Positions 1 through 64,000 of a stretch of 64,000 nucleotides of DNA are shown here, in pieces; position 1 is the stretch's first letter, and each line of letters begins with the position of its first letter. The stretch is from Stropharia rugosoannulata. Lineage: Eukaryota > Basidiomycota > Agaricomycetes > Agaricales > Strophariaceae. The stretch lies in contig JANCIK010000007.1 of NCBI GenBank assembly GCA_028532985.1, positions 3,286,001 to 3,350,000 on the forward strand, written 5' to 3'. Under the pieces are notes generated by a model. That model did no database searches and was not told the DNA's origin. It was given only the letters and a program-made list of their open reading frames with translations. Position numbers and translations under genes: made by a program.

Positions 1-1228
1 GGCGCGTGGGTAGAGGAGAAGGCCGGGAGGCGTTAACGCAGAGGTGGTCAGTGACAAGGGTGGTGAAGGCCTCATCGACATCTGCTCTGCTCCCCTCACG
101 GCCCGGGCATTTGCGCACGGACCATGATCCCCGCCTTGCCCTTTCAGGCTTGCCCGCGCCGTGCGGCCCGTGCACCCGTTGTCTGCAGCCCACTGCATAC
201 CCCGCTTTGGCATACTCCCCGCCATCCATCAACCTATATTTGTTCCGGCACAGCGACCTGTTCAAGGTTCTCCTGCACAGACACCTCCACCGTCCCATGT
301 CCGGCCGTTCTCATCCCACCCGCCCCGCCGCCTCCTGTCTCGTAAACACACAATGTGCTCACTGCTGCACCACCTACCCACACTGCCTCTCACACATGCG
401 CTCCTCAATAAATGTTAGGGTTCCCGCTTTTTCTGTTAACATCTGGGCAAAGGGAAAAGGCAGTGACGGCAGTGAGCATCAGTGTCTGATTCTTACGCAC
501 TCACTGACGCGTCTTACTCTCATAGACTCGGAGATGTAGTGACGCCTCTCAGAGTCACGAATAGAATCCGCATTAAGCGCGCTACGACAACTTACGATGC
601 CGATAGACCGCAATCGGGCTCGAGAAGGCCTTGCCTTTGTGAGTTACCATGCGGCGCTTAGGGTACGTATCGGGTGAGGTCTGCAGGGATGAGGGGTGAG
701 TGGAGTGGGATGCGGGGCAGCCGTAGGACTCCCCTTGTGCCGTGGCAGACTCCTGGATCAAGGTATGTTAGTAATCCCACTTCGCCTCGTACATATCCGA
801 TTGCGATGAACCTCTAGTCAACCTCAGAAGGCCTGTGCCACCTCGAACAGGTACAGGCAGGGTGCGGAACACTGCACTCGGTGAGGTGGAGACACACGGC
901 AGCGAATGTAACTAATTTTTATTTTGCATTTATTGAACGCCCACCTCAATATATCCATCCTATCCTGGGCCCTCGCGCAGGGCAGGGCCACTCAGAGGTG
1001 CTGCCGTGGTACGCGTGCATCACTTCATCTCATATCAAAGCAAGTACAAATCTCGTCAGTATAGATCAGGCACTTACCTTATTAGCTTATGTTCCCAACC
1101 TGCCGTCGTACCTGCACCTGCATCCCGGGCTGCACTGCTTGAGTGAGGCACGGGAAGGACATACCCGTACATAGCCCCACGCAGATGAGTTGCCGTACCC
1201 ATGAAGGGATCGTGTCCCTGCCAGGAAG

Positions 1229-1720
1229 GTAAGTCAGTCCGTTATTTCAACGTAGGTTTGTTTAGTTACTCACCTATTCTTATAAAGAGCGTAGCATCTC
1301 TCGTGTCTGCTTGCGCACACGAACTGGCGCGGCGACGCATGAGACGCTACGTAGAAACAGTTATGTTAGTCCGCAAATTCTTGTAATCTGGCTCACTTAC
1401 TCCGCAATTCGTGCACAAAGCTGATGGGAAACGCATGCCCGTAACAGATTCGTGTCTGCTCATGCGAGCTGCGGAACCCGTCACGGCAGTACGTCCTGCT
1501 ATGGCATTATTAACCATGTTCTATTTCTGCGTGTGGAATAATGTACAAACCCATCGCATCTCTCAAGTATGTCGGCTTGCGTGTAGGGATTGACAAACTG
1601 GCACGCACTCACATGCAGGTAGGTCAGTTTGTGATTTTCATGTAGTCTGGTTCAGTTACTCACTAGTCCTTCTGCAGGCATGGCCTTAATATCCTCGTCT
1701 CTGCTCGCGAGAGATGCGGC
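1229..1720 (+). repeat. Three degenerate repeat units of about 100 bp
   Basis: Three stretches beginning near 1,229, 1,364 and 1,619 share an order of motifs. Each has a GTnRGTC-like start, a TTACTC motif about 40 bp later, and then CGTSTCTGCT followed by a GC-rich tail. Spacing is about 135 and 255 bp, so a fourth unit may be missing between the second and third. Similarity is weak and was aligned by eye. The GTAAGT-like starts resemble splice donors, so an unannotated spliced transcript is an alternative reading. Confidence 0.3.
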
Positions 1721-4700
1721 AATAATTCATCGCGGTACCCTATGATGGTATGTTAATGTTAGTATCCGTGTTATATGTCTGCGTGCAATGTACATGCCTA
1801 TGAACAACGTCCCTAGCCGAGCTCTGCAGGCTGCTTGCCCGAATAACTCAGGCAATGGATCGTGACGCACCAGTTCGGTGCTCACTCTCTCGTATTCGTA
1901 CGTGGTCGACGTCCATTCCGGCGTCCACCTGCGGCATACTGTGAGCAAGGCCGTTGCTTGACTGCGTGTCGTTCGAGGTAAAAGTAGGGAGCTCGCTAGT
2001 TGGACGTTCAGGCTCACCTTGCTGCGGGCAAGGTGCTTCATTGGTCTTGCAGGCCTCGCAATGTTGCCGTGTATTCTTGGGGGGATGGACGAGACGGGTC
2101 GGTTCGTGTTAGCCAGCTTTGTGCATGAATAAATAGGTCGTACTCACCAGGTTGTCCGTGTCAATAAAGGTCCACATGCAACTCAAATGCGTGATGAATC
2201 GTATATCACTATCATTGTCCAAGGAGGTGGGGAAAGGCCATGGGGGCTCGCTCGCAGCCAGCAGGGACGTCGGTGGTGCGGGTACTTATCAGTACTACAA
2301 TGCGCAGAAAAGCATACATCTCACTGTGGTCGTCACAGCAAATGACGTGGGTACTGAGTCGTTGACGTGCCATATGGAGAGGGTGAGCAGAGGTGAAGGA
2401 AGAGCGAGTGAGAAGAGCAGGGAACTTGGGAATAAACAGGTTAGTTCCACGGATTAAATATGTTTTCAGAGGTCAAGGTACTTACCACCACATACGTGAA
2501 CGGGCCTAACATGGGAGTGTAAGGGAAGGACGGAGCTCAGGGTCGGTCTTTACCGTAGTGTGTTCACGCTACTAAGCTAGCGCCGCATCCGTGGTGGGCC
2601 TCCTCCCCGCATCTCCCCTACGGTCACTCTATACCCTTACTGTCTCCGGCACCCTCTCTACTAGAAAACGTAGTATAATATTCATAAATCTATTTACACA
2701 GGGGTTTCTCATAATAAATCATTTATCTACTCCAACCACGGTTTGCCAATGCAGTCTTTCGGATGCACTCCGTGTCCATATGCCTTCTCAACACATATTT
2801 CCTATTAGATATGCTAATGTATATTCTAAAGGGCTCAGCCACGTTCTCTGTCCGTGAATATTTATAGATCTCACCAGTATTTACCATTAGTTTGCGTATG
2901 TATGCTGTGTCGGCTTGTTCACGAGTCTATGTTACAACTAGTGTTTATGAACGCAAAGCAATTTTACAAGCGTCGGACTGCGGGATTCAAGATTTCCACC
3001 GATGCCTAATGGTCAGCTGGCTTGTTCGGTATAGAAAACAAATTCGATTATGTTGGCATATTGCATAGAACATTCAAAGAACATTTGGAACAGGGACGCG
3101 GGTAAGGTACGTATCCCTCAGTTGTCCGCACCCCAGACCATAATGCCTTCGCTGTGAACATTGAATTTGTTATAGGTATCGTTTAAATAACTATATTATG
3201 GCTGTATAACATATACACACAATAAAACATGGAACTTGATCACGATTGGGCACTGTCCTTCTGTAGGATCGGAAGAGAATGCGGAAAGGAGGAGGGGGTG
3301 TACGTGTGTCCCAGCATGTCCTGGGGTGCGAGGTCTTTGCAGCCTCTGGGAGACACTTGGGACCTTGTTTCTGTACATGGGTAATCTATAATTAACCGTT
3401 AGTTATCGCGCGACATGTGCGTTTCTCTGTGTTTCTGTAGATTGAGCGTATCCGCCTCCTTGTGCGCATGGTCAAATTGCCAGCGATATTCACGCACCTC
3501 AGTCAAATTTCCTGTACCAGAAGGGCAGTCATGGATACTGTAAATAGTCTATGTCGTTGAGATTTGAATACACGTCGTTTTAAACGTGAGCGGTGCAGTG
3601 CGTGTCTTGCCACAGAATGTGCGCGCAAGCCGTGCGGACAAGCGCACTCGACGCGCTTGCTTCGAAACCCCTTAGTAAATCGTATAAAACCTAATTATAG
3701 CCTTTTACTTCCACCAAAAGCAGGTTTAATCCGGTTTAGTTGTATATAATACGGAAATCATTGTATGCCGTGCTATGGTGCCCTGCGCGCACATAGTTTC
3801 CAAGGCCGCAGGATGTACGAGAATCTCCGAACAGGAGCCGTCGCTTTCTCGCTTAGTACACAGCCCCAGGTAGCCGGTAATTGCGGCTGTAATCCGCTCC
3901 CTTGCATTTCTCGGGTGCGGGACTCATAGTTCATACCAAGATAATGATGTCCAATGAGTTGAGCATCGAAATATTACACTGCCCCAATGTCTGCATGCGT
4001 ATAAATGTGCGCATACTCAATATTGCTGAGTGTTACGCGTCCGTTTGGTTTGCACTGACATAGGATGTCACATAACATTTAGAAGCAAATATATTATACA
4101 AGTTTAATTCGAAGGAAATACATTATTAGATATGTCACTGGAGCACACGGTGCACCCAAACTGGGCCAGGTACGACAGAGAACCTTCACGTATGGGGGGC
4201 ATACTAAATGCGATTAACTACACACGAAATGAAAGCTATTTTAATACATCCATTTTTACGAGTGTACGTAGAACTAATACATGAATTTAGTAAATCAACA
4301 GCTGTGACATACAATAATATCACAGACTAAACCTACGGGACAGTTTGAATATATTACATCCTGCTTTCTCGTTCCGCCACCATGCCAGCACACAGCCTAT
4401 AGCTGCGAGCTCACTCTCATTCACACACTCACTTACCATGCTCACAGTCCGTTCTCTTTGATGTATGGACCGAGGGTAATGCGGAACGCCGCGTCCGTGG
4501 ACCGCGTGAGGCGGCGCTCGCGAAACATAGTTCGAATGCGAGTGCATACATATATTTCAAGTAACAAGGTGAGGGGAGGGGAGCGAGGCGTAGACCGATA
4601 GGGTGGACGGCCAGTGGCTAGGGGACGAAGGGGACGGAGAGGGTCTGCCTGGGGGCCTGCGCGTTTTGTCAGATGCTTGGCTCGACGCTGCCTCGGGGTA

Positions 4701-6390
4701 AATATACGCCTGGAGGACGAATGCGCAGCTCTGGAGCGCCAAAGTTCAAGATGAGGCCAGGCGGGACAAGGATCTGGAGATGGCGTATGCATGCGCAGAG
4801 CGACGAGCTGGAGCGGTGGCTGATGTGAATATGATCTGTGACCGGTGAAGAGTGGAAGGGAAGTGGAAAGCAGTGGGGAGGTACTGGAATTAGCAGCCAG
4901 AGCACGAATGAATTGAAGCTGTGGGCGCCGGTCACCATAGTGGGGACGTGTGCGTACTGCGGAGGGGTAGGTGCATAGCGTCGTTCAGACGGCTAACTGA
5001 TAGGGACTATTCCTGACAGGGACCGGGACAGGACATGTTTCAATTTACTGGGCAGATTGCGACATGACAAGAGCAGGCGCACAACAGGGACCTGAGGGCA
5101 CTGCAGGACACGGCTTGAATGTTGGTGTTGGGAGATGGAGCGGCACCGGCCGGAAAACATCGGGGACACGATGTAGTACACATAAGCGTAGATTCCTATA
5201 TGCAAAACCCTCAGCGTTTGCGCAGAACTGGGTGGCATGGAGGTACACCGTATTCTCCACAGGAGGCCTGTTCGACTGCGCGGCCCGTCACATGCTTGAC
5301 TCAACTCATGCACCTGTAGGCCAGGGCAAGCGGCAACAAGCTCGGAGCTGCATGGGATGGGGTAAGCGTATGTCCTGACTGAACATGTTTCGACTACATA
5401 CCATCTCCACGGCCATTTAGAGTCAAAGACGATAACTGAAAGAGATTATGAATGATCTTCAGGAGACACGCGCAAGACAGGGCTGTGCAGGAGGCCGCTG
5501 GATGTCCAAGACGGCCTGGCCATATTGAAACTCAGCAGAGGGTTCCGTAAGACCCAAATAGGCGCTCGGAAGTCCAGCAACGCCAACGCCCGTACGACAG
5601 TGTCAGTGAGCACAACGCCAATGTGTGGAGTGCAAACGAACTGGACCAAGCTGAGCTGCCTCCGCATGCCCGCTGCCCATCTGCTTGTTATACCTCGACT
5701 GTTCCCATATCGCGCACGTCAGTCTTCCTTCCCAACGGTGATTCTCCAGAGTACTATGCTCTGCTCTCCGAACCATGTCCAACCCACTGACGGTCACCAA
5801 CCCCTCACCCTGCAACGCCCCCTTGCCTTACCATGAGCATCCCTGCAGCAAGGCTGTCTGCTTGTAGAAACTACGCACATCTAGCTCTTGGGGCGGGACG
5901 CATGATTATGCCTCGGGACGTGGTCGCGCATCGCCTTTGCAGGGGGGCGGGAGCGAGATGAGGTCCTACAAACTTGATTATAGGGCAAAATTTGAGTTAA
6001 TGATAACAGGGGTTCTCTAATAAATCAGATAGTATACATGCTGCTATATATAAGGTACTGTATATACATTTCAGAGTAATACTGATCCCATACAGAAGAG
6101 CTGTGAGGTGAATGAGCGAGTCCGTAACTTACTTGTGATCAACCTGTGACACATATCTCCCACAACCCGCACGCGCGACCAGCACACTGCCAAGATAACC
6201 CGCACAACCAGCACAGACAAGCACAGACAAGCACATTTTCCCGTGCCCGATGGCAGGTAGCATAAAGTGCATGACCTGCGGCGCGGCATGCTACGCTAAG
6301 TGGTAAGTAGTCATTCCAAAGATGAGAGCGCAGCTAATATAAAGAAGATGCGCACAAGTCAGGATCAGTTTGTATGATTACTCGACACCA

Positions 6391-6398
6391 TATAAAAG
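6391..6398 (+). promoter_or_regulatory. Isolated TATA box
   Basis: TATAAAAG is followed about 40 bp downstream by a pyrimidine-rich stretch typical of fungal start sites. No convincing reading frame follows: a possible 40-bp GTATGT...CTCAG intron lies at about 6,556-6,591, and the first ATG after it (6,713) opens only about 21 codons. It could drive a non-coding RNA or be chance. Confidence 0.3.
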
Positions 6399-7377
6399 CG
6401 TCAGGATTTAGGCTGGGAGTCAGCTTGTCAAGCAAGCCCCTCTTCCACCTCGCCTCCTGCCTACACCCACGCTTTTCATTGCACTGGCTCTCTAGGAAAT
6501 TTCTTTGATCCACCCGCCCTCTTTCCAGTGACTGCCTCAGCAGTTTGTTTTCGGTATGTATTTGCCGCTTGTGCTTTGATCCACCCGCTCAGGACCACTC
6601 GGGGCTTGGACTTGTTTCTGCAGACCCTCTCTGCTTCACAAGTCATCGTGCGAATCCGGCACGGACTCGGCAGATCCTCAGAGTACGTCCTTGTACCTAT
6701 CCCATCAAAAACATGATCACAATCGAAATCACAAAGCACCAGTCATCCAAGGGCATTCGCTGCTCGGTATTGTCATGACCTTAAATGTACACTTTACGCA
6801 ATATTGCACGGATTTATACTGATGGAGAAAGTGTGGGTCTTCGGGAGTACCTTGCTTTGTTCCGATATTGCGCAGATCTTTGACGGTCAGTCAAGTCCTA
6901 AATTATGCAATGAGCTCGGTGAGCAGAGGCAAGATGTAGGGAAGAAATTTGCGCGAACAAATTATCAAGACCGCGGTGTAGTCTCGGATCTGACATGTCA
7001 GTGGTTTATATTAAACTGCCTCATGGCTAGAACACGAGTCACCAGACATCTACTGGCCTTTGTAGCATACCGAATATCCACAAAACTAAAGCTAAGAGAA
7101 ATACTGACCTTTTCTGAGTACTGAGCGTTACCAAGCACTCAGGCTGAGAGTATTACCTATTCAGTGTGCATCTACTGACGGATTATCTCTTTGCCTATAT
7201 TATAATAGACCTGATAAAAACAACTATGAAGGATAGCCAGCATTAAAATAGACAGCAAGTTGCCGTTTGACACGTTCCCGACCAATATGGTCCGATGGTC
7301 AGTGCTGCCATTCTTCCTTCCTTCCCCACCTACGATCCGACCGAGTTCATAATGTAAGCGCTTCATACTGATGCACT

Positions 7378-9544
7378 ATGACTACGCATTGCTCACCGGA
7401 CACCTTATTGTGCACAGCACAACACATGTTTCAACGACAAGTACATTACCCAACAATGTCGAATGCATACACTCCTGCATCGACTCTAGGTTTAGAAAGT
7501 CCAAAGGCTCGAGGATTACTTGCAGCGCTAGCAAATTTGGTCAAGCCCATGGTGTATGAGTGCATGTCTTTGGGTACGTTCTCGAATACTGTATGATGTT
7601 ATTGAAATCAAGTTGAATCGCAATCGATCTTAGATAATCAGCGTAGCCAGTCTGCCGCACAAGCTGGTAAGGGTCCATGAATATATTGTCTCAAATTGGC
7701 ATTTGACATTGAGATAGGCCGCAGCTCTGATGGACAAACTCCTGAGCTTCAATTTGTCAACTGTCTCAAGGAATTTATTGCGGAGACTGTTGAAGAATGC
7801 TGTATGACGGAATCAGCTCCAATATCCAGTCCAAATGTCACAGATATTTCATCTCCAATGTCTCTTGTTCGTGTACCTGACAACGTAATTGAGGATATCA
7901 ACAGACCGCGTGTTATACCAGCAGAGTGTACGTTTCTCAAAGTAGATTATTCCAGTTGACTGATACATTCTAGTTCAACAAGTGTTCAAAGACCATGTTT
8001 TGAAGATCCTCCGTAACAATGTATCCTATATGCCAACGCGACTATTGGCGTTTGATTCAAATGGATCGCAAATTCGCCTTATCGCCGGGCACCGCGGAGC
8101 ATTGCTATTTTTAGCTGAAAAAATATTCGCGGACATGGACGACCGTACCCCTAATTTCCTGTATGATCTAGCAAAGCTTTTCGAGAATGATCCTACTGGC
8201 CAATTTTTGGATGAGTCACCTGTCTTTTCCCATGATTCAGTTATAAACCTATATGATTTCATCAGTAAATATGCCCGATACACAATACTCTCTCACACAT
8301 GGACAAAGGACACTTCTGGCGAGATTTCTTATCAGGACTGGCCTACAAGAGAACAGAATGCTACTGGATATGCAAAGATAAGAAATTTTTGCGAAGCATC
8401 TGCTCGGGATCATGGCTTCTATCTAGGGTGGATTGACACTTGCTGCATCAATAAGGAGAGTAGTGCAGAACTGGACGAGGCCATTAGGTCCATGTATAAA
8501 TGGTACCAACAAGCCGCTATCTGTCTCGTTTACCTTTCCGAGACAAACTCCGAGGACGACATGGCACAGGACTCATGGTTCACCAGGGGATGGACATTGC
8601 AAGAGCTTGTGGCACCCTCCAAAATGGCAGTGTACAACAACAACTGGACTAAGTTGTCTGTCAACCAGGCAGCAGTAGCATCTGCTGCAGGAATCAAAGG
8701 ACACGAAATTGGCAGACTTTATCTGATCCCAATATCCCGACGATTGCAAATGGCATGTGGGAGGCAGGTGACACGTGAAGAGGACACAGCCTACTCTCTG
8801 ATGGGTCTTCTTGATGTCAGCATTCCGATAGCGTATGGTGAAGGTTCCCGGCGCGCCTTCTCTCGCCTGATGCATGAAGTCATAAACTCAACCAGGGACG
8901 TCATGGATATTTTTAACCGTGGCTACTCTTGGAAGAATTGCCATATCATCCCCAGTACCGTGGATGCCTATAAAAATCGCTTAGATGCCTTTGAGAACAC
9001 TGATTTTCATGGCAATGTCAATTCCAAACTGGACGAAGTACTCCCTATCGAACCATTCCTTCTCACGCACGTAGGGCTGCGTGTACACCTTCTTCTCGTC
9101 CCAGGCCTCCCCAAAATCAGCTTCAGCTCAGTATTGAAACGTGAATATCAACCCTCAAGAGATTTATACGGCGAAATTTGGGACTATCTCTTATTAGACA
9201 AATTATTCAAAGCGGAGGACGGAAAAGATGATCGCGCGCTATTTTTCGGCGTTTTCAACTTCTCCCTGACAGATGGCAAAATAAGAATCCAAAATCCCTG
9301 CCTTTCAATCCCGCTCAAAGTCGTATCCAGACCGAACTTTTGGTCATATGAATCATATTCTACCCCAAATCCTGTGATTTCTACCGAACGTTTCTCTGTT
9401 AGCCCTATTGACGGATATACCTTATCTCCTCCAGTTTTTACACTGAAATCTTCAAAGGATCCCACAGGTGAAAACTCCGAAATTACGGTGCCCGAGAACA
9501 AGCTGATGTCTTACGGTCTACGTCGTACCATGTTGTATTTATGA
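7378..9544 (+). CDS. HET-domain protein (heterokaryon-incompatibility type)
   Basis: Exons 7,378-7,573, 7,634-7,666, 7,718-7,927 and 7,974-9,544 join in phase through GT-AG introns of 60, 51 and 46 bp, giving about 669 residues. A HET domain starts near residue 249. Visible landmarks are YTILSHTW, a WIDTCCINK block, a Y-K-W-Y-x5-C-x-V-Y-L block, and FTRGWTLQELVAP. A GxxVSIPIAYGEG-like block closes the conserved region, which is the order of known fungal HET proteins. The roughly 250 residues before it and the tail after it are not recognised. Founding members of the family (het-c/het-6/tol types in Ascomycota) trigger cell death on fusion of unlike mycelia, but most basidiomycete copies have no tested function. 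The ATG at 7,378 was chosen because splicing from it keeps the frame open; the in-frame ATG at 7,456 is an alternative start. Confidence 0.85.
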
Positions 9545-10600
9545 AATGGATGTTTGTATTACCTCTCTTCATCGAGGGCATCTGAATATATGATGCAGTT
9601 TGTACAACCCAAGCAGGTGTGCCAGTGCGAAGCTTAAAAAGCATGTGTATACAACCAGAGAAGCAGTAGACAAGGAAAAGGTAGACTTCTTTGCGGTCCA
9701 GGGTCTACGCACTTGGATGATATGTTTGACAAGTGCATGGGCTAGGTCACAGTGAAGCGCAAACAGGAGGGTCGGTTCTGCCAGTGAATTGGTATGGAAG
9801 AAGATATAAAGAGGGTAGAGATACGGGTGTACATCTTGGAGATTTCGTCAAATCGCTGCGGTGCTGCTCTCATGGCTGAATTACGGGAAACAGATGGAGA
9901 GCGGGGAATTTATACATCACGTTCTATTAATAATGCTGCTCATTAGTAGGCGATTACGCCGCTCGTATGTTCGCCGTCCTGCGTAAACACTATAATGCAT
10001 TAAGTAAAGCTACAGAGGAGCAATTGCCAGCGTGGACAACATGGACAAGCCGCCGAGCCTTAAGGACGTTGTTCGCCCACATCAGGTTTAGCTAGATCAT
10101 GATCACCTGGAGGCTGGACGAAGGCAAGCAAGGATCGAGGTCGGAATCACACCGTGGTCAGAATCAGAATCGTACTTCCCATTTACGGGAGCGAGAGGTA
10201 GGAGCGAGACGTCCAGGCTGCGGATAACAGTGAACACCGGCAAATCATGGACTCAGTAGACGTGAAGAGGCGAAGGGCCACAGCACAGAAAGCAAGACGA
10301 CGAAAAGCACCCGAGTTAACCTATATAGATACATCAAACAGCAAAGCTAGAAAAACAAAAAAGCGAAACGGCAATATAACACGAAAGCGAAAGAGGGTAC
10401 ACGTACTATACATCTAATGATACAAATATGAGTATGTTCAGCGCCGCCATTGCGGGAACGGCTTTTGAGCGGTAAGTATATGATATCTTCGCGAAAAAAA
10501 GGGAGGGAAATGTTAGCGAAAAAGAAGGAGAACAATACAAAGATGCAGATGAGAAAAGCGAAGGTCATCGTTAAGAGTCAGCGTAAGAATATCGTCATCG
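9545..10600. other. Intergenic, nothing recognised
   Basis: This lies between the 3' ends of the convergent HET gene and the minus-strand gene ending at 10,601. It holds only short shadow frames and AAAG-rich stretches around 10,340-10,570, and presumably the 3' untranslated regions of both genes. Confidence 0.5.
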
Positions 10601-12253
10601 TCAAGCTGCGACCGCTGCCGCTGCCGCAGTACGCCTCCACATCCCTTTCGAGGCTTTGGAAGGTTGGAGCGAACGCGAGGGCGGGGCAGGCGGTGCCTCG
10701 GTGTTGCCACGAGGAGCCGATCCGAGCATCACGCCTCCGCCGAGCACGGTGCTCACGCCCCCGGCATACAGGTACTTTGTCTTCTCTGCCTTCTTAGAAT
10801 CAACCACGGGGGGCTGGTGCGAAGGGAGGGGTGCACGGGTGGGCTGAGATGGTGTGGAGGAGCGGGGTGCCCGCGCGATATTTGCAGGCACACCGACGAA
10901 GTCGTTACATCGTGAGCGGGAAGCGGGGACAGGTATAGGTGAGGGGGTAGAAAAAGGCTGGGAGCGCTGGACGGGCTGACGAAGTGGACGGTTCCTTGGG
11001 CGGGAAAGACTGGTATGGGTAGCTAAACTGCGAGCTGGGGAAGACTCATAGACTTGCTCCGCGGGGAACGAGGTAAGGGACAGGGATTGCGTCTTCGACT
11101 CCAGAATAAACAAGACCGAGTCGACGGATGACGCAGCAGTGGAAGCCGAGCGCTCGGATGGGGCTGTTGAGGATGTGGTAGACAGGGTGGAGCGAGTCGA
11201 AGACCGGGAGCTCGGTCGGGAGTCGTTGTCTGATTCATCGTACTTGCTTGTGGAAAGTGTCGGTCGGTGTTGCGGGGCAATGGTGCTGGAGAATGCGGTA
11301 CGCGTGGGTGTTGGAGTAAGCACACCCTCCGCCGTCGCCCTGTCGAGTCGCGCAAAGAGCTCCGCGGCATCCTCGTCGTGCGTTGCCTCTAAGAGTTGCT
11401 GGGCCAGCGTACGGGGACGCAAATGGATATTCTGCGAGGGTGATTGGACCTGGAATCTTGGGACACGCGTTGGCAACGTCTGGTAAACGGGATAGGACTC
11501 GTTGATTAAAGGCATGGCCTCTGTCGCGGGGGGAGCTTCGAATGACGGTACCTGGGGCAGGGTAGGGGGTGAAAGTGTCGTCCTGGGACGGGTGTTACCT
11601 ATGAATGAAGTCCTAGATACTGCAAACGACCCACAGCGCGCCAGGGCACGAGCCTGAGCAGAGGCGAGCGACTGGAGGAGGCCTGCAGATGATGTCCGGG
11701 TCGTCCTAGCTTTCGTCTCTTCGTCCTCTACCTGCGCGACACCTCGAGAGTATCTGCTGATCGAAACAACGTCTTCAGCTTCACTCCGTGCGGCGGCTGC
11801 ACGGCTAAGCAGAACGACCGGCGTGCTCTTCCCGGTCCAGACAATTTCCTCCTTAGGCCGGAGACCCTGGTATGCGACCTTCACCTCTTCCGGAGAAATC
11901 ACAAGGTCGAATTCCTTGGGTGCAAGAAGGGCCATCCATGGTGCCCATGCAACACGCGCCGCGCGGGCAGCAGCGAGAACGGGAGGTGGCGGCAAGCGGT
12001 TTGGGGCAAAGGAAAGAATGAGCGCCGGCGCCCTGGAAGAAGATGCAGTGATAGTGGGAGGCGAGTTCCTGGCGAGAGCCAGGGCAAGGGTCTGACGCAG
12101 CAATGCCTGCAGGTGGGCTTGGTGGTGGGCTGGGCAGCTGGTTGTCTGAAGCGGGCGGGTGAGGAAGGATACAGATGCTGTTATGCTGGTTGGAATTGCT
12201 ATCGGAGCGGGAGCATGCGCATATGGAGCAGAAAAGGCGTTGAAGGCAGACAT
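10601..12253 (-). CDS. Hypothetical Ser/Pro/Ala-rich protein
   Basis: A single uninterrupted frame of 550 residues opens with ATG at 12,253, and a TATA box sits 41-50 bp upstream. I do not recognise a family. The first 160 residues are Ala/Leu/Pro-rich and include a short less-biased block (around residues 104-140, with a WAPWMALL and an EEIVWTG motif) that looks folded. The middle is disordered. A dense Ser/Thr stretch around residues 345-395 (RPSSRSSTRST-like) suggests phosphorylation. Near residues 485-505 a Lys/Glu segment precedes a Gly/Val-rich, weakly hydrophobic run (AGGVSTVLGGGVMLG) that might be a short membrane or glycine-zipper-like segment. The length of the open frame in GC-rich DNA is weak evidence by itself; the upstream TATA box and the single long frame support a real gene. 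Confidence 0.6.
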   Translation of the reverse strand: MSAFNAFSAPYAHAPAPIAIPTSITASVSFLTRPLQTTSCPAHHQAHLQALLRQTLALALARNSPPTITASSSRAPALILSFAPNRLPPPPVLAAARAARVAWAPWMALLAPKEFDLVISPEEVKVAYQGLRPKEEIVWTGKSTPVVLLSRAAAARSEAEDVVSISRYSRGVAQVEDEETKARTTRTSSAGLLQSLASAQARALARCGSFAVSRTSFIGNTRPRTTLSPPTLPQVPSFEAPPATEAMPLINESYPVYQTLPTRVPRFQVQSPSQNIHLRPRTLAQQLLEATHDEDAAELFARLDRATAEGVLTPTPTRTAFSSTIAPQHRPTLSTSKYDESDNDSRPSSRSSTRSTLSTTSSTAPSERSASTAASSVDSVLFILESKTQSLSLTSFPAEQVYESSPARSLATHTSLSRPRNRPLRQPVQRSQPFSTPSPIPVPASRSRCNDFVGVPANIARAPRSSTPSQPTRAPLPSHQPPVVDSKKAEKTKYLYAGGVSTVLGGGVMLGSAPRGNTEAPPAPPSRSLQPSKASKGMWRRTAAAAAVAA

Positions 12254-12293
12254 TATTGGTACTGGCCGGTTCGTTGAATATGCGTAAGGGTCG

Positions 12294-12303
12294 GTTTATA
12301 AAG
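12294..12303 (-). promoter_or_regulatory. TATA box of the 550-residue gene
   Basis: TTTATAAA read on the minus strand, about 41-50 bp before the ATG at 12,253. The position suits a fungal core promoter with a short leader. Confidence 0.45.
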
Positions 12304-12933
12304 GCGTCGGGGGAAAATCGACCGGCGATTGAATTATAAACTATCGTTTAGAGTTTGTCGTAGTATGGGTGAATGGTCTTATTTGTTAAGGAGATAAATG
12401 AGTACACCAACCACATAGAATCAGAAGATCATGGACACTCACGTTCAGATAATAGAACCAAGTCGTGTATTGAGTACCAGAAAACAAGAGACAAGACAAA
12501 CGGTGTTTTAGATGGGGTGGAATAGGTTCCTAGAGTACCGCGTCTGTTGGCCGACCTTTATATGAGCACACAATGGCGCGTCTAGGGAGCAACGCATCCT
12601 GCAGCCGCGCATTGTTCGGTGTTGGAGCACAAACAACGTTTGGCCGTTGTTTGGCTCTCCATTGTGCGTCGTGTACAAACAAACATTGCCGATCAAGCCC
12701 GTTGTCAGCGGCCGGGATTTACTTGTAGGTTCGGAGCAGCGGCACCTTCGCATATTTACAATTTTACAGATTAGCGGTGCACACTGCATTTAATCCCCAG
12801 CTAATATATTTTGACTATCAGGAAGCTGATGAGATGGCTATGTAATACATTCAATTCACAATCTGTTTGATGTATGTTGATCGCCCGCCTTCAGTACAGC
12901 CACCCCCCGCTTCACTTTATTAATAGAACATGT
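12304..12933. other. Intergenic between divergent genes
   Basis: This separates the minus-strand gene from the first DUF6534 gene. Its last 100 bp (about 12,826-12,933) resemble the sequence before the second DUF6534 gene, so the duplication that made the pair included upstream DNA. No other gene seen. Confidence 0.5.
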
Positions 12934-12942
12934 GATATATAG
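12934..12942 (+). promoter_or_regulatory. TATA box, first DUF6534 gene
   Basis: GATATATAG lies 35 bp before the ATG at 12,977. It is preceded by TTATTAATAGAA and followed by CCCC. The same arrangement stands before the paralogue at 14,881, which supports a functional, duplicated core promoter. Confidence 0.5.
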
Positions 12943-12976
12943 CCCCCGCTCGCCATGCATTCCCCATAATTCAGTA

Positions 12977-14304
12977 ATGAACGCAGCACAACAGCCATTT
13001 GACGATATTGCTAAAATGTATGTACTTCTCTCTATGATCTGGATATCTTTTTATATAATGAGTATTTGGCAGCACTGGCCCTCCTGTACGTACATGGCAG
13101 ACCAATTTCTGTGAACGGCTGATAAAGCGGCATTCTTAGTTCTTTGCCTTGGTCCTTTACTGGGGACTGTTCGGAGTTCTATCCACACAAACATGTAAGT
13201 AACGCGCATACGATTCTACTATGATCATATACTAATCACCGGTATTTAGACATATATTATCAGGCCTTCCCAAATGACAAACTCTCTATCAAATCATTCG
13301 TCTATTCGACATATCTTATCGAGGTCGCACAGACCATCATGATCACAAACACATTGTGGGGCTGGTTCGTTTCCGGTTATGGAAACGTCGAGCTTCTCAA
13401 TGTAGTCGGCTCAGATTGGCTGTCTGTCGCACTTTTTGAAGGAATCAGTACGTATCATAGTCTCATTCTACACATATTTCAAACTAACCAAAAGAAAGTC
13501 GCATTCATGGTCCAAACATTCTACGCCTACCGCATCAAAGTAATTTCACGAAGTAACATTATCCCCTGCATTATCATGTTGGTGCGTATTTCCAGTTCCC
13601 TGATACGACGAAACAAAACTATATTGTCTTTAGATGGCCGTGGCATCGTTCGCCGGCGCCATCGCCATCTCTGTGGATACTGCCGTTGTTCAGTCTCTAC
13701 AGCTAGTTTACAAGGAGAAGTCAAGATTCTTTCCAGTTCTAGGAGTATGCATGTCATTGTCCCTAATGCCGTCGTTTTTTCTTAGTATCGTTGACTCTTC
13801 AGCTATGGCAAGGCGCTGCTTCGGCTTGTGATATACTCATTGCCATATGCATGACATACGAGGTAAGTATACTTAAACAGTTCAAACCGTATCTATCATT
13901 CACGGTGCCACAGATAAGAAGAGCGTCAAAACAGACCCAAGCCTTTGTCCAGGCTCACCTATCAGGTATAATTCGACTAACGGTCGAGACTGGTACGTTG
14001 ACGGGTAAGCGTTCTAATACAGAGCCATAACTTCACGCTAACATACATTATAGCTGCTGTATCTGTAGTATCGCTCGTCCTGATCTACGCCGCAGAGCCA
14101 CTGCCGTACTGGCAAGCGGCGATGCCATGCCTCAGCAAGCTATATAGCAATACCATGATGGCGGTTGTGAACAGCCGAATCCGTTTCAAGATATGTTCTG
14201 AATCGACAACTTGGAACGAACGTGTCGTCGAAGAGAGCAAAATATCGACATCCACATGCGAAGCGCCTATGGTGTTTGCTGAAAGAGACGAAGAAACTGT
14301 TTAG
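12977..14304 (+). CDS. DUF6534-type multi-pass membrane protein, copy 1
   Basis: Nine exons: 12,977-13,017, 13,073-13,085, 13,140-13,194, 13,250-13,447, 13,499-13,581, 13,634-13,744, 13,803-13,862, 13,914-13,992 and 14,054-14,304. All junctions keep phase, giving about 296 residues. The product has the order typical of basidiomycete DUF6534 proteins: FFALVLYWGLFGVLSTQT in the first helix, a YYQAFPNDKLSIK loop, AQTIMITNTL, FYAYRI, WQGAASACDILIA, a KQTQAF-to-LTVETG stretch, and KLYSNTMMAVVNSR near the end. Hydrophobic segments suggest about seven helices. The family is large in Agaricomycetes and its role is unknown; a receptor-like function has been guessed only from topology. Exon 2 is just 13 nt. 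The neighbour at 14,881 is a tandem paralogue with the same exon layout. Confidence 0.85.
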
Positions 14305-14835
14305 CGTACAAAAGAGAATGGCGAGCTTGTCGCAGTGTGCTGCTCCGTCGGTCAATTTATATATATGTAGCCCCATAGCCTGTATTTATTTTTCACTGTG
14401 TACCATCTCTGATTTAGTATCCAGTAAATGTAGACCACAAGGCAGGGAGCGTGAATTTAGAAAAAATATGATAACTAATACGATGCCGCTACTTAGACGC
14501 AATGGAGGTCGACCTGGGATTAAAATAGGACTCCGGCTTTTCAAGTTCTCACATGAGTTGCTGAAGAACGGTATTACATACTTTGCAGGCTCTCAATTTC
14601 GAACTCATGTACATCTAGTACTTCCAGGTGCGTATTTTTCTCTCCTAATTATATATGCTCTAAATTTCAAACATTCATTCATGTTGTAGGCAGATTTTCG
14701 AAAGGCATGTTCTGTCTGCCGGGACGCCGATGATATGGCTACACCATTTAAAATATGACTGATATGCTGATGGCCGCTGAAGCTGAGCGCTGAAGAACAG
14801 CCACAGGGACAGGCTATTAATAGAAATTAGAATGT
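14305..14835. other. Spacer between tandem paralogues
   Basis: This holds the 3' region of copy 1 and the upstream region of copy 2. Open frames here are shadows. The motif CTATTAATAGAA near 14,815 matches the region before copy 1. Confidence 0.5.
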
Positions 14836-14844
14836 CATATATAG
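14836..14844 (+). promoter_or_regulatory. TATA box, second DUF6534 gene
   Basis: CATATATAG is 36 bp before the ATG at 14,881, followed by CCCAGG and preceded by TATTAATAGAA. It matches the element before copy 1 in sequence and spacing. Confidence 0.5.
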
Positions 14845-14880
14845 CCCAGGTCGCATACCATTGATCCCCCGTACCTCATC

Positions 14881-16138
14881 ATGGCCGCAGGCCGGGAGCC
14901 CTTTGGCGATGCCTCACAAACGTATGTCTATCTCTATACTCGCAGGGTATTTTCTTACCTACTAAAGCACTGACAGACGTGATCCTCCTGTACGTCTACC
15001 AGCAAACCGAGTTGCACTAATTATTAAAAATCTAATAAAACGGCTTGCTCAGTTCTTGGCCTTAGTCATGTATTGGGTACTATTCGGAGCTCTGTCCACC
15101 AAGACATGTGATTACCTCACAGCATGATGCTCTCTTCCTCTACTGACCACCGTCATCCAGACACCTTTCATCAAGCCTTCCCAAACGACAAACTTTCTCT
15201 GAAGCCTTTTGTCGCAAAATACTACGTGGCCTCGGAGGTTGTACAGGCCATAATGGTCACCCACACTCTCTGGAGCTCGTTTGCATACGGCTATGCCAAT
15301 GCAGAACTGTTCGGTATGGCAGGCTCCAGTTGGCCCTTGTTTGAAGGACTAAGTACGTATCATAGATTCGTCTCACTAAGTCGAGTCACTCCTTACTGAG
15401 AACGTGATGGAAGTTGCTTTTGTCGTGCAAGTACTCTGCACCTACCGCATTAGAGCTATTTCCCAAAACAAGACTATCCCTTGTCTTGTTTTTCTGGTAC
15501 GCATCGCCAGCGTTCTCGAACTGCGTTCAAGCCATAAATAAATATCATTAGATGGGTGTTACATCACTCGCCGGAGCTATTGCCATTTCTGTGGATAATA
15601 CTTATTTTGTTCACTCTGTACAGCCAACCTACAAGAACAGACTCGAGATCGATGTAGGTGTACGTGCGCTCTGAGTTTCCTACTCCACAATGTCTTCTTA
15701 CAATTTACTTGCTCATAGATCTGGCAAGGCGGAATGTGGGCATTAGACTTACTCATAACTTTTTGCGCGACATACGAGGTAATATACACTTACTTACCAT
15801 TTGTCTGCATAGCTGGCACTTACATCAGTTTAGATAATAAGAGCGTCGAAGCAGACTAACATATCCGAGCCCACTGACTTCTCCGGTATACTTCGTCAGG
15901 GAGTAAAGGCTGCTACACCGACCGGTACGTGCCTTATTACACCTGTACATACTTCTACAACTTATGGACATCCCCAGTTTCCGTATTCGCAGCATCATTT
16001 GTCCTGGTCTACGCCATGGTTCCAGCGCCATACGGGCCGACCGTGCTGCCCTGTCTCTCAAAACTATACAGCACCACTATGGCGGCGGTTTTGAACAGTC
16101 GCATGCTTTCAGTAGGTCACTCGAAATCAGCAGCCTAG
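14881..16138 (+). CDS. DUF6534-type multi-pass membrane protein, copy 2
   Basis: Nine exons parallel copy 1: 14,881-14,921, 14,977-14,989, 15,053-15,107, 15,161-15,352, 15,414-15,496, 15,552-15,653, 15,719-15,778, 15,834-15,924 and 15,978-16,138. The first three exons are 41, 13 and 55 nt in both genes. Key segments are FLALVMYWVLFGALSTKT, FHQAFPNDKLSLK, AIMVTHTLWSS, VVQVLCTYRIRAIS, IWQGGMWALDLLI and KLYSTTMAAVLNSR. The C-terminal cytosolic tail is shorter than in copy 1: about 10 residues follow NSR, where copy 1 has over 40. The pair arose by tandem duplication including the promoter and has since diverged considerably in protein sequence. Function unknown; membrane location inferred from hydrophobic segments. 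Confidence 0.83.
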
Positions 16139-17333
16139 AATGGGCGGAATGAGAAAGAGGAGTAAATTTCATGTGATGCAGCGCCCGTGTTCAGTATGGC
16201 CGCAGACACGGATGAGATAGATAAGCATCTGCAAATGTCTCTGGTCAATGGAGTGTAACGACTACCTCCACCACCTAGAGTTATTCGTTTCATAGATCTT
16301 TGCCTATAGTCTTGTAGCCAGCATTTGCTAGTAGTAAACTATTGACCATTTACTGGAATATGTGTGTCAAAACATAATCTTTGCAACCTTTTGAAAGGTA
16401 TGTAGGCATGTTCTGAAACCTGCGCATTCACCGATAGTGAAGAGAAAGGCACCTTTTAAAGTACCAGATCCATGAGAAATAGTGGACAACAGATAACCTT
16501 CGGTACATGTAGCAAGTCCGTAAGGATTGCATAGATCCTTTATAGCTGCGACCACGTCTGCATCCACATACTGAAGATAAATTGGAATGTCCATCCTGTA
16601 ATGTGTGGAGCCAGGTTGGGACCAATAAAACCCGAGACCTGATGATTGCGTCGTGCGTGGTAGTATTTCTTTGAACTGGGGGATACCGCGTCAGTGTGTA
16701 ACCCTTGTGAACTGTGTAGGCTGCTACAAAGACGGCTCGGTGGTTAATATGATGATTTGTTCCAAGGTACGTCTATCTCTTCATGACGAACCTTTGTGGA
16801 TCATTAACTCTTGTTAGTAGAAGATCGCGTCATACTGCTCGAAAGAGGTAATACTTCTATTTAATTTCAATTGCCAATAATCGGTTAACGTGCTCGATCC
16901 ACTGTTCCGAAGTGCCAGAAACAAAACCGGTGAGTAGACAAGTAGATGGACTTGGTGGCCAGCTGAATAGAGACACTCGCCTATTAAGGTCATACACAAG
17001 CAAGTATGTCGACAGCCGCATATCCCCGTTTCCTTCAAGCTATTGCAGTCATTCCAGAACGAAGGCTTGATTTCTCGTGCCTTACCCGAAATATTTGTTG
17101 GAATTCCGAGAGGCAAGGACAAATAACGACACGAGGATTGCCGCCGACACGCGGAGTTCTTTCTGTGTCAAATGTATATTTTTAGTACTCTCGTTACCTA
17201 TGCAATTGCTAGCTTCGATTACTAGCTATTTAACTACACGTTCATACGTACTTAAAAACCTTTTACTCTTCATGTTTCTTACTACTTGTGAATGCTCTTC
17301 TCGAGCTCTTATTCTTCTCATTTTCAGTATATA
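16139..17333. other. Intergenic, nothing recognised
   Basis: No frame here fits a known family and no third DUF6534 copy is visible. Short frames on both strands overlap. A gene with its first exons here, upstream of the 17,334 gene, cannot be excluded because a TTTTCAG acceptor-like site sits at 17,322-17,327. Confidence 0.45.
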
Positions 17334-18263
17334 ATGTTGTGCATAAATCTGCTGCACCTCAGTCGTTTGCACCCTCTTCGAGGCAACGAGCTGAGGTGAG
17401 CACAAGTTCTTTTACTCATATTTATGTACTCGTATTTACATGACTTTGTAGGCTATTCTTACAGGTAAATACACAGTCGTTTGCACCCTCTTCGAGGCAA
17501 CGAGCTGAGGCTATTCTTACAATATTTGTTGCTGCTGTGGGCTTAGACAAACAGTACACACTCGACAAACTCTACATCACACAATGTGATCTCTCCATAG
17601 AGCCTGCCTTCCATGTTGTCCGCAGCCTTGCTACTAGGAAGAGTAAAGTATCGGACTATCCGGACGGCGTCGAGGGAATGCCCAAAATCCGAGGAATGCG
17701 TGCTCTTGATCCATCTATTTTTGTTGATTTGAGCCGAGCAAAAATGTGGAAAACCGCAACAATTAGGACAATACAGGAAAGGGAATTAGTGAGGAATGAC
17801 CCGCAGTGGGATATTTTATATTCCAAGCAGAACACATGCGTAGGCCCGGTGGATTTCCACATAGACGGGACCGAGCAAGTCATTACGGTGCCGCTTTTTC
17901 TCAGTGAGAATACGGTGAAAATAGCCACAATGAATTATTTTGTCAGCCACGACAGAAAGCACCCTGTTACTCCACCAGTCTTGCCCCTCGCTCCACGAAA
18001 GACTAGGCTTATTTGCTCTCAGTTACTTACCTAAGTTTACAATCTGTAGCATGATAAATGAACGTATTCGACAAGATGTTGACAATCAATGGAGAGTGAG
18101 AGTCCATTTACCGCAGGAGGCGCTTAACAAGTATGTCGGTATGGATCTGAAACGTTACGCCGAGGACTTTCCTACGAAACCCCCGCCTACAGTACGTAGT
18201 GTTCATCGATTACTGGCAGCCATTTGTCTGCCTCGCGGAAATGTATTGCATGAACGTGCATGA
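17334..18263 (+). CDS. Unrecognised small protein with a duplicated exon segment
   Basis: My model is ATG at 17,334 with exons 17,334-17,395, 17,452-17,941 and 18,036-18,263, giving about 259 residues. The first intron (GTGAGC...TTGTAG, 56 bp) is well supported. The second (GTCAGC...CTAAG, 94 bp) is only the best phase-consistent choice. The sequence around residues 35-175 looks like a real soluble domain: a SSRQRAEAILTIFV helix, KLYITQCDLSIEPAFHVVRS, then LDPSIFVDLSRAKMW and an FHIDGTEQVITVPLF strand-like stretch. A 48-nt segment at its 5' end occurs twice, once split by the intron and once without it, read in two different frames. I do not recognise the family, and the start is uncertain because further 5' exons are possible. 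Confidence 0.5.
17360..17521 (+). repeat. Tandem 48-nt duplication, one copy intron-split
   Basis: Copy A is 17,360-17,395 plus 17,452-17,463, interrupted by a 56-bp GT-AG intron. Copy B is 17,474-17,521, uninterrupted. Removing the intron makes A identical to B over 48 nt. Ten bases (GGTAAATACA) separate the copies. Confidence 0.9.
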
Positions 18264-18880
18264 TCGTGTATATAAAATTAGTTCGGATGATAATTAGCAT
18301 TCATGTACTACGTGGTAACGGAACGCAGGATCCATTGGCTGTACGCATTTACTGAAGACCTATAAATTATTACTCCAATCTATAGGTTTTTTTTACAGAC
18401 CGGAAGGATAAACAGGAGGGTGGCGGTCCCTGCCAAGCTGAGATGCTTGAAGCAATATGGGTATATTCTATAATTTGCTCTGTGGGCGTTTACTCCTACG
18501 TACTGGAGCTACTTTGAGTCACCCGTGGCTGCGTCGCAGCGGATGTTCGTAGGATATTCGTGAGAGGGAGGAGGAGGCTACTGTCGGTAGCAGGCTCTAT
18601 TGTAGCTATACGCATTAGCAAGTCACGCAAAAGAACGACGTCCACGTAGAAAGAAATAACCATCCAGGCCGGATGTATGGCTGCGTAAACCATTTACAAA
18701 CCACAGGCGGTGGATGCGTGGCCAGTGTGCTGCAAGACTGCTAGCCATGAGGCGCTTGGGAAGCGCGACCACTGCCGTGCAAATGAAAGACGAGCAGTGA
18801 TCGATGATCCTCGTTCGAGTTTCGTGTTTGAACTCAGGTTCGCCTTCTACACACGAGTCTGCCATGATTTGGCTACTGAC
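18264..18880. other. Intergenic, nothing recognised
   Basis: This spacer precedes the DUF2235-WD40 gene. It has short frames only, a run of T at about 18,388-18,395 and no repeats that I can see. Confidence 0.5.
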
Positions 18881-18889
18881 TTTATAAAC
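18881..18889 (+). promoter_or_regulatory. TATA box of the DUF2235-WD40 gene
   Basis: TTTATAAAC stands about 69-77 bp before the ATG at 18,958, leaving room for a leader of roughly 40 nt. Confidence 0.45.
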
Positions 18890-18957
18890 ACGCCCTTGAC
18901 AACGCTAATTCTACATCCAACCCCTTCAATTCAGCTGGGCCCTAACCTCTCTTGACA

Positions 18958-21900
18958 ATGGCCGAGAAACCGGATGGAACTCCCAGTAAATGCTCTACCG
19001 CCATGACTTTATTCGTACGAGTTGATTATCTCAGGCAGTACTGGTGTGCGCTCTGAAACACCCTCCAGCTCGCAGTGCGAGACAGGAGCGTGCTGCCACG
19101 ACATGTCCAGCAATGGTAGAAACTTGGTAATCTTCATGGATAGCTATATAAACCAATATGCCGCGGTGAGTTCAAGTAAGATCCGACGTCAAGCGACGCT
19201 GATAAATATGTAGACTACCAACGTTGTCGAGCTTTACAAACTGGCTAGCAATACTGGATCGCGGCAACTCACTTGGTTTGATAGCGGAAAGAGTGCTTAT
19301 ATAATCGACAGAGGGGTCGTTGCACATGGAAGTCCAGGTGGCCAGACGACGCAGTTGTTGATCCTGTCGGCCAAGTTATTGATAGCTTGGTAAGGATCCC
19401 AACATTATTTTTACGTATTACCCAAGTTTGAACATTATAACTTGTACCAGGAAATTCAGGCAGACGGTGCAAGATGCATTTCGCTGGCTTTGCGATAATT
19501 ATGAAGAAGGCGACAGAATATTTTGTTTTGGTATATCAAAGTGCAACCGTTTGTGTTACCTTCCTCAATTTCGAATTTTACTAGGATTCTCTCGAGGGGC
19601 ACTCCAAGTCCGCGTTCTTTCTGCGATGATCGCGAAGGTATATGCGAACAAACTCTATTACGCAACGTCAGGTCTCATTGATCACTCTAGATTGGCTTAA
19701 TTAGCAAAGGAAATGAGACGCAAATCCCATTGTAAGGATCTGTTCATTCAACTACTTATGCTTGAAAACCCATACACGTTGCGCTTAGCGCGTATAACCT
19801 ATACTGCGGTTTAGATAGCAACCTCATTCCAGGCTGGTGGCCACAAAAGCGACCTTCCGAGATAACCATTAGCACCACCGAGAGGTTCAAGAGCACATTC
19901 TCGCGGGATGTCAAAGTTCACTTCGTTGGTGCTTGGTTTGTTGTTAACCACCAGGTATATGTCATGCTCTTGATGTTTTATGTATAGGGATACAGTACCA
20001 GACTTGGGTATTCTACGAAATAACATCGCGCCTTTCCCAGGAGTGGCAGAAGGCATGGATCATGTGTGCTACTTTCGACATGCACTAGCACTCGATGAGC
20101 ATCGTGTTAGGTATATACCACTACATGCCGAACGCGTCCCGTCGACAGATAGAAGCTATGAATCACAGAGACATTTTTCTAACTGCTTAGTTTCTCGGCC
20201 ACAGACACTCGAAGTTTGGTTTGCCGGTACTCATGGGGATATGTATGTTTCAGTAATATTTTAAATCTTACGATTGGATGCTGAATATTTTAGTGGTGGG
20301 GGTAATGCTGCAGAAAGTCAGCCTGCGCTGCGGTGGATGCTTTACGAAGCAGGCAGTTTCGGCCTTCGGACAAACCTGATGGCGCATCACCTTCGTTATA
20401 GTGCAGATATTAAAGTTAGCCAGATCAACAAATTTATGCCTTGGATATTTTCTTTACTTGAATTTCTTCCTATTCCACGGGATAAAGTTACGATATCCAG
20501 CGAAACATATGTAAGAACGTATATGTGAGTTAGTAACCACATTGGCACCAACAAACACTGACGTAGTTCGCGGTATTAGGCCACATTTATTTCGCTCCCG
20601 GAGGATTAAATCTGGCCAAAAAGTTCACTACTCAGCCTTGCACGCTTTAAGGACGGGGTCTTACTTTCCCAAGGCTCGCATGCCATACGACGTTACCGAA
20701 ACATGGGACACTCTCAGTCTTGACACTTGTGTGGCGTATGATGCAGACCAACTTATGAAGACATTAATGAACAAGGTTGTCGTCGAGAATGATCACGCTT
20801 CATGGGATGCTGTTACTCGTTTTGCTGTCTCAGGTATGCTTTACTACATTGTATTTTCCGCTGATTATTTACATGTATGAGTTCAGAGATTGGAAAACAA
20901 GCGGTCTACGAAGAGGTGATGCACTACCTTACCTCCGAGGATGGGGATACAGCGAACGATAAAAGAAGAAGTCAGCTTATTAGAAGGGCCAGAGCGCTGC
21001 TAATGGACCATAGAGCACAACTACACATGCTTCCCGAGATTAAAGCGAAGCAATCAGGACTACACAGGACGCCGATGAATATGTATGAAAAAGAGGAACG
21101 TAGGTTTCTTGATGAATTTACAACTTGTAAGTTGAACATAGGTGTAAAGTTCATGCGTTACTTGACAATTTTTTGTCCAGATCAGCGCCTCGTCTTAAAA
21201 GGCCACCGGTCTCCTGTATTGTCTATCGCAATCTCTGGAGATGGTACGAGAATAGTATCTGGCTCCCAGAACGGTATATTCTTGGAATGGGACGCATATA
21301 CAGGAGGGGTCACGAAGGAATATTTGATCGGTCATAAAAACCCGACAACCAACCAGTGCGTTGTCTTTTCATCGAATAGGGTCCATATGGTGTCTACATC
21401 GCCCGACAAGACAATCATGGTGTGGGATAACACGACCCCACCACAGACGCTGCAAGGCCACCATCACTCCGAGTCTGCCGTCTCATTCTCACCAGACGCA
21501 ACGCAATTAGTTTCGGGCTCCCAGGATAATACACTTTCTATCTGGGATGTTAATACGGGGGCGATGATGGGACAGAACATGGGGGGCCATACGGACGCTG
21601 TACTTTCCGTCACATTCTCTCCAGATGGAAAATGGATAGCTTCTGGCTCAGCAGACGCGACAGTTTGTTTTTGGGGCGTGAACGAAGGCCGACAGCTTGG
21701 TTTACCATGTCAAGGCCACGAATGCGGGGTGCACTCGGTAGCATTCTCCCTGGATGGGACTAGAGTTGTCTCCGGCTCGGCCGACTGTACCATTCGAATT
21801 TGGGATGTAAGGAGCGGCCTTAGCGTTGGACAGCCTCTGGTAGGGCACGAGGGAGCCGTTCGTTCTGTCTCATTTTCGCCTGACGGATCCCGTATAGCCT

Positions 21901-22079
21901 CGGGATCGTCAGATCGCACAGTGCGCATCTGGGACGTTGAAACGGGCAAGCAAATAGGAGAACCGCTCAAAGGGCACAGGAGGGATGTGAATTGTGTTTG
22001 TTTCTCACCAGACGGGACTCGTGTAATTTCGGGATCCAGTGACTGGACGCTTCGGATCTGGGATGTTACTCTTAAGTAG
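18958..22079 (+). CDS. DUF2235 alpha/beta hydrolase fused to WD40 repeats
   Basis: Twelve phase-consistent exons: 18,958-18,985, 19,035-19,165, 19,214-19,389, 19,451-19,530, 19,585-19,636, 19,691-19,731, 19,819-19,935, 19,988-20,242, 20,294-20,524, 20,580-20,833, 20,887-21,126 and 21,181-22,079. The N-terminal half is a DUF2235 (Tle1-like phospholipase fold) domain: RNLVIFMD opens it, GFSRGA is the nucleophile elbow, FAGTHGDIGGG carries the His/Asp motif, and ALRWMLYEAG follows. The C-terminal half has seven WD40 blades, each closing with a WD-type dipeptide or a variant. Such fusions occur in Agaricomycetes; the propeller probably senses or binds a partner. The usual D-G-T-x-N motif near the N-terminus reads D-S-Y-I-N, so catalysis may be altered. 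The last intron (54 bp) is a multiple of three without stops, so it could be retained. Function otherwise unknown. Confidence 0.85.
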
Positions 22080-22600
22080 TGCTCTGGCTGGTGGTCTGAT
22101 ATTAGCGTATGTCTGAAGACATGTTGGAACTATGGTGAATTTATCTTTGATTTTCGAAGCAATATATAGTTCAGAGAATATCCATAGGAATACACTGTAA
22201 GTCTCCGTTCCGCTATCAGCTATCTGCACGCACCAATAAGACTGCGTTGGGCGGTATATGAGAAATATAGCAGGGCCTCGGCCTACTCCGTGGCTATAAT
22301 TAATGAAGCTAAAGGCCTTGACAGGCCTTCTCTGGTCTTCTCCATGTCGGGATTACGGCGTCGCAATCATTTGTGCCTGCTGATCATGCGCACCTGGGGA
22401 CTTGTTATTTCCGTCGCCATCATTTCGCTCGTGAGTTGTACAGCTGCTGGGAGGATAAGATCCGAGCGACTGATAATATTTTACCGAGAGGAAGAAGAAA
22501 CATTCGTTATTCATTATCCAATAGAAGTTATACATAAAAGGTGAAAAGCAAAGAGATGGAGCAGGGAGATGAACAAGTACAGTGGGTAATTTAGTCGAAC
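22080..22600. other. Convergent intergenic region
   Basis: This lies between the 3' ends of the WD40 fusion gene and the minus-strand DUF3602 gene. No coding signal or repeat beyond short frames. Confidence 0.5.
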
Positions 22601-23477
22601 CTAGACGCGCGTTTTGGACTTGGAACGGTCGCGGTGGATGTTACCTGCGCCGCCACGGCCGGTACTCTCATACCGGCGCTCGTGAGTAGGATGGGAATGC
22701 TCGATGGGGGGCTCGTGAAGCGGAGTAATGTTCGCGAGTCCGCCACGGCCGGTGGAGTGCCTGAACGAGCACGGAATGAGCACGGAATGGAATGAAATGC
22801 AGGAGGGATGAGTGACTCACGGTCCCGAGTCGGTGGCGCCAACGCGGCGGCGCTCCTCCTCGTCGATGACGTCGGGCTTGTGACCGTCGCCGAGGTGGAT
22901 GTTTCCTGCGCCTCCGCGGCCGGTGGAGTGCACCGCAGGCGGGCGGGAGCGGGAGCGCGAATGGGAGGTGTTGCGGATGTTGCCTATTCCGCCGCGACCG
23001 GACGAGATCTACGGGGCACGGAGGGTCAGCTAGGAAAGATAAGGCGAGAGAAGGGGGGCATACAGGTGTGTGCTCGTGTGCGGCGACATACTCGCGGATG
23101 ATATCCTGCTCGGCGACGTCTGGGAGCGGGCGGACAGAGCTTGGCTCGCGCGAGGGCGAGTGCAGATTCCCTGCGCCGCCGCGGCCCGTGGAGTAAACCT
23201 GCGAAAAAGGTGGTAAGTATGGGACGGGCGGGGACGATGATGATGAGGGACGGACCTGGTTGGGGTTGACGGCGGGCTCACGTCCCCTGGTGATGGAAAA
23301 GTCGTCGGGGCCGGTCTCTGGGCGTGCATCGCGGGAGAGCGAGGTGCGGCGCATGTTGCCCAGGCCGCCACGGCCAGTCGATTGCTATACTAGTCGTCAG
23401 CACGGGAAAAAAGGGGAAAAGGGAGCGGGACGCACGAAGGCCTCACGGCCGCGGGATGTCGAGGGTTCTTCTGTCAT
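22601..23477 (-). CDS. DUF3602 (Par32-type) protein with six GRGG motifs
   Basis: Five exons on the minus strand: 23,436-23,477, 23,256-23,384, 23,064-23,198, 22,821-23,008 and 22,601-22,760. They splice in phase into about 217 residues. The product contains six repeats of the form (S)TGRGGxGN(I/L/M), the hallmark of the fungal DUF3602 family, separated by Ser/Arg/Pro-rich linkers. Exons 2, 3, 4 and 5 each start with such a motif, so the exons map onto repeat modules; exons 4 and 5 each hold a second one inside. In yeast the family member Par32 is a phosphorylated regulator downstream of TORC1 that controls ammonium transport. That role is known for the yeast protein and only inferred here. 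A TATA box sits 40-47 bp upstream of the start. The protein should be largely disordered and cytosolic. Confidence 0.87.
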
Positions 23478-23516
23478 GGATAGAGGTCAGAATGAGTGGA
23501 TAGCAGAAACAGCGCA

Positions 23517-23524
23517 TTTATAAA
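23517..23524 (-). promoter_or_regulatory. TATA box of the DUF3602 gene
   Basis: TTTATAAA, read on the minus strand, 40-47 bp before the ATG at 23,477. Confidence 0.5.
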
Positions 23525-23634
23525 GGGGACAGGCTGACAGCAGCTGTCACTGTGAGGCACGCGAGCGATAAGATACTGGCCCGCCGGCACAAACCCCCCT
23601 CCCTTATCTCTTATCGCAACTTCGCCTCTTGTCC

Positions 23635-23937
23635 TCAAACCACCACCTTCCCCTCCCCGCAAGCCGCATATATGCGCCCTAGAACGTTTCCCCCGTCCCC
23701 AGAAGCCCCGCCGCGAACCTGCGCAGCGAGGACGACGCTTGTGGGAGCGAAAAACTTACGCGGTTTGTAGTACGGCACGCTGTCGACCGAGTACCGGTCC
23801 TCTTCCTCGCGGTTCTCCTCCGTGTTGCTCAGCGTCCGGCTCAGTCGTGCGCCTAATGCAGAGATCTTGTCGCCCAGCGTCCGCCGCGATGGCGACTGCG
23901 AGCTCGATGTCGACCGCGGGGCCGCAAGTACACTCAT
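23635..23937 (-). CDS. Small hypothetical protein, 3' end uncertain
   Basis: An ATG at 23,937 opens a Ser/Arg-rich reading frame with a likely amphipathic block (TLGDKISALGARLSRTLS) followed by an acidic stretch and RYSVDSVPYYKPR. Unspliced, it ends at 23,635 with about 100 residues. If the GTAAGT donor at 23,759 and the GCGCAG acceptor ending at 23,719 are used, the frame instead runs down to a stop at 23,474, overlapping the start of the DUF3602 gene and its TATA box, which I find less likely. A minus-strand TATA-like sequence near 24,090 would give a leader over 100 nt long. Family not recognised; transcript data would decide the model. Confidence 0.4.
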   Translation of the reverse strand: MSVLAAPRSTSSSQSPSRRTLGDKISALGARLSRTLSNTEENREEEDRYSVDSVPYYKPRKFFAPTSVVLAAQVRGGASGDGGNVLGRIYAACGEGKVVV

Positions 23938-24078
23938 TTTGTCCGGGTCGGGGCTGTTTCGGGTCGGCGGGGTCGCTATGGTGGGAGCCTTGGGGGGCCT
24001 TTTATGGTGGTTGTTGTAGGATGGCGGAGGGGGGAAGGAGGAGGGAGGATGAAGTGGCGTGGTTGTGGCGGAAGACAA

Positions 24079-25010
24079 GATCCGGGGTGCGTTATAAACT
24101 GAATTTTCTGCTGTTTCGGCGGTGACTCGCTTGGGCTGGTTGGGGTCTCTTCCTCAATTTGTCCTCCCGAGCACGCCACCGGGCCCTTGGGGGGTCTCAT
24201 ACAGCCACCAATCACGCACGCCCCCCCCAGCTGACTCGTGTCTCTCCTCTTTTCAGGCGCCGCTACTTGCACTTGCTACACTCTCCCTGCCCTGCCCGCG
24301 TCCGCTGGGGTCCATCCATCCACCCATCCTCTCCTCCAGATCCAGTCATCCCGCGCCATCACGCGTCACAATGGCGCAACCATGCACGCTCGCAGGCCCA
24401 AGCCACGCCACGCCACTTCATTTGCCTACATCATACCCAACGGCCGACCGACGGCCGCCAACTAACCGGCTCGGATCTGGCCTCCCCAGCACGCCAGCCC
24501 ACTGCCCACATTCGTCCGCCCGGTCCCATGTCAGGCATACATTCATCACCCATCCGCGGAATAACATAACGTCAACATGACCCATCCATCCAGCATCCAT
24601 TCATTCATTCGATCTCAGCGCATACATCCATACTTACCCATGCCATGCCATGCCATACGCTGTACCGCCGTGTATTTTCGTCTCGCACCACTCACCCGCA
24701 CATGTGCGTGCCCTACACCCCGCGTTCCTGGCCCCAGCACATCCCATGACCACCAACGGCAGCCTATGCACGGACCTGCGTGCGCGTGCGCCGTCTCGCC
24801 TCGTTCCAATCCCCATTCTACACTTCCGTCCCCATCCGCTGGTGCGTCTGCCTCTCCGCAGGTCCTCGCAGTCGGCCGAGGACGCGCCATGAACGTCTTG
24901 GTCTCCTCCTATACACTCTACAAGATAGTCGGTCTCTTGACTTGCCTAGACTCCGGCTCCGGCTTGGCCCCCAAGCCCCGTCCCGACTTCCGCTTCTTCC
25001 AGTGCTGGGC
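24079..25010. other. C-rich intergenic stretch
   Basis: The plus strand is strongly C-rich with CCATCCATCC- and CATTCATTCATT-type short repeats (about 24,300-24,660). This keeps several overlapping frames open on both strands without any recognisable protein. It may hold promoter or untranslated sequence for neighbours. Confidence 0.45.
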
Positions 25011-25014
25011 GCGT

Positions 25015-25370
25015 CGCGCGCATATATCCATCTCTGGGGCCGTACCAGCGTATATATGCGTGTCTCCGCGTATGGAATGGCGCATATATTCACTCTGCGA
25101 GTCTTTCCGGGCTACATAGACGCATCTTGGCAGTTCTCTACGCTGACTTTACTGCTTACTCACCCAATCTGCGTCTTTACGTGTGTTCGGGCGTCTCTGT
25201 TATTCTCAAAAGTCAGGAAGGTCGCATATATGCGCCATTCTGGCTGGAAAAGGCGCATACATCCACTTCCAGAGTCGTTCAAGCGCATATATGCGTCTCC
25301 GCGCCTGGACTGACCGCATATATTCACCTCAGGAGGCGTATGAGTACATATATGCGCGTCTTTGTGGGAT
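25015..25370 (+). repeat. Degenerate 31-bp repeat with ATATAT palindrome, duplicated
   Basis: A GCGCATATATNC-type motif recurs about every 31 bp. Two blocks of about 110 bp, 25,015-25,127 and 25,251-25,363, align with each other unit by unit at an offset of about 236 bp, with a single further motif at 25,224 between them. Best copies are the palindromes GCATATATGC at 25,225 and 25,285. Confidence 0.6.
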
Positions 25371-25399
25371 ATCTTCCTTTACTACCCGACTAACTACGT

Positions 25400-27878
25400 A
25401 CTGAGACACAGTTGCGCGGCCACCAGTATCATACCTGTACGTCGGTCGTCCAGACTCCTGGTGGGGACCATACTTTGGACGGCGGACCACTGTAGGCCTG
25501 GCTATCTCTCTTCTACTTGCCTGCTCTTCTCTTCTCTGCCTGCTTGCGTACCTGTCTTTCCCTTCCCTGCTCTCTGGACTTGCTTGCAGAGCGTTACTAA
25601 TCTTTGCTCCAGGGCTGGACGCTCGCACGTTCGTTCCCGTCCGCAGCTCGCTCGCCTGTTCAGATCGAGGCCGAAATTCATCAATCACGTTATTATTACT
25701 CGCGTCATATCTTTCGTATCCCTCGCCGAACTTGACATACGCGCATAGTGCTCTATAGTGGCGCCATATTATACTATGTGCTCATTACTTTTCGGTGCGC
25801 TTATTGCATTTCGGCCGCAGGCTCCTAGCGGTTCCTTCGCCATTCCTTCGCTTGACTATGTATGTAAGCTGCCTCAGCCGTATGACCCACTCCACTCTGA
25901 GTCCGTCTTGCCTGCGAGGGGACAATTAGAATCGCCTCTCTGCTACTAATGCTCTTGTCTTGCCTTCTAGTTCTTGCACGACTCTCGAGCGGATCCCCAT
26001 CCCCATACGAGTTCCATCTCGATACGCTAGTGCATAATTGTACATTAATTCATATACTCTTTTCCATCAGCATACTTTACATCACGCGAAACTCCTGGAG
26101 CAGCTAACCCAAGGAGATCAGGGCGTCAAGATAAACCCGGTGAATACACGTTCACATCAATTTCCTTGTTCTTGATCATAATGCATCATGATCAATTGCA
26201 TCAGCCTATTGACGTCTCCATCCTCCTTCCTTCGAAGCCTGGGACCCTGTCTTACCTGATTACCTGACTTCTTTCCCCTTCGGCCTGCCAATCATTCGCT
26301 CTCACAGTCGCTTCTCCGCTTTGCCACCCTTCCCGCGATGATGTCTGGTTCACGGGTATATTTGTCTCGGGCGGCTTGTTCCCTTCAATCTTTGTTTGCT
26401 CTGCATCAAACCGAACGGCCTCCTTTCCGCCGCCTGCTTTAATTTCACTGTAATGACCAGCTTGACCATGTTTGGACTTTTGCCAGCGAGCCGCTACCAC
26501 ATGCAAACAGGGACTGAGATAAATGTGGTGCGAGGTCGTGCCACTTTGGGATGATATGGCGCCAGCGCCCCTGTAAGTGACAGGCAGTTGGGCTTGTAGT
26601 AATAGGGCCTGACGATGGTGTCTTCTGGCCCTGGTCCGACTCCTAGTGCGCAGTGCACCGCCGCAATGGCGTCATCCAGTTCCCCAACTTGTTTATTGTA
26701 TTTACCCATTTAACGCGATTATTGTTGTGTTTACCTTTCATTCATTTATTCTATTAGCTCTTCATACGCACGGGTTCAAGTCGACCTAGGCTAGGGCCCC
26801 CGTCACCCTCGCTGCGCTTCGGATCTTCCTAATTTTTGTTTGACAGTGCACACCCCCCTTTGGATCTTCACACTCCTGCACCCGGCCGGCAGTCTCCACT
26901 TTCACTTTACCGTACGAATAGGCATCCGGACGCGGGTCGCGCATGGTTCAATTTAACCGTTTACATAGTTGAGAAACGTCATCCCTCGCCAATGCATCTC
27001 GAACGTTGCATCATTTTTGCATTTTTCCGGTATGTATGATAATATATACTTTGTACTCCATCTCATCCGCCTCTGGATATTCTCGTTCTAGATCATAAAG
27101 CCTCCCTTGTACCGCTGCGTGCGCGTCCAGTCGGACTAGCATCTACGCTTTATGTTCTGCCTTGCCCTACTTTTGGTACTCGGTCCGTTTAGCACAGCAG
27201 ACTGGAAAGTCGTGTATCACAATGGCTTACATTACGACAGCGTCTCCTCTCCCACACTTCATGCTCGGCCGCTTTCTGACTTCACTTCTTGTGAATATGC
27301 CCCTGGAAGTCAACTCGTGGTACGCGATGAAGGTATGAAAATTGTATGTGATTATAAGAAACTCCACGAACGTTGGTTGGGCGTTCCCATTGGCCTACTA
27401 CCTGCTAATTTTTTCCTCTAAACTGTAATAGGTGCCCCCCCGTGCATTGCGTCTGCCGGCCGGCGATCCACTACGTCGGTACGTCCCCCCTCACCTTTAC
27501 ATCTCACCCATATATTTAGAGTATACATTTTCGAACGGTCATGAAATTTGACTGGGTGAGTACCCTTACTCCCTCACCAACGCTGGCCTCTTGTCGACCC
27601 GGAAACTTGCGACCTATTCACCTGCGTACTTACAACTCGGCGATTACTTTCTTGTTGATTCTGTGACTTGCATCCTGTGTACCCGGCGACTGGTTTTTGC
27701 ATACACAGCTGCCAACATGTTCAGTGTCATCTGCACTGCGTTGCGCCGTTTTTCCGAGCTTGTACACCGTGGACGGTGTTATGCCTTTTTCATGAGTTGC
27801 TCCGGATCTGCTAGTAAGTAGCACGGGTCGTCGTTGTTTGATATTACTTTTTACAATTACGCAGTGTACAGTTTCTAC
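25400..27878. other. 2.5-kb stretch without recognised gene
   Basis: Several short frames are present on both strands (for example around 26,250-26,710 on the minus strand and 27,150-27,420 on the plus strand), but none matches a family I know and none joins neighbours with clear splice sites. Its right end carries the 3' flank of the minus-strand F-box gene. It could hold a decayed gene or non-coding RNA. Confidence 0.4.
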
Positions 27879-29428
27879 CTACCACAGACTAGAGTCATCC
27901 CCATCCCACCACCAAAGTACCGCTGGCTTCACTTTAATATGCAAATTGACGCCTTTTACGCTATCCAGACCGGTATACTTTTCACGGAGATGTGCTTCAT
28001 ACTTACGAATAACATAGTTGGGCAGGACTACTTCTTCGTCACTGTCATAACCAGGAACCTCAGACTCATAAAGCTCGAATATTAACAAAATGGTAACATT
28101 CGGATTGCTGCCAGGCGTTACGTTGCTTGAGAGATAATCCGAAAGAACCGTGTCATTGACTAGCGTATAAATCTTGTCAAGACTTCTAAGCGTAGCTGGG
28201 GAAAGAGGGTCCTGATCGGAATTTCCGTAGAAGAAAGCCACATTGATACAAAGCTCGATATGGAGTTCAGGAGGACGCATGGAATGCAGAAACTGAAATA
28301 GAAAGTCTAGGGGATTTGGGAAACTCGAGACATTGGCAACCCTGCGGAGAATCGAAATGCGATGAGCTGAGATTACAATTTTGAGCGTGGTCAAGCGGCT
28401 AAGACAATGTTTGATTATTTGGTCGGGGAGTTCGCGTTCGTCTTTATTCGCATTTCGTGATATAGGTTTCATAGCATTAATAAATTTTATCGCCGAAAAG
28501 TGAATCAGTGCGCACCAAGCTCTTTAAAATGTAAAGTAAGTGACTTTACGGTTCCCCGGAGGTAATGCACAATTTTGTACGCCTCTGAGGAATACTCTAA
28601 CCTCTTTTCGAAGAACACAACGAGTTCGGTAAGCAGTGGAGGTGCGGGGCTCTCAAAGTCCAGGATGCGCGTTAGGCTGGTTGCTAGATCAAAGGATAAT
28701 CTTCGCAGATTATTGAATGGCGGGAACAGACCAGTGTTTGAACGTTCAGAGGCCCTGTAGTGTGTATCGAATTTTACCTTCGAAAGGCGCAAATCTATGA
28801 GGTGTGGCGACAAGCAGGTGGCTTTTGGAACGAATATCAATTTCTCCATGATCAAGGAAGAAAGATAAGGGCGCGTGCATATGGTTTCTATAGCGTCGAT
28901 CATTTCTCTGCTCCCTTCCAAGTCGCCCATACCTTCCATTTTAGTTATCCCACCAAACATGGAGTTAAAGTGAAAGCAGTATCCTGGGTCCTGGTTTCGG
29001 AGTCGTCCGTAGTAGTACTTCATTGAACTGGGGGATATCGGTGTGCAGAATATAGTACGGAGTATTACCGCAACAGATGCGAGAGTTGGGCCCTTGGTAT
29101 TGACATAGCGTCCGCCGATGAAGCGGATATCGATGAAATTTTCTGGTTCAAAAAACAGTTCAAACTTCTGTACATTATGCGCAATATCTTCGTCCTCCTT
29201 CCATACTTCAGATCTGATTAGATCTGAAAGTAGCTTGATCCTCCGAACTGTCATTCTCGAGTCGCCTATAGAGAGAACCGCGAAGCGGAAGGTGTTTGCA
29301 TACATTCTCCAGCTATGGGAAAGAAGGGCGATCGTGGACAGATAAGATGATTCCAGACTATCCCAAGCATTGTAGATATGCATTTCATCGAGAATAGCCT
29401 CAATTAGTTCATCTGGAATGAGTGGCAT
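27879..29428 (-). CDS. F-box-like protein
   Basis: Two exons on the minus strand (28,516-29,428 and 27,879-28,441) join in phase across a 74-bp GTGCGC...AAAG intron, giving about 491 residues. Without the splice the two frames look like separate genes. The N-terminus (MPLIPDELIEAILDEM, then STIALLSHSWRMYANTFRF) has the pattern of the degenerate F-box common in Agaricomycetes. The rest alternates hydrophobic and polar segments (LRRLSFDLATSL, LTELVVFFEKRL, LTTLKIVISAHRI) that suggest leucine-rich-repeat-like strands, as in many fungal F-box proteins. F-box proteins recruit substrates to SCF ubiquitin ligases; the substrate here is unknown. The C-terminal 60 residues are acidic and Trp-rich (VLWWWDGDD). 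Confidence 0.7.
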
Positions 29429-30055
29429 TGTTGCGTAGAATTCGTATAGAGAAAGTAGGGAGAGAATTGATTATTGCGTACGGCTTTGGTTATGTGTGAT
29501 ATGTGAAAGATATATGTATTCAATCGCGCATTTTGTCGGGTTCCAGCTGGGTACCGTGACCGAGACGGTCTAACCAAATAATCATTATGTAAGCGTGGGG
29601 TTATTCTTGAAAAGCTGTTTTATCAACGAGGCCCACAGGCAGAATTGTTGTAAAAATACCGGCTTTCTGAAGAGCTGTGGCGACGGGTACCGTTCTGTGC
29701 TTATCTTCCGATAGACAGGTGTTTTCAAATTGAATGGAAATATATCGAGAGGCAAAGCGTAGTACGCGCGGGCTCAGCGCTCAGCGCTCAGCGTTTAAGC
29801 ACCACCGTTGTTCACATTGCAAATCCTGCTAACACTTTCGTGGTATTGATGAAAGTTGCCTGTGGAAGAGACCAATCTTTATGGCGAATCAGATTAGGGC
29901 AAGCTGGAGTAATGATCAGATCTTCTGGTCGGCCGTTGCCGACGGCATCTTGTCAAAGCTACGCAAACAAAAACATAAACAGGGCGCAAACATATGGAGA
30001 ATGAGATCATGGTGATTGGCGAGGCGTCGTCCCGACTCCCTCTACCTCCACTTAC
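29429..30055. other. Intergenic between divergent genes
   Basis: This is the upstream region shared by the F-box-like gene (-) and the Rho-GEF (+). A short AGCGCTC tandem occurs near 29,776-29,790. No gene recognised; further 5' exons of the Rho-GEF may lie here. Confidence 0.45.
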
Positions 30056-33000
30056 ATGTATGGAAACCTACGCACACCCCCAGCGGCCGTGCCACGCCTA
30101 CCTCCCGGCGCCCAACAGCCAGCAATACCGAACGGTGAATACACGTTCGAGGTGACAACGCCCGCGTACGACGCCGCGCCCATGCATAATCCATGGGACG
30201 CTGTCGCTGGTACCTCGCCTCCCCTACCCCCTCGACCACGAGTACAATCGTTTAACAACTCCAGCGGAAGCATACGCGCTGAACAACTACGATCGTCTTT
30301 CAATGGCCAGCAAACGACAGCGTTCCCTCAACCCATGATGTATGGACAACAGGATCTTGCGACGCCTCGAGTGCGCCACCAGTATAGCCGGAGCGACGAC
30401 GGCAGTCATGGTTCGAGGCATAAGCCACACAACCCATCTGTGGTCTCGTTTGCATCGTCCTATCATGCATAGACCGACGATTTCCACTCAGGAGAGGTGC
30501 GTATACTGCTTAGACTTTTCATAACCTTCACTCGTTTTCTCATTGTAGAGTACACCTGTACAGGACTACGATGGAGAGCTCCAGAAACTTGCGGACCTTT
30601 CGTGTGTATATCTTTGTTCCTTGATCCATGCTTGTTTCACTGACCATCACTAGCGTCCAGTTTAACTTCGGAGGAAGGTCTGCGCCGCTTTCAAGCAACC
30701 GAACTGTTTGAAAACGACCGCGAATGGCATCGTCTCGTCCCACCGGAGGCTCAGGAGGCTTTGGAAAAGCAGGAGGTGCAGCTCCAGTCGGTTATATTCG
30801 AGGTCATAAAATCCGAACTGGAATACGTCGCTGACCTGGAAGCGGTGCAGGATGTAAGCATTTTAGTTCTACACCGTTCGTCTTTATTGATCAGGGGCTA
30901 GGTTTTTATTCAAGGCCTTCGTACCTCCGACCCCCCCACCATGCGCAGTTCACGGTTATCGACATTCGTTAACGAAGTATTTGGTAACTTGAAAGAAATA
31001 ACTTCGCAGCATGGGCGACTTCTTAAAACCCTCTTTGAGCGCCAGCGCGAGCAGCATCCCCTAGTTCAATCAATCGCCGACGTTTTACTCGATGGTAGGT
31101 ACCCAGTCATTACATGTATTCTGAGGCATTTTACATATCTTCCAGCGACAATCAAGTCCGATTCCCGCTCTACATACGAAATATACATCAAGTATTACCC
31201 ACTTGCAGAGTCTCATCACCGACAACAACTTAAATCGAATCGTTCCTACGATGTATTCATTCATTCCGTCGCGGAGGACCCCCGCATTCGGAAGCGTGAC
31301 CTCATAACGTTCCTCTCGCGCCCAGTAACTCGCCTACCCCGGCTCATTCTCCTCGTACAACAAATCCTGAAGCTCACCGATACCGAGTACCAGCACCCCG
31401 ATCTCGAAACTCTCACCATAATCCTTTCTATACTGAACGACTGTGTGAAGAGCACGCAGCCCGGTATCGAAGCTGCTGAGGGCAAAGTCAAGTTTTGGAA
31501 TCTATGTGAAAGTCTCGTATTCCAGAAGGGCAAAATAATCGTAAATTGCATTCTTTTCTTTTTCCGTCATGGAATATGCTTACATGTGGGTACCCTAGGA
31601 CATGGACCTGTACAACGAAAGTCGTTCGCTGGTGTATACGGGACCTGTTGCGCGTCGTGGGCGTACAGAGACAGGTTTCTCAGAGAAGTGGTTGGATCTA
31701 GCAGCCGCTCTGTTAGACAATTATTGTAAGAGTTCTTTCCTATCTACTTCAATCCTAGTGTTGATCTTCCCTTGATTATCCTTACCCGGGAGGATAAAAG
31801 GCCTAATGGCACAATCAAGCGCCTCCTAATGTCCCGCGTGCGTACCTCGATCCGGGTGACGATCCCAATCCTTAACATGTATCAATAGCCCATGCCACAC
31901 TCCTTCCTTCGCCTCGGATCTTTCAACTCCCCACCAGAGTCCCGTCGAGAGAAAACGGACTCGTTCCGGAGTCATCACGTCCAGATATTCCCCTTCACCG
32001 TGTATCACGCTGGGAATAGGGCGACACGGCGGTACACACTCTATGTCAATAGCGAGGCGCAGCGAAAGAAGTGGTACAACGCTTTCGTGGACGCGATGGG
32101 CGTGCATAAGGCGTGTCAGGAGGCGAATATGGTACGTGGGCTGGATATGATCTGTAATTTGGTTCTTACTGGGGCGTTGAACGGATAGTGGTTTAATCCC
32201 CGGACGCTCACCGATGCGTTTTTCCGCACCCCGTCAAGCGACCCGTCTCAGCATCAGGAGTGGCCCTTACTGGGTGCATCAGATGTGCCGTTCCCTTTAG
32301 TGGGTACTTTCATTTCTTACTTTCAGCATGTTACCCATCGTCGGTATCTGCGCATAGGTTAAGGATCGCCGAAGAAGAGATACCTTGCTGTCGGATGTGG
32401 TCCTGGAATATACATTGGCTTAGGTAATTCCGAAAGTGAGTGAACATGAATATCGCACCAGATGTATATAATATGCTGATCCCTCCCACATTTATTCAGG
32501 GTATCTTCGTATTTTAACTTATAAAAACATCCTTGGGCTGGCAGCTCTGACTTCGCTTGGCGACAAGACGTTCAATCGTTTGGTGGTGCATGTCGACTCA
32601 TCGCTTATATCGTATTCCCTTGACACCGTTGTCCGCCGGGTGGGCGGGAGCCAAATGGATTCGCGTACCCTGGAGGCAGCTGTTGAGCGCGTCGTTGGGG
32701 CTGACGTATACGTCACTTTGTTTAAGCACGTCCACGTCGACAAACGTGCTCTGCGTAAGTGCCCTTTTGCTGAAAAATATGCTTTCATGACACGATCTGA
32801 CTTTGTTGTATGTAGTGGTGGTTTCGTCGAAGCGCCGTATGGGGACCTCACTGAACCTCCAAGTTCTGGAGCCCGTCGACTCGGCTGATGTGACCCTTAC
32901 CCCGAAGCGCGTGAGCGGGAAGGAAGCAACAGTTTTTAGGCTGTATGGGCAGGTGAGTGTTTCGGCATTGGCATATGCGAAAAATGTTACTTAGGGCCCT

Positions 33001-33727
33001 CTAGCCTGGATACATCCCTAAAGATGCTCACGCGATCGCTAGCTTGTCAAAAACGATTGGAATATGTACAAGCACTGGGATCATTACACTGGACCCGAAG
33101 AGGTTAGTCATGCATACTTGTTAGATAATTTCCCCGAAGCTCACAAGTTTTGTATATTCAGTATTGCGGATTCCTCAGTCACTGTCGTGCCAGAGTTCCG
33201 GGACATCAGTAATAATAAACCGATGGCTTATCTTAAGGAACGTCTGGAGGGTCTTAAACCACTTGGCTTCATACGCGCAAATCCAACGGAGTTGCTCGTG
33301 ATATACGACGGTACGCACTTTCTCTTCTTTGTTCCTTCCATCATTGATTTCCCTGGCAGAAATCGGCTTCTACATCGACAAGCGTGGAGTCCCCGTGCGG
33401 CACAGCGGATACATCAAGTGGGAGGTGAAGGCCGTGTCGTACGCTGCACGTAACGGTCATATACTGCTTATTTCACCCGAGTTCATCGAAGTCCGGAATA
33501 TAACGACGGGTGCGCTCGCGCAGGTGATCAGCGGGCAGGACATTCGCCTGCTGTATGCCGGTCCGTACGAAGATGTCGACAACCCTGTGCTCATCGTGAT
33601 GCGGGGGACGAAGGACGACCGGGAGGGAGTGAGCGAGCGCGTCATAGAGCTCGTGGAGACGCAAGAGCTGGGCATTGGGGCTGGTACGAATGGGGAGGCG
33701 GGCGCTTGGGATGAATGGGACATGTAA
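30056..33727 (+). pseudogene. Rom2-type Rho1 exchange factor (DH-PH-CNH), probably damaged
   Basis: Fifteen exons can be traced: 30,056-30,496, 30,549-30,603, 30,654-30,853, 30,902-31,094, 31,146-31,540, 31,599-31,725, 31,759-31,837, 31,889-32,131, 32,189-32,303, 32,364-32,435, 32,500-32,754, 32,816-32,952, 33,005-33,102, 33,162-33,310 and 33,360-33,727. The product of about 975 residues has a disordered Pro/Ser N-terminus and a RhoGEF (DH) domain (ATELFENDREWHRL, KSELEYVADLEAVQD, LITFLSRPVTRLPRLILL). A PH domain follows (RPMPHSFLRLGSF, RRYTLYVNSEAQRKKWYNAF), then a C-terminal CNH domain (KKRYLAVGCGPGIYIGL, WEVKAVSYAARNGHILLISP). Relatives activate Rho1 in cell-wall integrity signalling. Two defects: an in-frame TAG at 30,470-30,472 in exon 1, and an exon 6/7 junction whose phases do not match. 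All other junctions fit. Either it is a recent pseudogene, an undetected splice variant bypasses the defects, or the sequence has errors. A DEP domain, present in yeast Rom2, is not seen. Confidence 0.72.
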
Positions 33728-34256
33728 CTTTTAAACAGGATTTTATTCTATTTATCTTTACTATTATACTGATTTTTATCTCGACGTAATTATGCGACTG
33801 TGGGCAGCGTGAAGGGAGAGGAAGGGAGTAGCGTATAGATAAGTTTGTTTAATATCACATCTGGTGTTTTGACAGAGGCGACTAGAGTATGTCCTATACT
33901 TTGAGAGTGCTTATACGGAAAACAAATCGAGGACATGTATCGCAGGGCTTCGAGAAGACTTTCAAGGCGCACTCATAAGTTCATACCTTCCCTTCTATCG
34001 CAGCGAATGTTGCAAGAAGTATCCATTCATGGCTCGATAAATCCAAATTCAGCGCACAGCCCTGGAACAGCGCCTAACAGAAATGTTCATGTAAATCGCG
34101 AGTAATACATGTGGCGCACGTAGACGCCAATTCAGCCTGTCACTTTCAAGTTCTCACCAACTGGTGCTCGCTTACTGCTGCACATGTGAATGATAAAGAA
34201 CTCCGCGATAGCAATAAGGATGCCGTGGGCGTGATCCTGGTTGTCTGTCTTCCACC
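33728..34256. other. Intergenic, nothing recognised
   Basis: Spacer between the Rho-GEF and the truncated F-box frame. No coding signal. Confidence 0.5.
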
Positions 34257-34678
34257 ATGGTCTACGGGACGATGGGTACTGGCAACGCGTCCCTCTCCAA
34301 TTCAGTAAAACCAAAACTCAAGACAAGGACAAAACCTGGAGTTTCGCAGCCACGGGCAGGAAAGCTCGCGTCGTTCCCCTCCACCAACAGAACCGCAATC
34401 AACGTTTCTCTTTCGGCCCACCCGCGCACAGACCCACTTAATGCGCTCACCGTTCTCATGAAACTCGTGGGGTCCCTCCCTGCGCGTACCGGAGGGGCGG
34501 CATACAGGTTGACTCCTGCAGAGCATGTACTAGTTGTCCATCTTGTCAGTATCCTCGATCCGTACGTCTACGCCGGTGCGCGTGTTCTTTCTCCTCGTAG
34601 AGATGCTGGCATGGGACTTGGCCTGCTTGACTTACCCACTGAACTACTGGACGTCATTATCGGCCGTGTTGAGACCAG
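34257..34678 (+). pseudogene. F-box gene fragment cut by the inverted-repeat element
   Basis: A reading frame from ATG 34,257 runs for about 141 residues and ends in LLDLPTELLDVIIGRVETR, the start of a classical F-box. At 34,679 the terminal inverted repeat of the next element begins; the frame then continues only a few residues to a stop at about 34,709. The remainder of the F-box and any substrate-binding domain are missing. No continuation is visible beyond the element's right end at 39,897. Either the element inserted and later rearrangement removed the other half, or the upstream frame is a decayed gene. The first 120 residues are not recognised. Confidence 0.45.
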
Positions 34679-34861
34679 GGTTATGGGCTACTTTTTCTTT
34701 TTTGGGTAGGGTTGGGAGTAGGGTTCAGCCCTAGGGATGGGATGGGTTGGGTTGAGAGCAGTAGGGATGGGTTGGGTTTGGATGGGTTCAGTAGTGTAGG
34801 AACAGGGTGAGTTGGGACAAGTGGTGTTGGGTTGGGTTGAGACAGATGGATACAACTGGTT
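34679..34861 (+). repeat. Left terminal inverted repeat
   Basis: This G-rich repeat (many GGGTTGGG and GTAGGG words) is the partner of 39,686-39,897. The outer 60 bp match the right copy almost perfectly; the middle differs by insertions of GGGATGGGTT-type words. Confidence 0.85.
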
Positions 34862-35540
34862 ACATCACACTGGACTCGTAAAACTGGGGCTCTTGGATCC
34901 CCAGCTTCGTGTGCATCGAGTACATGCAGCAGAACGCTTAAAAATGGGGATCGTCGATCCCCACAATGTCATGCACTCAGTACACTGCACAGGACTCGTA
35001 AAACTGGGGATCGTGGATCCCCTGCTTCGTGTGCATCGAGTACACGCAGCAGAACGCTTAAAAATGGGGATCGTCGATCCCCACAATGTCATGCACTCAG
35101 TACACTGCACTGGACTCGTAAAACTGGGGATCGTGGATCCCCTGCTTCGTGTGCATCGAGTACATGCAACAGAACGCTTAAAAATGGGGATCGACGATCC
35201 CCACTTTTGAGAGCACTGAGTACACTGCACAGGACTCGTAAAACTGGGGCTCTTGGATCCCCAGCTTCGTGTGCATCGAGTACACGCAGCAGAACGCTTA
35301 AAAATGGGGATCGTCGATCCCCACAATGTCATGCACTCAGTACACTGCACTGGACTCGTAAAACTGGGGATCGTGGATCCCCTGCTTCGTGTGCATCGAG
35401 TACATGCAACAGAACGCTTAAAAATGGGGATCGACGATCCCCACTTTTGAGAGCACTGAGTACACTGCACAGGACTCGTAAAACTGGGGCTCTTGGATCC
35501 CCAGCTTCGTGTGCATTGTGTACTTGCAACAGAACGCTCA
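34862..35540 (+). repeat. 120-bp minisatellite, about 5.6 units
   Basis: Each 120-bp unit contains two 60-bp halves, and each half has a palindrome of the type GGGGATCG-n-CGATCCCC or the related GGGGCTCTTGGATCCCC. Each half also has a GTAC-centred motif (CATCGAGTACATGCAGC or CACTCAGTACACTGC). Because 120 is divisible by three, all units stay open in several frames on both strands, which produces long cysteine-rich frames that I do not consider genes. The last unit grades into the RT coding sequence. Confidence 0.9.
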
Positions 35541-36615
35541 AAACTGGGGCTGGTATCACGAAGAGATGTGTGGGATTATGGACCATCCTGACGTTGCCTT
35601 TTACGGGCGATACATTGATGACTGCCTTGCGCTTGTTTACGCTGAATCCGAACAACAAGCACTCCACCTCGTGGAAAGCAGGGTAAAGTTCAATGGTTGT
35701 GAAATCGAATGGGTTGTTTCTGGCAATCAATGCCAATTTCTCGACGTGTTTTTATATAAAGAAGTAGGAACACTTCAATGGAAACCGTTTGTGAAAGCTG
35801 GAAACAATAAGGAACGAATTCCATGGGTATCTCATCATCCTCATGACGTCAAACGCGGCGTCTACATAGGAGAGTGCTCGCGATTAGCCGTGCTATGTAG
35901 TACTAAGGAAAACTACATAGGAGCAATAAAGGACTTAAACACCCTTTACGTGATGCGCGGCTACCCGCCACAACTCATCGGCGCGTGGTGCAAGAAATAT
36001 ATACAAGAACGTTGGGACAAAAGGTTTGCGTTAAAACCTATCGTGCACGACGAAGGCGTTCTTGTCTTGAAAACACGCTTTGACGATGTATGGAATTGGT
36101 TCTCAGCTACCGAACTTGGAAACATCATGACTGGGTATTGGTCAGAGTGGTACACCCGCGCTGAACAAGGTAGATACTCTGCGAGTTCTACCCCAGCCTT
36201 TTATGCCCCAGACACGGATCCACGCGGCCTCGACTCAGTAGATCCCGGATTGTTTAGCGCAGTCCGGGACTTGAAAGGTCAGGAAGTAATGATCCCCGAT
36301 CTTCGCAAAACAGGTATACTCGGGCGTCGTTGGCTTGTCTCGCGTAAGCGGAACAAGAACCTTTACGACCTTTCAACTCAATGGAAGAAGATGGTGTTTG
36401 AAACGCTAGATGAAGTCGCCGCTAATCATAACGCCGACGAACTACAGGTTCAAGACATGGACGTTGTAGAAGAACCCAGAGCACAGATACAGTTACCTGG
36501 ACTCGGCACCGGTATAATACATGACGGTGATATCTTACTACATCAACATGAAAACTCTTCTGACGAAGAGCAGTTTCATCCAGCATTCGGTAGAGCCTCT
36601 AAACGCACCAACTAA
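35509..36615 (+). CDS. Penelope-like reverse transcriptase, N-terminally incomplete
   Basis: This frame of about 368 residues contains a YIDD catalytic box in GRYIDDCLALVYAE, then QFLDVFLYKE. It continues with WVSHHPHDVKRGVYIGECSRLAVL and LNTLYVMRGYPPQLI. That order (RYIDD, FLD, S-x-HP-x3-K, R-G-Y-P) is characteristic of Penelope-like element RTs. The fingers and motif A that should precede the YIDD box are missing: upstream sequence dissolves into the 120-bp minisatellite. No GIY-YIG endonuclease follows; the C-terminal 100 residues are polar and end in DEEQFHPAFG. Endonuclease-lacking Penelope-like elements named Coprina are known from basidiomycete telomeres, and this may be a relative. 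The nominal start is not an ATG with good context, so the frame is best seen as a fragment. Confidence 0.6.
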   Translation: MCIVYLQQNAQNWGWYHEEMCGIMDHPDVAFYGRYIDDCLALVYAESEQQALHLVESRVKFNGCEIEWVVSGNQCQFLDVFLYKEVGTLQWKPFVKAGNNKERIPWVSHHPHDVKRGVYIGECSRLAVLCSTKENYIGAIKDLNTLYVMRGYPPQLIGAWCKKYIQERWDKRFALKPIVHDEGVLVLKTRFDDVWNWFSATELGNIMTGYWSEWYTRAEQGRYSASSTPAFYAPDTDPRGLDSVDPGLFSAVRDLKGQEVMIPDLRKTGILGRRWLVSRKRNKNLYDLSTQWKKMVFETLDEVAANHNADELQVQDMDVVEEPRAQIQLPGLGTGIIHDGDILLHQHENSSDEEQFHPAFGRASKRTN

Positions 36616-37509
36616 AAAGATACAAACATACGATTCAGGATTAACGCGTTCTAAACCCAAAACCCTAACGTATGACATCTTTCTCAATAATTTGCATTTA
36701 ATTATTGACTTGTATATCAAGCCTAAACCTAAACCTTAACTTATCAACGACGCAGATTACCTGCGTGTTGGCTCTCATGGCTTATTAGAACGGTTGTTTT
36801 TATCCGGCATGGGATGCCGCGGTTTGAAAAGCAAAGACGTAACTCTCAGAAAAGGTAAATCCTCACGGTTCTTAGTAAGGGACGCACGACACTGGCCCAG
36901 TACGCGAGCGCCTTTCGGGTATTTATGGTGAAAGAACACCGCACGCTCAGGCGGAGACTTCTTAGTACTTTAGGTCGTACCCATACAAAGGGAAAACGAA
37001 ACGAGATAAGATAAGATAAGGATGTGGCTGTGCCAGATCTAATCAGTTTAGATAAGATAAGATAAGATAGGACGCTGATCATCTGGTAAAGATATACAAC
37101 ACGCCAACATATCGTTTGCACAAGGCATCTTCGATGCGATCTCACTGATCGACGAGATCGCGAGGTTGTACCGCGAAACACCCGCGCAGGTATACGCAGC
37201 CTTAACGCTGCCGTGCGTAGCCATAAGGCTACGCCTGTTATACTTGTCAAATACACCGAAGATGAAACGATATTGCTATATTGGTACGCTAGGCAGCGCG
37301 AAACACTTACTGATATCCAGATATGTAACGCTGCCCCGAGGCTGCGTCTGACGACGCATCCTAGTCAAGTACAGCCACTGACGAGTCTATAAAGACGAAA
37401 GGGCCAGCTGGACTAATCCCCAGCCCTTTGGCTTTGACTTTCTCCCCTCTCCTCAGCTAACTAGTCGCTCATCGCCTTCGGCGATTTCGCTCCCCCCTAA
37501 ACCCAGTTT
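36616..37509. other. Interior of the inverted-repeat unit, non-coding
   Basis: Downstream of the RT frame, CCCTAAC at 36,661 and CCTAAACCTAAACC at 36,721 look like degenerate telomere-type repeats. Two GATAA clusters follow at 37,004-37,020 and 37,052-37,069. The rest shows no gene that I recognise. The last part reads TTTAG-CCC-rich sequence leading into the 119-bp array. Confidence 0.5.
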
Positions 37510-39685
37510 CACGAAGCTGGAGCAGTGTACTCAGTGCAGATAATATTGCGAAGCAAGATCACAAGTTTTGACTGTTCTGCTTCGAGTACTTGGTGCACAC
37601 GAAGCTGGGGCGTGTGGAGCCCATGTTTCACGATGCTGGAGCAGTGTACTCAGTGCAGACAATATTCCGAAGCAAGATCACACATTTTGACTGTTCTGCT
37701 TCGAGTACTTGGTGCACATACAGCTGGGGCTCCACGCGCCCCAATTTCACGATGCTGGAGCAATGTACTCAGTGCAGATAATATTGCGAAGCAAGATCAC
37801 AAGTTTTGACTGTTCTGCTTCGAGTACTTGGTGCACACGAAGCTGGGGCGTGTGGAGCCCATGTTTCACGATGCTGGAGCAGTGTACTCAGTGCAGATAA
37901 TATTCCAAAGCAATATCACAAGTTTTGAGTGTTCTGCTTCGAGTACTTGGTGCACTCGCAGCTGGGGCTCCACGCGCCCCAATTTCACGATGCTGGAGCA
38001 GTGTACTCAGTGCAGACAATATTCCGAAGCAAGATCACAAGTTTTGACTGTTCTGCTTCGAGTACTTGGTGCACTCGCAGCTGGGGCTCCACGCGCCCCA
38101 ATTTCACGATGCTGGAGCAGTGTACTCAGTGCAGACAATATTCCGAAGCAATATCACAAGTTTTGAGTGTTCTGCTTCGAGTACTTGGTGCACTCGCAGC
38201 TGGGGCTCCACGCGCCCCAATTTCACGATGCTGGAGCAGTGTACTCAGTGCAGACAATATTCCGAAGCAATATCACAAGTTTTGAGTGTTCTGCTTCGAG
38301 TACTTGGTGCACTCGCAGCTGGGGCTCCACGCGCCCCAATTTCACGATGCTGGAGCAGTGTACTCAGTGCAGACAATATTCCGAAGCAAGATCACAAGTT
38401 TTGACTGTTCTGCTTCGAGTACTTGGTGCACACGAAGCTGGGGCGTGTGGAGCCCATGTTTCACGATGCTGGAGCAGTGTACTCAGTGCAGACAATATTC
38501 CGAAGCAATATCACAAGTTTTGAGTGTTCTGCTTCGAGTACTTGGTGCACTCGCAGCTGGGGCTCCACGCGCCCCAATTTCACGATGCTGGAGCAGTGTA
38601 CTCAGTGCAGACAATATTCCGAAGCAAGATCACAAGTTTTGACTGTTCTGCTTCGAGTACTTGGTGCACTCGCAGCTGGGGCTCCACGCGCCCCAATTTC
38701 ACGATGCTGGAGCAGTGTACTCAGTGCAGACAATATTCCGAAGCAAGATCACACATTTTGACTGTTCTGCTTCGAGTACTTGGTGCACATACAGCTGGGG
38801 CTCCACGCGCCCCAATTTCACGATGCTGGAGCAATGTACTCAGTGCAGATAATATTGCGAAGCAAGATCACAAGTTTTGACTGTTCTGCTTCGAGTACTT
38901 GGTGCACACGAAGCTGGGGCGTGTGGAGCCCATGTTTCACGATGCTGGAGCAGTGTACTCAGTGCAGATAATATTCCGAAGCAATATCACAAGTTTTGAG
39001 TGTTCTGCTTCGAGTACTTGGTGCACTCGCAGCTGGGGCTCCACGCGCCCCAATTTCACGATGCTGGAGCAGTGTACTCAGTGCAGATAATATTGCGAAG
39101 CAAGATCACACATTTTGACTGTTCTGCTTCGAGTACTTGGTGCACTCGCAGCTGGGGCGCGTGGAGCCCCAGTTTCACGATGCTGGAGCAGTGTACTCAG
39201 TGCAGACAATATTGCGAATCAATATCACAAGTTTTGTGTGTTCTGCTTCGAGTACTTGGTGCACTCGCAGCTGGGGCTCCACGCGCCCCAGTTTCACGAA
39301 GCTGGAGCAATGTACTCAGTGCAGATAATATTGCGAAGCAAGATCGCAAGTTTTGACTTTTCTGCTTCGAGTACTTGGTGCACACACAGCTGGGGCTCCA
39401 CGCGCCCCACTTTCACGATGCTGGAGCAGTGTACTCAGTGCAGATAATATTGCGAAGCAAGATCACAAGTTTTGTGTGTTCTGCTTCGAGTACTTGGTGC
39501 ACTCGCAGCTGGGGCGCGTGGAGCCCCAGTTTCACGATGCTGGAGCGGTGTACTCAGTGCAGATAATATTCCGAAGCAATATCGCAAGTTTTGACTGTTC
39601 TGCTTCCAGTACTTGGTGCACTCGCAGCTGGGGCTCCATGCACCCCAATTTCACGAAGCTGGAGCAGTGTACTCAGTGCTCACAA
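37510..39685 (+). repeat. 119-bp minisatellite, 18 units
   Basis: Eighteen units, counted by the motif CTGCTTCGAGTACTTGGTGC (one variant has CCAGTACTT), are spaced 119 bp apart with few differences. Each unit has a palindrome-flanked loop, GGGGCTCCACGCGCCCC or its inverted version GGGGCGCGTGGAGCCCC (sometimes decayed to GGGGCGTGTGGAGCCC). Each also has the motif CAGTGTACTCAGTGCAG, shared with the 120-bp arrays. Read on the minus strand the unit resembles the 120-bp unit and the RT-adjacent sequence. Overlapping frames of 118 residues along the array are a by-product of three units being 357 bp. Confidence 0.92.
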
Positions 39686-39897
39686 ACAGTTGTATCCATC
39701 TGTCTCAACCCAACCCACCACCAATTGTCCCAACCCAACCAGTCCCTACCATACTGAACCAATCCCAACCCAACACATCCCTACTCATCTGAGCCCAACC
39801 CAACCCATCCCTACCCATCTGAGCCCAACCCAACTCATCCCTAGGGCTGAACCCTACTCCCAACCCTACCCAAAAAACAGAAAAGTAGCCCATAACC
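39686..39897 (-). repeat. Right terminal inverted repeat
   Basis: This C-rich repeat (CCCAACCCAACC and CATCCCTA words) is the inverted partner of 34,679-34,861, with matching outer and inner blocks and a variable middle. Confidence 0.85.
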
Positions 39898-40410
39898 AAA
39901 ACGGCCATGCAGCATCGTGTGGCTGCATGGCTGCATGGCGAGGTGGGGCGGGTACGGGTGGGGCGGGGCGTGGAGGCGGCGTGGCAGCGAGATCAGGCAG
40001 GGCGGCGTGGCAAGGCGAGGCGGCGTGGCAGAGAGGTGAAGCAGGGTGGCAAGGCGGCGTGGCGGATGTCGCTGCGTGGCTGATGCGTGGCGGGGCGGGA
40101 CAGAGGAGCAGGCTGCGTGGCGGCGACGTTGGGTGTGGCGTGGCGTGGTCGGACAACCGGCTGCAAGATAGCCGGCTGCTGGCTACCGCTGCGTGGCTGC
40201 CGTGCGTGGCAGGAGCCTTGCATGGCTGGCACATGAAAGCCGTGCATGGCAGTAAAGTAGCCGGTGTTGCCGACTACGCCATGTTCGGCATAAAGCGTGG
40301 CAAGATGTGCCGTGAGCTGCCGGCGTGGCGGCGACGCGTGGCGGGAATTGCCGGTGAGCCTGCCACGCACGGCAGCCACGCACGGCCAGGTTGGCCTGCC
40401 ACGCAGCCTT
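39898..40410 (+). repeat. GC-rich block of GCGTGGC words
   Basis: GTGGC or GCGTGGC occurs well over a dozen times at irregular spacing, mixed with TGCCGTGCGTGGCAGG-like longer words, sometimes inverted (GCCACGC near 40,370 and 40,400). It keeps long shadow frames open on both strands; none looks like a protein. It starts directly at the right inverted repeat. Confidence 0.7.
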
Positions 40411-40415
40411 ACAGT

Positions 40416-40568
40416 ATTTTATTTGTACAACTCGTAAAACAAACAAATAAAATGTTGTGAGACATCATATGGGGGTTTTCAAGGCGTGGGAATCCGAATC
40501 TGCAATCAGATTTGTTCCCACGGTTACCGTTCAGGCCCATAACCCATGCCCCCGCTCCGCGGGGGCAT
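40416..40568. other. Hairpin-rich linker
   Basis: Three potential stem-loops lie in 150 bp. ATTTTATTTGT pairs with ACAAATAAAAT (40,416-40,426 with 40,443-40,453). An imperfect GGGAA/AATCTG stem pairs with CAGATT/TTCCC (about 40,489-40,519). A perfect 10-bp stem ATGCCCCCGC with GCGGGGGCAT has a 3-nt loop (40,546-40,568). It joins the GTGGC block to the inverted 120-bp array. Confidence 0.65.
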
Positions 40569-40574
40569 AGGTAT

Positions 40575-41480
40575 AGTTTTACGAGTCCTGTGCAGTGTAC
40601 TGAGTGTATGACATTGTGGGGATCGACGATCCCCATTTTGAAGCGTTCTGCTGCATGTACTCGATGCACACGAAGCAGGGGATCCACGATCCCCAGTTTT
40701 ACGAGTCCAGAGCAGTGTACTCAGTGCTCTCAAAAGTGGGGATCGTCGATCCCCATTTTTAAGCGTTCTGCTGCATGTACTCGATGCACACGAAGCTGGG
40801 GATCCAAGAGGTCCAGTTTCACGAGTCCTGTGCAGTGTACTGCGCGCATGACATTGTGGGGATCGACGATCCCCATTTTTAAGCGTTCTGCTGCGTGTAC
40901 TCGATGCACACGAAGCAGGGGATCCAAGAGCCCCAGTTTTACGAGTCCAGAGCAGTGTACTCAGTGCTCTCAAAAGTGGGGATCGTCGATCCCCATTTTT
41001 AAGCGTTCTGTTGCATGTACTCGATGCACACGAAGCAGGGGATCCACGATCCCCAGTTTTACGAGTCCAGTGCAGTGTACTGAGTGCATGACATTGTGGG
41101 GATCGACGATCCCCATTTTTAAGCGTTCTGCTGTGTGTACTCGATGCACACGAAGCTGGGGATCCAAGAGCCCCAGTTTTACGAGTCCAGAGCAGTGTAC
41201 TCAGTGCTCTCAAAAGTGGGGATCGTCGATCCCCATTTTTAAGCGTTCTGTTGCATGTAATCGATGCACATGAAGCAGGGGATCCACGATCCCCAGTTTT
41301 ACGAGTCCTGTGCAGTGTACTCAGTGCTCTCAAAAGTGGGGATCGTCGATCCCCATTTTTAAGCGTTCTGTTGCATGTAATCGATGCACATGAAGCAGGG
41401 GATCCACGATCCCCAGTTTTACGAGTCCAGTGCAGTGTACTGAGTGCATGAGATTGTGGGGATCGACGATCCCCAGAATA
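40575..41480 (-). repeat. Inverted copy of the 120-bp minisatellite, about 7.5 units
   Basis: Read on the minus strand these units match the array at 34,862-35,540, including the GGGGATCG-n-CGATCCCC palindromes, the CGAGTACATGCAGC motif and the ACTCGTAAAACTGGGG segment. It lies outside the right terminal inverted repeat. No RT frame is attached on either side. Confidence 0.9.
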
Positions 41481-41815
41481 TTCGCAAAGTCCAGCAAGTA
41501 AGCCATCCCCACATATCCAAATTCAGGATTGCCTCCAGGATTGCTAAGAACCCTTATCCAAGTTAATCCTACCTTATCATTTGAAATGGATCTCTATCTT
41601 ATGTATTTTATCTTATCTTATCTTATCTATATATTTTTATCTTATCTTATCATATGACCATCCCTCTTGTTCCACTTAGTGGTTTGAAGTCTAGTGTCTT
41701 TTACATTGTAGACTAGTGAAGATGTGCTTAATGTTTACATATCACCACTGGCAGAGGTAGAGAGGCTGGGTTGATTAAGATCTGCAAGAGTAGGTTTATG
41801 CTAGTCATGCACATG
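41481..41815. other. Transition into AT-rich DNA with TTATC repeats
   Basis: A TTATC cluster at about 41,596-41,652 mirrors the GATAA clusters near 37,004-37,069. No gene. From here rightwards CpG dinucleotides become rare. Confidence 0.6.
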
Positions 41816-41916
41816 CTATTAGCTAGTGTTGCCACAGTCTGACTCAGTGAAGGACCTTGTTTGGGTCTGGTCAAGTGCTCAGTGATGGCCCATTTGTATG
41901 TCCTGCTAGAAATGAT

Positions 41917-43587
41917 CTAACACAACACAACCAACAACCACAACAAAAACACACAACCAATCTCAAACAAATGCTTCTTTAATGCGAAGTCGGGGGTCTA
42001 TGTACAAAAGAAAGACACAGTTGTCTTTTATAATATAAGCCAGGTAAACATTTCTTAACACAAAGACTCAGCCCAAGGGGCGTGGTGGTGTAGTGTGATA
42101 AGTGTAGTTTGTGTGTGTATAACACGAGGTGCTCGAATGAGACTTAGTCTGACACGACGATCAGAAAGATAACTGAAAACTGTTTAACCACTCCAGGTAT
42201 GTGCACGATGACACTGCCTGCAAATTAAACTGCTCCAGGTATACATTAAATGTTGCCTGCAAAACTGCTTCCAGACTCAAGACTTAGTCAAGTAATCCAT
42301 CAAAAGCTTTGAACTCTCTCTAAACTCCCAGTGAGGACTTTAAACCGTATATATTCACTCTAGGTAATCTACTCGGGGGAACCTGCTATTCTACGTTACA
42401 TGCTGGGGTATTTATACGTTTCTGGGAGACAGGTTTTCGTAGGCGCCTGGAGGTGTTCTCTACTAAAACCTCGCACCCCGATTGGTTTGTAGGTCCATAC
42501 GGTTCTGCCCGTTGAATTACATTTTAGTTGTTCTAGATGAGTGGAGTAAGAATTTGAAATAACTGAAAAAGGATAGATTCTGAAGGCTTGTCAGGAACAA
42601 GCCTATTTTTAGAACAGTTAAACCGTCTTTTGGTGCCTGGGCGTCTGCCTGCCTCCTGAGTACAGTCAGTTTTACTACGCCTTGGCTTTTTGGAATGTAA
42701 GCTGGGACAGAGTTACCCCACTGGTGAGTTATCTCTCCTCCGGCTGTACCCTCTCTTCAGGGTCTATCAGGCTCCCACCAAATAGCCCGCTATATTCCCT
42801 CTGTATGGCCAGTACGAAGCCTCGCTAATTAGCCCGGTAGAACTGTCTAAGTTTATTAGCCCAGCTTATTGACCTTTGCTAATTAACCCGGTATAACATT
42901 CAAGCCCGGTATAATGACTAAGTCATTTAGCCCTGTATAATGCCTAAGTCAAATAACCCGGTATAATTACTTGAGTTAAATAACCCAGCATAATAATCTG
43001 CTTTTCCTAATCTCTCATTTTCAATGGCTGGTTTTTAGAAGACTGACCCACTATAAGTCTCTAGTTGAGTTTTGTCATCATGGTTGGTGTCATTTAACCC
43101 AGTATAATTTAGCCTTGTATAATGCCTCTGCCTTTGCACTCTGTTTAACCCGCTTATCTGACTTTCTTGAAATTGAAGACACTACTAAGTGTATTTCTTG
43201 GGCAGTAACTTTACATTTAGCCAGGTATAACTATACTAGGTTAAATGCAAAGTGTACCTGTGCTCTCCTTTGTGCCAGGCTTATTATTATTCTAACTTTA
43301 AGCCGGTCAGATGCGCTTATAAGCCATACTGGTCCTGTGACTAAGTCCAACCATAAAGGCTTATTAACCTGCTTGTTTAAAGTCTCTTGGTTTACTCTCC
43401 AGTTAAGTTCTTTAACATGGACAGTTACTGTTGTCACTTTTACTTAAGCTTTTAGTGTGGTTTTGCTTATAGTTAAAATAGCCTGCTTGATTGATTAAGT
43501 GGAGGTCTACACTTGTCTTCGTTATTCTCTGTCTCTCATTGGGTCATACTGAAGTCTTTGATATGGACTTTAATAGTCTAGACTACT
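41917..43587. mobile_element. Unclassified 1.7-kb insertion inside the hAT
   Basis: GAAATGAT flanks it on both sides (41,909-41,916 and 43,588-43,595), as expected for an 8-bp target duplication, and hAT-like sequence resumes outside. The ends do not form an obvious inverted repeat and no long frame is present. The interior from about 42,870 to 43,240 repeats a TTAACCCGGTATAAT-like word about ten times. It may be a non-autonomous hAT or a decayed LTR element. Confidence 0.45.
42870..43240 (+). repeat. Dispersed TTAACCCGGTATAA motif
   Basis: Variants such as TTAACCCGGTATAA, AAGCCCGGTATAATGACTAAGT, AGCCCTGTATAATGCCTAAGT and TTAACCCAGTATAATT recur at spacings of roughly 25-40 bp. Variation is mostly C/T or G/A, consistent with decay at CpG. 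Confidence 0.6.
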
Positions 43588-43823
43588 GAAATGATAGGGT
43601 TTATAGTAAAATTGCAAAATTTCATGGCCAGGCACTTAGGTGCCCTATCATAGGCTTGACTTAGACAGTTTTGGCAGAACTTTCAAAGTCAGTCAAGCGA
43701 AGTCATAAACAATTGACTTGACTTGACTTGATGTAGACGCAAAGCGGCTAAGTCAATGACTTAACCCTAAAATAGTAATCATACCAAAATTGTACATAAA
43801 TTAGTACACACGCCATGGCAATC

Positions 43824-46800
43824 TCAAGAAAGAGATGACATGAGAGACTGTATATAGGCATTTATGTCCTCGGGAACAGCAGCTTTGTCAACCAGCACTG
43901 ATGTAAGATAACTCTTGATGTCCTCCCTAGATGTTCCTTGTGTAAAGTTCAGACTTTTACCTGCCTTGAGAGAAAATTTAAGCATTTGTAGCATTTCCAT
44001 CAGATCTTCATTAATGCAGCTGCATCAAGGTGTCATAGTTTCCTTTGCTGATGAGAATACACACTCACACGGGACAGCAGACCCCTGAATTGCAAGGTAA
44101 TCCAAAGCTGCCATAAACAGTGTCAGATAGCGGAGCTGGTGTTCCTACATGTACTGGATTAGATGTTCCTTAATTTAAGTAGAGCTAATAGATGTATTTA
44201 CCTGCCAAAACAACAAGGAGCATGTGCTGGTTGATGAGTCATTTAAGTACTGGGTAATCTCAATATCCAGTGAATTTCTTGCTTGCATGTTTGCCCTCGA
44301 CAAGCCAAGAATCTCATCAGCAGTTCAGCAAGCAGTTGAATTCCGAATTGAATGACCCCAGATCATTCTCGATCGGCGAGGAGTATAGTCATGTGCCTGC
44401 AATGATTGCACCATGGGAGCTACCTAGTTAGTATCGAGGGGGTTCATTGTTTGAGCCCTAGCTAATATGGTCTTGCTTTGTAGATATTTCTTGTAGTATG
44501 GGTTGAGCTGTATATGTTATATAGAACATTAATTCAATATTTATTTTGGAGAATTAATTAAACTTACTGTGTCTCACAGCAAAATCTGTGCTTCATTTTG
44601 CTTTTCAACAGGGATGTAGTTCAACTTCATATCAGGATTCAATACTTATGAAAAATTAGCAATATATGTTAGTATATAAGTATATAACTCACTCATTGCA
44701 ATAATGTATGCAGGATTTGAACTAATCCGGTCCTGGTATATATTCAACTTCTTGATACCTTCCTCTATGATCTAGGAGAATGGAGAACCAAAAGAGGCTT
44801 GAAGGTCCCTCCACACCGAGATTATGGCATCAAAGCATGGGAGTGCATTGCAAAGTGTAGGTGTTTTCTCAGCTGAAAGCTTTTGTTGAAAGGCATCAGG
44901 CACCTATGCAATTCTAAGTTCACACAAACTATAATAGAATAATAGAATAAACATACTATCAATATTTCCTGTGCATAGGTAAAAATAGTCCAATGTGCTT
45001 CGGACAGTTTCTTTAAGTCTCGAAAATCATTTGATGCAGACATTGCTGTGAGAGCCTACCATTGTTGAAAGATTAAGTCAGGAATAAGTTGACACCAATA
45101 TAAACACATTACATGCCTTTTCAAGACACAGTGCACAGTCAATCATGTATAAAGTAGAAGACCAGCTTGTATCAACATCTCGAAGAAGTTGTAGGTCACA
45201 TCTGTGATATGTTTTTGCAAGTTCATCAAAATGTTGGCAGCGAAGAGATGATGCACGGATCTAGATAGAGTAAAATATGAATTGAATTAACCAAGCAAAT
45301 CAAACAACATACCCCACATATGACAGAATGAAGAACTGGAATTGGATCACCATCAAGATCCAAAAATAGATCTGATGAATCATGCATATCTTCAATCTTT
45401 GACAGTGCTGCAAGCACTGCCTTGCACGCCAGATTTACAATATGTGGAAAGCATCTAAACTTTATTTTAATTAAATACTCTGGTGATTTATGAATTACAT
45501 ACCTTATGCTGTTATGGTGTCAATCAAACGGTATGTCTCATACTTGCAGCTCACATTCAAGAATCATCATAAATGTGTCATTATTGGATGCATTGTCGAG
45601 CATAACCCAGCCAATCTACAACAGAAAATATTATTAGATATAGCATAAAAACAGGACATGTTGATACACACCTTGTCTGTAATTGAAAGCTGGTCTAGAA
45701 TATATAAAAATGATTGTGCAAGATGCTCGCCATTATGACGGCCTGGAACTCGGTGAAATCCAATAAGCTCAGACTTTAGTGTGAGAACATGCTGTGGCCC
45801 ATTGGCAGTCTGTACTAATGTTGTGTGAATCCAGTGTGCTGTTACAACCATGAATGGACTAAGATTCGGATCAGACCACAAGTTGGTTGTCAAAGAAATC
45901 TTTCCAAGTGCGCCCTAGGAGATTATTAGTAATAGTATATAATAAAGTAGAAATGTAGACATGCCTTCAGATCAGACTCAAGCTGAGTGAGGTGTTCATC
46001 CCACAGTGACTTAATCCGATTACAGATTGTTGTGCAGTGTGGGATTTGATCATCTGTCAAATCTTTACGAAGAAGCATAAAGATTCTCTGCAAGTGTGGG
46101 CTTTCTATGACATTGATTGACTAAATTTAACTATTAGTAAATCAGAGTGATAGGCAGACATTAACGTATATATGCTCACCTGATCATCTGCAATAATAAA
46201 TTCGGTAATTGCATCCACAAAAGCATTGTAAGAAAACTCCGGAATATTGGAGGGCCGATTGCTCAATGGTGCAATGTTTCCCAATGCAGTGACATCACCC
46301 TTTGAGGTGCGATACTGTGCCACAGGACCCTTAGCCTTATCAGCAGTAATTGCAATATTCATTTTGTCACATCCATCAACCCAAAGTGGCAAATGGTATG
46401 TAATCAAATGACCTTGCAGGGTTGTAGTGCTTGTTTCGATGGCAAATGGAAAAACCTCATGGGCTGAGTTAATTGAATTCTGCTGTCTGATAAAGTACCA
46501 GTAAATAGCTGCTCAATTAAGAGACTCTAAATGAAAACATACTCGCAGAATAAACAAATCCGGGCTTCAGTTGTTTGTTGAAAAAAAGTCCAGACATCTC
46601 GTGCAGCACATGTGTTCTTTTTGCCACCTTTTGAATGAGCACTCGACAACTTTGACACAGTGTGTGAGTGACTCTGTGTGCCATGAGTCCAACCTGATTG
46701 AGGCAAGTCATGTGATTTAGTTTGTGGTGTTGTCTGACCAGACTCGGATGTACTTGTTGTCGGACTCGGATCAGGGATACCCAAAGGGAAAGCGTGTGTG

Positions 46801-47216
46801 GCTGATGAGAAAGGGTTGGATGGACTATCAGGAATTGCAGGGGCTATGTAAAACATTAGTAAAACTTCTGCCAAAATGTCTAAATAAACATACAATTGCT
46901 TGGAGGCTCTTCAGATATTCTATGTAGATTACCAAGCTCGGCATTGCTTGTAGTGTTAGTTGGTGTGCTAGATACAGGCTGAAAAGCCAATGGCTCTGTG
47001 CTTAAAACTAATCACATGTTACTTATTAGCAAGAGAGAAGATATATTATCATTAATACTAATTTATACCTTGAGTTTGAAAATGTATCTCGGCAGACCCA
47101 TTGTCATGAATCCAGGTTGTTGTTGATCCGCCTTGACTAGTGTCACCACTGCGCTTGCAACTGCCATGACGAGACTGAGTAGTAGTGGACTTGGCTGCTG
47201 CACTTTGAGGAGGCAT
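43824..47216 (-). pseudogene. hAT transposase, decayed, multi-exon
   Basis: The minus-strand start at 47,216 opens a Ser/Thr/Gln-rich N-terminus ending at a GTATAA donor. A BED-type finger region (DVWTFFQQTTEARICLFC) lies near 46,540-46,600. The RNase-H-like core is recognisable around 45,570-45,900 (TTNLWSDPNLSPFMVVTAHW, IGFHRVPGRHNGEHLAQ). The C-terminal hAT dimerisation region lies at 43,824-44,110 (YLAIQGSAVPCECVFSSAKET, LMEMLQMLKFSLK). GT-AG introns separate the parts, but I could not join every exon. A TGA at 44,025-44,027 interrupts the dimerisation domain where relatives have Arg, with neighbouring Arg positions changed to Cys, a C-to-T pattern. Inactive. Confidence 0.78.
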
Positions 47217-47717
47217 GTGGTAATTGTTGGATTGTTGGTCTTTGCTAACTCACTGCTTCGTTCAATGTTCTTATAGGGATACACCAACCACTGGTTGCAC
47301 TGTGCAGCCAATGCACACTTGATGTGCATGCATACTTAATGACAGCTGTACAGCAGTATGCAACATGCTTGCATCATGTCTGCAGCCTTGACTATGCTGC
47401 CGTGGTGCAGTCTACTTACCATACACATCATTTACTTACAACCTTACAACACATATAAAACATATTTGATAACTAGGTATACATATTAATTAATGTATTC
47501 AACAGATGTACACAGCAGAAATGAGATCTCCAAGCTCATCACATTGGCATACTTAGGGTGTGAATTAAGTGTCAATCCTTGATCAATCTCAAGATTAAAC
47601 ACGGCTCCTGGCCTGTCCTTTTGCCATGAAAACTTGCATACTTCACACAGACATGTATAAGACATATGCATATAGTGATCTGAGCACAGGCAGCATGCAG
47701 AAAATGATCTAGGGCTC

Positions 47718-49328
47718 TACAGTGGCTCAAAAAACTGTCCCAATGTTTGGGACATTTGGACATATCAGTTAATAGTGAAACAACCAGATTACGTAAGGAC
47801 CTGAAATTTCACACATAGGTAGTTGGACATGTGACCTATCCATAACAAGTGATATCACGTGATTTGAAGAAGAACTTGCATCACAATAAAATAAATGAAA
47901 TAATGAAGCATTGGGACAGTTTTTTGACCCCCTATTTACCCACTACTTAGTACTTAGTATGTCCCCCTTTGGCCTTGATAACAGCCTCAATCCTCCTTGG
48001 CATGCTGCTAATGAGATTTTGACATACTTCTGCTGGCATTTTGTTCCATTCTGCAGCCAACCTGTTGCACAATTCATGTACTCCTCTAGGTGGTGTTGAA
48101 TATTCATTAAGTTTGAGTTTGATATGGTTCCATAGGTGTTCAATGGGATTGAGGTCAGGAGATTGAGCAGGCCACCTAAGAACATTGATATTGTTGTCTT
48201 CAAACCATTTTGTGGCCTTTTTTGAGGTATGCTTTGGGTCATTGTCTTGTTGGAAAATCCACTCCTCTTCTGGTATATCAAGTATGTCAAAGCTTTCCTG
48301 TAGTGCATCCTCCAGAATGTCACAATACTGTTGAGAATCCATGATACCTTCAACTTCCACAAGTTTTCCCACACCATTCCAACCCATATAGCCCCATACC
48401 ATCAAGTTATTGCCACCACCATGCTTTACTGTAGGGATTGTTGTTCTGTTGGAGATCCCTTCACCTCATGGTCCCCAAGTATACACCTTCCCATCTGACC
48501 CAATCCCATTGACCTTGGTCTCATCTGACCAGAGTATCCTTTTCCAGTCTTCCACTGTCCAGTTTCAATGGTATAAAGCAAATTTTAGGCATCTTTGTCA
48601 GTGGATCTTCTTGAGTAGAGGGCATTTGGCTTTGACAACAGACCTGAAATCATTCTTTTTGAGAACATTTCTAACTGTTTGTGCAGAGACAGGTGAAGGG
48701 ATGACATCATTCATGTATTTGGCAGCCTGAACAGCATTGTCAAGCTTTCCAGAAGTGATTTGTTGGAGGATAGTTCTGTGATGTCTAAAGGAGAGTTTGG
48801 GAGGATGGCCACCTTTGTTGTTTTCCTTGTCCAAATCCAGCTCCTTTCTGATTCTTCCAATAGTAGACTTGCCCAGACCAGTTTTTGACTGGATTTGATG
48901 AACAGAATATCCATCTTAAAGAAAAGAAATAATAGAAAAGCGTTGAGAAAGGCTGATTGGCTTCATGAGGTAATGGTAAGAGATTAAGATGGTTGAAGTT
49001 GAAATTCAACATTATGAACACTGTCACATGACATCACATGACTTTGTTTAATGTTCTCACAGAGTACTGCCACCTATTTGCCCTGCTACATAGAGGATTA
49101 AGCAAAGCAAATAGGGGGTCAAAAAACTGTCCCAATGCTTCATTATTTCATTTATTTTATTGTGATGCAAGTTCTTCTTCAAATCACGTGATATCACTTG
49201 TTATGGATAGGTCACATGTCCAACTACCTATGTGTGAAATTTCAGGTCCTTACGTAATCTGGTTGTTCCACTATTAACTGATATGTCCAAATGTCCCAAA
49301 CATTGGGACAGTTTTTTGAGCCACTGTA
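47718..49328 (-). mobile_element. Tc1/mariner element with long inverted repeats and TA duplication
   Basis: The 1,607-bp element at 47,720-49,326 is flanked by TA on both sides. Its terminal inverted repeats are about 215 bp and nearly identical, beginning CAGTGGCTCAAAAAACTG, with CCCAATGTTTGGGAC further in. Each also contains a GATATCACGTGAT palindrome. It is nested in the hAT element. The high similarity of its two inverted repeats indicates a fairly recent insertion. Confidence 0.92.
47947..48963 (-). pseudogene. Tc1/mariner DDE transposase with four stop codons
   Basis: Read on the minus strand from about 48,963. A helix-turn-helix region (DGYSVHQIQSKTGLGKSTIG) comes first, then a second DNA-binding part (PPKLSFRHHRTILQQI). 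The catalytic core has WSDETK, FQQDNDPKHTSKK and SPDLNPIEHLW, so all three acidic residues of the DDE triad are present. Stops lie at 48,916-48,918 (TAA), 48,598-48,600, 48,566-48,568 and 48,466-48,468 (TGA). Each sits where relatives have an amino acid reachable by a single C-to-T change. The frame is otherwise intact with no frameshift seen, so the gene was silenced by point mutations only. Confidence 0.85.
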
Positions 49329-49538
49329 TATCATGCAAAGCTTACTGGATGACATCTAGACTACCAAATTTAGACTGAAGTCACTGCTTAACTGGCTCAA
49401 GTCGATACAAGCTGCCAAGTTGACTGTACGACTTATATGTCAGTCATTAGTCAATGGCTCGGTTATCACGACTTATTATTTGGCTTGACTAGTGACTTGA
49501 GTCAAGTCAAGTCGAGTCATGGCAACACTACTATTAGC

Positions 49539-49815
49539 TGAACTTCTGACTATTTATATCCATAGCCAAAAAGCAGCCCTATCAACAGGCTTATTGCTTT
49601 TGCAGGCTACCTCCTTCATTCTCACTTAGTGCTTTTATTGGTAAGGACAATAACTTCTGCCATAACAGACACTGCTCAACAGTCTTTAGCTGACAGCCTT
49701 GTTGAATTCAGTCTTGTAGGCATAAACATTTTAATGCTTGCTTTGATTCTAGGAGGCTCCTACTTGCCCTTTGTCTTCTGAGTGATATTGCCACTTTTGT
49801 TTACTACATAATACA
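49539..49815. other. AT-rich, nothing recognised
   Basis: A short stretch between the hAT and an LTR-like piece; no coding signal. Confidence 0.4.
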
Positions 49816-50430
49816 TGTTAGGACTTCAAAGGCAAAGCCTATAAGTCCTGGACAATCGATCTAATGTCTTGATCATTCAATCAAGCATTCAAGATAATCT
49901 CTTAATGAATGCCTTGTCAAGCAATGAGGCAGAGTTATAAAGAGAGAGTTAGCCGACTTATGAGCCCTAAGTCAAAGAAAGGTAGAAGAGGTAGGATTCT
50001 TAAAGAACTAACTGGAGAGTTAGCTCAGTATCTACTACATCTTATATACCCATCATTGTATGGTATAAATAGCTATAGGAGTACACAGAGTCCAAAGGGG
50101 CAGGAGAACAATGCAAGAAGTAACTAATACTTGGGTTCCTCTGCCACGAGTGTGGGATGGGGTTCCACAAGTGCGAGAGAGGGAACTAGTACTTGTTCTC
50201 TCTCTGGCAAGAAGATCTATATGTAGAAATACAAATGCTGGATCGTTCACTGAAGTAAAGGGGAATGAAGACAGTGTGATAAGATAAGAAGGATCATATC
50301 ACAATAAGATAAGGACAGAGCAGTTAAAGAAGGAAAAGGGGATTCATAACAATACATAGCATATAGTCTAAATCCACATGCTTGTATAGTCTGATTAGTT
50401 AAATTTATGTGTTGAACACATATTCTCACA
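49816..50430. mobile_element. LTR-like fragment related to the sequence at the right window edge
   Basis: TGTTAGGACTTC begins here and 24 of 28 bases match the sequence starting at 63,973; all four differences are transitions. That sequence is the presumed upstream LTR edge of the chromovirus. The right end is uncertain; ATTCTCACA near 50,430 is one candidate. GATAA repeats occur at about 50,280-50,312. Probably a decayed solo LTR. Confidence 0.4.
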
Positions 50431-51490
50431 TTATTAGTGTTTCAAGCACAGATCAGCTGTTTCCTAGTCGGTGGGCAGCCGTCACACTGCCTGGTTGGGA
50501 AATTTGGTCCACTTAGTTACTATAGCCACCATCACTGATTCCCAACTCTTTACAGTCTTCCTTGAATGTGACATGATGTGTCACATCATGTCTTGCCATC
50601 AAATTTGAGCAAAATAACACTCTTTACCCTATTTATAGTGCATTCACCAGCTCCAAGTAAATAATAATAGTCCACATTACTCTTATAATAGTATGAAATG
50701 GTTCTGTAGCAAAAAAAAAACCAACAAATATTAAGATAGGAATAAGTAAAGTCAAAAATAAAATTCATCATTTGATAGAAAATTCAGTAATATGCATTTT
50801 ATGAGACATTCAAAAGGCTTCAAGCTTATTTTTCCCTATAAGGTGATAGATATTTTATATCTCTATACAGCACAGAAAGAATTGGAGCAGTTATGTAACA
50901 ATTGAGGTTGCAAATTAGGTTTGACCTATTGAGTGGGGTAACCCATTGACTGGTGAATGACTGTATATCTTGCTAAAGACTGAATAATCTCTTCCTTTTT
51001 CTATGTCTTTCAATGGTTAGTGAGAAGCTTAGCTTTACCATAAAGCAATTGCTAATAAGTTTCAAGAGGTAGTTATATCAGTTCATTGTTTCAAACTAGA
51101 TTTAATTAAAGCCCCAATCATATCTTTAAATAGCTTGATAGGTCTTTGGCAGTCTTTTAGCCTTGCCTTAAACTAAGTATAGCTTTGTAGGTCTCTGTAG
51201 GTCTCTACAGGTCTTTTTGTTGAATATCACATGTTCATGGACTTTCAGTACTAACATGTACATACAAAGCTTACCATCACAATGTATCCTAAATTAGACC
51301 TTGACCAGAATATACACATTCTTCCTGACATGCCCAAGCCCAGGTGTTTTGTCCATTCCCACACCAGGATGGCCGGCTAGTCAATTTGTTTGGACAACCT
51401 CTTGCACCTGCAACACTAGCAGTGTGCTGTACACCCCCCTTCCTAGGCCCCTATCTCAGCAACAGCTATGAGCTGTTTCTAACACTTTTT
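50431..51490. other. AT-rich, nothing recognised
   Basis: Very CpG-poor sequence without recognisable protein or repeat structure. Presumably old transposon DNA. Confidence 0.4.
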
Positions 51491-52125
51491 TATATACACA
51501 TGCCCACAAAAAGTGACCAGACATTATGTAAGCCTCGCATCTCAGGCAAGGGCGGGGAAATGAACACAAAGAGGTACTATGAACAAGTGCTAGAAGGTGT
51601 TCTAAAGACTTTTTATGCAGAAATGACTACTAAGCATGGCTGGGTAGTTCTCCAGCAGGATAATGCCTCTTCACACACAAGCAAATCAACAAAGCAGTGG
51701 CTTGGTATAAATAACATTCATTTATTATATCACCCCCTGATTCTCCTGATTTATCCCTTATTGAACCTGTTTGGCACAAGCTCAAAAAGTTAGTACATCC
51801 CTGCCCACATATTTCTACATCTGTACATGAATTGATTGAGGCTGTGAAGGCTTTCTGGGATGAGTTAGAAATAGGTAATGTAGATAAACATATTTTTAGT
51901 ATGCCTGACTGTGTAGCTGCCATTGTAAAAGGTAGAGGTGGTTCCACAAGATTTTAGATAGCTATATACATTTATATACATCTATTCTAACTATTTCTTA
52001 ACTTTTTTCTGTGAAGCAATTGATGTGTTCGAAGAATTGGTGCATTCAAAACAAAGGACCATGAAGTGCGACCTCGGGGATTACACAGTGTCTGGTCACT
52101 TTTTGTGGTCAAGTGTACATTATTT
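51491..52125 (+). mobile_element. Internally deleted Tc1/mariner relic
   Basis: ACATGCCCACAAAAAGTGACC near 51,497 and its inverted counterpart GTCACTTTTTGTGGTCAAGT ending near 52,119 form terminal inverted repeats. Between them only the C-terminal part of a transposase remains (VVLQQDNASSHTSKSTKQWL, then after a frame change a PDLSLIEPVWHKLKK-like block), ending at about 51,957. The N-terminal half is missing. It is a different subfamily from the element at 47,720, judged by the repeat sequence. Confidence 0.72.
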
Positions 52126-55100
52126 TATAACCATATAAAACTTGTACATTTCACTATAAAACCATAAATTCTAAGCTATGGGGTAAATTGCAATCTAATT
52201 ACAAAAACTAACTAAAGAAAAGTCACAACTAGTGGTCATTTCTATGTAGGTCTTGTTAGGCTCTACTATACAAGTTGATTGGTTTGCAAACCCACCCATT
52301 CCAACTCTGGGTATTTTGATCTAATACTTGTTGTTCTGCTAGAAACTGTATGCCATTACTGTAACTTTGATTGTACTTTTCTTACTTATCCTGGATTGTC
52401 AGAAAGTAGATTTGTTCCAGTTGAGCCATTGTCAGCAACCAAACAACAGACACAAGTGAGGAAACAATGTCCCTTATATAACCCATACTAGAATTGGTGT
52501 CATACATATGGTAATGTAGCAGCCTAGAAGTATAGATAATGACAGATTTCAGAGATAAAAGACAATCTAAAGGACATATAACAATCATATATAACCTAAA
52601 GGTTGACTAATGGGACCCAATAAATCAACCCATTTTATCCAAAACCTCTAAAACCAATTAAGCAACATCACCACAGTGAATTTGTAAGGCTTTTACTTGC
52701 ATATTGGAGAACATAATCTGATAGAGTTCAACAATTGTATTCTGTTGTTTGTTGGCTCTGGGAATTTGTAACTACAATGCCCAAATGTTAACAAATGCAT
52801 TGGTGCAGCTGGAAAGGCAATGCTGACAGTAAGGCAATGCTGTCAGTAGAAAACTAGTAAAGTCTTCACAGAATTGGACCTGGGTTGAATATTGGTCCAG
52901 TGATGTCAGCAAAGGCATAGTGTTTCAGCTTGCTAACCAAGCCTTATATCCCAACTGCCAAAAGACACCTCCTGACTTGTAGCTAGATACATTTGTAATT
53001 AGATTTTATCTCATCTTTTCTTTGGTGTAACATACTATCTTGTTGTATTACTACATACATAGATTTGTCTATCTTGTCATAAGTATAATAAGTATTTGTA
53101 TATAAAGTTATACACTAGGCATCTGTATTCTGGGGGCTATAAGACGGACATGTTTGTATTACAGTACACTGCTACATTAGGGTCAAACAGATATTTCACA
53201 AGTCCATCAGACATTGTATGTCCACCTGAGGCACAGGGCAGCCCTAAACACAGCCATTTGAGCAAGCACAACACTGCTGAGTGTCTCTTACACAAGTTTA
53301 TCAATGCCTCAGACATGCAACACAGTGATGAGTCCTACTTAGGTTTTTTGGGTCTGCAATTCTAATAACAATGTTTGTTTTAGAATCCAACTTAGACCTG
53401 TACCTCCCCATCAGTGTTCTAAGTGGCAAACAATCCCATCAAAAGCATATGAAGGCCAAAAATACTTTCACAAGGGCAATTGAAGACAGCCAGGACTGAA
53501 TTGAGAGGAAATGGAGCCCAACACATTGGGTTGTTATTATAAGGTATGTGTTTCTGTATTTTCATTTGAATGTTTCATGATCTTTCTCCAGAAACCCATG
53601 CCCACACACTTCCTACCAGGTGGCTCTAAAATTGATCCTGTGGCTGCTTCTATTCAAGACACAGTACAGTCAACCAAAATCATTATACAGCCTTTGGGTA
53701 CAAGTACAACAAGGAGACTTGGAGCCTCAAAGAGTACCAGACAAGGATGTGTACTCCAGTGAACCATGGCATATTAGCTTGACCATAATAGGCCTTCTCA
53801 ACAAGAATTGAGATGAAGAAGATTACAAAAATTTTGGAGGCTAGAAACAAGAAGTTGTATAGGCTCCCTGGACTCCAAAAGATGTGTAAGCATGGGCAAA
53901 ATTGCCAAATGTGTAAACCTTTAAAAGAGGAACATAAGTATACATGCCAATTTCTAAATACACTTATAATATAGACACACCATAGTGTGGACATGGAGGT
54001 CACAAGTACAAGCCACTGTAAAATGAAACTGGCAGCTGAAGAAGACACTTGGCTTGCAGTATTTAGAACAGAGCCAATAAGAAGTATAGTAATATTAATA
54101 GATGCCAGTAGTGATAGAAGATCATCATGACCTAGTTTGCAAATGTGGGTACAGTGGCTTAGAGAAATAATACATGCAAAAAGAGCAAGGTTTAGTAGAG
54201 CCCAGCCTCCAACTAATACAACCCATATTCAGCATTAGTCTAGTAGATCTTGATATTACATACTGGCAGATTTTTTATGTGCAGCTTCAATGTAAATTGT
54301 AAATCAAGATATAGGTTACAAAGAAGGAAGGTATTGGCTGTAGAGAAGTGGAGAGGAGCAAAGACAGCAGGTATTCAATGGTACATGTAAATTTGGGACT
54401 TGAATTTCCATATTAAGTTGGATCTTTCTTAAACTCATACTACATTGAACTTCAGACTATAGCCCACTGCTATCATACTTGATTCCTCTCCATGAACATG
54501 GCAACTCCTTCCAGTACACCTGTAACTGCCAATTTTTCTGGTAGTCCAGCTACCAGTACTTCAACAAGTCTTATTTCAGTTGTCCTTGGCACAATAGAAG
54601 CAGAAGTGCATCACACCCTTGTTCAGTACAATGGTGTTAGTTTGGATGAAAGAATATATATATATCAGAGTAAATTCACTATAACTCTTGATTTACTCAA
54701 TTGCTTTCTAGAACCTTCTTATCACCCAAGAGGAACTTATGAGAAGTCTGCATAACAAAATAATTACCATTAAAATGGAGGTGGCAAGATTGGAAACCGA
54801 ATTAGCATCTCAGCAAGAAGACAGTCCAGAGGCACATCAGCATCATTCTGGCATTGACAGAGAGGCCACAATCATAATATCCCAATGCCCACTTCATTGT
54901 GAGAGTGCCATTTTCTTTTGATTCTATAAATATAATGTAGTATCCATACTTTGCTTTTATAATAATATTTTACCCCCAATTTATGCTTACAAATTGGATG
55001 ATTTTTCTCACATTGAATTATAAACAGTATCACACATATATTACATTCTTGGTAGCCTTCCTAATCACTCCCACTATAGTAAACCAATGTTCAAGTCTTT

Positions 55101-55198
55101 CTATTCTATGTTCTGTATGTACACTTTCATCACCTGCCAGACCAGAAATTCAAGGTACACTTCTGTGACCCCATTAAGGCTATCCAGAGCCTGGTGAT
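52126..55198. other. AT-rich, CpG-poor stretch with unrecognised short frames
   Basis: Several frames of 60-120 codons occur on both strands. Two successive ones at 54,492-54,755 and 54,739-54,921 could be exons of one small Ser/Thr-rich then helical protein (LHNKIITIKMEVARLETELASQQ), perhaps a gag-like remnant. I cannot name them. GGCAATGCTG is repeated near 52,815 and 52,833. Confidence 0.35.
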
Positions 55199-55735
55199 GT
55201 GCATCAAAAAGACACGCAAAAGCCCAAGGGAACGAACGACTTGCGCGCAGCAAATGCCAAGGGACTAGGACACTAGAGGGGAAGCCAGGATGCAATGCTT
55301 GGACCTTTGGCTATGTATTGCTAGTATTTACTTTACCTTATTATTAATACACATGCGCACATCGCATATAAACCTGTATTCTGGTCTATAGTAATTTAAG
55401 CAATTGTCTACCCACTAGATCTGTGTGCTGGGTTCTGTCCCAGGCTGTTAGCAAACTGTGTTTAGCTTTTGTTAGGGTTTTAACTGTGAAGTATTTGTGA
55501 ATCATAGGAGTTTTGGATAGCTTCTGGCCACTGGGTCAATTGGAGAGCTCAGTGAGGAGTCAGTACAACCGTGTAGGGAAACTTGCACTGTAGTGTTTAG
55601 ACTGTGAGACTACACCTCAGGGTGAAAGATTTTGGAGAGTCTTGGATTTCTGGACTTTGGAGAGTCTGTGCATGGAACAAGGTCACCAGACCCTGAAGTG
55701 CATATAGCAAAGCTGTTCAATACCTACAATATGTT
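55199..55735 (+). mobile_element. Decayed copy of the LTR-like sequence at 59.9 kb
   Basis: About 530 bp align with 59,922-60,447. Differences are mostly C-to-T or G-to-A at sites that are CpG in the other copy. It includes the TATA-like CATATAAACCTGTA at about 55,367. The flanks do not match beyond these limits. Confidence 0.8.
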
Positions 55736-56775
55736 CCTGTTTCATTCATTGTCAATCCAAGACAATAATAAAGACAATAATGATATAATCAAAGCTATAA
55801 CTACTTCACAAACTCTTCCCCATGGTCACTTTGATTATGAGTGACAAGGAGAAACTTACCTGATTAACCAGTGCTATAGTTTTTCCTAGAACATCACCCA
55901 GCATAAAATTATCTTCATGGGGATCATTATTATTGCCATCTTCATTATTCTATATTCCCATCCATTCTTAATCCTTGTCTTCAAGCCTGGATCAGATATT
56001 TCTGGTTATAGTAAGTACATAGATCACATCTCTATGGCCTGCTGCTTTAATGTAGCAGTACCCTATCTAATTCTAATCTTTAGAGCATAGAGGTAAATGA
56101 CTTGTTTATTAAACTTGAAAATAGAGAACATACACCTAGTTGGATTTCACAGTCTCTCAGAGAGAATACTATCTGGTGCCAGCTATTATGGCCATCTTGT
56201 GGCACTGCCTCTACCTGCTAACCCACCATAGTAAGCCATTGAGCAATGGGGCAGCAGCATACACTTGAAGGTATTGACACAGCTCTTCTGGACATTGGCT
56301 TCCTTCCTGCTGCTGATGGACGCCATTGCAGGGTTGGATGTCTTAATAAACAAGGGAAAGTGGCATAGGTGTAGGTATATGGATTCACCTGCAATACTTA
56401 GCATTGATTTGTGGTTAATAGCAAACCAGTGGAATGCCACATAGTCACAGCAGAGCCAGATCTTTGAGGGGACTGGATTGTACTTTGGAGCATGGTTCTC
56501 CTTCCTGCTGCTGATGGCTGTGGCTTGTGCCTGGTGTTAAGGAAGATCAGCCAGCAACTGGTACAAGTCTACAAGTTTAAGCCTTTAGGTGAGCCACACA
56601 TCTATCCAGCTTACAAATATCAAACACTTACTGCTTGGTAGCCATGGATGCTGTCATGAAGCATCACCATGCTTCTACAATCTCATGCTTCTACAATTTC
56701 TAAAGTTTGTAAGTGTAACAAGGTAGAGAAACCAAGATATTGACCATGGACTTGCTATAAACCATACAAGCAAAG
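55736..56775. other. AT-rich stretch with a short duplicated word
   Basis: CTTCCTGCTGCTGATGG occurs at about 56,303 and 56,499. No recognisable gene. The right end abuts the 3' part of the chromovirus. Confidence 0.4.
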
Positions 56776-57381
56776 TCATGGAACTCCGCTGGTCAGTGCT
56801 TGGAAGTTCCATCTGCGATCAGTGATTTCGACGAATTCGTCAAGGGACAGATACAGGCTAGGGGATCTGCTGGGTAGTGATGTGGGTGATGTGATCTCGA
56901 TCTTGGGGTGTTCTTTGTCTTCGTCTTGGGTGAGCGGGTTCTGATTTGCTCTGAGGTATTGTCTGACGGTGCTAAGGGTGGCACGAAGGTGCATTCAGTC
57001 CTGAAGGTTGATTGGTGTCTCATGGTTGAAGGGTTGGTTGATGATTTGGAGGATATGGTCAATTTCGTCCATCCTTTCTCGGTAGCTGAGAAGTTGGAAT
57101 GCCTGGGTGGTCTGGTTGTATCAGTGGGGGTCTAACGGGATCCGGGCTTCGTAGATGGCTGCTATCGCCGGTATTGGGCAGAGCCAGTCACTTAGGTCGG
57201 GTGTCGGTATCTCGGCCGAAGCAAGGGCAAAGCGAAAGTGGATGATTCTGCTAAGTAGTATGCAGCGGACTCGTTCTCCAGCGCAGAAAGTGTCGGCTCT
57301 GTTGGGGTCGAGTCTCCTAGTGATGTCATTCAGGATGTTGTCGAGTGTGGGGTTGGTGTCGGGGAAGACAAGAGAGGCCAT
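56776..57381 (-). pseudogene. Extra frame downstream of pol, two TGA stops
   Basis: From ATG 57,381 the frame runs through TGA at 57,121 and a second TGA just before 56,994 to about 56,776. Both stops are consistent with Arg-to-stop C-to-T changes. The predicted protein has a SRIIHFRFALASAEI helix, LLSYRERMDEIDHILQIINQP and a TLSTVRQYLRANQNP segment. I do not recognise it. Its position after pol suggests an accessory frame of this retroelement lineage. Confidence 0.45.
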
Positions 57382-57425
57382 GGTTTATTTGGGGTTGGAC
57401 GACTAGGTTTGGTGAGGATGTGCTT

Positions 57426-57794
57426 TCATCCGGGGGAGTCTTTATTGTTTTCTGCTATCTTTTCTATTTTTAGGCTAATCACACCTTCTGCTCCTCTCGC
57501 TTCTCTTTCTCTCAGGTCTTCTTCAACTCCCACAAGATCTGCCACGATGTCTTTGTAGATTTCTTTTAGCGGGTCTGCTGACCTGCTAGTTTCGCTGTAT
57601 TCTTTAAATATCTTGACTAATTCCAGCACCTGCTGTAAATCTTGGGTTTGTAATGGCCATGGGACGTCTTCTGGTGAGAGTGGAGGGGTCCTCATGCCGC
57701 GCATTATGGGAAAGTGGGGCATTATGGTGGGAGTTTTATTAAACCATTTGAGTATCGCTCTCTTGCAGTAGCAGTAGAATTTGGTGAAGGGCAT
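57426..57794 (-). CDS. Small accessory frame of the chromovirus
   Basis: About 122 residues, starting six bases after the pol stop. The N-terminus is basic and aromatic (MPFTKFYCYCKRAILKWF). A conserved-looking PPLSPEDVPWPL segment and an amphipathic, acidic C-terminal half (DLQQVLELVKIFKEYSE, DIVADLVGVEEDLRERE) suggest a helical protein. Function unknown. Confidence 0.45.
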   Translation of the reverse strand: MPFTKFYCYCKRAILKWFNKTPTIMPHFPIMRGMRTPPLSPEDVPWPLQTQDLQQVLELVKIFKEYSETSRSADPLKEIYKDIVADLVGVEEDLREREARGAEGVISLKIEKIAENNKDSPG

Positions 57795-57799
57795 TTTGT

Positions 57800-59537
57800 T
57801 TATAGACGGTGTTGGGTTCGATACTTGTTAAGTACATCTGAGGTGTTCTTCAGGTTTGCTGGTGGCTCCCAGGAGTCCTCATTGGCGTCGTAGCCCTTCC
57901 ATCTGACCAAGTATTCAGTTCTTTTGCCCTTCCTTCTATGGTGCATAATTCGTTCCACTTTGTATTCAGATTCCTCGTCGATTAATTCAGGGGGTGGTTG
58001 TGCGTAGTTAGGTCCGTGGGCCTCGGTTTCCTTATACGGTTTGAGTAGTACGATGTGAAACACATTGTGGATTTTCCAGTGGGGAGGTAGGTTTAATTTA
58101 TACGTGACAGGGGAGAGCACCTCCGTGATCGTAAACGGGCCAACATTTTTCGGGGATATCTTCTTTGATGTGTAGTTCATCTTAAGGTTACAGGCATCGA
58201 GCCAGACCTTATCTCCCTTCTTATAGGTTGACGAGTCGTGCTTGGTCCGCTTGATCATTCTTTGTCGCGCTAGTTCGTGAGCAGCCAGTGCTTCTTCTCT
58301 GTCCTTCTGAAGCGTCTTGAATCTCTCTTCCGCTTCTGGGAATTTCGTATATTTGTACGCGGTTGGGATGGCGATGGGGTTCACTCCCATCTGCAGCTTG
58401 AATGGGGTTTTCTGACGGTAGGCATGTCTTCGGCTGTTATGGGTAAAATCCAACGTTCCTAGTTTTCGGCTCCATGTGGTCGGGTTATTTACGCAAAATA
58501 TGGAAATGTAGGCTTCAATTTCTTGATTGAAGCGTTCCACCGTTCCGTCGGTCTGGGGGTGGTATGCGGTGGACAGTTTCTGCGTGATGCCGAGTAGTTT
58601 CATGAATTCCCTGAAGACCCTTGCGGTAAACCTAGGGTCTCGATCACTGGTAATTGCGTCCAGTAGGCCGTATCTTCTGAATAAGTTGTCGATCAAAAGC
58701 TGCGCGATCTCCTCCTCATTTGCCGTTTTGTTGGTTTTTACGGTAATTAGCCCCTTAGTAGATCCATGGTCCACTATGGATAGAATGGCGTCATACCCAT
58801 CGCTGTTTGGGAGGTCGGTTATCAGATCCCAGGTGCAGTTTGCGAACGGTCTGTTGGAGGTGGGCGCTTTGATTGGGTTTAGAGTTGGTTTGTTCGGGCG
58901 CCTGTTTATTTTAAACTCTTGGCAGGTGCCACAGCCTTTACAGTAGTTTTTGACGAATACCGCCATGCCTGGCCACCAGTACACATCCCTAACATTGTTG
59001 AGCGTTTCAATTTCTCCTGGGTGGCCCGCGGTCAGGTTGTCATGGTAGCGTTGGGTGATTTTCCTTCTGAGTAGAAGGTTGTTGGGTATGTATTGCTTTT
59101 CTTGGTAAAACAGTCCCATTTCGCTACCGCTTTGTTCGAGCATCCATTCTGGGACTTCTTTTGCTCCTTTCCCGGTGGGGTCGTTTATTAAATCGATAAT
59201 CCTGTGGGCGAAGTCGTCGGTTGTCAGTGCCTGGGAGATTTCGTCTTGGAGTTCTAGATCTATGTAATTGATCTTGACTTCCTTGTCAAGGCTGAGTTGT
59301 CGTATGGATAGTTTGGATAGAGCCTCGTTTTGGTATTCGATCAACCTTGCGAATAGATCTCCCTGTAACATTGTGACTTTTTCGTCATTCTCATCGTTTT
59401 TTGGGATGTGGTCCGGCCTTCTGGATAGCGCGTCAGACTGTATCATCTGGGTTCCTGGAGTGTGTTTCATCTCGAAGTCGTACTGCAACAGGAGTAGTAA
59501 CCATCGTGCTTGACGTCCATTTAGTTTCTGGGGAGTA
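57800..59537 (-). CDS. Chromovirus pol, C-terminal part: RNase H end, integrase, chromodomain
   Basis: The frame begins inside RNase H (PQKLNGRQARW, then QYDFEMKHTPGTQMIQSDAL). It continues through an integrase zinc finger (HDNLTAGHPGEIETL to CKGCGTC), the catalytic core with its acidic residues in WDLITDLP, TSDRDPRF and DGTVERFNQE, a GPFTITEVLSPVTYKL linker domain, and a C-terminal chromodomain (YKVERIMHHRRKGKRTEYLV, then RWKGYDANEDSWEP). The chromodomain defines the chromovirus clade and would target insertion to modified histones. It is open throughout and separated from the upstream pol part by the insertion at 59,542-60,751. Confidence 0.9.
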
Positions 59538-59541
59538 TGGT

Positions 59542-60754
59542 GACAGGGCTGCTTTTTGGCTACGGGTGTAAACAGCCAGGAGTTCCGTTAATGGGATAGC
59601 TGCGCGCAGGAAACACAGAGGGACTAGAGTGGCGCCTGACTCGTAGTCTGCAGCTATCAGCGCGCCTTATGACGATAAGCGCCTGCGCGCACCGTATTGC
59701 GAGAGAGATCGGTCAGCGAGCTGCACAGCCTAAAGTGCATAGTCTGGTCATCCGTGCGAGCGATCGGAGAGGCGTAGAACGGTTAAGCACCAGCAAAGTG
59801 CGGTGTGAGTACAGCTGAGCGAGTACCAAGGGCGGTGTGAAGGGCTGTGCGCGCATCTCATGTGCGCGCATCGCAAAAGGCAGAATTTGCCTAAGTCCAC
59901 ACATCATGTGACCGTGGCGGCACGCATCAAAAGAGACGCGCAAAAGCCCGAGGGAACAAACGACATGCGCGCAGCGAATGCCAAGGGATCAGGACACTCG
60001 AAGGGAAGCCCGGATGCGATGCGCGGACCTTTGGCCGCGCGTTGCTAGTATTTACTTCACCTTATTATTAGTACACATGCGCGCATCGCATATAAACCTG
60101 TATCCTTGTCTATAGTAATTTAAGCAATTGTCTACCCACTAGATCTGTGTGCTGGGTTCTGTCCCAGGCCGTCGGCGGGCTGTGTTTAGCTTTTGTTAGG
60201 GTTTTAACTGTGAAGTAATTGTGAATCATAGGAGTTTTGGATAGCTTCTGGCCACCGGGTCATTTGGAGAGCTCAGTGAGGAGTCAGTACAACCGTGTAC
60301 GGAAACTCGCACTGTAGTGTTTAGACTGTGAGACTGCACCGCCAGGTGAAAGACTTTGGAGAGTCTTGGATTGTTGGACTTTGGAGAGTCCGCGCATCGC
60401 ACGAGGTCACCGGACCCGGAAGTGCGCGCAGCGAAGCCGTTCGCTAAAAACAACTTATTTCATTTATCATTTTGCCTAGCGCACGCCACTAGCAACCGGG
60501 CTCTATTCGAGATTTACTAGAATTAAACCCCTCCTTACAAACGAATTTGCAGGCACTACTTGCTATTACAAAGACTAGAGGACACGAGGTGCGCGCATCG
60601 CACTCCCAGAACGGGAACCAGAGCAGAGCATAGATTATACTAGCCGTTTAGTTGAGGGCGTTCGCTCGATCTAAGGGATAGGATCTCGCTCCGCTGGGTA
60701 TGCGTGTGTGTTGTGTTTCGCGATTTCGAGTCTAGCTACGCAGTAGACCTCTCA
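59542..60754. mobile_element. 1.2-kb LTR-like insertion within pol
   Basis: It splits RNase H exactly between LTYYR and PQKLNGRQ. The ends read TGAGAGG...CCCTGTCA on the minus strand, and flanks ACGGT (right) and ATGGT (left) look like a 5-bp target duplication with one transition. A TATA-like TATAAAC lies at 60,091 and the core (59,922-60,447) recurs at 55,199. No coding frame is recognisable, so it may be a solo LTR or a small non-autonomous LTR element. Confidence 0.6.
60091..60097 (+). promoter_or_regulatory. TATA box in the LTR-like insertion
   Basis: TATAAAC is preceded by GCGCATCGCA and conserved in the decayed copy at 55,368. It would suit an LTR U3 promoter reading rightwards. Confidence 0.4.
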
Positions 60755-62598
60755 ACGGTAGTACGTGAGGTTTTTGTGATCGGAGAGGATTAGCAATTTA
60801 TGTGGTCCTCCCATCACGTAGTGTCTCCATTCCAATAACACACAAATTATGGCCAGTAGTTCCCTGTCGTATATCTCGTACTTCCTTTCCGTTGGGGAGA
60901 AGGTTTTTGAGATGAACGCGCATGGATGTTTTTGTCCGTTGGTATCCAGTTGCATGAGGACAGCGCCGCTAGTGTATTTTGATGCGTCTGATTCAATGAT
61001 GAACGGCCTGGTCTGGTCTGGCATGGTAAGCACCGGTTGTTCCATAAAGCGCTTTTTGAGTTCCATAAACGCTTGTTCCGTTTCTTCAGTCCATTCGAAT
61101 TTCTTGTCCTTTTTGAGGAGTTCATTGAGCGGTAGTGCTATCTCGGAGTAGTGACGGATGAATTTTCTGTAAAAGTTTCCAAATCCTAGGAAGGATCGTA
61201 CTTGTTTTACAGTTGTCAGGGTTGGCCATTCTAGTAATCCGGCGACTTTCTTGGGGTCCATGGCTATCTGTCCTTCCGAAATGATCATTCCGAGATATTC
61301 AAGTTGTGTCATTTCAAACTCGCACTTCTCCGGTTTGAGATAGAGATTGTTTTCTTTCAGGATTTCTAACACCATTCGTGTATACTGTTCGAGATCTTCT
61401 TTGGTTTGATTAGAATATCGTCCATATAGATGATGATGTAATTCTTTCTGAGCAGTTCTCTGAATATATTGTCCATCATGGCTTGGAAGGTCGCCGGTGA
61501 ATTGCACATTCTGAAGAACATGACTTCTGGTTCGAATAGGCCGAATTTCGTGGTGAAAGCCCCTTTCCATTGGTCTCCTTTGTGAATCCGTATGTTGTTG
61601 TATCCCGAGCGGAGGTCCAGTTTCGTGAAGCAGTTGGCTCCTTTCAGTTTGTCCAGTAGGTCCGAGATTAATGGGAGCGGGTATGCGTTTTTACCTGTAT
61701 GATCATTAAGATACCTGTAATCCTGACAGGGTCGCAGTTTTCCATCTTTCTTTCCGACGAAGAAAAAGGGTGATCCCATGGGTGAATTGGATGGCTTGAT
61801 ATATCCCTTAGCCAGGTTCTCATCAATGAATTTACGAGTCTCTTCCTCTTCTCGAGGATTTAATGGGTAGATTTTGAATGACTTGGGTTCAAAGGTGTCC
61901 TTTAGCTCGATCTTGTGGTCCCATGGTTTCCTTTCCGGTAGTCGGTCGGCTGTTTGTTTTTTGAAGATGTCCAGGAAGTCATGATATTCTTTGGGTATCA
62001 TGTCCTCAAGCGGTTTAGCCGGTTTGTCGTCTTTTGCCAGTTCATGGGAGATGGTAGTCTTAGCGCGTATCCATGTTTCCGCTTCTGAGTGGTTGAGTGC
62101 CGTGGTTTGGATGACTGTTTCCAGTAGCTCCCATTTGTTGCCAGTTTGTCCGTTGTCCGTTGCCGTAGTTGTCTTATCCTGTCTCCAGGAAATTTCTCCT
62201 GTAACCCAATTGATGTCTGGGTTGTATTTGTTAAGCCATGGGTGTCCTAGAATTATGTCCTGTGGGCCAAGTCCTGTAACGAAGAATTCCTCTGTGAATG
62301 TTCGTCCTAGCGCTGTAAATGTTAGTACTGCTTTATGTCTGATGGTCCCTTGTTTGTTCGGCGTTCCGTCCACATTCCGTACTTTGAGGGGTTGGTCCAG
62401 CATGGTTGTCCCGATTTTATTCTTTCGCACATAGTTTTGATCGATAAACAATCCTTCTGCTCCGCAGTCGACGAGGGCATTGTTTTCAATGATTTTATCA
62501 CTCATACTTTCGATAGGGAATTTTATGGGTAAAGTCGTGTATTTACGTTCCCTATCTACTTGTACATTGTGAATCAAAAAATCTGGAGAAACATACAT
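60755..62598 (-). pseudogene. Chromovirus pol, N-terminal part: protease, RT, RNase H, frameshifted
   Basis: From about 62,598 (MYVSPDFLIHN). The aspartic protease has ALVDCGAEGLFID, with Cys where Ser or Thr is usual. The RT includes SPFFFVGKKDGKLRPCQDYR, LDLRSGYNNIRI and the YMDD box. Just after YMDD (about 61,405-61,420) the frame shifts, as if a few bases were lost. The second frame then carries the RT thumb (YLKPEKCEFEMTQLEYLG), RSFLGFGNFYRKFI and RNase H (FIIESDASKYTSGAVL, KYEIYDRELLAI), up to LSDHKNLTYYR where the insertion cuts it. Non-functional as it stands. Confidence 0.88.
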
Positions 62599-62615
62599 TG
62601 AACTATTTCTCCTTT

Positions 62616-63800
62616 TCAAAAATCCTGTTCGTCGTCGGAGTCCGGTGTGGCCGTAGCTATTCTGGCACATTCTTTGAAGAATGCGGTGGCGTCTTTTTCG
62701 TTTTCCCATTCCATTTGCCTGACAAATTTCTTTGCAGAGTTGAAATTGAACTTCTGCGGTTGTTCGGCTTTCTTCGGAGTTTCTTTCTTGTCGCTGTTCC
62801 ACCATGGTTTGGTGGTTTGGTTTGCATTGGAGGAAGAGGCTTTCTTTGGGCAATCTTTCGCAAGATGCCTGGTTTGCTTGCAATTGAAGCATGCTCCCTT
62901 GCGAAGGAGCTCTCCTCTCTCTGTGTAGGTGAGGGCTGCAACGGCCTTCTCTTCGTTCTGTTCTCTGGTCTTTTTGACCTCGATGATGTCGACATCCATC
63001 GCGAAGGGGTCTTTGGCGGCCTTGTATCCGCCGGAGTTGGTTCGTCAATAGGTCATGCTCTTGACCTCCTTCATCCTTTCTCAGGCCTGTTTGTAGTTGC
63101 GTTCCTGTCTGATGGAACGCTCTTTCCAGTCGGCGTAGGTTTCGGGTGGGGATTCGTGGAAAAGGAGTTTCCTCCAAGCGGCGGGGTTAAGCGCTTTGCA
63201 GAAGAGGTCTACCTTCCTTCCGTTGTTGGTGATTTTAGCCTGGTCGGTCAGGATTTCAAATTTGGTAATAAACTCTTGGATCGGCATAGATCCTTGTCTG
63301 AGTTCTCTGAGCTTTTGCTCTGCGTCTAGTTCGAGCTTGGTTCCTGCGAATGCTGTTTCAATCTTATCCTTAAAGAGAGCGTATGAGTCGCTGATGACGA
63401 AGTTGTCGAGCAGGGTGGTGTTCTGGGTGATGTAATTATTCTTCCAGGGTCCTGCGGTTCCGTCCTGCATGTGTCTAAGGGCGAAGAGGATCTTCTGCGC
63501 GTCCTCGGTGTATCTTGCGGGGTTCGATGTGAAGTGGAGTTTCAAGTTGATGAGAAACTCGCAGCATTTTTCTGGTGTACCATTGAACAAGGGAATCTTC
63601 ACCTTGTCTTCTTTCTCGGGGCGGGCGATCTCCGCCTGGGTTCTGGCTATCGTTGCCTCTGTGAACCTTTGTTCTCTTGCTGCCAGGTCGCGCTGCATTA
63701 TCTGAAATTGTTCGCGAGTCCTGCGCCAGTATTCTTCATATTCCGCTGCGGTCGGTTGTGGTGCAGGTGGTGCTCGCGGTCTGGTGGGTTGTTCGAACAT
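62616..63800 (-). pseudogene. Chromovirus gag with two in-frame TGA codons
   Basis: From ATG 63,800. A Pro-rich start leads into a helical domain (EEYWRRTREQFQIMQRDLAA) and the retrotransposon gag core (PLFNGTPEKCCEFLINLKLH, LRELRQGSMPIQEFI). The C-terminal half carries a CCHC zinc knuckle (CFNCKQTRHLAKDC) and ends with ATPDSDDEQDF at 62,616. Two TGA codons (63,081-63,083 and about 63,045) separate the halves in the same frame. Both fall where Trp would be plausible, so G-to-A changes explain them. Confidence 0.85.
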
Positions 63801-63972
63801 GGGTTATTCTCCTTCCATGTCTGGTCTGAATCTTTCTGGTTCTGGTGATTCCGAGGTTCTGGTTAACTCAGTCGGGGTTGTCGTTTCACTGGTCCAATAT
63901 CTGGTTGCCGTGGTGTCGTTGTCTCGGGGCGTTACGAGGTGAGGCTCGCAACGATAAGGGAGTTAGTTCTTT

Positions 63973-64000
63973 TGTTAGGACTTCGAAGACAGAGTCTATA
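63973..64000. mobile_element. Edge of the upstream LTR of the chromovirus
   Basis: TGTTAGGACTTCGAAGAC continues to the window end. Read on the minus strand it ends TCCTAACA directly before the untranslated leader of gag. The same sequence, decayed, starts at 49,816. Confidence 0.5.

What the first reader, a model, noticed from the sequence alone, without database searches (positions are those of the whole stretch)
34679..39897. A reverse-transcriptase fragment enclosed by long inverted repeats and matching minisatellites
The sequence shows ~200-bp inverted ends, an array of palindrome-bearing repeats just inside each end, and a Penelope-like RT frame between. Known Penelope-like elements do not have this layout, and DNA transposons with such ends do not encode this RT. 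It could be a new composite element, two retroelement copies joined in inverted orientation, or an RT gene captured by a DNA transposon.
Basis: partly seen in the sequence, partly recalled or inferred. Interest (0 to 1): 0.85.

Follow-up and report, generated by a model that had tools for sequence, protein, structure and literature searches.

The report
Two chromosome-end stacks, face to face
What looked like one new mobile element in a fungus is really two piles of DNA of the kind normally added to chromosome tips, pointing at each other inside a chromosome, most simply the scar of two chromosome ends having been joined.

Summary
The inverted ends, minisatellites and Penelope-like RT frame exist, but they are not one element. 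The genome holds at least 28 copies of the "end" module. They share one outer edge (within 1 nt), and 27 of 28 point to the nearer contig end; the exception is this finding's right end. The two ends are different subfamilies (78.5% alike; each 96-100% alike to copies elsewhere), with no target-site duplication. The RT piece is a 5'-truncated Penelope-like element (PLE); its 3' end carries a telomere C-strand copy (CCCTAAACCC) fused with 3-nt overlap to the right array. The left end is fused with 4-nt overlap into a gene that continues unbroken in two subtelomeric copies. Elsewhere these modules stack in one orientation at chromosome ends; here two stacks converge at 35,549/35,550 without telomere repeats. 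Best reading: an end-to-end join of two uncapped chromosome ends (or an exchange between subtelomeres), 221 kb inside contig C7. Reads and relatives are needed to exclude misassembly. RT-less, satellite-bearing units sharing a telomere-like 3' end are the most novel part.

The parts
30000..34678 (+). Left flank: gene-bearing block, also present at both ends of C7 (96%); cut at 34,678
   Evidence: copies at C7:42,432-47,140 (-) and C7:3,524,884-3,529,501 (+); those two copies match each other (94.8%) for 1.8 kb past the break; CNH domain at 33,302-33,724, E 1.1e-12. The block may start before 30,000.
34679..34867 (+). Head A: G-rich chromosome-end module, telomere-ward to the right
   Evidence: 100% identical to C13:2,673,943-2,674,131, 99% to C13:20,711 and C7:3,542,457; joined to the broken gene with 4-nt overlap AGGG
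34868..35549 (+). Array A, 120-bp units with 19-bp palindromes
   Evidence: follows head A in the same orientation at C13L, C13R and C7R
35549..35550 (.). Convergence point of the two stacks; no telomere repeat
   Evidence: sequence; single CCCTAAA between 34,000 and 42,000 lies at 37,495, no TTTAGGG; no N in the window
35550..36615 (+). PLE1: 5'-truncated Penelope-like RT reading frame (stop at 36,613-36,615)
   Evidence: second copy at C4:27,750-28,596, 99%, truncated further in
36616..37504 (+). PLE1 3' region; ends in a hairpin (ATCGCC/GGCGAT) and CCCTAAACCC, the last CCC shared with array B
   Evidence: same 3' end at C4 and C7R
37502..39679 (-). Array B, 119-bp units (distal side is to the left)
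39680..39897 (-). Head B, telomere-ward to the left: the one of 28 heads against the orientation rule
   Evidence: 96.3% to C10:3,149,112, C13:2,670,594 and C13:22,861; orientation; joined to the GC segment with 1-nt overlap
39898..40574 (+). GC-rich subtelomeric segment with fixed 3' boundary (hairpin + ATAGGTATAG)
   Evidence: 97% at C5:165-858 and C7:38,822-39,515; boundary joined to three different neighbours
40575..41475 (-). Second array of type A, inverted to the left array
   Evidence: arms 92% complementary

Best explanation
The interval is where two stacks of chromosome-end elements meet head-on inside contig C7. Left stack (telomere-ward to the right): a gene block broken at 34,678, capped by head A and array A. 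Right stack (telomere-ward to the left): array A, the GC segment, head B, array B, then a 5'-truncated PLE whose telomere-like 3' end was seeded on array B. Shown: the orientation rule and its exception, two subfamilies at the two ends, short overlaps at junctions, 5' truncation, no telomere repeat at the meeting point. Inferred: each unit was laid down at an exposed chromosome 3' end by a telomeric, endonuclease-independent PLE-type reverse transcriptase, and two such ends, without telomere caps, were later joined end to end (a fusion, or an exchange between subtelomeres).
For: Heads: 27 of 28 point to the nearer contig end, the exception being the window's right head; PLE1 4 of 5 and the GC segment 7 of 8 break the rule only here; PLE2 3' regions 18 of 18. 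The two heads are 78.5% alike but 100% and 96.3% alike to single heads elsewhere. At C13R the A and B units stand in tandem in one direction. The gene cut at 34,678 continues in two subtelomeric copies; the same neighbourhood is cut at window 26,929 and capped by a head at C3:4,289,870. In 13 junctions with known unbroken parents the overlap sums to 38 nt against 9.2 +/- 3.9 in random joins, 0 of 20,000 as high. PLE1 and PLE2 end in CCCTAAACCC next to a hairpin; PLE2 copies at C2L, C8R and C9R are 5'-truncated directly by telomere repeats. C4L shows PLE2, X, PLE1, X stacked in one direction.
Against: No reads and no related genome could be examined, so a chimeric contig is not excluded. One of 13 junctions has no overlap, and the GC segment's 3' end is not telomere-like. 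Two other interstitial sites (C10 at 275 kb, C9 at 516 kb from an end) keep the normal orientation, so such material can lie internally without a facing partner. An X copy at C10:182,998 also breaks the rule. No longer PLE1 copy exists in the assembly to show what precedes 35,550. That the heads and arrays are RNA-templated is not shown.
Confidence: 0.65

Rival explanations
1. Assembly artefact: two chromosome ends, or a 221-kb minichromosome and C7, were joined by chimeric reads or the assembler.
For: No reads could be checked; both sides are subtelomeric, where assemblies fail most; the piece to the right of the join would be flanked by end-type sequence on both sides.
Against: No N in the window; no telomere repeats at the join, although natural ends such as C7R and C8R carry them; the join is between array A and non-array sequence, so array overlap alone does not explain it; the arms are 71-78% alike, so it is not a fold-back read.
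Confidence: 0.15
2. One internal double-strand break whose two ends were each extended with chromosome-end elements and then re-joined.
For: Endonuclease-less RTs can in principle use any 3' end (established view, PMC6431247 section 8); the left gene is cut exactly at a head.
Against: The right side is a multi-unit stack (array A, GC segment, head B, array B, PLE1), implying repeated exposure of that end; the left block is otherwise found near contig ends.
Confidence: 0.08
3. Concerning only how units were added: head-array units spread between chromosome ends as DNA, by break-induced copying seeded at telomere-like sequence at the proximal edge of a head, not by reverse transcription.
For: Junction overlaps are mostly telomere-like (AGGG, GG, GGTT, TTA), which would also seed strand invasion; such events are described for MoTeR telomeres in a fungus (PMC7367193, passages); arrays of 20 kb and more at C13L, C1L and C3R exceed a usual transcript.
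Against: Copies begin at one base at 28 sites (within 1 nt), as expected from the fixed 3' end of a template; PLE1, PLE2 and heads interleave with different truncation points.
Confidence: 0.35
4. A DNA transposon or composite element with ~200-bp inverted ends that captured an RT.
For: The inverted layout itself.
Against: Ends occur singly with fixed orientation to contig ends, belong to two subfamilies, show no target-site duplication, and enclose no RT in inverted orientation at any other of the sites found.
Confidence: 0.03

Closest known systems
Telomere-associated, endonuclease-less Penelope-like elements (Athena, Coprina; Gladyshev & Arkhipova 2007, paper not held, known from citations and recall)
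   Same: PLE-type RT, no GIY-YIG match in the longest frame examined, 3' end toward the chromosome interior, 5' truncation by telomere repeats, telomere C-strand copy at the 3' end.
   Different: 3' fold is a plain hairpin with no hammerhead found; the window copy is interstitial, reversed and meets another stack; clade placement not tested.
Terminons of bdelloid rotifers (PMC6431247, section 8 read)
   Same: Telomeric PLE stacks, 5'-truncated copies, a telomere-complementary 3' end after a terminal fold; that review foresees fusion and internalised islands.
   Different: No hammerhead; RT-less minisatellite units here; elements far shorter than 40 kb.
PLEs at Agaricus bisporus chromosome ends (PMC7473861, passages)
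   Same: PLEs at or next to telomeres of an agaric.
   Different: The passages seen describe no convergent stacks or head-array units.
MoTeR telomeric retrotransposons of the blast fungus (PMC7367193, passages)
   Same: 5' end toward the chromosome end, truncated copies stacked in telomeres, interstitial telomere tracts as break points.
   Different: MoTeRs are LINE-type (PMC10088271, passages), not PLEs; no face-to-face relic in the passages seen.
HeT-A/TART/TAHRE telomeres of Drosophila (PMC5537684 seen in listing only; otherwise recalled)
   Same: Head-to-tail chains at chromosome ends, with members that lack RT sharing 3' features.
   Different: Here TTTAGGG telomere repeats are present as well, and the RT is PLE-type.
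Chromosome fusion sites in Kwoniella (PMC11185503, passages)
   Same: End-to-end fusion discussed in basidiomycetes; no interstitial telomere repeats at the join, as here.
   Different: Here both former end stacks are still legible.

Membership tests
Endonuclease-less telomeric PLE | PLE-type reverse transcriptase | tested here: met
   YGRYIDD and alignment of PLE1 and PLE2 with fungal relatives; PLE2 RVT_1 E 3.5e-6, just below Pfam's own cut-off. The PLE1 fragment alone gives no Pfam match. That these motifs are PLE-typical is recalled.
Endonuclease-less telomeric PLE | No GIY-YIG endonuclease | tested here: inconclusive
   PLE2, 913 residues scanned: only RVT_1 at E <= 10; its next ~112 residues upstream were not scanned, and the N-terminus is lost in C8R. 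PLE1: 377-residue frame, nothing at E <= 1; its N-terminal part is missing.
Endonuclease-less telomeric PLE | At chromosome ends with the 5' side telomere-ward | tested here: met
   PLE2 18 of 18, PLE1 4 of 5, the exception being the window
Endonuclease-less telomeric PLE | 5'-truncated copies abutting telomere repeats | tested here: met
   PLE2 at C2L, C8R, C9R
Endonuclease-less telomeric PLE | 3' end complementary to the telomere G-strand | tested here: met
   CCCTAAACCC at PLE1 and PLE2 3' ends
Coprina clade | Position in an RT phylogeny | not tested
   no curated Coprina or Athena sequences at hand
Terminon | 3' hammerhead ribozyme | tested here: not met
   Rfam at E <= 1 on window 34,000-42,500 and L013, L015, L030, L034: no hammerhead
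DNA transposon with inverted ends | Both ends of one family, recurring as a pair | tested here: not met
DNA transposon with inverted ends | Target-site duplication | tested here: not met
   no shared word over 5 nt between 32-nt flanks, none flush with both ends
Chromosome end-to-end join | Two subtelomeres facing each other inside a contig | tested here: met
Chromosome end-to-end join | Telomere repeats retained at the join | tested here: not met
   not required, as fusions of uncapped ends lack them (PMC11185503, passages)
Chromosome end-to-end join | Flanks on separate chromosomes in relatives; reads span the join | not testable with these tools
   no relatives or reads held for this genome

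The most novel reading that the evidence does not exclude
The fungus carries a guild of telomere-added retroelements: RT-bearing PLEs plus RT-less families (A and B head-minisatellite units and the ORF-carrying X element) that share a 3' end ...GTAGCCCATAACCC resembling the telomere C-strand. They would be mobilised in trans by the PLE reverse transcriptase, heal broken chromosome ends alongside a telomerase-type repeat, and seed the subtelomeric satellites. The window would be a fusion of two ends healed this way: a Drosophila-like arrangement built on PLEs in a fungus.
Probability: 0.4. Interest if true: 0.75.

Novelty: new variant of a known kind. Interest (0 to 1): 0.5.

Why it matters
It is a readable record of chromosome ends being broken, capped by element addition and then joined, with both stacks still legible; the Kwoniella fusion sites retained no interstitial telomere repeats (PMC11185503, passages). 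If RNA templates are confirmed, it ties subtelomeric minisatellites to retroelement-based end healing in a fungus that also keeps ordinary telomere repeats.

Tried and rejected
Single transposon with inverted ends: rejected (orientation rule, subfamilies, no target-site duplication). Hammerhead ribozyme: none; the mir-4891 and mir-4436 hits are far below their gathering scores and taken as chance. Idea that head B is the 3' end of PLE1 itself: dropped when PLE1 copies at C4 and C7R were seen to end in CCCTAAAC without array or head. Idea that array A is PLE1's own 5' part: disfavoured because relatives continue with RT sequence there, but no longer PLE1 copy exists to prove it. Sister-chromatid fold-back: rejected because the two flanks differ. 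X-ORF function: no significant Pfam family for it or five relatives; AlphaFold2 model of relative P0109 has mean pLDDT 49, so no fold search was made. Solved structures: P0008 none at E <= 0.001, PLE2 one chance match, E 0.36. Gladyshev & Arkhipova 2007 and Arkhipova et al. 2017 are not held. Literature searches; among the rows listed I saw no title on facing telomeric PLE stacks, which does not prove absence.
Full report
WHERE. The window is C7:3,286,001-3,350,000 of a 48-Mb, 20-contig assembly; C7 is 3,543,007 bases and its right end carries (TTTAGGG)n. The assembly is unnamed; the best named RT relative is from Psilocybe cyanescens, 56%, so an agaric is likely but not shown.

Inverted ends, both arrays and the RT frame are at the stated places. 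The left array contains 19-bp palindromes, the right array none by the same search. The RT frame begins just past GLAMGVxDSP and so lacks the upstream part of the RT domain that P0003 and P0008 have; by itself it gives no Pfam match.

THE ENDS ARE CHROMOSOME-END MODULES. BLAST with the 189-bp left end gave 33 matches: 27 sites starting at query base 1 or 2, plus 6 short internal pieces that I dropped; a pattern search adds a 28th, a ~37-base piece at C8:8,672. The tool warns that counts are lower bounds. Twenty-two of the 28 outer edges could be read; each is preceded by G and joined to a different neighbour. On the G-rich strand 27 of 28 run toward the nearer contig end; the exception is the right end of this finding. 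One of the 27 (C15, 74 kb into a 161-kb contig) decides little, and the lengths of C11 and C12 were estimated.

OTHER MODULES GIVE THE SAME RULE. PLE1: 4 of 5, exception the window. GC segment: 7 of 8 sites, exception the window; of the 21 matches the other 13, shorter pieces or parts of the same sites, were dropped, among them interior pieces of about 100-120 bases on C7 and C11. PLE2 3' region: 18 of 18, dropping three 27-base hairpin matches. X element: 6 of 7, exception C10:182,998; one 52-residue interior match on C7 dropped. Tallies.

THE TWO ENDS ARE NOT A PAIR. Left and right heads are 78.5% alike, but the left is 100% identical to C13:2,673,943 and the right 96.3% to heads on C10 and C13. 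At C13R the two kinds stand in tandem in one direction: head B, array B, head A, array A.

HOW UNITS ARE JOINED. The left head is fused into a gene block that continues at C7L and C7R, where the two copies match each other for 1.8 kb past the break. The gene looks F-box-like by eye only; Pfam found nothing. A second break nearby, at window 26,929, is capped by a head at C3:4,289,870. In 13 junctions whose unbroken parents are known, overlaps are 4, 2, 1, 3, 4, 3, 0, 3, 3, 4, 6, 2, 3: 38 nt in all, against 9.2 +/- 3.9 for random joins of the same sequences, 0 of 20,000 reaching 38. These are the junctions I could reconstruct, not a random sample, and one has no overlap. PLE1 and PLE2 end in a hairpin plus CCCTAAACCC.

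STACKS. At C4L the order from inside outward is PLE2, X element (head, array C, ORF), PLE1, X element, each fused to the truncated 5' side of the one before (C4:23,813-26,000 was not read). PLE2 copies at C2L, C8R and C9R are 5'-truncated directly by telomere repeats. This is the behaviour described for endonuclease-less telomeric PLEs (PMC6431247, section 8), and PLEs are reported at telomeres of Agaricus bisporus (PMC7473861, passages).

THE WINDOW. From the left: gene block, head A, array A. From the right: array A, GC segment, head B, array B, PLE1. They meet at 35,549/35,550 with no TTTAGGG repeat. Two subtelomeres facing each other 221 kb from the contig end are best read as an end-to-end join, or an exchange between subtelomeres. 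That each unit was laid down by reverse transcription primed by the chromosome end is inference. Main rivals: a chimeric contig, and DNA-level copying of head-array units.

MEMBERSHIP AND NOVELTY. PLE1 and PLE2 work like endonuclease-less telomeric PLEs. I do not file them as Coprina (no phylogeny) or as terminons (no hammerhead found). The RT-less, satellite-bearing units with a shared telomere-like 3' end, and the preserved facing stacks, are the new variant.

Noticed in passing
L019 5,187-5,953 against 5,935-10,000 (C13 about 15,945): Array A folds back on itself inside the left-end stack of C13, then a TTTAGGG-head follows: a second inverted array junction.
   Followed up: no
C10:274,879-276,356 and C10:182,998: An interstitial head, PLE2 and PLE1 stack pointing left, 275 kb from the end, and an X-ORF copy (66%) pointing right 92 kb away: possibly an older, degraded facing pair.
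   Followed up: no
C9:2,820,655-2,821,680: A 91% PLE2 3' region about 516 kb from the contig end, oriented normally: another interstitial relic.
   Followed up: no
L034, L038, L039, L041: X element: a 459-554-residue frame without Pfam match, upstream of array C and a head; relatives of up to 890 residues in Pholiota, Gymnopilus and Hypholoma. It may be a structural protein of a non-autonomous telomeric element.
   Followed up: partly
C7R and other contig ends: Telomere repeat is TTTAGGG; 12 contig ends carry it among the rows listed (list cut).
   Followed up: partly
window 39,898-40,574: The GC segment has a constant 3' edge (hairpin plus ATAGGTATAG) joined to three different neighbours, as if it too were the 3' end of a chromosome-end element, but without a telomere-like end.
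   Followed up: partly
window 41,842-46,500: Two dispersed repeats with many copies, about 87-98% alike, on many contigs adjoin the right-hand stack.
   Followed up: no
window 57,800-63,803 (-): Long open frames that look like Ty3/gypsy gag-pol by eye.
   Followed up: no
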